Origin: Loxodes magnus
Taxonomy: Eukaryota; Ciliophora; Karyorelictea; Loxodida; Loxodidae
Length of the DNA: 64,000 bases
Direction: 5' to 3'
NCBI GenBank assembly: GCA_946699065.1
Contig: CAMPDV010000250.1
Location: 186,001-250,000 of the forward strand
The position numbers and the translations under genes were made by a program. The notes under the pieces were generated by a model. The model had not been told where the DNA came from. It searched no databases and worked only from the letters and a program-made list of their open reading frames with translations. Shown here piece after piece: positions 1 through 64,000 of this stretch; the stretch's first letter is position 1, and each line of letters begins with the position of its first letter.

Positions 1-55
1 GATTATCTAGTGTATAGTTTTAGCTACTAGTTGATTAATCAGTCCCACTTTACAT
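1..55 (-). CDS. LRR-0: 5' end of an F-box/LRR gene, cut by the window edge
   Basis: Only the first 18 codons are inside the window. The start ATG (complement of 53-55) and the following Gln/Ser-rich codons match the N-termini of the complete copies LRR-1 to LRR-8. The conserved leader with its 'ataacggc' core (plus-strand reading) lies just upstream at about 100-115. TAA and TAG must be read as Gln here, since codon 2 is TAA. The body of the gene lies left of the window, so nothing can be said about its integrity. Confidence 0.6.
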
Positions 56-499
56 TTTATTATAATTTTTTATTTTATCAGACTATTTATACTTAGTTTA
101 TGAATAACGGCTATATTTATAAATAAAACTTAAGGTTTAAATAAGCATTATCATATTTATGTAACTTAATTAAATTTACTTTTTCAATAAATAAAAGAGC
201 TAAATTAAATGAAAGGTGTAAATAGTCTATTTATCTTTCAGGTATTCTTTATAATAAGCTAAATATAAATGTTTTCATAGTTTTTTATTTGAGAGTAAAT
301 TTAATTAATATTCCTTTAGTAAATTTAAATTATAAGTCAAGCTTTATTTTAAATTTATGAATATAGATGCTTAAAGAAATTAAATATCCTTGCTTCTCAT
401 TATTTATAATTTCATAGGTATTACAGTGCATTTATTAAAATGTATAGTGTATACAAAATAGTCTCTTATAAAAATTATAGACTATAGGCGATTTTCAAG

Positions 500-3420
500 T
501 TTTTCTGAAAAAATAAGATAAAATTCTTTTATACATTATTTAATAAATTTTGATAATGAAACTTTTGAAATTTATTTAGATTGAAACTTTAAGCTTAGTT
601 TAACTAGATTATTCTACTAAGTTAGTTGTTTAGTATATACTTTAAGGCAACACCTTTAGAGACTGAATTCTTTTTAGTCAGCTAAATTTTTTATTGCTGA
701 TAACTTATGTCCTTTTAGTAATTCAATGAATTAGGTGAGTTTAGATAATTTCCCTTACTTCCTATAAAAATAATTCTTCTAGCTATTACTATCAAGAGCT
801 AAAATTTTTGGAATAAACGATAGAAATTACTCCTATATTCTGTTTCTCAAGTCTTATACTTACATACTTAAATCTCTTTCCCAGCTTTTAATCTCATTTT
901 TTATTCAGAAGGCACTTTAAAATTACCTAAAAAAGAAATGCATATAGTCGTGATAGATTTGACTAACTTAAAAGAATGATAGTTTATATACGGGAGAAAG
1001 AATTAAATTAGCTTATTTAGAAAAGCCCTTTTGCTATTTATTCCTTTCTTCTCTTCTAATTTTTAATTTTACTTACTTAAGTTAAAGTTTATAGGTATTT
1101 CCTTTCACCTTTCTCTACCTCTTAAGATACTTTAAGATTACCTATATAAACTATCTTGTTCCTTTCTTTTTTAGTTCTCTTATAAAAACAAAGCTTTAAA
1201 CCAAGTTAAACTTAGTTAAAAGCTTTTAATTTATCGTTTTTAAATCTTTTAGTGATTGATTTTCCCATCTGTTTATGAATTAAAGAGAAAATAAAAAGAG
1301 ATATAGAATTATTTTAAAGACTCATATTAACTCTAGTCTCTAGCTATTACTATTTTATCCTATAGAGATACAGTTAAAGCTACTAATCCCAAACCTTCAA
1401 GAATTTCCTTCAAAGGTAGAATATAAAACAATAAACATGTATTTTCTATTAAGTAACGATAATTCTCTTCAAGTCTTTTGTAACCTTTTAGCACTGAAAA
1501 TGAATTATAAAACTCCTTATTATAAAATGAAATAGGATGAAATTTGGCATCTTTGGAGATTTTTTATTAATACAAGCTTTATTTTTATTGGCTTATTTAA
1601 ATTAACTTAAGCTAAGAATGAGAAAGGAGAAACTTATTATAGTTGTACTCATCTTAGAAAATAAAGTATTCTAAACAAAGAAGCCTTTGGTTATTGTATG
1701 AATTTTTAAATTGAAATATTCAATTTTGGGTTTTTTATAAGGAATGCATGTCATATATAATCAATGACAAGTATGCTGATAAAACCTTTAAGGCTCATTT
1801 TGTGTTTATTTTTTCTGCTTTACCTTATAATTCCTTTAATTATCTCAAAAAAACCTTAAAAACCCAGATATATTTATATTTTTTATGTCTTTAGAATGTT
1901 TCGATTTCTGTTTTTGGGTCTTAAATATTCTACTTTTCTATTTCTTAATATCTCTTAAATCTCTACACTACCCTTAATAGAACTGTTCAACCGATAGACT
2001 GGTTGTTTATTTACTCTTCATATTAAATTATATGAGAGTCTTAAATGTATCCCAACACTTTAGTTTATATCAATAATTTTTAAACTAGCGCTCTATTCTG
2101 TCTTCAAATATAAATGGACCTATTGAATCTTTTAACCTTTTTTATTATAATTTTAAATCTTACTTTTCATTTCCTTTATCCTTTAAAAAGGCAATTAACT
2201 TTTCTCAATGTTATTAACTATTTATAACAATATTCGTTTGCTTTATTTGCTTACTCTTCATTTCGGTACCTAAATTTTAATTCAACCTCAAATATTAAAC
2301 ACATCTAACTTTATCTCCTATATCTATAGCTTTGAATAGCATACTAAACCTTAGTCTTTCTCCCTTTAATATCTACTTTTACCCTTAAAATATACTATCA
2401 TTGTTACTCTGCATATATGCATTAAACTATTTCATACTGAACTCTTTATTTTAGCAACCCCTCGCCTCTCAATATTTTTTATGTCTTTTTTGCTTATTTT
2501 ATTTCTCTTTATTTAATTTAATATTTACTTATTAAACATTTTACATTTTTTTCTTATTTTTATTTCCTTTATTATATTTACTTTTATTTTGCCTTTTTCT
2601 TCTTCATATATCTTTCTTACTTAAAATTATTTCATAGCTCTATTTAAATACTCGCTTAATTATTAGAATACTTTTATATATATATTTAAGAATCCAATTA
2701 TTTTATTTTATTTAGATATAAATTAAATTAATTCTTTTTGTTTTAAATCTCAAATTAATTAAATGTTTTTGTCCTTTATTATTCTCTAATTCCTCTATTC
2801 TTCCATCTACACTCACTCAAGTATACATTCATGTATTATCAATTCATCTCTTCCTATCATCCTCTTAATCTAAAACTTGTTGGATCGTTAATTAATTGCG
2901 ACCGTCTCCCAGACTTTAATTGTTTTATCACCACTTCCTGTTATTATATACTTTTTATCATTTGCTACTAAAAAGGCATAGAAAGTTGATTAAGGATAAA
3001 GCTCTTAAATGTATAAACTAGCAATATTTTAAAGAGAAAAAGAGCTTAAAGAATTAATTTCCCTAAATACCAAATTTAATTGACTATATTTACTAAGATT
3101 AATAGACTCTATAGAGAATGCTAGTTGTAAAATTAAGAATTACACTTTATTAACTTCTGGAGATAAGTTAAACTTATATCCTAACTATTTATATACATTT
3201 CGTAGCTTTATTTCATATATCCAAGTACTATTGCATAGTAAACTTAAATCAATAGCACTTTATTTGTAATGGCTGCTAGAAGCAAAATCTTACAATCGTT
3301 TATTTTTTAAGCACTTTGTATTATAATTAATTTGCTTTATCTTAAGGATTCTTACACATAAGAAAGTTGTTGTTCTGTAGTTTGTGCTAGCAATCAGAGT
3401 TATTTACTTTGCAACTTTCA
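500..3420 (-). pseudogene. Family X gene with a WD40-like repeat, broken into several frames (copy X1)
   Basis: With TAA/TAG=Gln the minus strand reads as protein in blocks whose frame changes along the region. At about 3010-2890 is a WD40-type end of repeat: small residues, 'YIITGSGDKTIKVW', then 'ET'. A second frame (about 2460-1740) contains TGA codons at 2205-2207, 2070-2072 and 1845-1847, all in one register and set in contexts such as 'KNY-x-YKLKCWD' that suit Trp. A third block near 1560 contains 'FHPISFYNKEF'. The C-terminal block (about 890-500) is homologous to copy X2 at 10905-10685 and 9640-9523. The frame changes could be introns or decay; no splice pattern was resolved. The 3' end faces the start of the LRR gene. 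Function is unknown beyond the WD40-like segment. Confidence 0.5.
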
Positions 3421-3429
3421 TGAAAGGAT

Positions 3430-5300
3430 ATCTTAGTATTTAGACATAAATTAGAACCTTATCTTAGAAGTCAAATAATGGATATCTCTTAAAAGATTTA
3501 ACCTAGCTTTAAGAAAACTATTCTTCTATGATAAAATGAGACAGCTCTTTGGTACAAAATTTGTAAATCGGTGTTAAAGCCAAGTTAGTTATGAAAAAAA
3601 ACTAATGGAGAATCATCTTAAATACTAAAATAAATATAAAAGTATTAAGACAAAATAGTAGAACATAAACTTAAAATCAATCCTCAAAAACTAAACTTAA
3701 TGAACTGTTAAATTAGTAGTATAAGAGTAAAGTAGATGCTAGTAAAAGTAGAAAAAGGAGAAGTAAAGAGAAAGTTTGAGAGATGGCAGAAAAGATCTTC
3801 ATTTTTATTTATTTTATAAAGAATTGATTATTTTCATCTTTATTTATTTTATAAAGACTTCTTTATTATTGTTTTAAATCAGATTCTTTCTTATTTATAT
3901 CTTTCCTTTCTACTTTTTTATTCATTCAAATAAGAGCTAAAAAGCCTTTTTTTCTAATTTTTATAATGATAGATATTTTCTAAAATGTATTATTTAGATA
4001 AGGAAAATAAAACAAATCTTATATTATATTTTTACTTTTTTGTTCCTCAGATTTCTTTACTTTGCATAGACGTTTTTAACTTATTCAGCATAAAGTATAA
4101 ACAAAATTTTAAATTATTAAAAAATAAATACATCTATGATTTCAAATGGTTAACTTTACTCAAATCTTAAGTTTTTTTCATATTTCCCAACCAATATATA
4201 TAACTAATCCTATATATTAAGATTTACGTCTCTTTCCAAGTACACTAAATAATACCTACTTTTATCCTCAACAAACTGATCAAATGTCTTTCTTACCAAA
4301 TAATTAAACCACAAAATTAAACATTCATTCTCATAAATCACTAAAATAAATAAATAATATTATAAGGCAGTTAAAATAATTTAGCTAATTAACTAAACAA
4401 AGAGTTAAAGATTTAATTATAATAAAAGATGCTCAATTTCTAATTTAAAAAGAAAAAATCTTTGCCGTTATGGCAATTCGTCGAAATATTTATTTAAAAG
4501 AGGTTAAAAGTATTTTGCTAAAAATGAATATCTAAAATAGAAAAATAAAAAAGTTATAAAGATAATTATTTTAAAATACTATGAATTAATCAAAGCTTTA
4601 CTTCAATAACTAAGGAGAATTAAAGAACTCAAAAGTAAATCTTGAAGAGAAATAAACAAAATATTTAATAATTAACAGATATTTTTAAACTTTTTATTTA
4701 ACTTTCAATCATCGAAGTTAAGTGAAATGAGAATAAAATCAATCAAGAACGCTAAAAATCTCTTTATTTTTATTATTTAAAAAATTAAAAATTAATTATT
4801 TTATTTTATTTATTCTAATTTTCATTAGTATTTCACTAAAATTAAGTCTTATTAAATATATTAAAACATATAATAAATGATTAATGTCTTAAATTTAAGA
4901 TTTTATATAATCAAATCAAAATTTAATTTAAATATTTGCTTTATAAGGAATTTTATAAAATCTTTCTACTAAGTTTTTAACTTTAAACCATTAGAAATAA
5001 ATTTGATTTGAGATATTAAAATTTTATAATATCTTACATTTAGATAAATTAATTACTAAACAAATCAACACTAAAGATATAAAATTTTTATTTTAGAATA
5101 TATTTGTATTTAATCAATAGTAATATGATCGCTCAATTTAGTATAAGCATATAGAGATTAATATATTAAAAATAGCATATAAAAATGTTAATTAATTACT
5201 TTTATTATAAATCTAAAGTGTATTATGCTACTATAAATGCTATAAGTTTCTTCTATCATATCGAAAGTTATTTATTTTATTAATTAGCAAAATAAGATTA
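3430..5300. repeat. AT-rich spacer block P (left copy), no convincing gene
   Basis: No frame in this stretch looks like the recognised gene families. The plus-strand frame at 3985-4170 (61 codons under the standard code) is hydrophobic and AT-driven; it is conserved only because the block is duplicated. About 4060-5300 is a diverged repeat of 34840-36010 (roughly 80% similar by eye), so this spacer was amplified together with an LRR unit. It ends at the insertion point of the ORF1-only element at 5303. Confidence 0.5.
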
Positions 5301-5302
5301 AT

Positions 5303-6292
5303 AAATTTTATAAATAATAATTAAAAAATGGAAGACTTTAAAAAGGGTTTCTATATCACCTCCTCAAAAAAGGAGAGGAAGGCAGAAGCAAATCTCAGAC
5401 AGTCTTCTTACACTTAACCTTAACCTTTTTCTTAATAATCTTAACAATCTGGAATATAATAGAGCAACGAAGAACTGAAACAGACTCAGAAAAGCACTCA
5501 CATACTTACTCTAACGTCGGAGGAGAAGCCTAGAAAACAGGCGTAATTTGCTTTGTACCAAGAGGTCTCAGAGCTTAATCCTTAAGGCCAGATAAGGATG
5601 GAACAGCTCATTAAAGTTGTACTAAACCTCCAGGAAGAGGTCAAAAAGCTAAGAAAGAACAATGAGAAGTTAATGCATTAACTTAACCTAGCAGAAGAAA
5701 TAGAGCAAGACTCATGTACTAGGAAAGAGAGCTAAGCGCTTTTTGAAACATATCACAAAGTCAGAATAGCTAATCCTAAAATTAGCTCCAGAAACAAACT
5801 GAAATGAATAACAGACTCGGAAAAATAGAGAGAAATTTTAAACATTAAAGAAAGAGCAAAGCGAAACGGGAGCTATAAAAATGGAAATCGAAGCCTAAAA
5901 AGAGCAAATGCATCAAGAAAAACAATTAAAAATCAAAAAAAAATGTTTCTGCTATGGAAGCGTATGACATCTTTATCGGAAGTATTGGAAATTTAAATAG
6001 GAATTAAGAAACTATTGGATAAAAAAAGTAAAAAAGAAGAAAAAAGAAGAAGCAAGAATGAAAAGAATGTATTGTAACCTGGATGATTCAATATACAAGA
6101 TCAAGATGGAACCAAGGCAAGTTAAAGGAGGGAAAACCTGGAAAATCCAAGTTTCCAATCTCTCTAAAATTGGGCGACCAGAATTTTTATATTTAATAGC
6201 ATGGAGCATGGACTACTGTCTGATGGGGTTGAAAATCCCTAAAACGAAAAACATAAATTAATTTTATTATTATTACAAAATTTTATAAATAA
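5303..6292 (+). mobile_element. ORF1-only retroelement E1 with perfect 15-bp target-site duplication
   Basis: The 15-bp sequence aaattttataaataa occurs at 5303-5317 and again at 6278-6292, directly flanking a 960-bp insertion. The paralogous spacer upstream of LRR-5 has an uninterrupted counterpart near 36030, followed by the same downstream sequence ('caagttatac' type), which is an empty site. The insert begins a few bases before an ATG and ends with a short run of TTA/ATT triplets. It carries only the zinc-knuckle ORF and no reverse transcriptase. The layout resembles half-LINE (HAL1-type) elements mobilised by a LINE enzyme supplied in trans; that mechanism is inference. Confidence 0.85.
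5328..6261 (+). pseudogene. ORF1 (coiled coil plus zinc knuckle) of element E1, frameshifted
   Basis: The reading starts at ATG 5328 with 'MEDFKKGF', the family N-terminus (compare MAGFKKGF and MAEGLKKGF in the other elements). A Gln/Ser-rich segment follows, then a heptad-like stretch ('EEVKKLRKNNEKL') near residue 115. A frame change at about 5780-5870 is needed to reach the 'MEIE' motif and the knuckle. The knuckle is imperfect: C-F-C spacing, then TGA at 5965-5967 just before His, with the last Cys replaced by Tyr. The C-terminal frame then stays open past 6261, including 'IGRPEFLYL', which parallels 'LGDPNFYF' in element E2. This looks like a decayed nucleic-acid-binding ORF1/Gag-like protein. 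Confidence 0.65.
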
Positions 6293-6529
6293 ACAAGTTA
6301 TACAAATATATTAGTTACTATTATACAATCTTAATAAAATAAGAGTTTATTTAATGTTTATTCACCATTATCATCAAAAATATTTTTATATTCTATAATT
6401 AAAAGAGAAGTTTTGGACTTAAATTGATATATAATAAAGTAAGATGGGATCTTTTAAGAGATGGTAATAACTATAGCATTTATTTAAATAATTAAATAGA
6501 AATTTATAAGATAGAAATGGTTAAAGTGA

Positions 6530-7290
6530 TTTGATAAGATTATTGATTAGGTTGTTCTATATTATTTTTAATAATTCTTAAAATTTAATTATTATTAGCG
6601 TATTTAATAAATCTATTAGAATAAAAACTAGATAATAGCTAATTTAAACTAATTATATGTTATCAATCCTAAATAGTATCAATAAAGTTCTTTATTTTTT
6701 GTAAAAAGTGAAACTTTAATTTATTTAAGATATTAATTTCTTATTTAGGAATATCTTATATGATAACTACCAAAGAATTTTAGACTAAATTAAAATAACT
6801 TAGTTTCATATTAAAATAAGATATATTTTCATTTAAATTTATTAGATATTTAAACTTAATTATAACATCCTTTTATTTTATTTATTAACCTAAACTTATC
6901 ATTTATTGTTTCCAAACTTCTCATTTCTCGTCAATTCTCAACTAAAATTCTTTATTATATACTCTATCTGCATCTCTCCCTATCATCTCCATTCTAAGAG
7001 CAATAATTTGAAGATTATCAACTAAATAACTATATAAAATAATGCTTTAATATCAAAAGCTAAATAATTTATTTATTATTATGCTTTACAATTCATATTT
7101 AAATAGTTATTTATTTATATATAACAATGGAAGCATTATTTATTATCTCTCTATTCTACTTATATTACGAACAAAGTTATGTAAAATTTATAATTTATTA
7201 TATATAAAAAGTATCTTAATAAGCTATTTTAAGTAATTTTATTTATTTAATAAATTATTTATTAAAATATAAAATTGAATATTTGTTTAC
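6530..7290. repeat. Conserved LRR downstream block D (unit of LRR-1)
   Basis: This ~750-bp non-coding block precedes, in plus coordinates, the 3' end of the LRR gene. Recognisable anchors are 'gttatcaatcctaaatagta' near 6660 and 'ctcgtcaattctc' near 6928. The same block recurs beside LRR-3 (16320-18130, interrupted), LRR-5 (36260-37020), LRR-6 (43320-44098), LRR-7 (52390-53170) and LRR-3's duplicate (62215-64000). It marks the LRR amplification unit as larger than the coding region. Confidence 0.75.
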
Positions 7291-7296
7291 TTTCTT

Positions 7297-9130
7297 TCAA
7301 GTTTGAATGCTACCTTTCTCAACATTATGGATTATTGTCATCCTTACGAACTTCTATTTAAGTTAATTAGCCCATTATTCTCTTATTTACGTTCCTTTAA
7401 TATTTAAATATTTAAGATTTCTATAAAAAAGGTATTCTTATCCCTCTTAATCACAAATTGGAAAGCCTTCTTATGTAACATCCTCTGAATTATAAAGATA
7501 TAAAGATTTTAAATGCTTACAGTTTGTTACCATTTATACTATATCTTTATTATTTAGTTAAGTGTCAAAAAAATTTAATTATTTTAATTTGTTTATTTTA
7601 ACTATTTCATTTATTCAATTCTCATCTAACATTTAGCAATATTCCAAGTCTAAGATTTCTAACTCCTTACAGTTTTAACTCATAGAATGTAAAGTCTTAT
7701 TTTTTAGTTTTTTCATATCACTAAGAGATAATTTAGTTAGTTTTCTACAATTCTAAAAAATATAACATAGAGTTTCATTAGTTAGTTATTAAACAGAAAT
7801 AAATGATATTTCTTTATAATTCTATCCATAATCTCCTATTTTCTTCAAAGATGTATTAGTAAGTTTTTCCAATATGCTCAAATTAAGAGACTTTAAACTA
7901 GGACAGTTTTACATTAAAGATATAAGATGATTATCATTAAAATTATCGCAATCATAAATCTTTATATGCTATAATTTATTTCACTACTTAGAAAATAATT
8001 CTTATATTGTTTCTACTTATAATTCTCACTAAATTGTTAAATAGCTAAGGTTAAAGTTTTTTAACTTCATTATAAATTAATCTTAAGAATTTTCTATTTC
8101 ATAAGAATCAATTATGCTTAGATTAGGACATTATTCAATATACTTATCAACATCTGTATTTTGATTAATGCTTATTTCTTCTAATGAGTTTCCTTTTTAT
8201 TTCAAGTATTATAATAGCATTTCTTGATTAATTCCCTTAATAAATAATTTTAGTTCCTTTAAATTTAACCCTAAACAGTAGTCTATTAGAAATTTTCCTG
8301 TTATCTATTTTTTATTTATGTTTTAGACTTCTAAGGATTATAAATGAGTCAAGCTTTGCAAAAAACTTAAATTTTCTTACAATAAAAAGTTAATCCTTAA
8401 AACAATTTTTTTTAGATTTAAGCATTTTGCTATGTATTCTTGAAAGGTTTTATCTAAATTATTTAGTCCAATTAAATGAATTTCTTATACTAGTTTATAT
8501 CCTTTATGATTTTAATTTTAGTTCTAAGCATTTTTTTATTTCTTGTAAAATTTATTCTTACTATTTTTCTTCTTATCAATCTTAAGTATTAATATATAAT
8601 TTTTTAGTATCAGATTATAATATTTGCTTGAGAGTTCAGTTTATTTTATTTTAAACATAGTCTTTATTACTTGAATATTATTTTATTTCTAATTTTTTAT
8701 ATTAATATTTAAACTTATTAAAAAATTAACTAACTTATTGTAGTCTACTGATATCTCTTTTTTTAAGGAACTAACAAATATTTTGAAGAATATAAAAATT
8801 GGAAAATAAAGTTTATTTACTACTTTTAAACTGCTTAATACCTTATTATTCTTAAGTAAGTTATTGTTCTTAGTTTAAGTGTTCATGAATTCTCTTCATT
8901 GGAAGCGTTATTTCTTAATCTTTTTAATCTTCTATTGATTCTTTTTAATTTATTTAACTAATTTTTTATTTTTAGTCTTATGCTATATCCTTTTAAATTT
9001 GGGCTATTACTTAAGTTTCTTTAAGGTGAATATTAGATTCTTCTTATTATTGATTAGAAAAGGACTATTAGTTTGGATTATCTAGTGTATAGTTTTAGCT
9101 ACTAGTTGATTAATCAGTCCCACTTTACAT
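7297..9130 (-). pseudogene. LRR-1: F-box/LRR gene with a 5-nt deletion
   Basis: The start ATG (complement of 9128-9130) and the terminal TGA (complement of 7297-7299) correspond to those of LRR-7, but the span is 1834 bp against 1839 bp (613 codons). The 5-nt loss lies near 8512, between the 'KKCLEL' segment and the first LRRs, and shifts the frame. Everything downstream is preserved in the other register, including LRR consensus stretches such as 'NCKHLKSLYL'. Its duplicate LRR-7 lacks the deletion, so the lesion arose after the duplication or was repaired in the partner. In-frame TGAs match family positions 165, 185, 370, 385 and 507. Confidence 0.8.
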
Positions 9131-9216
9131 TTTATTATAATTTTTTATTTTATCAGACTATTTATACTTAGATTATGAATAACGGCTATATTTATAAATA
9201 AAACTTAAGGTTTAAA
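9131..9216 (-). promoter_or_regulatory. Conserved 5' leader/promoter region of the LRR family (LRR-1 example)
   Basis: Directly upstream of the ATG, nearly all copies share an ~80-bp leader containing the only GC-containing core in the region, 'gccgttattcata' on the minus strand, followed by 'agtctgataaaat' close to the start. It is present before LRR-0, -1, -3, -4, -5, -6 and -7. It is partly deleted before LRR-2 and LRR-8, where 'gaataacgg' is missing. The conservation suggests a promoter or 5' UTR element, but recent common ancestry could also explain it. Confidence 0.4.
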
Positions 9217-9522
9217 TAAGCATTATCATATTTATGTAATTTAATTAAACTTACTTTTTAAATTAAATAAAAGAGCTAAATTAAATGAAAAGTGTAAATA
9301 GTTTATTTAAAATTTATGAATATAAATGCTTAGAGAAATTAGATATCCTTGCTTCTCATTATTTATAATTCCATAGGTATTACAGTGCATTTATTCAAAT
9401 ATATAGTTTATACATAATAGTCTCCTATAAAAATTATAGACCTGAGATGACTTACAAATCTTTCTGAAAAAATAAGATAAACCTTTTTTTTGCATTATTT
9501 AATAAATTTTGTTCATGAAACT

Positions 9523-9924
9523 TCAGAAATTTATTTAGATTGAAACTTTCAGTTTGGTTTAACTAGATTATTCTAGTAAGTTAGTTGTTTAGTATATGCT
9601 TTATTATATTTTACGTATTTAGTAATTCTATTAGCATTTTTCTTTGTTGACTTCTACTTTAAAACATTTTATGTAAGTAATCAATCACTAATCATGTTCA
9701 TATCTATGAAAGTTTTTATTTCAGTAGCTTGTAAAATATGTTTCTTTATTTTACTTAAGCCAGAAACCAATTTTCTTCCTTGTCTAATAAAAGTTGGAAG
9801 ATTAATAGTCAGATTATTTATATATGCTTAGAAACTAATGATTAATATGTGAAAATAGATAAGCTACTACTGATGAAGCATTTTTTGCTTAGACTTTTTT
9901 AAGCTTTATGTCTGTTATATTCAT
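9523..9924 (-). CDS. Family X C-terminal ORF (copy X2), 133 codons with two in-frame TGAs
   Basis: An ATG at 9924-9922 opens a frame of 133 sense codons ending at TGA 9525-9523. TAA/TAG are read as Gln, and TGA at 9723-9721 and 9687-9685 (codons 68 and 80) sits in protein-like contexts 'FTSY-x-NKNF' and 'EHDQ-x-LITY'. The last ~35 residues ('QSIYQTTNL', 'EQSSQTKLKVSIQINF') match the C-terminal block of X1 (about 640-550) in the same frame, where the terminal TGA is replaced by a Lys codon. The N-terminal part is absent from X1 and may belong to inserted DNA. The duplicate at about 55806-55400 has the ATG changed to ATT. Function is unknown. Confidence 0.45.
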
Positions 9925-10115
9925 AATTTAATATTCCTATTTTAGTTATACTATTTCATTTTCATACTTATACTTAGAAAGTTTTAAGATATTTTTAGAG
10001 TTTTGAAATAGAATAAAAATATGATAATACTAACTTACTAAAAGCTTTTTTAAAGTAATCAGTTCTTTAGAGAACAAATTTGTGAAATGCTTTATTATAT
10101 AATTTAATTTTAATA

Positions 10116-10396
10116 GGGTGGACCTTGCCTCTAAAGGTTACAAGAAGAATTTCCCAAAGATGAACTAAACTCAGAAGTAAGCTTTCTTAGTGTTGGACCA
10201 GAATAATCTCCTCATCATGGGTTGGGAATCTACTTGTAATCGTCTGCTGGCGTCTTGTGCTTTTGAGAATTATAACCCCAACCTTCCCCGTAGTTAAAAG
10301 AGAAATGCTATGGGAATATTGGGATTAAAAAGAAACTTAAAAATTGATTTTTTAAAGAGATGCACCCTATTGAAGGGCTACGCACTCTATAATAAC
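10116..10396 (+). mobile_element. 5'-truncated LINE 3'-end fragment
   Basis: A GC-richer 280-bp patch starting 'ggtggaccttgcctctaaag' is shared with 24478-24760 and duplicated at 55999-56279. It reads open on the plus strand with 'VDLASKGY', then 'STCNRLLASCAFEN' (a Cys/His spacing reminiscent of LINE C-terminal regions), and ends in 'LLKGYALYNN'. That end matches the terminal motif of other retroelement copies in the window (22.37, 28.9, 30.4 and 42.05 kb). The patch interrupts sequence that is continuous in family X copy X1. It is best read as a dead 5'-truncated LINE tail. Confidence 0.55.
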
Positions 10397-10684
10397 ATTT
10401 TTTTCATATTTAAGCATGCAATTTCTAGACTCTTAATTACTGAGTTTTTATTCCTTTTAAGTTAGATTTTTTTGCTTCTTTTTTGATTTTGAAATCTTTA
10501 ATTTATTAAATTAATTTCTTAACACTATGAAGAAATAAATTTCTGAAATTTAATATTTGATTTAAATGTAGAAATATTATATCTTACAAGTTTACTTAAT
10601 CTATCTTTTTCGCAGATTTGCCAGCATTTATCATTGATTTTTCCTTTTATCTTACCCCTATCTAAAACTTAATATCAACACTTA

Positions 10685-10905
10685 AGCTGCCTGAATTCTT
10701 TTTAATCAGCTAACTTTTTTTCTTACTGATTGTTTAACTTTCCATAGTTTAATTTAAATTCAAGAAGAATTTCGATAATTTTATTCGTTTTTTTCTTATA
10801 AAAATAATTCTTATTGCTATTACTATCAAGAGTAAAATCTCTTGGAATAAATGATAGAAATTACTCCTATATTCCATTTCTCAAGCCCTACAACTAACTA
10901 CTTAA
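10685..10905 (-). pseudogene. Family X segment homologous to 660-895
   Basis: The minus strand reads 'EK-NIGVISI(V/I)YSK' followed by a TGA and a run of Gln, then 'ELFLQE', in both this copy and X1. The TGA position is conserved while neighbouring residues differ. A later in-frame TGA here (before 'LKRIQ') corresponds to TAG (Gln) in X1. In X1 this segment runs directly into the 'QSIYQTTNL' C-terminus. Here about 1.05 kb intervenes, including a LINE tail, so the X2 gene is interrupted. Confidence 0.5.
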
Positions 10906-11220
10906 CTTCTTTCCCATCTATTAATCTATTAGCTAATTTTCTTTTTTCTAGCCCTTTTATTGAATAAGGACTCTAACTATAAACGCTATGATTGTTTAAT
11001 TTATGGAATACTTTTTTTTAATCTATTTCTTAGTAATTCATAGTTATTATATAGGTCTCTTTTATAGAACTATTGAAGGATAATAGCAGCTACATAAATT
11101 TCTATACAATTTTAGTTCTAATTTTTATAATAAAGTATAATTTTAATTAGATTTGAAATGCTTACAAATTGAATTCTTTTTTTAATTTAATATAAAGATA
11201 GCTTAACTATCTAAAGACAA

Positions 11221-11409
11221 ATGAAAGAGTTAGAAAAGAAATAGATAGAGAATAGAATTCTACTGCTTTAATAAGACCTAATGATGGAGATTAACTCTAA
11301 TTATTCAGATCAGGATATAAATTTATTGGAAGAAGAATTAGAATAAATGGAAGAAAATGAGAAGATTCTGGTCAGATAAAATATTTTCCTAGAATACTTT
11401 TACTTTTGA
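11221..11409 (+). CDS. Short coiled-coil ORF (62 codons), unknown function
   Basis: The ATG at 11221 opens 62 sense codons to TGA 11407-11409 when TAA/TAG are Gln. The product is charged and heptad-rich ('INLLEEELEQMEENEKIL'), then hydrophobic at its end. It may be the first exon of the acidic ORF 470 bp downstream on the same strand, but no intron boundary could be fixed. The region between (11420-11870) is AT-rich low complexity. Duplicated at 57104-57292 with the frame intact. Confidence 0.4.
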
Positions 11410-11874
11410 TTCTCTCTTAATTTTATGGTCAACATATCAATGGTAAAACCACATAAATTAATTAATTAATTCATATTAAAATATTAAAATTTTATATAAA
11501 GCTTAATTAAATCAAAAACTTAACTAAAGAATAATAAAAATAATTTGAAATTAAAAAATAAAAAATAAAAAATATTCTTCAAATTATTAAAAACTATACA
11601 TTTTCACATTAAAATAGTAAATCAAAATATTGAAATAAAAGTAAATTTCTCTAAAAAAATACGAAAAAGATATAAAAAAAGATAAAAATTAAATAGGTTT
11701 TTAATAATTTACATCTTTTTACCTTAATTTAATAATTAAGATTAGAAGCTTTCAATAATTTTAAATAAGAAAATGCGACATTAGAAAATTAAAAATCTTT
11801 AACTAAAAATATATCAATTAATTTCCAAAAAACAAATTAGAATACGTCGATCTCAAATTAAAATTTTCCATAGG

Positions 11875-12301
11875 ATGCTGCTTAAAAGGAGATTAGAATT
11901 ATTCGAATTAGAAAAAGACTAATAATAAGAAAGTTCTGAGACTATGGGTAAAGAAGCGAAAGAGCAATATAAAGATGAAGAGAATGATGAAAATGAGGAA
12001 GGAAAAGAAGAGCAAGAAGAAAAAGAAGTAAAAGATGAGCAATTGGGATATTAGAATGAATAAACTGATGACGAAGATGATATAGCTGAAGAAGAAGATG
12101 AAGTAGAAAGTTTTTAATTTTAAATAACATAGTTATAAATTCATTAAATCTACAATTCATAAAAAAGTGTTATAATTATAAATAATTAGCAAAAATTAAA
12201 TAATTAAATTTTAATATATATATTCTATTTAGTTTATAATAATAATAATAAACTTAATTAAAGTGCTTGTGGCTTTGAGGTATCTCAACTTCATTTCCAC
12301 T
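11875..12301 (+). CDS. Highly acidic Glu/Asp-rich ORF, unknown function
   Basis: The frame starts at ATG 11875 ('MLLKRRLELFELEKD') and becomes strongly acidic, with repeated EE/DE and DDED clusters, for about 80 codons to 'EEEDEVESF' near 12114. Codon composition (GAA/GAT/AAA) differs clearly from the surrounding T-rich DNA. TAA/TAG continue as Gln, so the first TGA is at 12299-12301 inside the neighbouring element; the true end is uncertain. The antisense frame at 11942-12160 is a shadow of this ORF. Duplicated at 57765-58191. It could be a coiled-coil or nuclear acidic protein; no family recognised. Confidence 0.5.
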
Positions 12302-13078
12302 GACATCCAGTGATCGCTTCTGGATGCTTAAAATAAAAGTTCGGGTCACCCAGTTTTTTCGGAGTTCTGGAACTCGAATGGAAAATTCCCCTTCTGTAAA
12401 TTCTTTCTTCCATCGTCACATAAATTCTTATTAAATCTCTTCAGACTTCTTCGCTATTTATCTTCATCTTTTCCTTGTATATCTTGCAACTCTTGAATCT
12501 ATGGAATCTCGATTAACACAGGTAACATCTCTTGAGAATCCTTTTAATATTGGTTGGTTTTATTTGCCTATCGTCTTCTACTTCCTTTTTTGTTTCTTAG
12601 ATTAGAGGTTCTATTCTTTTTTTGTCCAAGTTGCTATACTTCGATTTCTTATTTGACTAATCCTTCTTCAGTATTTTAACCTTTTTCTAATAATTTTTTT
12701 GTTCTCTTATCTTAATATTTTTACTTCTTCTTACAGAATACGTACATATTTCAAAAGATTTTCAATTAATAATTATTCTTCATTTGTCTGTTTTTGCATC
12801 GGTTTTGGATTCTCTTATTTCCTATAGTTACTTGGCCTCAGTTTAGGAAGAAAGTCAATATTTTATTATTAGTTTTATTCTGTTTATGCCTATTTAAGTT
12901 CTTATTTTATTTAAGATTGTCTTAATTTTGGAGGTTATTAAGATTAAGAAGATTATTATTTTATTAAAGAAGATGTGAAGGATGAAGAATTAGAAGTCTC
13001 TGGTTTTTGCTCCTTTATCTATGGAGCCTGCAAAAAACCCTTCTTGAGACCTTCTGCCATTTTTTTATTAATATATAT
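12211..13078 (-). mobile_element. ORF1-only retroelement E2
   Basis: The element runs on the minus strand from just before ATG 13060 to a run of ATT/TAA triplets near 12230-12250. Both sides carry 'ttaatatatat' (12211-12221 and 13068-13078), a possible 11-bp target duplication. It is weaker evidence than in E1, E3 and E4 because the sequence is simple. It is duplicated at about 58100-58970 as part of the segmental duplication. It contains only the zinc-knuckle ORF. Confidence 0.6.
12262..13060 (-). pseudogene. ORF1 of element E2: coiled coil and intact CCHC zinc knuckle
   Basis: The start ATG (complement of 13058-13060) gives 'MAEGLKKGFLQAP', the family N-terminus, then a Gln/Ser/Pro-rich segment and a coiled coil ('LLKYVRILQEEVKILRQEN'). 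A one-base shift at a run of seven A (near 12680) is needed to stay in the frame that reaches the knuckle. There 'CYLCQSRFHRFKSC' is a complete C-x2-C-x4-H-x4-C at about 12525-12480. The C-terminus has 'LGDPNFYF' and no nearby TGA. It is Gag/ORF1-like and presumably binds RNA. The duplicate (start 58950) has the same A-run, so a simple read error is less likely. Confidence 0.7.
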
Positions 13079-13606
13079 TTTTAATATCTTATAAAATAAC
13101 TATTTTAGGTTAATTATATCTTAATTATTTTCAAATTAATTTTATTAAATCTATAAATAACAGTTATTAAATATAACAAATTTATATCTATAAATTAATT
13201 CTAAACAAATATAACTATTGTATTTAACTAAAGTACCTAAATATTATTATCTTTAATATACAACTATTAACTTACTACTAAATCAACTACTATCTCATTC
13301 AAAAATAATCTACATTATATATAATTATTAGTTTTATTTTAGTGCTTAATATATATAAGTATAAATCAGATTAATGTTAGAAAAATAAAATTTATTCTTA
13401 CAAGTTTTCGTAGGATAAACTATTTTTGGTACCATATTTTTTATTTACTAACCTTTAAAAATTTTAGTTTTAATAAAAAAGATATAAATCAAAAAATATT
13501 TTAATTATCTTTTTAAAAATAATTTTAGATATTTTTAGAATAGTAAATATATCATTTTTAATTAAATATTTTAATTTAAGTTTATTGTTATTTAGAAATT
13601 TTTCAT

Positions 13607-15424
13607 TCAAAATTATTTGTTATCTTTCTCAATATTATGTAATATTGTCATTCTTACGAACTTCTATTTAAGTTAATTAGCCCACTATTCTCTTATTTAC
13701 GTTCCTCTAATATTTAAATATTTAAGATTTCTATAGAAAGGAAATTCTTATCCTTCTTAATCACAAAATAGAAAACCTTCCTATGTAACATCTTTTGAAT
13801 ATTACAATTTTAGAACTTTTAATTATTTATATTTAGTTACAATTTGTACGATTTCTTTATTAGTAAGCTTACTTCCTTAAAAACTTAATTTTTTTAATTT
13901 ATTTATTTAAACTATTTCATCTATTCAGTTTTTATCTATGAATAAGCAATAATCCAAATCTAAACTTTCTAATTATAAATAATTTTAACTCATAGATTGT
14001 AAAGTCTTATTTTTTAGTTTTTTCATATCAATAAGAGATAATTTAGTTAGTTTTCTACACTTCTCAAATATATATTGTAGAGTTTTATTAGAAAGTTATT
14101 TAACATGACTAAGAGATATTTATTCATAGTTTTATCCATAATCTCCAATCTTTTTCAAAGCATTATTAGTAAGTTAATACAATAGAGTAAATGTAAGACT
14201 TTTCAAGTTAGGAGAGTTTTATATTAAAGATATTAGGTGATTATCATTAAAATTATAGCAATCATTAATCTCTATATATTACAAATTATTATGCTACTTA
14301 GAAAATAATTCTTATATTGTTTACATTTATAAGTTTCGATAAATTTTTAAATTACTAAGATTCAAGTTTTTTAGCTTCAATATGAATTAGTCGTAAGGAC
14401 TTTTCATTTAATACCATTCAATTTTATTTAAATTAGGACATAAATCAATATAACTATCCATATTCTCATTTTAGTTTATATTTATTTCCTTTAATAATCT
14501 TCTTTTTTTCTATAAATATTGCAATAAAGTTTCTTGATTAACTCATTTACTAAATATTTTTAGTACCTTTAAATTAAACTCTAAACAGTATTCTTATAAA
14601 AATTTTCCTGTTACCTAATTATTATTTGATACTGTGATATACAAAACTTGTAAATGAGTCAATTTTTATAAAAAGCTTAAATTTTCTTCTTATGAAAAGT
14701 TAGCCACTAAAGTTAATTTGTTTAGATTTATACATTTTGATATATAATCTTAAATAAATTTATCTATGTTTGCTAATCCAAGTAATTGAATTTCTTAAAC
14801 TAGTTAATATCCTTTTTGGTTTAGATTTAATTTTAGTTGTAATTATTTTTAAAATTCTTGCTAAATTTATTCTTCCAATTTTTCTCTATTTCAATCGTAA
14901 GTATTGATATATAAAATTTTAGTATCTGACTATAAAATTTGCTTAAGGGTTCAATTTATTTTACTTTAAACATAGTCATAATTACTTGAATATTTCTTTA
15001 TTTCTAATTTTTGAAATTAATATTTGAACTTATTAAGGAACAAGCAAACCTATTGTAGTCTACAGATGTCTCTATTTTTGAGGAACTAGCAAATGTACTA
15101 AAGAATATAAGAATTGGAAATTAAACTCTATTTACTACTTTTAATCAATTTAGCGCTTTATTATTCTTAAGCAACAACTTCTTCGTTTAAGTTTTAATGA
15201 AATCTTTTCATTGGAAGTGCTATTTCTTAAATTTATTAATCTTCTGTATATATTTCTTAATTTATTTAACTGTTCTATTATTTTTAGTCTTTTGTTATTT
15301 GAGTGTTTATTTAAATTTCTTGGATATCAGACTCTTCTTATTATTGAAAAGAAGAGGACTATTAGTTTGGATTATCTAGTGTATATTTTTAGTTACTAGT
15401 TGATTAATGAGTCCCACTTTACAT
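13607..15424 (-). CDS. LRR-2: F-box/LRR protein, frame-preserving copy (605 codons)
   Basis: The start is ATG (complement of 15422-15424) and the end is TGA (complement of 13607-13609), a span of 1818 bp or 606 codons including the terminator. The layout follows the family: polar N-terminus, F-box-like helix segment near residues 100-140, then LRRs to the C-terminus ending 'EKDNKQF'. In-frame TGAs include codon 158 (14951-14953) and codon 500 (13925-13927), aligned with codons 165 and 507 of LRR-7. At the two middle sites it has CGA and CAT instead of TGA. It is diverged from the other copies by roughly 15%, yet length and frame are kept. F-box/LRR proteins are typically substrate adaptors of SCF ubiquitin ligases. 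Confidence 0.65.
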
Positions 15425-15439
15425 TTTATTATAATTTTT

Positions 15440-16320
15440 TATTTTATTAGACTATTTATACTTAATTTATAGGGCTATATTTATAAATAAAAGGTTTAAA
15501 TAAGCATTATCATATTCTAATCTTTAAATGAAATGAATAATTAAAAATAAGCTAAAAAATGAAGTATAAATAGGTAAATTACTATATTTAGGTTATAGAT
15601 ATTGTTAATAAGATGTTAAATAGGTATATTTAATAATTTTTATTTGTATGTTTTTATAATTGCTTAAATTTGATTTGTAGCTAATTTTTAAATGATAATA
15701 AATATAAATGATAAGAAAAAAGGAATTATTAGATTATTATTTAAAATATAATATTTTAATAATTATCTTGTAAATAAAAATATCTGCATATAATTATTGT
15801 GTAATTATATCATATTCATTATTAAATATATAGATAAAAGGCATATTACCATTACTTTACTAATTATTATATAACAATACCTTCCAATATTACCCACATT
15901 CAATATCTATGCTACTACTAAACTATTAATATTATATTTCTTTAATTTTATTATAATTCAAGCTTTAAGTTCAAATAAAGTAGCTTATTATACTACATTT
16001 TAGTTATTTAAGATAGTTATTAATACAATATATTTAAATAGTAACTACAGTAATATTGATGGGATTATTAGTATAATTGAAGCTTTAGATATTAAAGAGT
16101 TTTTAGTTTAATTTTAAATAAAGAGTATAATAATCTGATCCTTCTAAAAGAATAACTTTTAAATTTAAGGAGAAATAACCTGAAAATAAAAAAAAAACGC
16201 GATAAGATAAGTAAATTCCTTCATCTAAAATAATGAAATAATCGTATCTATCGAGATCAGAAAACATAAGATTGAGCTAATTGAAAGATTAAAAATTCAA
16301 CTAAACTAAATGAAATAACT
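15440..16320. other. AT-rich spacer upstream of LRR-2, no gene seen
   Basis: The spacer contains a shortened LRR leader (about 15425-15500) and then low-complexity AT sequence. Parts resemble 42700-43150 (a shared 'taaattttaatattt'/'gaaatataaatgataa' type spacer), so it is another amplified spacer class. It is duplicated at 61330-62215. No frame with credible composition was found. Confidence 0.45.
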
Positions 16321-16861
16321 ATGTTGATTATTAATTTTTAAGTTAATAGTTCTTAAAATCTAATTATCATTAACGTATTTAATAAATCTATTAGAATACA
16401 AACTAGATAATAGCTAATTTAAACTAATTATATGTTATCAATCCTAAATAGTATTAATGAAGTTCTTTATTTTTTGTAAAAAGTGTAACTTTAATTTATT
16501 TAAGATATTAATTTCTTATTTAAGAATAGCTTATATGATAACTACAAAAGAATTTTAGACTAAATTAAAATAAATTAGTTTTATATTATAATAAGAGATA
16601 TTTTTATTTAAACTTATTAGATATAGAGCATAATTATAATATTCTTTTAAATTATTTATTAAACCTTAACTTGTCATTTATTGTTTCCAAACTATTCTTT
16701 TCTCGTCAATTCTCTACTAAACTTCTTTATTATATACTCTATCTGTATTCATTTTTATCATTTTCATTCTAAGTGCAATAATTTAAATATTATCAACTAA
16801 ATAATTATATAAAATAATGCTTTAATATCAAAACTAAATCCTTTATTTATTATGTTTTAAA

Positions 16862-17941
16862 ATTAATATTTCATTAAATCATTAAAATAACTGTTCGCCT
16901 TCCGACTTAATTGAAGTTTTAAATGTATAAAATCTCCTTTCCTGCATGTTCGTTCCTTGTGCTCTTTTTCCTGGACTTCTCTCTTTTTAATAGTCTGAGT
17001 TAAGAATTTTTTTTTTCAAGATTTTCCCATTTCCCGATGGGAAGAATTCCGTCGCTCGTAATTTCAGTTGCTAATAGTTAATATTACTCCAAATATTCAT
17101 TCTTATTCTTTTCTATTGGGGACATTTTCGCCATAGATGTCAAATGCTGTTGCAAATGTAACATCTTTTCCTTGCTCTAGGAAATATCTTTTCTTGTTTC
17201 TCTATTTCCATTGGAATTCCTTAAGAAGGCTTCTACAGATTTTCTTCTATTAATTTAAGTCTGGAATCTAATTTTACTCAGTTTTTCTCGTCTTGCTCTT
17301 GCATTACTCAAATATCATTCTCTAAATTTTAAATTGACTCATAGACTCCGACTTTAGCTCTTCGGTCTACCATATGGACTTCGTCATCATCTTCATGGTT
17401 TATCAGATCCTGACTTATTGTAAGCATCTCTACTTTCTGGGAATTTAATTCCTCTTCGAATTTTTTTATGTTTCTAATAAGTAGATGAATCAGCTGCTTC
17501 ATCTACTAAGAGTCCATTTGTTCTATTTCGCTGTTGTCTAAATAAAAGGTAATAGTATCTATATTAAATTATCGTACTTTACCTTCTTCGTTTATTTTTT
17601 ATTTCTTCGTTATTATTTTTATCGATTCAGTTTAGTGGTCTCTTTTTTCAGTTTTCAATGGAGGCGTTGAGAGCTGTGTCAACTTTTCTGTTCTGAATTT
17701 TTGTCTCAGTTCCTTCTTGTCCTTTGATGGAAGAAGTTCGCTTTATTTTAATTTGTAGGATTTAGTATTTTTTATTAGTTCTTCTAATTTATTTTGTTGT
17801 TTTGGTTATTTTTATTAAGAAGAGCGTTAAGTTGAAGAAGACGTGGTAAGAATATTTGCTTCTGATTTTCTCTCCTTTTCTGAGGAGGTGGTAAAAAACC
17901 CTTCTTGAAGCCAGCCATTTTATATTATTAATATTTCATTA
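16862..17941 (-). mobile_element. ORF1-only retroelement E3 with perfect 15-bp target-site duplication
   Basis: The sequence attaatatttcatta stands at 16862-16876 and 17927-17941, flanking a 1050-bp insert placed inside the conserved LRR downstream block. The LRR-5 and LRR-6 units have the block uninterrupted at the corresponding place (about 36810 and 43880). The insert carries one minus-strand ORF from a few bases inside its right end to a TGA 3 bp from its left end. There is no reverse-transcriptase domain. Duplicated at 62759-63839. Confidence 0.88.
16879..17918 (-). CDS. ORF1 of element E3: coiled coil plus CCHC zinc knuckle
   Basis: The start is ATG (complement of 17916-17918), 'MAGFKKGF'; the end is TGA (complement of 16879-16881). 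The main frame runs through Ser/Thr/Gln- and Lys-rich sequence, a coiled coil ('RNIKKFEEELNSQKVEML'), 'PMEIEKQEKIFP', then the knuckle CYIC-NSI-x-H-LWRKC, a C-x2-C-x4-H-x4-C in which x is TGA (17150-17152). Two further TGAs lie just upstream in the frame. The ATG frame must shift by -1 near codon 9 (at the run TTTTTTA) to enter this frame, and the span of 1040 bp is one short of a multiple of three. The duplicate is 1041 bp because of an extra T in a later run. Likely an RNA-binding ORF1 protein. Confidence 0.72.
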
Positions 17942-18136
17942 GTTATTGATTTATATATAATAACTGAAATGCTATTTATTAGCACTTTATTCTACTTATC
18001 TTTTAAACAAGTTATGTAAAATTTATATTTTATTATACAATATAAAAAGTATCTTAATAAGCTATTTTAAGTAATTTTATTTGATTAACATAAATTATTT
18101 ATTAAAATAGGAAATTAAATTGTTATTTACTTTCTT

Positions 18137-19966
18137 TCAAGTTTGTTTGCTACCTTTCTCGACATTATGGATTACTGTCATCCTTACGAACTTCTATTTA
18201 AGTTAATTAGCCCATTATTCACTTATTGACGTTCGTTCAATATCTAAATATTTAAGATTTCTATAAAAAGAATATTCTTATCCCTCTTAATCATAAATTG
18301 GAAAACCTTCCTATGTAACATCCTTTGATCACTTAAGTTTTAAAATTTTTAAATGTTTACAGTTAGTTACTATTTATACTATATCTTTATTATTTAGTTA
18401 AATTCATTAAAAATTTAATTATTTTAATTTGTTTATTTTAACTATTTCATTTATTCAATTCTCATCTAACATTTAGCAAAATGTCAATTCTAAGCTTTCT
18501 AACTCCATACAATTTTAGCTCATAGATTTTAAAGTCTTATTATTTAGTTTTTTCATATCCCTAAGAGATAATTTAGTTAGTTTTCTACAATTCTCAAAAA
18601 TATAGCATAGAGTTTCATTAGAAAGTTATCTAACAGAATTAAAGGATATTTTTTTATAATTTTATCCATAATCTCCTATTTTCTTCAAAGATGAACTAGT
18701 AAGTTCTTACAATAAACTCAATCTAAGAGACTTTAAACTATTACAGTTTTACATTAAAGATATTAGGTGATTATCATCAAAATTATCGCAATCATAAATC
18801 TCTATATGCTATAATTTATTTCAATACTTAGAAAATAATTCTTATATTGTTTACATTTATAAGTTTCAATAAATTGCTAAATAGCTAAGGTTAAAGTTTT
18901 TTAACTTCAATATGAAATAGTCGTAAGGGCTTTCTAATTGATAAGAGTCAATTTTATTTAAATTAGGACAAAAATCAATATACTTGTCCATATTCTTATT
19001 AGAGTTAATGTTTATTTCTTCTAACGTGCTTCCCTTTTATTACAAATATTGTATTAAAATCTCTTGATTCATTCCTTCACTAATTATTTTTAGTTCCCTT
19101 AAATTTAACCCTAAACAGTAGTCTAGTAAAAACTTTCCTTATATCTATCACTAATTTATGTCTAAGATTTCTAAGGATTATAAATGAGTCAAATTTTACA
19201 AAAAATTTAAATTTTCTTCTTAAAGATTGAAAATACTTAAAACTAATTTTTTTAGATTTGAGCATTTTGATATATATTCTTGAAAGGTTTTATGTAAATT
19301 ATTTAGTTCAAGTAAATGAATTTCTTATACTAATTTAAATCCTTTTTGAAATAAATTTAATTTTAGTTCTAAACATTTTTTTATTTATTGAAAGATTTCT
19401 TTTGCTTAATTTTCTTATTATCATTTCTAAGTATCAATATACAGAATTTTAGTATCAGATTATAAAATTTATTTGAGAGTTCAGTTTATTTTATTTTAAA
19501 CGTATTCTTTATTACTTGAATATTATTTTATTTCTAATTTTTTATATTAATATTTAAACTTATTTAGAAATTAATTAACCTATAATAGTCTACTTATGTC
19601 TCTATTTTTAAGGAACTAACAAATATTTTGAAGAATATAAGAATTAGAAAATAAAGTTTATTTACTACTTTTAAACTGCTTGGTACTTTATTATTCTTAA
19701 GACAGTTCTTCTTCTTAGTTTAAGTTTTCATGAAATCTCTTAATTGGAAGCGTTATTTCTTATTCTTACTACTTTTATATTGATATTGTTTAATTTATCA
19801 AATTGTGTTTTTGGTTTTAATCTTATGCTAAATAGTTTTGGATTTGGGCTGCTACTTAAGTTTCTTTGATAATAGATTCTTATTATTATCGATTATAAGA
19901 GGACTATTAATTTGGGCTAGCTAATGTTTAGTTTTAGTTATTAGTTGATTCACTCCCACTTTACAT
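18137..19966 (-). CDS. LRR-3: F-box/LRR protein, frame-preserving copy (609 codons)
   Basis: The ATG is the complement of 19964-19966 and the TGA the complement of 18137-18139; 1830 bp is exactly 610 codons. The start region is three codons shorter than in LRR-4 and LRR-7. TGA codons aligned with LRR-7 positions 165, 185, 370, 385 and 507 are all present (the first at 19481-19483). LRR motifs of the Cys-containing type ('NC..L..L.L') fill the second half. The plus-strand ORF-like runs here are shadows. The leader upstream has the conserved core, followed by the insertion E4 at 20037. Confidence 0.65.
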
Positions 19967-20036
19967 TTTATTATAATTTTATTTTATCAGACTATTTATA
20001 CTTAATTTATGAATAACGGCTATAAATTAAATTTAT

Positions 20037-20955
20037 ATAATCATAATCATAAAATATTAAAAAAATGAAGCCTGGCTTTTTTACCAAATAAAATTAGAAA
20101 GGTAAAAATTAATAAGAATATGAAGAGAAAAAGTAGAAACAATCAAAACCTAGGAAGATAATGTCCACACCTCCAAAGCAATAAGAAACTCCAGTTGACT
20201 AAGATCTTTAAGAAATTAATCTTAGTAAGGATCGAAATAGCATTGAATAACTTCAGAATTAGTAAAAATTTTGCTTAATGAGGTTAAAAAGCTTAAGGAG
20301 TAAAATTAAATATTGATAGAGAATATTGAAAACGTAAAAGATAGATTAATTAAATAAGAAAGAGAAATGGATGCCTATTAAAATATTCAAACTGACTGCT
20401 CTTAGTAAATATAGTAAATGAAATTAGACTCATAATCATAATTAATTAAATAAACAGAACGTGCATAATAACCAGAACCAATTGCAATATTGGGGCAAAA
20501 TCAAATTTAAGAATAATTTTAAAACAACTAGCAAGATTGTCAAATGGAAATTGAAAAAAGATCAAAAATTTATCAGAATACAATGAAGAGTAGAAAGTGC
20601 TATTACTACAAGAAAAAGGACACTAATAAAAATAGTGCAGAAATTTTTATGTATTCAAGAATGAATTTAATTAGAGAGTTAAGAGACTGACAGAAAGAAT
20701 TCATATTACTTAGAGAGGATCTATTTATCAAATTAAAGAGACAAGCGCCAAAAGAATAGTAGCAAGGTAGATGGATGAAAGATGGAGAGAGAAGAGAAAT
20801 ACAAGATTTAAGACAAGAAAAAATAGAAATGAAACAATAAACTTTTCTTTTTATTCGCCAGACTATTCTGGTTGGAAAGAGGAGAATTGGTGAAAATCCA
20901 AGAAGACTTCTAAACAATTTTATCTATTATTATTATTATTATAATCATAATCATA
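20037..20955 (+). mobile_element. ORF1-only retroelement E4 with 15-16-bp target-site duplication
   Basis: The sequence ataatcataatcata occurs at 20037-20051 and 20941-20955 (one more T matches on the left), flanking an 889-bp insert. The leader of LRR-4 shows the empty site: near 28825 the same sequence occurs once, followed by the same 'ttttaaatag' continuation. The right end of the insert is a run of ATT triplets (about 20924-20940), as in E1 and E2. It contains only a decayed ORF1. Confidence 0.88.
20065..20922 (+). pseudogene. ORF1 of element E4, frameshifted, decayed knuckle
   Basis: ATG 20065 starts 'MKPGFFTKQNQKGK', a variant of the family N-terminus. A frame change near 20260 leads into a coiled coil ('ENVKDRLIKQEREMDAYQ') and 'CQMEIEKRSKI', matching the 'MEIEK' motif before the knuckle in E3. 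At 20595-20640 the knuckle remnant has Cys2 changed to Tyr and a missing base before the Gly-His pair. The antisense frame at 20606-20917 is a shadow. The protein is probably not functional. Confidence 0.6.
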
Positions 20956-21129
20956 TTTTAAATAGACTTAAATGAGTATAATAAACTTTTTAAATGATTT
21001 ACTAAAATTTAGCTAATTAAAAATAAAAGTACTTATTAAAAGTTACCATACTTATTCTTTAAATTTAACTAAATATTCATGTTATTTTAATTAAATAAAG
21101 CTAAATTAAGTGTTTAATTTAAAGAGTTG

Positions 21130-21900
21130 ACCATTAAATCCTCTTAAACTTTAGTTAGTGTTCTCTTGAACTAAAGGTGACTTAGAACTTCATTAGTCCA
21201 CCCTCCTTGTCTTTTATTAGACCTTTAAAATTGAGTTTATGATTGAAAAAATTAGAATAAATCGCTGATTTTGTTATTGAAAGACTTTCTTATTTCAATT
21301 TCCTGTACGATTTGGCCTATCTGAAATAATTTCTTGAAAATAGTATTTTTATTTTTTATTAAATTTCATAAACATTTTTATAGTGATGATACTTCTAGCA
21401 CATATAACGTCTCTTTTTTTCTTTGAGGAGTAACTTATACATGTTCACTTTGTTTAACTTCCATGGGAACACTTCCCCTTAGTCGGTTCTTTTTGTTTTA
21501 ATAATTCCTTTTTGTAGTGTTTGCTTAACTTAAAGTTCTTTTATTTAATATTGAAATTAAGAAATTTGAAATTAATTAATTTGAAGTTCTACATTAAATT
21601 TTTTATCAATCTTCTCCAATTTACTTACTTTTTACGATTAAATCTTACTAAATGTTTCTTCTATGGATGGAAATTATAGTTTAGCTATTAATCAACTTCC
21701 CCAACATATTTTATAGTTTTTCTATCCTTGATCTTTGCTTTTTAATTCATATTTTATGTTAGATTATCGTTGCTGTACTGAATATGTATTTTTTGAGATT
21801 ATTTTTCTTAAACTTACTAAGGCATTTTTTCGATTAGATTAATTTTTTCTTCTTGCTTTTTAATGAACAAGTCAAAAGAGTATTATTTCTAAGGTATAGT
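21130..21900 (-). pseudogene. Relic of a fifth ORF1-type element (E5)
   Basis: The minus strand around 21480-21370 reads 'PMEVKQSEHVQV.PQRKKRRYMC', aligning with 'PMEIEKQEKIFPRARKRCYIC' of E3. The knuckle has lost its first Cys (CGT) and last Cys, but keeps the Cys and His spacing (about 21412-21371). Frames on either side are broken and no target duplication was found. The plus-strand patch at 21180-21220 ('ttagtccaccctccttgtc') belongs to its 3' part. Confidence 0.45.
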
Positions 21901-22365
21901 TTTTAAGGATATTTTATCTATTAATAACTATTTTGATATTCTTTAATAAAATTATTTCTATTATTTATTTTTAATAAATTTATTAGATTATGAAATGTGA
22001 AATGTCTAGAGAAGCTAACAATTATTGTATAGTATTATTTATTTTATTTATATTAATTACCTTAAGATTTATATTATTTACTTATAATTGTATTCATTAA
22101 CTATAGTGCTTCAACCTTTAATAGATTCATTACTGTATATAAGTTTAATGTTTTCTTCAAATCTTTAAATTTCAGTCTTCGTCTTGATTTCTTTCCTTTA
22201 AGGCATATCTAATAGTGCTAAATTAACCCTTTTATACTGAGATTTTGTTTCGGTTAAGTTCACTGTTTAGCATTTATTCGTTCCTTCTTTATTGTGTAAA
22301 TGTTATTCTTGTAAAATTTCATTCCTTTTATAAATTTTCTTTCTGTATAATATATAAATATTATT

Positions 22366-22756
22366 ATAGAGCGTGTAGAACCTTGTTGGCGTGCAGCTTT
22401 TTCAATATTAATATTTAGTATTAAAAAAGATGTTCTCATACTTCTTATCATCCTTCTTACCATCCAATGAGTCACTTCAACTTCTCCAAATGGGGAATCT
22501 GCTAGCTAAAGATTATCTTCGAATCTTGAATCAAATGCTTCAGTCCTCTTGAATAAAATCCATATAAGAATTAGTAATCAGGTCATTTGTAGGCCCGTCA
22601 ATCAAACGTTCATACTGCTAGTGAGAAGTTTCGGGCAAGTTAAACTTGTCTCTTCCGAGCTTGTCTATCCTTCCCCGTGATGGCATCTAGACTCTCAATA
22701 CAGTATTTAATACATCAAACTACCTACTAGTTCTCCTTACCACAGCCGACATCCAT
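22366..22756 (-). mobile_element. Short retroelement S1a (SINE-like, LINE-type 3' terminus)
   Basis: This ~385-bp GC-richer element is shared with 42046-42413. Both begin with an ATG-containing 5' end, contain a conserved stretch (LINE-like ORF remnant 'DKLGRxK', 'QYERLIDG', 'NDLITNSY'), and end in the motif seen at other element ends (here KSCTPTRFYTLYN in one frame). Codon TGA at 22540-22542 here corresponds to TGG at 42195-42197 in S1b. A 10-bp sequence, taatatataa, lies on both sides as a possible target duplication. It is either a non-autonomous element or an internally deleted LINE. Confidence 0.55.
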
Positions 22757-23229
22757 TTTAATAATATATAATATACCCTTTTTAGTGCAATATAAATTAC
22801 AAAACAATTGTCATAACTTTAAATATTTTTGCTATTATTTTTGTTTAAATATCTGCAGTATCTTACAGCATTAGCAATTCTTCTGCAATATTATCATTAT
22901 TTTTTTCTTACATAAAGAAAATTTTTAGACTGATCTTTAGGTTCTACATAATTAGGATTGCATATATAAATAAATATTTTCCGTCAACTATGAGAATTAG
23001 ATTATATTTTTTTTAATCTAAGTGCTCGACTCTCATATTTATTCAAAACCTTTTTTATATTTTCTCATTCTTAAGTGCTAGAAATCTGCTTTGCATGCTT
23101 TTTCTTCGTGTTCTTGTTCTTTTCTTAAGAGTTTAAATAGGCTAAAAAACAGAGAATTAATGAATTGATCCTCCTTTAAAATGTTTAAATAATCAAGGTA
23201 TTTTTAAATCCGAGTAAAAGAAACTATAT

Positions 23230-24420
23230 GCGTATGGATCAAGAAGGATTTGCTTAATTTATTAATAGATTGGAAAATAATGTTTTCGACAAGCATAAGA
23301 TTATTAATGAAGAAGAACTAAAAAGCAGCAATTGAAGAATTTATAACATTTCCAAAAGCTATACCTTTGTAAAAGAATAATAGGTGTCTTATTTGTAAGG
23401 GTTAGATCTTATTAGTTTTAAAGAAATTTAGGAAATCATTAAAGGACTAACTAATATAAATAATCTGGAATAGATGGCATAAAAGAAAAGTTTATTAAAG
23501 ACGCTAATAAGGATTTTCATCTTGTAATATGAAATTTAGTTAATAATTTGTTGACAAATTAAAAAATCTCTGATTATCTCAAATAAGTAAGAATTTTTCC
23601 AATTTGCAAGAAAGGATCTAAGAATGATTGGAAGAATAGAAGACAAAAGCACTCATAAATGTAATTTTAAAAGAATATTATAAAATACTAACTTAAAGAC
23701 TCTACAATATATTTATTAGCTTAAAAATATACATTCCATTAGTAAGTAAAGAGTAGATAAACAATGCATCATGTTTGAACTTTACATCAATTAATGATTA
23801 ATTTAGAAGGTAAGGGAAATCAAAGCGCCTACTTACAATCCTTATAGATGTAGAAAAGACGTTTGAAACTATTAACAGTAGATTATTGTTTCATCATTAC
23901 GTAGAATAAAACTATTGTTGCACTAATAAACTACTTAGAATTATTTTTTATCATAATCTAGATATTAGATTCATTTTAGATGGCATGCTTTCAAGAAACT
24001 TCTAATATAGTATTGGAGTATTGTAAAGAAGTTCACATAGTACAGCTCTAGTTAATATCTTTAATGATATTGTTATCAGGTATTTAGAAAATTAATTAAA
24101 ACTATTTGGCTTTAAAATCTATGGACATGTATTTGCTACTAAAGCTTGACCAGATGATTTGTAATTGATTTCTAATAAAGATTATAAGAATTTATTGATT
24201 AAAGCAACATGTAAAGTGTTTGAATGAGTAAAATTGAACATTAATGTTTGTAAGTGTGAGTATGGCTTAGAAGTTATTCATAAAAGATTCTAATGGACAT
24301 TGGAAAAATAAAAAAAGACACAATAATAATTAAAGAAAAGTATCAAGATATCCATTCCAATGTCCAATTCAACGTTTAATAAATTATGCTTCATAAATTT
24401 GACAAGATTTTAAATATATA
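23230..24420 (+). pseudogene. LINE reverse-transcriptase fragment, multiple frameshifts
   Basis: Blocks of a non-LTR reverse transcriptase are readable in order. They are 'FKEIQEIIKGL' then 'SGIDGI' (about 23470), 'KISDYLKQVRIFPICKKGS' (about 23560-23620), 'LLTILIDVEKTFETIN' (about 23830-23880), 'ALVNIFNDIVI' (about 24050), a PDDL catalytic-box relic after TGA 24147-24149, and 'VKLNINVCKCEY' (about 24228-24263). TGA at 24225-24227 occupies a place where LINE reverse transcriptases often have Trp. At least two frame changes break it, and the first Asp-box residue pattern is altered, so it is inactive. It is 5' truncated and lacks an endonuclease. Confidence 0.75.
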
Positions 24421-24477
24421 ACTCCATAAACGTAAATTTAAGAATTAAACTTAATAATTATTACATAATTTAATTTA

Positions 24478-24760
24478 AATACGGTAGACCTTGCCTCTAA
24501 AGGTTATGAGAAGATTTTCCCAAAGATGAACAGACGGAGAAGCAAGCCTTCTAAATATTGGACCAGATTAATCTTCTCATCATGGGTTGGAAATCTACCT
24601 GTAATCACCTGCTGGTGTCCTGTGCTTTGAAGAATTGGAACCGTAACCTTGCCCGAAATTAGAAGAGAAAATGCTATGGGAATTAAAAAGACTTAAAATT
24701 AACTTTTTAAAAAGATGTGTCCTATTGAAGAACTATGTCCTCTATAATAATATTTTTATA
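24478..24760 (+). mobile_element. LINE 3' end, homologous to 10116-10396
   Basis: It follows the reverse-transcriptase fragment on the same strand, so the two may be one 5'-truncated copy. The sequence 'gaccttgcctctaaaggtta' and the later 'atcatgggttgg' match 10116-10396. A frame change near 24530 separates 'VDLASKGYEK' from the rest. The end reads 'RCVLLKNYVLYNN' (24715-24755), the family terminal motif. An open frame (24671-24904) runs through this end into AT-rich flank and is not a separate gene. Confidence 0.55.
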
Positions 24761-24904
24761 TATTTAAATTTTAGTTATAGAACCTACAATTACATCGAAA
24801 AATTGGTGAAAATCAATACTTTCAAAAGAATAAAAATTAAAGGATATGTTTGCTTCCTTTCTTTAACATATTATTGTATAGAACAATTTCAAAATCAGAG
24901 TTAG

Positions 24905-26440
24905 AAAGAATAAATACATAATTTGCTTCTTCCTGTATAGAAAACTACTCCTAAATATTAGAAGATCTGAACTCTATTTATAGTTTCATCATTATATTGC
25001 TTAACAAATCTAATAAAAATATGACTTAATTAAGAAACTGCATTAATTTAGGATAAATATCGAAATTTAACTTTAAGAAACACATTTTGTATATAGAGAA
25101 CGCAAAATGGATTAAAAAATCCGCAAGCAGTTTAATCTAAACTTAAATCACTACAATAATACAGCTTTTGCATTTACAACTGTAAATTTCATCATAATTC
25201 ATAATAATTATCTTCCGAAGATAAAAATCATAAATTTGAACGTTTTTAAGTCTTCTTCCTTCACTTATAACAACTCCTGATCACTCTAAGCCTGGTAATG
25301 TAAGCTTAGTTTTTTGAATTTAAGCTTTTTAAATGAGCTTTAAAAAAATAAACAACTGGCTTTCTAGGAGAATAATACATCTAAACAACAAATTATCCTG
25401 ACTCAGATTTTGAAAGCTAAACATCTGTGTATAATTAAATTAATAAAATCTTATTTAGAATTAAAATATCATATTTTATCTTTTTAGCTTTTTGATAAAT
25501 ACTCTTAATTTCAAATTTTTAAGAATATTAAATAGGTTATAATTAATAACTAATACATCTTATAAGATCACTTTCTCAATTTTTATAGCAAAGTAATATT
25601 AGTTATATTGACTATTGATGCTATTTTTTGAGTTATCATTTAAATTATTAATAGATTTATGATTTTATTTAATACTTAATACAGTTACTTCTTTTGCTAT
25701 TTCTATACTTATTTTAAAAGAATCTAGTTACTACTATTAGAACTCTCTTTTTTAAAATAAATAGTTTGCTACTAAGAAAATTATAAATATTTAAGAAAGA
25801 AAGCATATTTTTAATATATTGTATTATTATTTCTGAATTAATAGAAAAGAGTAATCTAAACATAATATATATCTTTGTAACAAGTATGAGATAATATAAG
25901 TATTAGATTAGCTAATATAAATTATTTAAAACTAATTAAACAGATTATTATTTACTCTTAATACATTTTATTTACTTAAACTACTATTTTTCTATATCTA
26001 TTGTTACTAATCAACATTTCATGCTTTGCTTTATAGCACATCATCCATTATTTTATATTAAACTTTACATAAGATTTAAATATAAAATTATGATATAGAT
26101 AATCATATAAATATTCAATCTTGAGGAATTAAAATGAGCTAGAATTTAAGATTTAACTCTTAATAGAAAATTTAAAAAGCTTTTTAATTTAATCTTTTTC
26201 TAAGCTTCATATACTTTTATGTTTAGACTATAGTAAAATTTTATTACTTTAATTAGGAGATTTAAATCTATTTAAAATAGTATTATTTAGTGTAAATACT
26301 AAAATAAGTTAAGTTTTATAGTTGTTAGAATCTATAAACACATCAAATTTCCTTTTATTTATATTTAATACTATTATTTCTATATATCTTATACTACATA
26401 TCTTATACTATATTACTATTCATATTTCCCATTTCTAACT
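24905..26440. other. AT-rich spacer without recognisable genes
   Basis: No family seen elsewhere in the window recurs here except a partial LRR downstream block at its right end (about 26460-26570). A slightly richer patch at 25080-25260 may be further LINE debris, but no motif was firm. The remainder is low-complexity A/T sequence. Confidence 0.4.
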
Positions 26441-26581
26441 AACATACTCCACTCTTATTCTACTTATCTAAAATTTATTTTTTATTATAAAATATAAAAA
26501 ATATCTTAATAAGCTATTTTAAGTAATTTTATTTATTTAATTTAAATTATTTATTAAAATATAAAATTAAATAATTAAAAA

Positions 26582-26862
26582 GATGGTGGAAGCTGAGATT
26601 GACCTTCTAAATCATACTTTCTGGTTTTATGGCTAGGAACAAGTTCCTTTCCTGTCGCTGAGAAAGTCCCTGGTCAAAGTCAACCTTTGCAAGGGAACGC
26701 CTTCATTTTGATTATCCACTCCTGGTAGGGGCTTGAAGCCTAGCTGCCCATAGCGATGGAGCTCCCTGGCAGCTGCTTTTCGAAAGTAACAGGATATCCC
26801 CGTTATCCCATGAAGGGAGTGCTGGGGTCGTTAAACTGCAAGAAGTTGCAGTCCAAAACTCT
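26582..26862 (+). mobile_element. GC-rich island, single-copy in window; possible young element
   Basis: About 280 bp with near-balanced base composition is set sharply in ~80% AT DNA between two parts of the LRR-4 downstream block. A plus-strand frame opens at ATG 26584 ('MVEAEIDLLNHTFWFYGQ') and stays open across the island if TGA at two places is sense. It uses G/C-ending codons (CTG, GTC, CCC) unlike the rest of the window. Near the right end, actgcaagaagttgcagt forms a perfect 7-bp stem with a 4-base loop. No homologue was recognised. It could be a SINE, a recent LINE tail, or transferred DNA. Confidence 0.4.
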
Positions 26863-26913
26863 TTTAGTTTAAAATTAAATTAAATATAAAATTAAATATT
26901 TATTTACTTTCTT

Positions 26914-28752
26914 TCAAGTTTGAATGCTATCTTTCTCAACATTATGGAATATTGTCATCCTTACGAACTTCTATTTGAGTTCATACACCAATTATTCTTT
27001 TATTGACGTTCATCTAATATCTAAATATTTAAGATTTCTATAAAAAGGATATTCTTATCCCTCTTAATCACAAAGTGGAAAACCTTCCTATGTAATATCC
27101 TTTGAATTCGCAAGTTTTAAATACTTTAAATGTTTACAGTTAGTTACTATTTTTACTAAATCTTTGTTACTTAGTTCAATATAATAAAAATTTAATTATT
27201 TTAATTTTTTTATTTTAACTATTTCATCTATTCAATTCTCATCTAACATTTTGCAAAATATCAAGTCTAAACTTTCTAACTCCTTACAGTTCTAACTCAA
27301 AGATTATAAAGCCTTATTATTTAGTTTTTCCATATCCCCAAAAGATAATTTTTTTAGTTTTCTACAATTCTCAAAAATATAACATAGAGTTTTATTAGAA
27401 AGTTATATATCATAACTAAAAGATATTTTTTTATAATTCTATCCGTAATCTCCTATTTTCTTCAAAGATGTATTAGTAAGTTTATATAATGAATCTAATA
27501 TAATAGATTTTAAATTAGGACAGTTTTACATTAAAGATATAAGGTGATTATCATTAAAATTATAGCAATAATAAATCTCTATATGTTATAATTTATTATG
27601 CTACTTAGAAAATAATTCTTATATTGTTTACATTTATAAGTTTCGATAAATTTTTAAACTACTAAGGTTCAAGTTTCTTATCTTCAGTATGAATTATTCT
27701 AATTAATTTTATACTTTATAAGAGTCAATTTTGCTTAAATTAGGACATAAATCAATATAACTATCCATATTTTCATTTTAGTTTATATTTACTTCCTCTA
27801 ATGAATTTCCTTTTTTCTACAAATATTGCAATAAAATATCTTGATTAAATCCTTTACTAAATAAATTTAGTACCTTTAAATTTAAATCTAAACAGTAGTC
27901 TAGTAAAAACTTTCCTGTTATCTATTTATAACTTATGTCTTAGATTTCTAAGGATTATAAATGAGTCAAGTTTTATAAAAAACTTATATTTTCTTCTTAA
28001 AGATTGAAAGCACTTAAAACTATTTTTTTTAGATTTGAGCATTTAGAAATATATTCTTGAAAGGTTTTATCTAAATTATTTAGTTCAAGTAAATGAATTT
28101 CTTATACTAGTTTATATCCTTTTTGATGTAAATTTAATTTTAGTTCTAAGCATTTTTTTATTTATTGAAAGATTTCTTCTGCTTAATTTTGCTTTTATCA
28201 ATCATAAGTATTAATATATAAAATTTTAGTATCAGATTATAAAATTTGTTTGAGAGTTCAGTTTTTTTTATTTTAAACATAGTCTTTATTACTTGAATAT
28301 TGTTTTATTTCTAACTTTTCAAATTAATATTTAAACTTATTTAGAAATTTATTAACTTACTGTAGTCTACTTATATCGATATTTTTAAGGAACTAACAAA
28401 TATTTTGAAGAATATAAGAATTAGAAAATAAAGTTTATTTACTACTTTTAAGCTGCTTAGTACCTTATTATTCTTAAGTAAGTTATTGTTCTTAGTTTAA
28501 GTGTTCATGAATTCTCTTCATTGGAAGCGTTATTTCTTAGTCTTTTTAATCTTCTATTGATTCTTTTTAATTTATTTAACTAATTTTTTATTTTTAGTCT
28601 TAAGCTAAATGACTTTATATTTGGACTGTTGCTTAAGTTTCTTGGAGATTCTTATTAGATTCTTCTTATTATTGATCAGAAGAGGATTATTATTTTGGAT
28701 TATCTAGTGTATAGTTTTAGTTACTAGTTGATTAATCAGTGCCACTTTACAT
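26914..28752 (-). CDS. LRR-4: F-box/LRR protein, frame-preserving copy (612 codons)
   Basis: The ATG is the complement of 28750-28752 and the TGA the complement of 26914-26916; 1839 bp is 613 codons, the same as LRR-7. In-frame TGAs fall at codons 165 (28258-28260), 185 (28198-28200) and 507 (27232-27234). At codons 370 and 385, where LRR-1, LRR-3 and LRR-7 have TGA, this copy has CGA and CAT. An F-box-like segment sits at about residues 108-147 and LRRs from about 200 to 590. This copy appears to be the donor, or shares a donor, of tracts found in LRR-7 and LRR-8. The GC-rich island lies 50 bp beyond its 3' end. Confidence 0.68.
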
Positions 28753-28896
28753 TTTATTATAATTTTTAATTTTATCAGACTATTTATACTTAATTTATGA
28801 ATAACGGCTATATTATAAATTTATACAATCATAATCATATTTTAAATAGATTTAAATAAGTATAATAAACTTTTTATATTATATAAATTAATAAAT

Positions 28897-29212
28897 AAGA
28901 TTATAGAGCAAGTAACACCCCAATGGCGTGCAGTTCTTTAATAAAGATTTTTAAGGTTTGAATATATCTTTACTGAAGTCTTCCAAAGTGCTAACATTCC
29001 TTTGTATGTCTTGTCTTCTATAGAGCCGTGATCAGAATCCTCCCTAAGAGACCTTAATATCTGGCATCTTTAATCATTAACTTTACTTGATATTTCTTCA
29101 GTCTTATCTTCTTTTGTCTTCTATGAGATTCTTGTTCGGTTTTTCGTCCATGGTATTTCCTGGCTACATAATTAAATTAAATCTCAGTTGTAGGATTGCT
29201 CCTCCCTATCAA
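28897..29212 (-). mobile_element. Short retroelement S2a
   Basis: This ~310-bp element is homologous to 29699-30005. Both share 'ATGCC-GA--TTAAGGTCT' near the middle and a segment ending in the terminal motif (here 'KNCTPLGCYLLYN' in one frame), then 'ctataatc' and AT-rich flank. It is more GC-rich than its surroundings. No complete ORF. It appears to be a second short family sharing only its 3' end with S1 and the LINE fragments. Confidence 0.5.
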
Positions 29213-29698
29213 AATTAATATATATAATAATAATAGTTTATAATAATAATTCAACTTTAATTGTTTATCAATATTTTGCTCTTTATATAATAAGAAAGTA
29301 AAACTTCTTATCTTCAATTTATTTTTTTTGAGTCTCTGTTTAGATTTTCTACTTCATGAAATCATAATTTTATTTATTTTTAAACATTTCTAATTATACT
29401 TTAATTTTTCTTTTTCGATATCTACAACTGTTCAAATCAAGTTGCCCTAAAATTTATTTTTAAATTTTCATTTTACATTATTTTAATTTCTTGTTCCAAG
29501 TAGATGAGCTTTCTCAAGCTTTTCTTTATCAGTGGATTTCGACTTAAGTTAGAAATTTGAAGATTAAAAATCTAAAAATATACTTCTTTCAACCTATTGC
29601 TTATGTTTAGAACCTTCTACCCAAATTGATTTGAATATTTTGTCAAAGGACTAGGTTTTCGCATGAGGGAACAAAATTTGAATAAAAAAATAACTAAG
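29213..29698. other. Spacer between two S2 copies
   Basis: It starts with ATA/AAT triplet repeats (29220-29255) that look like a microsatellite tail or target site. The rest is AT-rich with a few GC-richer words around 29430-29560. No gene family was recognised. Confidence 0.35.
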
Positions 29699-30005
29699 AT
29701 TATAAAGCGCTTAGTACTACGAAGGCGCAACTCTTTTATTAAAGTTTTTAAAGCTTAAAAATGTATTACATTACATTCTTCACTACACTATTATCCCTTT
29801 GAAATTCTTGTTTCTTATAGGGCCAGTGTCGGAATGCTTCCCTAAAAAGACCTTAACCTCAGGCATCGTTCAACATATCGTTACTTGATGCCTCGGTCTT
29901 GACATCCTTGGCTCCTGCCAAGATTCTGTTTCAGTCTTCACATGGGCTACTTTCTGGTACTAGAGTTTCTATTAATCACAGTGGAAGGATTTCTTCTCTC
30001 TATTT
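29699..30005 (-). mobile_element. Short retroelement S2b
   Basis: This is the partner of S2a; the two align over most of their length. Its terminal motif has lost two bases relative to 30398-30436 ('ttgcgccttcgtagtacta' on the minus strand), so the terminal reading frame differs. It lies in tandem with S2a and the LINE fragment at 30.4-31.4 kb, all minus strand, giving three element 3' ends within 1.6 kb. Confidence 0.5.
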
Positions 30006-30397
30006 AAATTCAATTATATATTATAATATAATACTTAACAAATAAAAAATAAATATAAGAGATAGTTTGATTATGATAATATAGATTGAAAATAAAAGAT
30101 ATAATAAATTAAAATAATTTGAATAAAAGGAAGAATCCTTATAATAGGAAAGAATATTCAAAACTATCTTATTGAAATAGATTAAATTTAATAGGAAAAT
30201 CTCTTTTTTAAATAAAATGTTTATTTAAACTTAAAAATTGAAAATAAAGTGTAGAAATATTTAAGTTTTAGTATTTAATAATATTTATCTCTTACTCTAT
30301 AGAAGCCTAATAAGTTTAAAAATAAGTACTTTATTATAATTATTTTTAAAAATCTTTATTTTTCTACAATAACTATTAAATAATAAATAAATAAATT

Positions 30398-31450
30398 TGA
30401 TTATAGAGCGCGTAGCACCTCGTTGGTGCGCAGCTCTTTACATATCTCAATATACGTCCGTTTCTTCAAGTAAGCCTTCAGGTAATAAAAATTCTTCTCT
30501 TATTAGTTACATATCTTCCTCACTTTCCTCAATGTTAACTCTTGTTCTTCTGTCTTCTATCTATCTACGCTTTTTTAGATCTTTATTGCAAACTTTATTT
30601 ATTTTTTCTTATATATCTTACTAATTTTCATTTCTAATTATTTTCTTTTTGATCAAGCTTTTATACACTCATAAAAATTATCCTTTTCCTGCTCTATAGT
30701 CTTTTCTTATTTCTCTTTTGCATTCAATTTTCTTTTCTATATATCCTCTTTTCCTTTTTTCTAATATATTTTTGATATAATCTTTTATTATCAAGTCAGC
30801 TTTATCTCTTTTACTTTTCTTAGATTCTAATGAATTTCTCGAATTTGGCCGTTCCTCATATTATATCAAATAGTTCCATTCCTTATCTCTCTACTCCTGA
30901 TGCTCTAAGATTTCAGATACATTATTATCTTCCTTCTTGTATTCTGAACAGTTTTCTATGATATGCTTTTCGATTTCTCTTGCATTGTTACAGAAAAGGC
31001 ACTGACTTGTCATAACTAGCTGTCTTTCTTTTAAGCAATCCTAACTCCCATTACATCTCGTTCTTATTCTAAATAGGTAACATATTTCTTCTTTTCTATT
31101 TTTATTATTTCTCAGGTAATTTGGTGGTCCTACTACATATTCATCAAATCATGTTTTTCTATATTGTAATGTTGTTATCATTTACTCCATCCTTTCTATC
31201 TTCTACGTATACTCTATATTCTCATATTACAGGATTAATGTTTTTCTTTCCTTTTTAATTGTTATTACCATCATCTATAAATATTTCTTTGTCTTCAATT
31301 TTTAATTCTACTTTTATTGCTGTGCAGCATTATTCAAATATAAAATTCTCTTCTTTACCTAGGTCGAACAATAATCCGTCTATGGTTTTTCCTTTGTTTC
31401 CTATTAATTTGCCTCTTAATGTTAATAAAATATTAAAAATAAATAATTAA
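30398..31450 (-). pseudogene. C-terminal ~1 kb of a LINE ORF2, with zinc finger
   Basis: The minus strand begins 'LTLRGKLIGNKGKTIDG', changes frame once near 31250, and continues 'QYRKT-x-FDEYVVGPPNYL' (x = TGA). It then reads 'YLFRIRTRCNG', and 'CLFCNNAREIEKHIIENC', a C-x2-C-x8-H-x4-C finger. The order 'lfRiRtr...C-x2-C...H-x4-C' is characteristic of the C-terminus of many non-LTR retrotransposon polymerases. About 190 basic, coiled residues follow, and the copy ends in the terminal GC-rich motif at 30398-30436. The plus-strand frames at 30397-30624 and 31259-31450 are shadows. The copy is 5' truncated. Confidence 0.72.
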
Positions 31451-31459
31451 AGAATAATT

Positions 31460-34320
31460 CCTAACTTAATTATTATAAAAAGTTTAGTAAACTTTTTATT
31501 TTTAATAAAATAACTTAAATTTAAAAAGCAATAATAATTTACTATAAGTAGATTAAATTTTACTTACCATAACTTAAGTAATTAACATATATTTTACATT
31601 TTAAGTTAATTTTAATATTTACATTTATGTTAAATAATTATTATAAAACATTCAGGAATATAATCTTTATAATATTATATTGAGAGTAGATAAAGTTATT
31701 TACATTTAAATCTAAATGATTTACTATTTAATTTACTTTTTTACTTTCTAAATCTTTTTAAGCAGATTTTTTCAACAGTAGTATGATTTTAATATCTTTG
31801 TTTATTTTACTTAATATTATTTCGTATATTTTATATCAAAATCCATAGTTAAAACTTAAGCAATTATTAAAAAGGAATTTTTACAATTAAAATTATAAAC
31901 ACAAAAGAAATAAAAGGTTAATTGAAGAACATTTAATAAATATTTTCTTATAGTTTTTCTATCTTAATAAAAAGCTGGGTATTTAATTTTTATTTAATAC
32001 TATTTTTGTAAAATAAAACTAAAATATGCTTTAATCAATAATGAGTAAAAATGTTAAAATTAAACTTTATCTTTCGAAATAGCTATTTATCAATTAATAA
32101 AGTATTTAAAAATATCTTTTAAAACCAAAAATAATAAATTTAAATATCAATTTTAGATTACTTTTTATAATTTTATATAATATAATTAAAAAATATTTTA
32201 AAGGCTTAGAAAAAAAATATACAACTTTATTTGAAATTTCTTAAAAAGCATTTTTAAAATGTTTATAAAATAAATAGTCTTTTTATAGCCAAATTATAAT
32301 TTTCTTTTAATTTAATATTATACTAAAAATGAATTGATGAATGCTATGTAATGTGATTCAGCAAATACTCTTTATTAAAGTAAATGCTTTTTTATTTATT
32401 TACAAAGAGTCTTTATTCATTATAACAACTTAATTACTTTTCAATTTTAGTTACTTATTTTTTTGCATAGTTAACTTTTTAAATTATATGCATAGTAATT
32501 ATAATTGTATAATAAAATATCAGATAATATGAAAATAAATAGAGTTAAATAACTAAGTTAGTAGTTAAAAATATGATTATTTATTTTTATTAAGTTATTT
32601 TAGCTTAGAAAATAATAATTAATTTATAATTAATTTCTTATTTTAATTTTTATTCTAATTTTCTTTTATTCTAAAACTTATTAACTTATAACTGTATTTT
32701 ATAATTTAAATTTAAATTATTTGTTATTAAATTCTATTTATTCTAATGAAGATTTAAGTATAGCATTAAATATGATTTTATATAATTAATCTAATAAAAT
32801 GTATATTGTAAACATAAATTTTTAAATTATTTTAGTTTTAAATATCTATTAAATAAGTTTAATCTTAATTAGCTTCAAAATTCTTTCAAAAGAAAAAGTA
32901 AAAAAATGATTATACATAAATTTACAAATTATATATGACTCACAGCTAAATCAAATGAAAATAAATTATTAAAAAATGAATTAAAGAAAAAGTAAACATA
33001 TATAAAAGATATTTTAGTAATTCAAAAGAAACAAGAAAATATTATGTTATATAATCAGACTAATTTAAGTCATAAAAGATTAATTAAAAAATCTTATAAA
33101 TTTCTAATTTTATTTATTATTTACTTTATTAAACTAAGTATAAATAAAGAGAAATTTCTTAAACATTTAATTATCTTATTAATTAATCACTAAAAACTTA
33201 AAAAAAATTAAATATTTATTAATGATTGTTATTCTTTTAATGTAATTAAAGCAAGCTAATCAGTTATCTGTTTTTTAATAAATATATTTTTATTTAGATT
33301 TTCAAATAATATATCAATTTTTTTAATCTGCTTTAAAAATAAAATTAAAGTTATTTTATGAAATATTTTTAATTTAATTAGGGTTTAATGATATTTTTAT
33401 TTAAGATATTTTGAATAATTAGAATGAAATAAATTAAAATTTTTTATGAAGTTTATGTTTATTTTATGGAGGATTGTACTTTTTAATATTTTTAGATAGT
33501 TTTAAATATTTTGTAAATAGAATTTTCTCTCTTTATGTTTAATGTGTTTATTTATTGGTTATATTTGTATATTTGTAATTTTGCATAAGAGTTTTTACTG
33601 TTGCAAGGTAATTTTGTTCATAATAAATCTGTATTTTGTAAAAGTTAAAATATAATATTGTAAAATAGTATAATAATTCTTTACTTCAGCTTTTAACTTT
33701 TATCAAATTATTTTATTATTATTTGATAATTTCTCTTTTAAATTAATTTGAATTACATGTTTTAGTTTTATAGGTATGCTTCATACCTTCATTAAATATT
33801 TTAGGTTAGTTTAATTTTTAAAATGTTAATTTAATAGTTTGTATTAAAGCTAGCTGCTCTTAGTATAATAGATTAGTTTAGTTTAAAAATGTTGATATAT
33901 TTGTGTATTTAAGCAATCTTGAAATGTGATAAATATAAGTTATAGCAGATTGCAATTAATATCTACTCTTAGTTAAAATTAAAATATATATAAAATGTAA
34001 ATTTTATTAAATATAAAGATTAAAATAACTTATCATAGTAATTATGCTTCAAAATGTTAATAATTAATTAGTTTTATCACACTTAAAGGTAGGAATTAGT
34101 TATTAAATTATTAATTTAGCTAAGTATTTTATTTAACTCAGATTATACAATTTTTATTATTAATTTTTTATTAGTTTTCTATAGATAAAAATAAATGAAA
34201 ATAAGATAAATTTATTTAAAAACTATCTATATTTTTAAATATTAAAAGCCATAAAAATAATATATTTTATATACATATTTTACTATAGAAAGGCTATCTC
34301 AAATTATACTTAAGACTTAA
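31460..34320. other. Gene-free AT-rich region
   Basis: Nearly 3 kb of A/T-dominated sequence with frequent homopolymers. No frame under either code shows credible residue composition, and no block is shared with other parts of the window. It might be matrix/spacer DNA or old eliminated-type sequence. Confidence 0.5.
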
Positions 34321-34440
34321 TTATTTTATATCTCTATAATAGATAGTAAATATTATTTTTATATAGATGAAATTTTATTTAACAATTTGTATCTATAAAA
34401 TATATTATTTACTATCTATTTTAGAGAGATACTAAAATAA
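34321..34440. repeat. Large inverted repeat (near-palindrome), ~48-bp arms
   Basis: The left arm 34321-34368 and right arm 34391-34440 are imperfect reverse complements around a 22-base centre; both contain 'atagatagtaaata' or its complement. The pairing is too long to be accidental in ordinary sequence, though AT-richness helps. No protein is encoded. It could be a miniature inverted-repeat element or a hairpin-forming site. Confidence 0.55.
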
Positions 34441-34839
34441 CTCTACTGTAAAAAGATTTATTTTAAGATATTAAATTTAATTTATTTCTACTTCCTCAAT
34501 GTAAAAAATAAAAATAAACATGAACAAATTATAAATTTAGTTTCTTAAGAGATTGATAATATTTTGATTACTTTTAAAAAATCTATATTATAGTTTATTA
34601 TTAAGGTAAACATTTAAAATAATTCTATCATTTTAAATCAGATTTTATTAAACTTTATATAATTCCAATCTACTTTTTTCTTAATTTAAATTAAAATAAA
34701 ATTAGAGATAAAATTCTAATTTTTTAAATTTATAACGATAAATATTTGTCTATAATTAAATATCTAAATAAAAGAATAATAAATTTAGATATTTATAATT
34801 TTAAATTTATGTTTAATCTACAATTTTCTTTACTTTAAT

Positions 34840-36250
34840 TAGATATACAACATAAAGTATAAATCAAATCAAACTTTAAATTATTACAAAATAAATACAC
34901 TTATATTGTAATCTTTTTATTCAAATACTTAACTTATAATTCAACATATTATAACTATCAATATATTTAATATAACTATGCAATATATCAACATTATAGT
35001 CAATTAACAAATCCACAAATACCATCAACATTTATCTCAACAAACAGATCAATTCTTAACCATCAACCCACAAAACTCACCTCAAATTAAGCCTATCACT
35101 AAAATCAAATATTTCAATAAACAAGAGGATTAGGCAGTTAAAATCATTTTTCTACTTAATTAAAGAAAGAGTTAAAGATTGAATGATAATAGAAGATATT
35201 CAATTTATAAGTAAAAAATAAAACAATTCTTGCTATTATTGTAATTCATTGAATTATTTATTCAAAAGAGATTAAAACTATTTTGTTAAATTAATATCTA
35301 AACTGAAAAATAAAAAACTTAAAAGATATTCATTTTAAAAAACCATTCATTAATAAAAGCTTTACTTCAATAACTAAGCAGAAATAAACAGCTCAAAAGT
35401 AAATCATCAAGAGAACTGGAAAATATTTTTTAATAGATAACTAAAATATTTAATCTTTTATTTAACTTTCAGTCAACAAAGTTAATGAAAAAGAGAATAA
35501 AATAAATCAATAACACTAAATATCTTTATTCATATAAACTAAAAATAAAAAAGATAAAATATTTTATTTATTCTAATTTTCATTAATATTCTAATAAAAT
35601 TAAGTCTTATTAAATATATTAAAATATATAATAAAGGATTAATATATTCAATTTAACATATTATATTAATCAAACCTAACATTTAATTTAAATTCTTAGC
35701 GAATTTAATAAAATCTACTATCTTTTTAATATTAAACCATTAAGAATAAACTTTATTTGAGATATTCAATTTTATAATATCTTAAAATTAATTCATTTTT
35801 AAATAATCAACACTAAGATATAACATTTAGAATCAATCTATTTAACCAATAGTATTATGATCCTTTAATATTAGTATAACCATATAGAGATTAATACATT
35901 ATAAAAATCTTAATTAATTACTTTTTTATAAAATCTTAAGGTTATTATGCTACTATAAAGGGTATAAGTTACTTCTATCATATAGAAAGTTATTTAATTT
36001 ATTAATTAACTAAATAAGTTTAACATTTTATAAATAAGTAAGTTATACAAATATATATTAGTTACTATTATACAATCTTTATAAAATAATAATTTATTTT
36101 TCATTATTAACAAAAATATTTTTATTTTCTATACTTAAAGAGAAGCTTTGGGCTTAATTTTATATAATAAAGTAAGAGTAGATTTTTTAAGGGATGGTTA
36201 TAATTATAGTTTTGGTTTAAATAATTAAATAGAAATGAATAAGATAGAAA
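34840..36250. repeat. Spacer block P' (unit of LRR-5), empty site for E1
   Basis: This diverged repeat of 4060-5300 shares anchors such as 'taggcagttaaaat' near 35133. Around 36015-36045 it passes without interruption through the site where element E1 is inserted in the other copies. No gene was seen. Confidence 0.6.
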
Positions 36251-36259
36251 TGGTTAAAG

Positions 36260-37020
36260 TGATTTGATAAGATTATTGATAAGGTTGGTCTATATTATTT
36301 TTAATAGTTCTTAAAATTTAATTATTATTATAGTATTTAATAAATCTATTAGAATACAAACTAGATAATAGCTAATTTAAACTAATTATATGTTATCAAT
36401 CCTAAATAGTATCAATGAAGTTCTTTATTTTTTGTAAAAAGTGAGACTTTAATTTATTTAAGATATTTCTTATTTAAGTATAGCTTATATGATAACTACA
36501 TAAAAATTTTAGATCAAATTAAAATAACTTATTTTCATATTATAATAAGATATATTTTCATTTAAACTTAATATTTAGAGAATAATTATAACATCCTTTT
36601 ATATTATTTATTACACCTAAACTTGGATTTATTGTTTCAGAAATATTCTTTACTCGTCAATTCTCTACTAAACTTCTTTATTATATACTCTATCTGTATT
36701 CCTTTTTATCATTTTCATTCTAAGAACATAATTTGAAGATTTTAAACTAAATAATTATATAAAATATTGCTTTAATATCAAAAGCTAAATAGTTTATTTA
36801 TTATGCTTTAAATTTAATATTTCAATATTTATTTATTTATATATAACTATTGAAGCATTATTTATTATCTCTTTATTCTACTTATTTTATGAGCAAAGTT
36901 ATGTAAAGATTATATTTTATAATGCAATATTAAAAGTATTTTAATAAGCTGCTTTAAGTAATTTTATTTTCTTAACATAAATTATTTATTAAAATATAAA
37001 ATTAAATATTTGTTTACTTT
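36260..37020. repeat. Conserved LRR downstream block D (unit of LRR-5)
   Basis: Same block as 6530-7290. It is uninterrupted here, so it supplies the empty version of the E3 insertion site near 36810. Confidence 0.7.
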
Positions 37021-37023
37021 CTT

Positions 37024-38861
37024 TCAAGTTTGAATGCTACCTTTCTCAACATTATGGATTATTGTCATCCTTACGAACTTCTATTTAAATTTATTAGCCC
37101 ACTATTTATTTATTGACGTTCCTCTAATATTTAAATATTTTAGATTTCTATAAAAAGGATATTCTTATCCCTCTTAGTCGAAAATTGGAAAACCTTCCTA
37201 TGTAACATCCTTTGAATATTCAAGTTCTAAAAGATTTAAATGTTTACAGTTAGTTACTATTTATACTATATCTTTATTATTTAGTTAAGTTTCAAAAAAG
37301 TATAATTATTTTAATTTGTTTATTTTAACTATTTCATTTATTCAATTCTCATCTAAAATTTAGACATATGCCAAGTTTAAACTTTCTAACTCCTTACAGT
37401 TTTAACTCATAGATTGTAAAGTCTTATTATTTAGTTTTTTCATATCCGTAAGAGATAATTTAGTTAGTTTTCTACAATTCTCAAAAATATAACATAGAGT
37501 TTCATTAGAAAGTTATCTAACAGAATTAAAGGATATTTCTTTATAATTTTATCCATAATCTCCTATTTTCTTCAAAGATGAACTAGTAAGTTAATATAAT
37601 TAATTTAATATAAGAGACTTTAAACTAGGACAGTTTTACATTAAAGATATCAGTTGATTATCATTAAAACTATAGCAATTATAAATCTCTATATGCTATA
37701 AGGTATTATACTACTTAGAAAATAATTCTTATATTGTTTCTGCTTATAAGCTTGAAAAAATTGTTAAACTACTAAGTTTAAAGTTTTTTAACTTCAATAT
37801 GAATTAGTCGTAAGATATTTCTATATTATATTAGTTCATTTTGTTTAAATTAGGACAAAAATCAATATACTTGTTCATATCTCTATTATGGTTAATGTTT
37901 ATTTCTCCTAATGTGTTTCCTTTTTATTTCAAATATTATAATAACATTTCTTGATTAATTCCTTCACCAAATATAATTAGTTCCTTTAAATTCAATCCTT
38001 AACAATAGTGTAGCAAAAACTTTCCTGTTATCGATTCCTAATTTATGTCTTAGATTTCTAAGGATTATAAATGAGTCAAGCTTTACAAAAAATTTAAATT
38101 TTCTTCATAAAGATTAAAAACACTTAAAACAAGTTTTTTTAGATTTGAGCATTTTGAAATATATTCTTGAAAGGTTTTATCTAAATTATTTAGTTCAAGT
38201 AAATGAATTTCTTATACTAATTCAAATCCTTTTTGAAATAAATTTAATTTTAGTTCTAAGCATTTTTTTATTTATTGAAAGATTTCTTTTGCTTAATTTT
38301 CTTATTATTATTTCTAATTATCAATATACAGAATTTTAGTATCAGATTATAAAATTTGTTTGAGAGTTCAGTTTTTTTTATTTTAAACGTAGTCTTTATT
38401 ACTTGAATATTATTTTATTTCTAACTTTTCAAATTAATACTTAAACTTATTTAGAAATTTATTAACCTATTGTAATCTACAAATGTCTATATTTTTAAGG
38501 AACTAACTAATAATTTGAAGAATATAAGAATTGGAAAATAAAGTTTATTTATTACTTTTAAACTGCTAATGTTTTATTATTCTTAAGAAAACTCTTTTTC
38601 TTAGTTTAAGTGCTCGTTAATTCCCTTCATTGGAAGCGTAATATCTTAGTCTTTTTAATCTTTTATTGATTCTTTTTAATTTATCAAATTATTTTTTTAG
38701 ATTTAGTCTTAAATTAGATCCTTTTAAATTTGAGCTGTTACTTAAGTTTCTTGGAGATGTTTATTAGATTCTTCTTATTATCGATCAGAAGAGGATTAAC
38801 AATTTGAACTATTTGGTGTATAGTTTTAGCTACTAGTTGATTAATCAGTCCTGCTTTACAT
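37024..38861 (-). pseudogene. LRR-5: F-box/LRR gene with a 1-nt deletion
   Basis: The ATG is the complement of 38859-38861 and the TGA the complement of 37024-37026; the span of 1838 bp is one short of 613 codons. Comparison with LRR-4 and LRR-6 places the missing base near 38571, just before the F-box-like segment ('actgctaatg' against 'actgcttaatg'). At family codon 185 this copy has TAA where the others have TGA. At codon 370 it has TCA, and at 385 TAT. The conserved TGAs at 165 and 507 remain. Confidence 0.75.
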
Positions 38862-39299
38862 TTTATTATAATTTTTTATTTTATCAGACTATTCATACTT
38901 AAATTATGAATAACGGCTATATTTATAAATAAAACTTAAGGTTTAAATAAGCATTATCATATTTAAGTAACTTAATTAAATTTACTTTTTCAATTAAATA
39001 AAAGAGCTAATTTAAATGAAAATGTAAATAGTTTATTTATCTTATAACTATTCTTTATAATAAGCTAAATATAAATGCTTTCTTAATATTTATTAGAGAG
39101 CTATTTTAATGGATATTCCTTTAGGAAAATAAAATTTTAAGTTATGCTTAATTTAAATTTTATGAATATAAATGCTTAGAGAAATTAGATATCCTTGCAT
39201 ATCTTTATTTATAATTCCATATATATTTAGTGCATTTATTTAAATATATAGTGTATACATAATAGTCTCCTATAAAAAATATAGGCCTGAGATGACTTA

Positions 39300-40650
39300 G
39301 AAATCTTTCTGAAAAAATAAGCTAAATGAAGAAATACAGTCTGAATTTGAATTGTTGATTAAGATGTAGAAATATAAATATGTTAGGTTACTTAATATAG
39401 TGGCTGATTAGTAAGATTGATAAAGAATTGTATATTAGTATATTAGTATATTTGGATATTAGTTGGTGAAAATAAAGAGAAAAGATATGAAATGATATTA
39501 AAGTTAATGAGTTATTTGATAATTGAAGTATTACATAAACTTATTTTAATTATTAATAATTAAAATTTCTAATTGTTAGTTTAATAAAACAGATTAATAA
39601 AAAGAACCTTGCTCCTTCAAAGATAACCATATTTCGTTATACTTAAATATTTGTCTATTATTTACAACAAGGAATCTAAAATTAAGAAAATATCATTTTT
39701 ACGTCATTTAAACAAGGCAGAACTACTAGAATAAAACTAAGATTAACTCTAAGATTCAATATTAACAAAGATATAGCAGTAAAAACAAAACTACTAAGAT
39801 AATAATTAAGTGAAGAGTCAATTTTATTTATACTCCCCTTTATTATCACTAGGGAAAATTTACTTTTACTATGAAGGGATGTTGAAACTACTAAGAAATC
39901 AGATATTTAATTATACTTTTCATAAAAGTAAAATAGGAAATTATGCCTTTTCTATTGGAAAAAATTAATAACGTAAGCATAAACTCTAAAAGGAAATACA
40001 AAATTAATTCTCAGAATATAAGACTTAAAAGTTTAAGTCATAGAATCAGATTAAAAAATAAGGACTTTGTTATAATAGTGGTGAAAATTCAACATGAGAA
40101 TAACTAATTTGAAAAATTAGAAGTAATTCTGAAATGAAAGAGTTAAGTTTGCAAACAAATAGAAGAGAGCTTTAATAAATTAACCTATATTTGAAATCTA
40201 TAATCTTAAATAATAAATTAAATGAGATACCTAAATATTTATAATGAGTAAAAGTCTGCTTATATCTATAAGCAGAGAAATATATTAAGATGCTAATTAT
40301 GCAAGAAAAAAGGACACCTACAGTTTTGATATTTAATAAAAGTAAATTATAAAAGAAAAAATAATTAACCAAAGGGAGTTAAATATATTTCTCGAGAGAA
40401 TGTAAAATTTATATGAAAAAATTATATTAAGGTAAGAAAATACATGAATCAATAACTGAAAAAACAATAATAAATTAAGTAAAGTGATAAAATGATTTAA
40501 ATGATGCAGAATCCTTAAAGAGCAAGAGAAGAACTGAACTAAAGAGAAAGAATAGAAAGAAAAACTTAAACAATTTCAGAAGCAGTAAGAGAAATTTCAT
40601 AAAGAACAATAAACATAGACTTCTGATAACCATGATGATTCTATTAGATA
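39300..40650 (+). pseudogene. ORF1-type relic (E6) with near-intact zinc knuckle
   Basis: At 40295-40340 the plus strand reads 'RCQLCKKKGHLQF', then TGA, then Tyr. That is C-x2-C-x4-H with the last Cys apparently mutated (TGT to TAT). The frame is open upstream to at least 40225 and downstream through Lys-rich sequence to about 40500. Upstream to 39300 the strand is A-rich and polar like other ORF1 N-terminal parts, but frames are broken. The antisense run at 40172-40372 is a shadow. No target duplication was found. Confidence 0.45.
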
Positions 40651-42040
40651 AAGTAAATATATGATTTGAAAATGTATTGAAGTAATTAGTTAATGAAATA
40701 AGATTTAAGGTTTTTTTAAGATGAATGTAATAATGTTATGTAACTAGGATGTATTTATATATGAATTATGCTTGATACTAAGATATGAGTAAAAGATGTA
40801 TTTAATGATACTTAGGTTTAGGTTAAAAATGTGGTAAAAAGTGTTTTTATAAGAGTTTTGATAATAATATATTGATATATTGTCTTAATTAAGAGCATAT
40901 TAATATGATTTAAAAGATAATTAGTTGATATTAGTTTTAGAAGAAAAAGACTTAGCAAAATATTAGTAATATACATTTGTTTATATTAAGTTGAATATTT
41001 GTTTATTAATTACTCTTTTTTAATAACTAGCACAAATGTAAGATGCATTATATTTGATAACAATTTGCACATATATGTGTATAGTAAAATAGCTTAATAT
41101 TGTTATCACAACTAATAATAAAATTCTAATGATTTAATTATAAATTATTATTGTTGAGATATATTAATACTTGATTATCTAATTTCTTCTTAGCATAGCT
41201 TTTATTAATTGATATTGCTTATTATATTAGTTGATATGAAACAATTAATAATAAGAATAATAAGAGATATAGTAGTATAAATATGATTAATTAATAGTAT
41301 AATAGTATGGATGTTATGACTGCTACTAAAAGGAAGAATATAGATATAATGTTTAGTATTTAGAAGATTGAAATGGCCTAAATGTATGTTGTAGTTAGTT
41401 TTAAACCATTAATTTGGCTTATTTTCTTAATTATTTAATATATATAACTAGAGTTTTTATTTAATATTAGCAGTATCTATCTTTATAAACAATATTATAA
41501 CTCATAAGGATCTTTACAAAGAAGCAAATTATAATAAGAAGTTCTAATATAATTGTATATCAAAACCAATTCAATTACTAAATTGAGATAGTTAATAGAC
41601 TATTTATTATCTATTTAGCTACTTTAACTAGTTACAAACTTATAAATTGCTTTAATTCTAACTAAGTTTATATCCAACTTTAAATATCAATCACTATTAA
41701 TATTTCCTATATCAAATACTACCTTAAACAAATAACTAACTAACATCAAACTAGTACCTAGATATTAAGCTTAACCAAACATACATTTTCATTCAATATT
41801 ATTCAAAAAGTAACCACAACAGTAACTTATTTTTATTACAAACTATAAAAACTATTCCTTCAAAACTAATCCTCCTACTTTAGATTTAGAATTACCTAAA
41901 ATTAAGTCAAGTAGCTTACGTTAAAGACAGTAAGAATTCTTGCCAAAGTAAAAAAACAATCTCATAAAATTTAAATTCTATAGCTGCAATAAAAGGAAAT
42001 AAAAAATAGTAAATGTAAGAAAATTTATTATTATTATATG
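40651..42040. other. AT-rich spacer without recognisable genes
   Basis: No shared block, ORF family or structural repeat was seen, apart from simple A/T runs. Confidence 0.4.
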
Positions 42041-42045
42041 TAGAG

Positions 42046-42413
42046 TGTAGTATCTCGTTGGTCTTTCAATATTAATATTTGAAATTAAAAAAATGCTCTC
42101 ATAATTATTGCTATCATTCTAGTCGTCTAATGAGTTATGTCAGTTTCCCAAATGGGGAATCTGCTCATTATAAATTATTCTAGAATAAAATGTTCCAATC
42201 ATCTTGAATAAGATCCAAATAAGAATTAGTAATTAAATCATTAGTAGACCCGTCAATCAAACGTTCATACTACAAGTGAGAACTCTTGGTCATTTTAGAC
42301 TTGTGTCTTCCGAGCTTATCCATCCTTTCTCGTGGTGACATCTAGTGCAAGATTACTCGCAATGCAGTATACAATGTACCAGACTATCTACTAGTTCTCC
42401 TGACGAAATCCAT
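42046..42413 (-). mobile_element. Short retroelement S1b
   Basis: Partner of S1a. The 5' frame from the ATG (complement of 42411-42413) is open: 'MDFVRRTSRQ' then 'MSPRERMDKLGRHK', 'QYERLIDGSTNDLITNSY' and 'IQDDWN', with TGG at 42195-42197 where S1a has TGA. The terminal motif is partly deleted at 42049-42075. A run of TTA triplets (42030-42042) follows the 3' end, as in the ORF1-only elements. Confidence 0.55.
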
Positions 42414-42429
42414 TTTATATATATAATAT

Positions 42430-43320
42430 AATTAAAAACAAGGATAGAAATGGTAAAATTAAATAAACTATGAATTTCCTTAGCAAATCTTTGCATAACC
42501 TATAGAGTAACAATATTTGAAGTATCTATAAAAATCTAGTAATAACAAGTTTATTAAGTCTAATAGTTTTAGATACATTTCTATAAATAATAATTGTAAT
42601 AATAAAAAGCTTAATAAATGGAAATATTTGTAGGAAATAGCTTAACAGTAAATAAAGAGAGAACAGTTTCATAATTAAAGTGAAAATAAAGATTTTAAAA
42701 TAAGCAAAAAAGTAAAATTAAGTATAAATAGGTAAATTTTAATATTTATCTTATAGATATTCTTAATAAGGTGCTAAATACCTATATTTAATTACTTTTA
42801 TTTAAATGTTTTTTATAATTCCTTAAATTTTATTTCTAGCTAAATTTTAAATTTAATGAAATATAAATGATAATACAAAAGCAATTATTGCATAAATTAT
42901 TGAAATCCTTATATTTTAAAAATAATCTTAGACATAAAAATATGATCATATAATGATATAGTAATTATATAATTCATTACTAGATTATATAGTAAGAAAC
43001 TTATAACAAATCTTTTAAATATAATTATATAAGAAAAGTTTCCAATATTACTAACCCTCAATTCCTCACTACTACTAAATTATAAATATCATATTTTTGA
43101 AAGTTTATTATAATTCAAACTTTTAGTTTAATTAAAGTAGGTTATTATACTAGATTTTTACCTATTTATTTAGATTATTCTTATTATGTTTTGTGTGTCA
43201 GAATTAAAACAGAAGTTTTGGACTTAATTTGATATAATAAAGTAAGAGTAGATTTTTTAAAAGATGGTAATAATTATAGTTTTGGTTTAAATAATTTAAT
43301 AGAAATGAATAAGATAAAAA
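42430..43320. other. AT-rich spacer, partly shared with 15500-16150
   Basis: It contains a diverged copy of the spacer class found upstream of LRR-2. No gene seen. Confidence 0.4.
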
Positions 43321-44098
43321 TGGTTAAAGTTATTTTATAAGATTATTGATTAGATTGATCATTATAATTTTAATAGTTCTTAAAATTTAATTAATTATTA
43401 ACGTATTTAATAAATCTTTTAGAATACAAACTAGATAGATGCTCATTTAAAAAAGATGTATGTTACCAATCTCTGAAAAATATCAATGAATTTATATTTT
43501 GTAAATAGTGTTACTTTAATTTATTTAAGATATTAGCTTCTTATTTAAGAATATCTTATATGATAACTACATAAGAATTTTAGACCAAATTAAAAAATAG
43601 CTTAGTTTTATATTATAATAAGAGATATTTTCATTTAAACTTAATATTTTAGCATAATTATAACATTTTTTTAAATTTTTTATTACATCTAAACTTGGAT
43701 TTATTGTTTCCGAAATATTCTTTACTCGTCAATTCTTTACTAAATTTCTTTATTATATATTCTATCTGCTTTCTTTTTATCATTTTAAAGTTTAAGTACA
43801 ATCATTTAAATATTATCAACTAAATAATTATATAAAATATTGCTTTAATATCAAAAGCTAAATAGTTTATTTATTATGCTTTAAATTTAATATTTCAATA
43901 GTTATTTATTTATATAAACAATTGAAATATTACTTATTATTTCTTTATTCTACTTATTTTATGAACAAGTTATGTAAAGATTATATTTTATAATGCAATA
44001 TTAAAAGTATTTTAATAAGCTGCTTTAAGTAATTTTATTTATTTAACATAAATTATTTATTAAAATATAAAATTAAATATTTATTGTTATTTACTCTC
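43320..44098. repeat. Conserved LRR downstream block D (unit of LRR-6)
   Basis: Homologous to 6530-7290 and 36260-37020 and uninterrupted by elements. It is more diverged at its left end. Confidence 0.65.
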
Positions 44099-44100
44099 TT

Positions 44101-45938
44101 TCAACTCTGATTGCTACCTTTCTCAACATTATGGATTATTGTCATCCTTACGAACTTCTATTTAAGTTTATTTACCCATTATTCATTTATTGACGTTCTT
44201 CTAATATTTAAATATTTTAGATTTCTATAAAAAGGATATTCTTATCCATCTTAATCACAAAGTGGAAAGCCTTCTTATGTAACATCCTTTTATTAATAAA
44301 GATTTAATATTTTTAAATGTTTACAGTTAGTTACTATTTTTACTATATCTTTATTATTTAGTTACGTTTCATAAAAGTATAATTACTTTAATTTGTTTAT
44401 TTTAACTATTTCATCTATTCAATTCTCATCTAACATTTAGCAATATTCCAAGTCTAAACTTTCTAACTCCTTACAGTTTTAACTCATAGATTGTAAAGTC
44501 TTATTATTTAAATCTTGCATATCACTAAGAGATAATTTAGTTAGTTTTCTACAATTCTCAAAAATATAGCATAAAGTTTCATTAGAAAGTTATCTAACAT
44601 AACTAAAAGATATTTTTTTATAATTTTATCCATAATCTCCTATTTTCTTCAAAGATGTATTAGTAAGTTCATATAATGAAGTCAATATAAGAGACTTTAA
44701 ACTAGGACAGTTTTACATTAAAGATGTCAGGTGATTATCATTAAAATTATCGCAATCATCAATCTCAATACGCTATAATTTATTATGCTACTTAGAAAAT
44801 AATTCTTATATTGTTTCTTCTTATAAGTCTAACTAAATTGTTAAATAACTGAGGTTAAAGTTTTTTAACTTCAATATGAATTAGTCGTAAGGACTTTCTA
44901 ATTGATAAGAGTCAATTTTCCTTAAATTAGGACATAAGTCAATATACTTATTCATATTCTCATTATAGTTAATGTTTATTCTTCTAACAATTTTCCTTTT
45001 TATTACAAATATTATAATAACATTTCTTGATTAATTCCTTCACTAAATATAATTAGTTCCTTTAAATTTAATCCTTAACAATAGTGTAGTAAAATCTTTC
45101 CTGTTATCGATTCCTAATTTATGTCTTAGATTTCTAAGGATTATAAATGAGTCAAGCTTTACAAAAAACTTAAATTTTCTTCTTAAAAATTGTAAACACT
45201 TAAAACTAGTTTTCTTATATTTGAGCATTTTGTAATATATTCTTGAAAAGTTTGATCTAAATTATTTAGTCCAAGTAAATTAATTTCTTATATTAGTTTA
45301 TATCCTTTTTGATATAAATTTAATTTTAGTTCTAAGCATTTTTTTATTTATTGAAAGATTTCTTTTGCTTAATTTTCTTATTATCATTTCTAACTATCAA
45401 TATATAAAATTTTAGTATCAGATTATAAAATTTATTTGAGAGTTCAATTTATTTTATTTTAAACATAGCCTTTATTACTTGAATATTCTTTAATTTCTAA
45501 CTTTTCAAATTAATACTTAAACTTATTTAGAAATTTATTAACTAATTGTAATCTACAAATGTCTATACTTTTAAAGAACTAACAAATATTTTGAAGAATA
45601 TAAGAATTAGAAAATAAAGTTTATTTACTACTTTTTAACTGCTTAATGCTTTATTATTTTTAAGAAAACTCTTCTTCTTAGTTTAAGTGTTCATTAATTC
45701 TCTTCATTGGAAGCGTTATTACTTAATCTTAATACTCTTTTATTGATATTTTTTAATTTATCAAATTATTTTTTTAATTTTAATCTTATGCTAAAATGTT
45801 TTGGATTTAGGCTTCTACTTAAGTTTCTTGGAGGTGTCTATTAGATTCTTCTTATTATGTATCAGAAGAGGATTAACAATTTGAACTATTTGGAGTATAA
45901 TTTTAGCTACTAGTTGATTAATCAGTCCCACTTTACAT
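44101..45938 (-). pseudogene. LRR-6: F-box/LRR gene with a 1-nt deletion
   Basis: The ATG is the complement of 45936-45938 and the TGA the complement of 44101-44103; 1838 bp is one short of a whole number of codons. The missing base is near 44982 ('tttattcttc' against 'tttatttctt' in LRR-3 and LRR-5), in the middle of the LRR region. TGA is present at family codons 165, 185 and 507, with Leu (TTA) at 370 and His at 385. The minus-strand run at 45043-45228 is an out-of-frame piece of this gene. LRR-6 stands at the junction of the right segmental duplication, as LRR-0 does on the left. Confidence 0.72.
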
Positions 45939-46394
45939 TTTATTATAATTTTTTATTTTATCAGACTATTTATACTTAATTTATGAATAACGGCTATATT
46001 TATAAATAAAACTTAAGGTTTAGACAAGCATTATCATATTTATGTAACTTAATTCAATTTACTTTTTCAATTAAATAAAAGAGCTAATTTAAATGAAAAT
46101 GTAAATGGTTTATTTATCTTATAGCTATTCTTTATAATAAGCTAAATATAAATACTTTCTTAGGTTTTTATTAGAGAACTATTTTAATGGATATTCCTTT
46201 AGGAAAATTAAATTTTAAGAAAAACTTAATTTAAATTTTATGAATATAAATGCTTAAAGAAATTAGATATCCGTGCTTCTCTTTATTTATAATTCCATAT
46301 ATATTTAGTGCATTTATTTAAATGTATAGTGTATGCATAATAGTCTCCTATAAAAATTATAGACTATAGGCGATTTTCAAGTTTTTCTGAAAAA

Positions 46395-49300
46395 ATAAGA
46401 TAAACTTCTTTTATACATTATTTAATAAATTTTGTTAATGAAACTTTTGAAATTTATTTAGATTGAAACTTTAAGCTTAGTTTAACTAGATTATTCTACT
46501 AAGTTAGTTGTTTAGTATATACTTTAAGGCAACACCTTTAATGACTGAATTCTTTTTAGTCAGCTAAATTTTTTCTTGCTGATAACTTATGTCCTTTTAG
46601 TAATTCAATGAATTAGGTAAGCTTAGATAATTTCCCTTACTTCCTATAAAAATAATTCTTCTAGCTATTACTATCAAGAGCTAAAATTTTTGGAATAAAC
46701 GATAGAAATTACTCCAATATTCTGTTTCTCAAGTCTTATAACTACATACTTAAATCTCTTTCTCTGCTTTTAATCTCATTTTTTATTCAGAAGGCACTTT
46801 AAAATTACCTAAAAAAGAAATGCATATAGTCGTGATAGATTTGACTAACTTAAAAGAATGATAGTTTATATACGGGAGAAAGAATTAAATTAGCTTATTT
46901 TGAAAAACCCTTTTGCTATTTATTCCTTTCTTCTCTTCTAATTTTTAATTTTACTTACTTAAGTTAAAGTTTATAGGTATTTCCTTTCACCTTTCTCTAC
47001 CTCTTAAGATACTTTAAGATTACCTATATAAACTATTTCGTTTCTTTCTTTTTTAGTTTTCTTATAAAAACAAAGCTTTAAACCAAGTTAAACTTAGTTA
47101 AAAGCTTTTAATTTATCGTTTTTAAATCTTTTAGTGATTGATTTTCCCATCTGTTTATGAATTAAAGAGAAAATAAAAAGAGATATAGAATTATTTTAAA
47201 GACTCATATTAACTCTAGTCTCTAGCTATTACTATTTTATCCTATAGAGATACAGTTAAAGCTACTAATCCCAAACCTTCAAGAATTTCCTTCAAAAGTA
47301 GAATATAAAACAATAAACATGTATTTTCTATTAAGTAACGATAATTCTCTTCAAGTCTTTTGTAACCTTTTAGCACTGAAAATGAATTATAAAACTCCTT
47401 ATTATAAAATGAAATAGGATGAGACTTGGCATCTTTGGAGATTTTTTATTAATACATGCTTTATTTTTATTGGCTTATTTAAATTAACTTAAGCTAAGAA
47501 TGAGAAAGGAGAAACTTATTATAGTTGTACTCATCTTAGAAAATAAAGTATTCTAAACTTAGAAGCCTTTGGTTATTGTATGAATTTTTAAATTGAAATA
47601 TTCAATTTTGGTTTTTTGATAAGGAATGTATATCATATATAATCAATGGCAAGTATGCTGATAAAACCTTTAAGGCTCATTTTGTGTTTATTTTTTCTGC
47701 TGTACCTTATAATTCCTTTAATTATCTCAAAAAAGCCTTAAAAACCCAGATATATTTATATTTTTTATGTCTTTAAAATGTTTCGATTTCTGTTTTTGGG
47801 TCTTAATATTTTACTTTTCTATTTCTTAATATCTCTTAAATCTCTACACTACCCTTAATAGAACTGTTCAACCGATAGACTGGTTGTTTATTTACTCTTC
47901 ATATTAAATTATATGAGAGTCTTAAATGTATCCCAACACTTTAGTTTATATCAATAATTTTTAAACTAGCGCTCTATTCTGTCTTCAAATATAAATGGAC
48001 CTATTGAATCTTTTAACCTTTTTTATTATAATTTTAAATCTTATTTTTTATTTCCTTTATCCTTTAAAAAGGCAATTAACTTTCCTCAATGTTATTAACT
48101 ATTTATAACAATATTCGTTTGCTTTATTTGCTTACTCTTCATTTCGGTACCTAAATTTTAATTCAACCTCAAATATTAAACACATCGAATTTTATCTCCT
48201 ATATCTATAGCTTTGAATAGCATACTAAACCTTAGTCTTTCTCCCTTTAATATCCACTTTTACCCTTAAAATATACTATCATTGTTACTCTGCATATATG
48301 CATTAAACTATTTCATGCTGATCTCTTCATTTTAGCAACCCCTCGCCTCTCAATATTTTTTTATGTCTTTTTTGCTTATTTTCTTTCTCTTTATTTAATT
48401 TAATATTTACTTATTAAACATTTTACATTTTTTTCTTATTTTTATTTCCTTTATTATATTTACTTTTATTTTGCCTTTTTCTTCTTCATATATCTTTCTT
48501 ACTTAAAATTATTTCATAGCTCTATTTAAATACTCGCTTAATTATTAGAATACTTTTATATATATATTTAAGAATCCAATTACTTTATTTTATTTAGATA
48601 TAAATTAAATTAATTCTTTTTGCTTTAAGGCTCAAATTAATGAAATATTTTTGTCCTTTATTATTCTCTAATTCCTCTATTCTTCCATCTACACTCACTC
48701 AAGTATACATTCATGTATTATCAATTCATCTCTTCCTATCATCCTCTTAACCTAAAACTTGTTGGATCATTAATTGCGACCGTCTCCCAAATTTTAATTG
48801 TTTTATCACCACTTCCTGTTATTATATACTTTTTATCATTTGCTACTAAAAAGGCATAGAAAGTTGATTAAGGATATATCACTTAAATGTATAAACTAGC
48901 AATATTTTAAAGAGAAAAAGAGCTTAAATAATTAATTTCCCTAAATACCAAATTTAATTGACTATATTTACTAAGATTAATAGACTCTATAGAGAATGCT
49001 AGTTGTAAAATTAAGAATTACACTTTATTAACTTCTGGAGATAAGTTAAACTTATACATTAACTATTTATATACATTTCGTAGCTTTATTTCATATATCC
49101 AAGTACTATTGAATAGTAAACTTAAATCAATAGCACTTTATTTGTAATGGCTGCTAGAAGCAAAATCTTACAATCGTTTATTTTTTAAGCACTTTGTATT
49201 ATAATTAATTTGCTTTATCTTAAGGATTATTACACATAAGAAAGTTGTTGTTCTGTAGTTTGTGCTAGCAATCAGAGTTATTTACTTTGCAACTTTCATG
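46395..49300 (-). pseudogene. Family X gene with WD40-like repeat (copy X1')
   Basis: Duplicate of the gene at 500-3420, with the same frame changes and the same in-frame TGAs (for example 48086-48088, matching 2205-2207). The shared frame breaks mean the breaks or introns predate the duplication. A few bases differ in the WD40 part (about 48770). Confidence 0.5.
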
Positions 49301-51181
49301 AAAGGATATCTTAGTATTTAGACATAAATTAGAACCTTATCTTAGAAGTCAAATAATGGATATCTCTTAAAAGATTTAACCTAGCTTTAAGAAAACTATT
49401 CTTCTATGATAAAATGAGACAGCTCTTTGGTACAAAATTTGTAAATCGGTGTTAAAGCTAAGTTAGTTATGAAAAAAAACTAATGGAGAATCATCTTAAA
49501 TACTAAAATAAATATAAAAGTATTAAGACAAAATAGTAGAACATAAACTTAAAATCAATCCTCAAAAACTAAACTTAATGAACTGTTAAATTAGTAGTAT
49601 AAGAGTAAAGTAGATGCTAGTAAAAGTAGAAAAAGGAGAAGTAAAGAGAAAGTTTGAGAGATGGCAGAAAAGATCTTCATTTTTATTTATTTTATAAAGA
49701 ATTGATTATCTTCATCTTTATTTATTTTATAAAGACTACTTTATTATTGTTTTAAATCAGATTCTTTCTTATTTATATCTTTCCTTTCTAATTTTTTATT
49801 TATTCAAATAAGAGCTAAAAAGCCTTTTTTTCTAATTTTTATAATGATAGATATTTTCTAAAATGTATTATTTAGATAAGGAAAATAAAACAAATCTTAT
49901 ATTATATTTTTACTTTTTTGTTCCTCAGATTTCTTTACTTTGCATAGACGTTTTTAACTTATTCAGCATAAAGTATAAACAAAATTTTAAATTATTAAAA
50001 AATAAATACATCTATGATTTAAAATGGTTAACTTTACTCAAATCTTAAGTTTTTTTCATATTTCCCAACCAATATATATAACTAATCCTATATATTAAGA
50101 TTTACGTCTCTTTCCAAGTACACTAAATAATACCTACTTTTATCCTCAACAAACTGATCAAATGTCTTTTTTACCAAATAATTAAACCACAAAATTAAAC
50201 ATTCATTCTCATAAATCATTAAAATAAATAAATAATATTATAAGGCAGTTAAAATAATTTAGCTAATTAACTAAACAAAGAGTTAAAGATTTAATTATAA
50301 TAAAAGATGCTCAATTTCTTATTTAAAAAGAAAAAATCCTTGCCGTTATGGCAATTCGTCGAAATATTTATTTAAAAGAGGTTAAAAGTATTTTGCTAAA
50401 AATGAATATCTAAAATAGAAAAATAAAAAAGTTAAAAAGATAATTATTTTAAAATACTATGAATTAATCAAAGCTTTACTTCAATAACTAAGGAGAATTA
50501 AAGAACTCAAAAGTAAATCTTGAAGAGAAATAAACAAAATATTTAATAATTAACAGATATTTTTAAACTTTTTATTTAACTTTCAATCATCGAAGTTAAG
50601 TGAAATGAGAATAAAATCAATCAAGAACGCTAAAAATCTCTTTATTTTTATTATTTAAAAAATTAAAAATTAATTATTTTATTTTATTTATTCTAATTTT
50701 CATTAGTATTTCACTAAAATTAAGTCTTATTAAATATATTAAAACATATAATAAATGATTAATGTCTTAAATTTAAGATTTTATATAATCAAATCAAAAT
50801 TTGATTTAAATATTTGCTTTATAAGGAATTTTATAAAATCTTTCTACTAAGTTTTTAACTTTAAACCATTAGAAATAAATTTGATTTGAGATATTAAAAT
50901 TTTATAATATCTTACATTTAGATAAATTAATTACTAAATAAATCAACACTAAAGATATAACATTTTTATTTTAGAATATATTTGTATTTAATCAATAGTA
51001 ATATGATCGCTTAATTTAGTATAAGCATATAAAGATTAGTATATTAAAAATAGCATATAAAAATGTTAATTAATTACTTTTATTCTAAAATCTAAAGTGT
51101 ATTATGCTACTATAAATGCTATAAATTTCTTCTATCATATCGAAAGTTATTTATTTTATTAATTAGCAAAATAAGATTAAT
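49301..51181. repeat. AT-rich spacer block P (right copy)
   Basis: Duplicate of 3430-5300. It holds the same small hydrophobic plus-strand frame (49863-50048) with one changed residue, which alone is not evidence of a gene. Confidence 0.5.
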
Positions 51182-52169
51182 AAATTTTATAAATAATAAT
51201 TAAAAAATGGAAGACTTTAAAAAGGGTTTCTATATCACCTCCTCGAAAAAGGAGAGGAAGCCAGAAGCAAATCTCAGACAGTCTTCTTACACTTAACATT
51301 AACCTTTTTCTTAATAATCTTAACAACCTGGAATATAATAGAGCAACGAAGAACTGAAACAGACTCAGAAAAGCACTCACATGCTTACTCTAACGTCGGA
51401 GGAGAAGCCTAGAAAACAGGCGTAATTTGCTTTGTACCAAGAGGTCTCAGAGCTTAATCCTTAAGGCCAGATGAGCATGGAACAGCTCATTAAAGTTGTA
51501 CTAAACCTCCAGGAAGAGGTCAAAAAGCTAAGGAAGAACAATGAGAAGTTAATGCATTAATTTAACCTAGCAGAAGAAATAGAGCAAGACTCATGTCCTA
51601 GGAAAGAGAGCTAATTGCCTTTTGAAACATATCACAAAGTCAGAATAGCAATTCTAAAATTAGCTTTAGAAACAGACTGAAATTAATAACAGACTCGGAA
51701 AAATAGAGAGAAATTTTAAACATTAAAGAAAGAGCAAAGCGAAACGGGAGCTATAAAAATGGAAATCGAAGCCTAAAAAGAGCAAATGCATCAAGAAAAA
51801 CAATTAAATATCAAAAAGAAAGGTTTCTGCTATGGAAGCGTATGACATCTTTATCGGAAGTATTGGAAATTTAAATAGGAATTAAGAAACTATTGGATAA
51901 AAGAGTAAAAAAGAAGAAAAAAGAAGAAGCTATAATGAAAAGAATGTATTTTAACCTGGATGATTCAATATACAAGATCAAGATGGAACCAAGGCAAGTT
52001 AAAGGAGGGAAAACCTGGAAAATCCAAGTTTCCAATCTCTCTAAAATTGGGCGACCAGAATTTTTATATTTAATAGCATGGAGCATGGACTACTGTCTGA
52101 TGGGGTTGAAAATCCCTAAAACGAAAAACATAAATTAATTTTATTATTATTATAAAATTTTATAAATAA
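51182..52169 (+). mobile_element. ORF1-only element E1, duplicated copy
   Basis: The same 15-bp target duplication stands at 51182-51196 and 52155-52169, so the insertion predates the segmental duplication. The ORF1 relic starts at ATG 51207 and has the same frame change. The knuckle TGA is at 51843-51845. A few codons differ (for example Cys to Phe in the C-terminal 'MKRMY' segment). Confidence 0.85.
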
Positions 52170-52389
52170 ACAAGTTATACAAATATATTAGTTACTATTA
52201 TACAATCTTAATAAAATAAGAGTTTATTTAATGTTTATTCACCATTATCATCAAAAATATTTTTATATTCTATAATTAAAAGAGAAGTTTTGGACTTAAT
52301 TTGATATAATAAAGTAAGATGGGATCTTTTAAGAGATGGTAATAACTATAGCATTTATTTAAATAATTAAATAGAAATTTATAAGATAG

Positions 52390-53170
52390 AAATGGTTAAA
52401 GTGATTTGATAAGATTATTGATTAGGTTGTTCTATATAATTTTTAAGTTAATAGTTCTTAAAATTTAATTATTATTAGCGTATTTAATAAATCTATTAGA
52501 ATAAAAACTAGATAATAGCTAATTTAAACTAATTATATGTTATCAATCCTAAATAGTATCAATAAAGTTCTTTATTTTTTGTAAAAAGTGAAACTTTAAT
52601 TTATTTAAGATATTAATTTCTTATTTAGGAATATCTTATATGATAACTACCAAAGAATTTTAGACCAAATTAAAATAACTTAGTTTCATATTAAAATAAG
52701 ATATATTTTCATTTAAATTTATTAGATATTTAAACTTAATTATAACATCCTTTTATTTTATTTATTAACATAAACTTATCATTTATTGTTTCCAAACTTC
52801 TCATTTCTCGTCAATTCTCAACTAAAATTCTTTATTATATACTCTATCTGCATCTCTCCCTATCATCTCCATTCTAAGAGCAATAATTTGAAGATTATCA
52901 ACTAAATAACTATATAAAATAATGCTTTAATATCAAAAGCTAAATATTTTATTTATTATTATGCTTTACAATTCATATTTAAATAGTTATTTATTTATAT
53001 ATAACAATGGAAGCATTATTTATTATCTCTCTATTCTACTTATATTACGAACAAAGTTATGTAAAATTTATAATTTATTATATATAAAAAGTATCTTAAT
53101 AAGCTATTTTAAGTAATTTTATTTATTTAATAAATTATTTATTAAAATATAAAATTGAATATTTGTTTAC
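52390..53170. repeat. Conserved LRR downstream block D (unit of LRR-7)
   Basis: Duplicate of 6530-7290 with a small rearrangement near 52440, where 'aagttaatag' is present as in the LRR-3 unit but not in the LRR-1 unit. Confidence 0.65.
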
Positions 53171-53176
53171 TTTCTT

Positions 53177-55015
53177 TCAAGTTTGAATGCTACCTTTCTC
53201 AACATTATGGATTATTGTCATCCTTACGAACTTCTATTTAAGTTAATTAGCCCATTATTCTCTTATTTACGTTCCTTTAATATTTAAATATTTAAGATTT
53301 CTATAAAAAAGGTATTCTTATCCCTCTTAATCACAAAGTGGAAAACCTTCTTATGTAATATCCTTTTAATTCGCAAGTTTTAAATACTTTAATTGCTTAC
53401 AGTTGGTTACCATTTATACTATATCTTTATTATTTAGTTAAGTGTCAAAAAAGTCTAATTATTTTAATTTGTTTATTTTAACTATTTCATCTATTCAATT
53501 CTCATCTAAAATTTTGCAAAATAGCAAGTCTAAACTTTCTAACTCCTTACAGTTTTAACTCATAGATTGTAAAGTCATATTTTTTAGTTCTTCCATGTCC
53601 CAAAGAGATAATTTAGTAAGTTTCCTACAATTCTCAAAAATATAACATAGAGTTTCATTAGTTAGTTATTAAACAGAAATAAATGATATTTCTTTATAAT
53701 TTTATCCATAATCTCCTATTTTCTTCAAAGATGTATTAGTAAGTTTTTCCAATATGCTCAAATTAAGAGACTTTAAACTAGGACAGTTTTACATTAAAGA
53801 TATAAGATGATTATCATTAAAATTATCGCAATCATAAATCATTATATGCTATAATTTATTTCACTACTTAGAAAATAATTCTTATATTGTTTCTACTTAT
53901 AATTCTCACTAAATTGTTAAATAGCTAAGGTTAAAGTTTTTTAACTTCATTATAAATTAATCTTAAGAATTTTCTATTTCATAAGAATCAATTATGCTTA
54001 GATTAGGACATTATTCAATATACTTATCAACATCTGTATTTTGATTAATGCTTATTTCTTCTAATGAGTTTCCTTTTTATTTCAAGTATTATAATAGCAT
54101 TTCTTGATTAATTCCCTTAATAAATAATTTTAGTTCCTTTAAATTTAACCCTAAACAGTAGTCTATTAGAAATTTTCCTGTTATCTATTTTTTATTTATG
54201 TTTTAGACTTCTAAGGATTATAAATGAGTCAAGCTTTGCAAAAAACTTAAATTTTCTTACAATAAAAAGTTAATCCTTAAAACAATTTTTTTTAGATTTA
54301 AGCATTTTGCTATGTATTCTTGAAAGGTTTTATCTAAATTATTTAGTCCAATTAAATGAATTTCTTATACTAGTTTATATCCTTTATGATTTAAATTTAA
54401 TTTTAGTTCTAAGCATTTTTTTATTTCTTGTAAAATTTATTCTTACTATTTTTCTTCTTATCAATCTTAAGTATTAATATGCAAGATTTTAGTATCAGAT
54501 TATAAAATTTGTTTGAGAGTTCAGTTTGTTTTATTTAAAACATAGTCTTTATTACTTGAATATTATTTTATTTCTAATTTTTTATATTAATACTTAAACT
54601 TATTTAGAAATTAACTAACTTATTGTAGTCTACTGATATCTCTTTTTTTAAGAAACTAACAAATAATTTGAAAAATATAAGAATTAGAAAATAAAGTTTG
54701 TTTACTACTTTTAAATTGCTTAATACCTTATTATTCTTAAGTAAGTTATTGCTCTTAGTTTAAGTGTTAATGAATTCTCTTCATTGGAAGCGTTATTTCT
54801 TAGTCTTTTTAATCTTCTGTAGATATTTCTTAATTTATTTAGCTAATTTTTTATTTTTAGTCTTAAGTTAAATTCTTTTAAATTTATGCTGGTACTTAAG
54901 TTTCTTGGAGATGCTTATTAGATTCTTCTTATTATTGATAAGAAGAGGACTATTATTTTGGGCTATCTAGTGTATAGTTTTAGTTACTAGTTGATTAATC
55001 AGTCCCACTTTACAT
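53177..55015 (-). CDS. LRR-7: F-box/LRR protein, best intact copy (612 codons)
   Basis: The ATG is the complement of 55013-55015 and the terminal TGA the complement of 53177-53179; 1839 bp is exactly 613 codons. TAA/TAG are Gln throughout. Five in-frame TGAs at codons 165 (54521-54523), 185 (54461-54463), 370 (53906-53908), 385 (53861-53863) and 507 (53495-53497) lie in register. Layout: Gln/Ser-rich residues 1-105, F-box-like segment 108-147 ('ILQNICQFLKKRDISRLQ'), then LRRs ~200-590 including 'NCPSLKSLNL' and 'NCRKLTKLSL'. The terminal residues are 'EKGSIQT'. F-box/LRR proteins usually recruit substrates to SCF ubiquitin ligases. Unlike LRR-1, it lacks the 5-nt deletion. Confidence 0.72.
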
Positions 55016-55399
55016 TTTATTATAATTTTTTAATTTTATCAGACTATTTATACTTAGTTTATGAATAACGGCTATATTTATAAATAAAACTTAAGGTTTA
55101 AATAAGCATTATCATATTTATGTAACTTAATTAAATTTACTTTTTAAATTAAATAAAAGAGCTAAATTAAATGAAAAGTGTAAATGGTTTATTTAAAATT
55201 TATGAATATAAATGCTTAGAGAAATTAGATATCCTTGCTTCTCATTATTTATAATTTCATATGTATTACAGTGCAGTTATACAAATATTTAGTGTATATA
55301 TAATAGTCTCCTTAAGAAATTATAGACCAAAGACAACTTTCAAGCTTTCTAAAATAATAAGATAAACCTTGCTTATATTATTTAATAAATTTTCCTATG

Positions 55400-55806
55400 A
55401 AACTTCTTAAATTTATTATAGATTGAAACTTTCAGCTTAGTTTAGCTAGATTATTCTAGTAAGTTAGTTGTTTAGTATATGCTTTATTATATTTTACGTA
55501 TTTAGTAATTCTATTAGCATTTTTCTTTGTTGACTTCTACTTTAAAACATTTTATGTAAGTAATCAATCACTAATCATGTTCATATCTATGAAAGTTTTT
55601 ATTTCAGTAGCTTGTAAAATATGTTTCTTTATTTTACTTAAGCCAGAAACCAATTTTCTTCCTTGTCTAATAAAAGTTGGAAGATTAATAGTCATATTAT
55701 TTATATATGCTTAGAAACTAATGATTAATATGTGAAAATAGATAAGCTACTACTGATGAAGCATTTTTTGCTTAGACTTTTTTAAGCTTTATGTCTGTTA
55801 TATTAA
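55400..55806 (-). pseudogene. Family X C-terminal ORF (copy X2'), start codon lost
   Basis: Duplicate of 9523-9924. The ATG is now ATT, and the terminal TGA site differs ('cttcttaaat' against 'cttcagaaat'), so neither start nor stop is kept. The two internal TGAs are retained. Confidence 0.45.
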
Positions 55807-55998
55807 TAATTTAATATTCCTATTTTAGTTATACTATTTCATTTTCATACTTATACTTAGAAAGTTTTAAGATATTTTTAGAGTTTTGAAATAGAATAAA
55901 AATATGATAATACTAACTTACTAAAAGCTTTTTTAAAGTAATCAGTTCTTTAGAGAACAAATTTGTGAAATGCTTTATTATATAATTTAATTTTAATA

Positions 55999-56279
55999 GG
56001 GTGGACCTTGCCTCTAAAGGTTACAAGAAGAATTTCCCAAAGATGAACTAAACTCAGAAGTAAGCTTTCTTAGTGTTGGACCAGAATAATCTCCTCATCA
56101 TGGGTTGGGAATCTACTTGTAATCGTCTGCTGGCGTCTTGTGCTTTTGAGAATTATAACCCCAACCTTCCCCGTAGTTAAAAGAGAAATGCTATGGGAAT
56201 ATTGGGATTAAAAAGAAACTTAAAAATTGATTTTTTAAAGAGATGCACCCTATTGAAGGGCTACGCACTCTATAATAAC
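55999..56279 (+). mobile_element. LINE 3'-end fragment (duplicate of 10116-10396)
   Basis: Almost identical to the left copy, including the terminal 'gggctacgcactctataata' motif. Confidence 0.55.
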
Positions 56280-56574
56280 ATTTTTTTCATATTTAAGCAT
56301 GCAATTTCTTGACTCTTAATTACTGAGTTTTTATTCCTTTTAAGTTAGATTTTTTTGTTTCTTTTTTGATTTTGAAATCTTTAATTTATTAAATTAATTT
56401 CTTAACACTATGAAGAAATAAATTTCTGAAATTTAATATTTGATTTAAATGTAGAAATATTATATCTTACAAGTTTACTTAATCTATCTTTTTCGCAGAT
56501 TTGCCAGCATTCATCATTGATTTTTCCTTTTATCTTACCCCTATCTAAAACTTAATATCAACACTTAAGCTGAT

Positions 56575-56790
56575 TGAATTCTTTTTAATCAGCTAACTTT
56601 TTTTCTTACTGATTGTTTAACTTTCCATAGTTTAATTTAAATTCAAGAAGAATTTCGATAATTTTATTCGTTTTTTTCTTATAAAAATAATTCTTATTGC
56701 TATTACTATCAAGAGTAAAATCTCTTGGAATAAATGATAGAAATTACTCCTATATTCCATTTCTCAAGCCCTACAACTAACTACTTAACT
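56575..56790 (-). pseudogene. Family X segment (duplicate of 10685-10905)
   Basis: Same reading, with the conserved TGA before the Gln run. A small difference near 56575 changes one residue. Confidence 0.45.
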
Positions 56791-57103
56791 TCTTTCCCAT
56801 CTATTAATCTATTAGCTAATTTTCTTTTTTCTAGCCCTTTTATTGAATAAGGACTCTAACTATAAACGCTATGATTGTTTAATTTATGGAATACTTTTTT
56901 TTAATCTATTTCTTAGTAATTCATAGTTATTATATAGGTCTCTTTTATAGAACTATTGAAGGATAATAGCAGCTACATAAATTTCTATACAATTTTAGTT
57001 CTAATTTTTATAATAAAGTATAATTTTAATTAGATTTGAAATGCTTACAAATTGAATTCTTTTTTTAATTTAATATAAAGATAGCTTAACTATCTAAAGA
57101 CAA

Positions 57104-57292
57104 ATGAAAGAGTTAGAAAAGAAATAGATAGAGAATAGAATTCTACTGCTTTAATAAGACCTAATGATGGAGATTAACTCTAATTATTCAGATCAGGATA
57201 TAAATTTATTGGAAGAAGAATTAGAATAAATGGAAGAAAATGAGAAGATTCTGGTCAGATAAAATATTTTCCTAGAATACTTTTACTTTTGA
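57104..57292 (+). CDS. Short coiled-coil ORF (duplicate of 11221-11409)
   Basis: 62 codons from ATG to TGA 57290-57292, unchanged in length from the left copy. Confidence 0.4.
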
Positions 57293-57764
57293 TTCTCTCT
57301 TAATTTTATGGTCAACATATCAATGGTAAAACCACATAAATTAATTAATTAATTCATATTAAAATATTAAAATTTTATATAAAGCTTAATTAAATCAAAA
57401 ACTTAACTAAAGAATAATAAAAATAATTTGAAATTAAAAAATAAAAAATAAAAAATAAAAAATATTCTTCAAATTATTAAAAACTATACATTTTCACATT
57501 AAAATAGTAAATCAAAATATTGAAATAAAAGTAAATTTCTCTAAAAAAATACGAAAAAGATATAAAAAAAGATAAAAATTAAATAGGTTTTTAATAATTT
57601 ACATCTTTTTACCTTAATTTAATAATTAAGATTAGAAGCTTTCAATAATTTTAAATAAGAAAATGCGACATTAGAAAATTAAAAATCTTTAACTAAAAAT
57701 ATATCAATTAATTTCCAAAAAACAAATTAGAATACGTCGATCTCAAATTAAAATTTTCCATAGG

Positions 57765-58191
57765 ATGCTGCTTAAAAGGAGATTAGAATTATTCGAATTA
57801 GAAAAAGACTAATAATAAGAAAGTTCTGAGACTATGGGTAAAGAAGCGAAAGAGCAATATAAAGATGAAGAGAATGATGAAAATGAGGAAGGAAAAGAAG
57901 AGCAAGAAGAAAAAGAAGTAAAAGATGAGCAATTGGGATATTAGAATGAATAAACTGATGACGAAGATGATATAGCTGAAGAAGAAGATGAAGTAGAAAG
58001 TTTTTAATTTTAAATAACATAGTTATAAATTCATTAAATCTACAATTCATAAAAAAGTGTTATAATTATAAATAATTAGCAAAAATTAAATAATTAAATT
58101 TTAGTATATATATTCTATTTAGTTTATAATAATAATAATAAATTTAATTAAAGTGCTTGTGGCTTTGAGGTATCTCAACTTCATTTCCACT
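57765..58191 (+). CDS. Acidic ORF (duplicate of 11875-12301)
   Basis: The acidic segment is identical to the left copy as far as can be read. The TAA/TAG-tolerant frame again runs to a TGA inside the adjacent element E2. The antisense frame 57832-58050 is a shadow. Confidence 0.5.
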
Positions 58192-58968
58192 GACATCCAG
58201 TGATCGCTTCTGGATGCTTAAAATAAAAGTTCGGGTCACCCAGTTTTTTCGGAGTTCTGGAACTCGAATGGAAAATTCCCCTTCTGTAAATTCTTTCTTC
58301 CATCGTCACATAAATTCTTATTAAATCTCTTCAGACTTCTTCGCTATTTATCTTCATCTTTTCCTTGTATATCTTGCAACTCTTGAATCTATGGAATCTC
58401 GATTAACACAGGTAACATCTCTTGAGAATCCTTTTAATATTGGTTGGTTTTATTTGCCTATCGTCTTCTACTTCCTTTTTTGTTTCTTAGATTAGAGGTT
58501 CTATTCTTTTTTTGTCCAAGTTGCTATACTTCGATTTCTTATTTGACTAATCCTTCTTCAGTATTTTAACCTTTTTCTAATAATTTTTTTGTTCTCTTAT
58601 CTTAATATTTTTACTTCTTCTTACAGAATACGTACATATTTCAAAAGATTTTCAATTAATAATTATTCTTCATTTGTCTGTTTTTGCATCGGTTTTGGAT
58701 TCTCTTATTTCCTATAGTTACTTGGCCTCAGTTTAGGAAGAAAGTCAATATTTTATTATTAGTTTTATTCTGTTTATGTCTATTTAAGTTCTTATTTTAT
58801 TTAAGATTGTCTTAATTTTGGAGGTTATTAAGATTAAGAAGATTATTATTTTATTAAAGAAGATGTGAAGGATGAAGAATTAGAAGTCTCTGGTTTTTGC
58901 TCCTTTATCTATGGAGCCTGCAAAAAACCCTTCTTGAGACCTTCTACCATTTTTTTATTAATATATAT
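58101..58968 (-). mobile_element. ORF1-only element E2, duplicated copy
   Basis: The ORF starts at ATG 58950 (second codon Ala changed to Val). It has the same complete CCHC knuckle and the same seven-A frame change as the left copy. Confidence 0.6.
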
Positions 58969-59497
58969 TTTTAATATCTTATAAAATAACTATTTTAGGT
59001 TAATTATATCTTAATTATTTTCAATTTAATTTTATTAAATCTATAAATAACAGTTATTAAATATAACAAATTTATATCTATAAATTAATTCTAAACAAAT
59101 ATAACTATTGTATTTAACTAAAGTACCTAAATATTATTATCTTTAATATACAACTATTAACTTACTACTAAATCAACTACTATCTCATTCAAAAATAATC
59201 TACATTATATATAATTATTAGTTTTATTTTAGTGCTTAATATATATAAGTATAAATCAGATTAATGTTAGAAAAATAAAATTTATTCTTACAAGTTTTCG
59301 TAGGATAAACTATTTTTGGTACCATATTTTTTATTTACTAACCTTTAAAAATTTTAGTTTTAATAAAAAAGATATAAATCAAAAAAATATTTTAATTAGC
59401 TTTTTAAAAATAATTTCAGATATTTTTAGAATAGTAAATATATCATTTTTAATTAGATATTTTAATATAAGTTTATTGTTATTTAGAAATTTTTCAT

Positions 59498-61320
59498 TTA
59501 AAATTATTTGTTACCTTTCTCAATATTATGGAATATTGTCATTCTTACGAACTTCTATTTAAGTTAATTAGCCCACTATTCTCTTATTTACGTTCCTCTA
59601 ATATTTAAATATTTAAGATTTTTATAGAAAGGAAATTCTTATCCTTCTTAATCACAAAATAGAAAACCTTCCTATGTAACATCTTTTGAATATTACAATT
59701 TTAGAACTTTCAATTATTTATATTTAGTTACAATTTGTACGATTTCTTTATTAGTAAGCTTACTCCCTTAAAAACTTAATTTTTTTAATTTATTTATTTA
59801 AACTATTTCATTTATTCAGTTTTTATCTATGAATAAGCAATAATCCAAATCTAAACTTTCTAATTATAAACAATTTTAATTTATAGATTGTAAAGTCTTA
59901 TTTTTTAGTTTTTTCATTCCTTGAAGAGATAATTTAGTTAGTTTTATACACTTCTCAAATATATATTGTAGAGTTTTATTAGAAAGTTATTTAACATGAC
60001 TAAGAGATATTTATTCATAGTTTTATCCATAATCTCCAATCTTTTTCAAAGCATTATTAGTAAGTTAATACAATAGAGTAAATGTAAGACATTTCAAGTT
60101 AGGGGAGTTTTATATTAGAGCTATCAGGTTGTTATCATTAAAATTATAGCAATAATAAATCTCTATATGTTATAAATTATTTTACTACTTAGAAAATAAT
60201 TTTTATACTACTTCTGCTTATAAACTTTGAGATTAAATAAGTTTTAAATGGATAAGATCAAAGTTTCTTATCTTCAGTATGAATTATTCTAATTAATTTT
60301 ATACTTTATAAGAGTCAATTTTGTTTAAATTAGGACATAAATCAATATAACTATCCATATTTTCATTTTAGTTTATATTTACTTCCTCTAATGAATTTCC
60401 TTTTTTCTATAAATATTGCAATAAAATTTCTTGGTTAAGTCCTTTACTAAATATTTTTAGTACCTTTAAATTAAACTCTTAACAGTATTCTTATAAAAAT
60501 TTTCCTGTTACCTAATTATTATTTGATACTGTGATATGCAAAACTTGTAAATGAGTCAATTTTTATAAAAAGTTCAAATTTTCTTCTTATGAAAAGTTAG
60601 TCACTAAAGTTAATTAGTTTAGATTTATACATTTTGATATATAATCTTAAATAACTTTATCTACGTTTGTTAATCCAAGTAAATTAATTTCTTAAACTAG
60701 TTAATATCCTTTTTGGTTTAGATTTAATTTTAGTTGTAATTATTTTTAAAATTCTTGCTAAATTTATTCTTCCAATTTTTCTCTATTTCAATCGTAAGTA
60801 TTGATATATAAAATTTTAGTATCTGACTATAAAATTTGCTTAAGGGTTCAATTTAATTTACTTTAAACATAGTCATAATTACTTGAATATTCTTTATTTC
60901 TAACTTTTGAAATTAATATTTGAACCTATTAAGGAGCAAGCAAATCTATTGTAGTCTACAGATGTCTCTATTTTTGAGGAACTAGCAAATGTACTAAAGA
61001 ATATAAGAATTGGAAATTAAACTCTATTTACTACTTTTAATCAATTTAGCGCTTTATTATTCTTAAGCAACAACTTCTTCGTTTAAGTTTTAATGAAATC
61101 TTTTCATTGGAAGTGCTATTTCTTAAATTTATTAATCTTCTGTATATATTTCTTAATTTATTTAATTGTTCTATTATTTTTAGTCTTTTGCTATTTGAGT
61201 GTTTATTTAAATTTCTTGGATATCAGACTCTTCTTATTATTGATTAGAAGAGGACTATTAGTTTGGATTATCTAGTGTATAGTTTTAGTTACTAGTTGAT
61301 TAATGAGTCCCACTTTACAT
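59498..61320 (-). pseudogene. LRR-8: F-box/LRR gene with frameshift and lost stop codon
   Basis: The ATG is the complement of 61318-61320. A base is missing near 60887 ('gaatattctt' against 'gaatatttctt' in LRR-2), shifting the frame just after the F-box-like segment. The terminal TGA of LRR-2 is TAA here (complement of 59498-59500), which would be read as Gln. The frame then stays open for roughly 100 more codons. Between about 60130 and 60425 the sequence follows LRR-4 rather than LRR-2. Family codon 385 is TAA here. Confidence 0.75.
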
Positions 61321-62214
61321 TTTATTATAATTTTTTATTTTATTAGACTATTTATACTTAATTTATAGGGCTATATTTATAAATAAAAGGTTTAAATAAG
61401 CATTATCATATTCTAATCTGTAAATGAAATGAATAATTAAAAATAAGCTAAAAAATGAAGTATAAATAGGTAAATTACTATATTTAGGTTATAGATATTG
61501 TTAATAAGATGTTAAATAGGTATATTTAATAATTTTTATTTGTATGTTTTTATAATTGCTTAAATTTGATTTGTAGCTAATTTTTAAATGATAATAAATA
61601 TAAATGATAAGAAAAAAGGAATTATTAGATTATTATTTAAAATATAATATTTTAATAATTATCTTGTAAATAAAAATATCTGCATATAATTATTGTGTAA
61701 TTATATCATATTCATTATTAAATATATAGATAAAAGGCATATTACCATTACTTTACTAATTATTATATAACAATACCTTCCAATATTACCCACATTCAAT
61801 ATCTATGCTACTACTAAACTATTAATATTATATTTCTTTAATTTTATTATAATTCAAGCTTTAAGTTCAAATAAAGTAGCTTATTATACTACATTTTTAG
61901 TTATTTAAGATAGTTATTAATACAATATATTTAAATAGTAACTACAATAATATTGATGGGATTATTAGTATAATTGAAGTTTTAGAGATTAAAGAAGTTT
62001 TAGTTTAATTTTAAATAAAGAGTATAATAATCTGATCCTTCTAAAAGAATAACTTTTAAATTTAAGGAGAAATAACCTAAAAATTAAAAAAAAACGCGAT
62101 AAGATAAGTAAATTCCTTCATCTAAAATAATGAAATAATCTTATCTATCGAGATCAGAAAACATAAGATTGAGCTAATTGAAAGATTAAAAATTCAACTA
62201 AACTAAATGAAATA

Positions 62215-62758
62215 ACTATGTTGATTATTAAATTTTAAGTTAATAGTTCTTAAAATCTAATTGCTATTATAGTATTTAATAAATCTATTAGAATAAAAAC
62301 TAGATAATAGCTAATTTAAACTAATTATATGTTATCAATCTTAAATAGTATTAATGAAGTTCTTTATTTTTTGTAAAAAGTGTAACTTTAATTTATTTAA
62401 GATATTAATTTCTTATTTAAGAATAGCTTATATGATAACTACCAAAGAATTTTAGACCAAATTAAAATAAATTAGTTTTATATTATAATAAGAGATATTT
62501 TTATTTAAACTTATTAGATATAGAGCATAATTATAATATTCTTTTAAATTATTTATTAAACCTTAACTTGTCATTTATTGTTTCCAAACTATTCTTTTCT
62601 CGTCAATTCTCTACTAAACTTCTTTATTATAAACTCTATCTTCATTCCTTTTTATCTTTTTCATCCTAAGTGCAATAATTTAAATATTATCAACTAAATA
62701 ATTATATAAAATAATGCTTTAATATCAAAACTAAATCCTTTATTTATTATGTTTTAAA
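62215..62758. repeat. Conserved LRR downstream block D, left part (duplicate unit of LRR-3)
   Basis: Duplicate of 16320-16861. It continues after element E3 at 63840-64000, up to the window edge. Confidence 0.6.
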
Positions 62759-63839
62759 ATTAATATTTCATTAAATCATTAAAATAACTGTTCGCCTTCC
62801 GACTTAATTGAAGTTTTAAATGTATAAAATCTCCTTTCCTGCATGTTCGTTCCTTGTGCTCTTTTTCCTGGACTTCTCTCTTTTTAATAGTCTGAGTTAA
62901 GAATTTTTTTTTTTCAAGATTTTCCCATTTCCCGATGGGAAGAATTCCGTCGCTCGTAATTTCAGTTGCTAATAGTTAATATTACTCCAAATATTCATTC
63001 TTATTCTTTTCTATTGGGGACATTTTCGCCATAGATGTCAAATGCTGTTGCAAATGTAACATCTTTTCCTTGCTCTAGGAAATATCTTTTCTTGTTTCTC
63101 TATTTCCATTGGAATTCCTTAAGAAGGCTTCTACAGATTTTCTTCTATTAATTTAAGTCTGGAATCTAATTTTACTCAGTTTTTCTCGTCTTGCTCTTGC
63201 ATTACTCAAATATCATTCTCTAAATTTTAAATTGACTCATAGACTCCGACTTTAGCTCTTCGGTCTACCATATGGACTTCGTCATCATCTTCATGGTTTA
63301 TCAGATCCTGACTTATTGTAAGCATCTCTACTTTCTGGGAATTTAATTCCTCTTCGAATTTTTTTATGTTTCTAATAAGTAGATGAATCAGCTGCTTCAT
63401 CTACTAAGAGTCCATTTGTTCTATTTCGCTGTTGTCTAAATAAAAGGTAATAGTATCTATATTAAATTATCGTACTTTACCTTCTTCGTTTATTTTTTAT
63501 TTCTTCGTTGTTATTTTTATCGATTCAGTTTAGTGGTCTCTTTTTTCAGTTTTCAATGGAGGCGTTGAGAGCTGTGTCAACTTTTCTGTTCTGAATTTTT
63601 GTCTCAGTTCCTTCTTGTCCTTTGATGGAAGAAGTTCGCTTTATTTTAATTTGTAGGATTTAGTATTTTTTATTAGTTCTTCTAATTTATTTTGTTGTTT
63701 TGGTTATTTTTATTAAGAAGAGCGTTAAGTTGAAGAAGACGTGGTAAGAATATTTGCTTCTGATTTTCTCTCCTTTTCTGAGGAGGTGGTAAAAAACCCT
63801 TCTTGAAGCCAGCCATTTTATATTATTAATATTTCATTA
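62759..63839 (-). mobile_element. ORF1-only element E3, duplicated copy
   Basis: The target duplication stands at 62759-62773 and 63825-63839. The ORF spans 62776-63816 (1041 bp). A T-run near 62905 has 11 T against 10 in the left copy, which changes the C-terminal ~45 residues to another open frame ending at the same place. The knuckle and coiled coil are unchanged. Confidence 0.85.
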
Positions 63840-64000
63840 GTTATTGATTTATATATAATAACTGAAATGCTATTTATTAGCACTTTATTCTACTTATCTT
63901 TTAAACAAGTTATGTAAAATTTATATTTTATTATACAATATAAAAAGTATCTTAATAAGCTATTTTAAGTAATTTTATTTGATTAACATAAATTATTTAT

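Follow-up and report, generated by a model that had tools for sequence, protein, structure and literature searches.

Evidence for a dual reading of UGA in leucine-rich-repeat and housekeeping genes of the karyorelict ciliate Loxodes magnus

Introduction

The double meaning of UGA in karyorelict ciliates is already known. NCBI table 27, in which UAA and UAG are read as Gln and UGA both as Trp and as stop, was described for Parduczia sp. (Swart et al. 2016, PMC4967479), and in the account of Seah et al. (2024, PMC11441545) it also applies to Loxodes, where UGA is the sole stop codon and is read as Trp provided that sufficient distance separates it from the poly(A) tail downstream. The heterotrich Condylostoma magnum shares the sense meanings of all three codons and a tRNA-Trp(CCA) with a 4-bp anticodon stem (PMC4967479, PMC13092985), and UGA also encodes selenocysteine both there and in Parduczia (PMC4967479), but in C. 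magnum UAA, UAG and UGA are each inferred to act as stops too. In Blastocrithidia nonstop, where UGA likewise means Trp, a tRNA-Trp(CCA) with a 4-bp stem occurs together with a change of Ser70 in eRF1 that has been tied to UGA readthrough; there, however, UAR encodes Glu, UAA is the stop, and the Ser is replaced by Gly rather than by the Ala reported below (PMC12153298). With regard to genome context, the leucine-rich-repeat (LRR) genes of Tetrahymena pericentromeres are described as clustered paralogues among LINE fragments, as is the array presented here, whereas they use another code and consist of arrays of 90-bp exons instead of one long uninterrupted frame (PMC6564038).

Opposite meanings of one codon within one genome bear on the discrimination between stop and sense by the ribosome, and gene finders set to the standard or the Tetrahymena code would truncate or miss such Loxodes genes. 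Here we analysed a stretch of 64,000 nucleotides of Loxodes magnus (contig CAMPDV010000250.1, positions 186,001 to 250,000, hereafter the window), a species reported to carry many LINEs (PMC11441545). A sequence-only reading of the window had proposed TGA as both Trp codon and terminator with TAA and TAG as Gln, that is, the karyorelict code of table 27, and this proposal is supported by purifying selection in an LRR gene family and by housekeeping genes. The karyorelict code could thus be recovered from a raw, repeat-rich window and confirmed within the same assembly by its housekeeping genes, tRNAs and eRF1. All assignments (UAA and UAG as Gln, UGA as Trp and stop) are common to this genome and to karyorelict table 27, and no difference was found in the features compared. 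A short-stem tRNA-Trp has already been reported for Loxodes, while the open-licence literature consulted yielded no description of tRNA-Trp arrays or of the LRR family in this genus; the words 'tRNA' and 'leucine-rich' are both absent from the main text of PMC11441545.

Results and discussion

An LRR gene with internal TGA codons

The gene LRR-7 occupies positions 53177..55015 of the minus strand, a strand that the sequence-only reading had left unstated while giving the frame as 613 codons; more precisely, the frame comprises 612 sense codons followed by a terminal TGA as codon 613 (53177..53179). The plus strand at this position shows no likeness to LRR protein, and the minus-strand product matches Pfam PF24758 with an E-value of 4.1e-9. 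In-frame TAA (57) and TAG (8) codons are frequent, as table 27 with UAA and UAG as Gln would have it. The five internal TGAs had been placed exactly and lie, all on the minus strand, at codons 165 (54521..54523), 185 (54461..54463), 370 (53906..53908), 385 (53861..53863) and 507 (53495..53497), where each would be read as Trp. No relatives of LRR-7 were found in viral_contigs, and searches of the window with Rfam at the gathering threshold and with ARAGORN returned no match.

LRR-7 is one of eight paralogues within the window, all of them on the minus strand. LRR-2 (13607..15424), LRR-3 (18137..19966) and LRR-4 (26914..28752) are without frameshift, while LRR-1 (7297..9130) carries a 5-nt deletion at codon 207 and 1-nt deletions interrupt LRR-5 (37024..38861) at codon 99, LRR-6 (44101..45938) at codon 320 and LRR-8 (59498..61320) at codon 151. 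Apart from these four frameshifting deletions, the indels of the paralogues are multiples of three. In LRR-8 the terminal TGA is replaced by TAA (59498-59500), and the next 50 codons contain no in-frame TGA.

In a nucleotide alignment, codons 165 and 507 proved to be TGA in 8/8 copies each, and the synonymous variation that had been pointed out around codon 165 (AAC or AAT before it, ACT or ACC after it) is present as claimed. TGA further occupies codon 185 in seven of the eight copies, with TAA in LRR-5, and codons 370 and 385 in three copies each, the remaining copies having His, Tyr or Gln at 385. Singleton TGAs were seen at codons 276, 301, 524, 549 and 581, several of them standing in for Gly, Lys or Glu, and codon 588 is TGG in 7/8 paralogues. 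At codon 507, neighbouring LRR units show Leu or Ile, so that the position looks hydrophobic by eye. Conservation in all eight copies is by itself undecisive, because out-of-frame TGA is equally conserved (two fully conserved TGA columns in frame against four and three in the other two frames) and because an AT-biased change from TGG to TGA is also expected in dead genes. The case for a sense TGA therefore rests on selection, on ten further copies of the family and on housekeeping genes.

Of these ten copies, two come from other parts of C250, the contig that holds the window, and the rest from eight different contigs, one each. Two short stretches of each copy were read and showed TGA at codon 165 in 10/10, at codon 507 in 10/10 and at codon 185 in 9/10, with TTA in the remaining one. 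None of the 18 LRR copies has TGG in place of TGA at codon 165 or at codon 507. On a larger scale, a search of the whole assembly (705,730,643 bp in 7843 contigs) with LRR-7 returned 2959 candidates, of which the best 72, LRR-7 and LRR-4 among them, were scored. Each of these 72 aligns over codons 3-572 or more, with identities of 66-89%, and contains 2-7 in-frame TGAs; the match of LRR-7 to itself reached 89%, presumably because stops are penalised. The family thus has at least 72 near full-length copies, many of them on C250.

Housekeeping genes

The sequence-only reading had pointed to housekeeping genes as a check, and TGA was found at Trp sites in a tyrosyl-tRNA synthetase (TyrRS), a mitochondrial tryptophanyl-tRNA synthetase (TrpRS) and several genes of the actin family; the outcome named there as refuting, housekeeping genes free of internal TGA, did not arise. 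The TyrRS gene (L051, contig C83) has a single TGA. In the best stretch of all five chains shown it meets Trp, within Y[LF]IE[IV]-W-K, while two double-domain chains have Leu in this column in their degenerate second half. In the mitochondrial TrpRS gene (L052, contig C25), likewise with a single TGA, one of the five chains shown, the mitochondrial TrpRS 5ekd, has Trp in the column; the four others, near-identical bacterial chains, have Phe.

The actin family (PF00022) gave 96 matches in the genome. Thirteen loci (L073, L076 and 11 more), mostly chosen for TGA or for full length, were aligned, and 12 were tallied, with L076 left out as nearly the same as L073. Seven of 11 TGAs fall in columns with a Trp majority (Fisher p 3.2e-12), and the 47 cells of the Trp columns are divided into 29 TGG, seven TGA and 11 others. 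As the loci were picked partly for TGA, these counts show where TGA is placed and not how frequent it is. The remaining four TGAs, in L079, L081 and L085, stand in Gln, Gly, Val and Tyr columns. At residues 81, 88 and 342 of L073, TGG and TGA alternate across the family, and the last actin Trp is TGA in none of the aligned loci, although the numbers are small. Inside the TyrRS, TrpRS and actin-family matches TAA and TAG occur as well. A further group of 43 full-length actin matches of at least 450 bits, near-identical by score and located on contigs such as C266, C437, C524, C707 and C711, is without TGA; the two that were read, L073 and L076, have TGG at these sites.

Taken together, the sequence evidence indicates that the macronuclear genome of Loxodes magnus almost certainly uses NCBI table 27, with UAA and UAG as Gln and UGA as Trp within coding sequences and as stop at their ends.

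Gene ends

Terminal codons bear on the alternative that all three codons also terminate, as in the Condylostoma code (table 28). Its sense meanings are identical to those of table 27, and TAA does stand at the expected end of LRR-8 and of two of the 13 actin-family frames (L086 and L089), with expected ends set from homologous C-termini. Against this, the expected end is TGA in 7/8 LRR copies, in 10/13 actin-family frames and, by eye, in TyrRS and two TrpRS-like genes, as table 27 has it; in the one other actin-family frame (L084) the expected position is CAG and a TGA follows four codons on. We accordingly regard general termination at UAA and UAG as very improbable in this genome, and UGA as its stop codon under table 27. 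As to the avoidance of UGA over roughly the final 20 coding positions that goes with table 27, the internal TGA nearest to a stop in the window paralogues is codon 581 of LRR-4, 32 codons before the end, in a set with few TGAs overall.

Purifying selection across the TGA codons

The opposite alternative would be a Tetrahymena-type code (table 6), in which UGA is stop only and the TGAs seen here are nonsense mutations in germline pseudogenes that were copied together. AT-biased drift from TGG to TGA would put many TGAs at former Trp sites, and this explanation can draw on the GC content of the window (about 22%), on the frameshifts in 4/8 LRR copies and on those singleton TGAs that stand in for Gly, Lys or Glu. 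It was confronted with an MG94-type codon model with transition bias, run with our own script on a tree of the eight LRR copies (midpoint root; two inner nodes poorly supported, at 45 and 51). Codon columns were dropped if at least one copy has TGA there or if gaps exceed four, which kept 438 of the 447 codons from 166 to 612.

Over codons 166-612 the internal branches gave an omega of 0.441 (lnL −4895.96 versus −4912.27 at omega 1, 2dlnL 32.6), and the stem separating LRR-2 and LRR-8 from the rest gave 0.372 (lnL −4895.05 versus −4908.05). The signal was found both in codons 186-506 (omega 0.506, lnL −3639.61 versus −3647.94) and in codons 508-612 (omega 0.328, lnL −1025.86 versus −1031.63), whereas the omega of the terminal branches, 0.83, could not be told apart from 1 (1.1 log units). 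Among the controls, frames +1 and +2 gave internal omegas of 1.46 and 1.53 and the three reverse frames 1.10, 2.32 and 0.705, of which the last departs from 1 by 2.9 log units (2dlnL 5.9) and is mildly contrary. In the 3' flank beyond the terminal TGA no purifying selection was detected, as omega was 1.19 in the gene's own frame and 0.82 and 1.07 in the other two, none differing from 1, although this control is weak because four copies align poorly there (51-55% identity).

The TGAs at codons 165, 185 and 507 are present on both sides of the LRR-2/8 stem, and the stem itself was under selection; the LRR gene was therefore translated across these TGAs while it was selected. Together with the lack of detectable constraint beyond the terminal TGA, it follows that TGA is a sense codon at position 165 and a terminator at 613. 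Inherited nonsense mutations fail to explain the LRR TGAs, since purifying selection acted downstream of a codon 165 that had come as TGA from the common ancestor. The presence of TGA in every one of the best 72 of 2959 LRR candidates and the Trp sites occupied by TGA in the TyrRS, TrpRS and actin-family genes further argue against pseudogenes, and the TyrRS and actin-family genes do not show the freedom from in-frame UGA expected of functional genes under the Tetrahymena code. The absence of a Tetrahymena breakage or telomere motif from the 64 kb points weakly in the same direction. We thus consider a Tetrahymena-type code with shared pseudogenes extremely improbable; a Tetrahymena origin, to which base composition and the LRR and LINE surroundings would point, is likewise rejected on the selection test and the housekeeping genes. 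An omega close to 1 on the terminal branches and the frameshifting deletions in 4/8 copies do suggest that several LRR copies of the window may be dead. We explain the array as a set of copies, in part decaying at present, from a large family that still functioned during its spread.

tRNAs and release factor

A tRNA-Trp pattern with up to three mismatches gave 130 matches in the genome and none when reversed, and the anticodon was CCA in the 100 matches listed. The 103 copies that were read comprise two tandem arrays (L055-L057), one on C67 (482299-491370, period about 187 bp) with 47 full copies and one truncated copy and one on C148 (155440-168963, period about 241 bp) with 53 full copies, and two single genes on C110. 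In all 100 full copies of the arrays, A or T at position 27 faces C at position 43, leaving four anticodon-stem pairs, whereas the two C110 genes have five. The tRNA-Trp(UCA) that had been expected was not recovered by one pattern without mismatches, which gave 14 hits and no tRNA among the loci; this search was narrow and also missed three tRNA-Sec(UCA) genes, so that a divergent tRNA-Trp(UCA) could escape likewise.

The three tRNA-Sec(UCA) genes (L113-L115; one on C30, two on C6) lie above the Rfam cut-off and indicate that UGA may carry a third meaning. They also are what speaks for a further alternative, that UGA as a sense codon stands for Cys, as in Euplotes, for some other residue, or for selenocysteine. 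To this we attach hardly any credence, as the TGA columns of conserved genes are mostly Trp and in no case Cys, and selenocysteine, which depends on a SECIS element and occurs in few proteins, would leave the 2-7 TGAs of each scored LRR copy unexplained.

Two eRF1 genes were found on C196, of which L091 was aligned and L092 compared by eye. Relative to human eRF1, TASNIKS is changed to RAQNIKS, with Ser70 replaced by Ala in both genes, and YLCDNKF to FLCENTF. The best-scoring of three eRF1_1 matches, L090, resembles pelota by eye and was excluded. Swart et al. (2016, PMC4967479) report that individual eRF1 substitutions do not map onto codes in any simple way.

With UGA read as Trp under table 27, it is conceivable, though we hold it only tentatively, that the capture of UGA in the Loxodes lineage depends on the dosage of the tRNA as well as on its shape. 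In such a scheme, about 100 tRNA-Trp(CCA) genes arranged in tandem, whose anticodon stem is unpinned (two of the 103 copies read have 5 bp), would act together with the Ala at position 70 of eRF1 to tilt UGA towards Trp at all places except beside the poly(A) tail.

LINE sequences and duplicated segments

In the zinc knuckle of the LINE ORF1, TGA had been noted immediately before His in two elements and Phe in a third. This distribution holds, with TGA before His in element A (17140..17142, minus strand; second copy 63038-63040) and element B (5965..5967, plus strand; second copy 51843-51845) and TTC (Phe) in element C, but the knuckle of B is degenerate. All CCHC ligands are intact in A, whereas B has lost two of four in the 5.9 kb copy and three of four in the 51.8 kb copy. 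A and B share a further TGA slightly upstream, at places that are equivalent by eye, and an apparent frameshift, again by eye, lies near the start of ORF1 in element A. The ORF1 TGAs, as putative sense codons, are supporting evidence only. The TGAs that had been noted in LINE fragments, read here at 24225 and 31149-31151, are in frame by eye, in copies that are degenerate and prove little. A YADD-like reverse transcriptase site that reads TGA-Pro-Asp-Asp, also in a degenerate copy, was set aside as evidence.

Parts of the window are duplicated, with approximate limits of 1800-11500 paired with 47700-57400 and 11600-16000 paired with 57480-61900. The duplicated segments contain LRR and LINE ORF1 copies, and three ORF1 pairs are 97.3-99.8% identical. 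Shortly downstream of LRR-4, a comparatively GC-rich piece at about 26790-26865 resembles the edge of an interspersed repeat.
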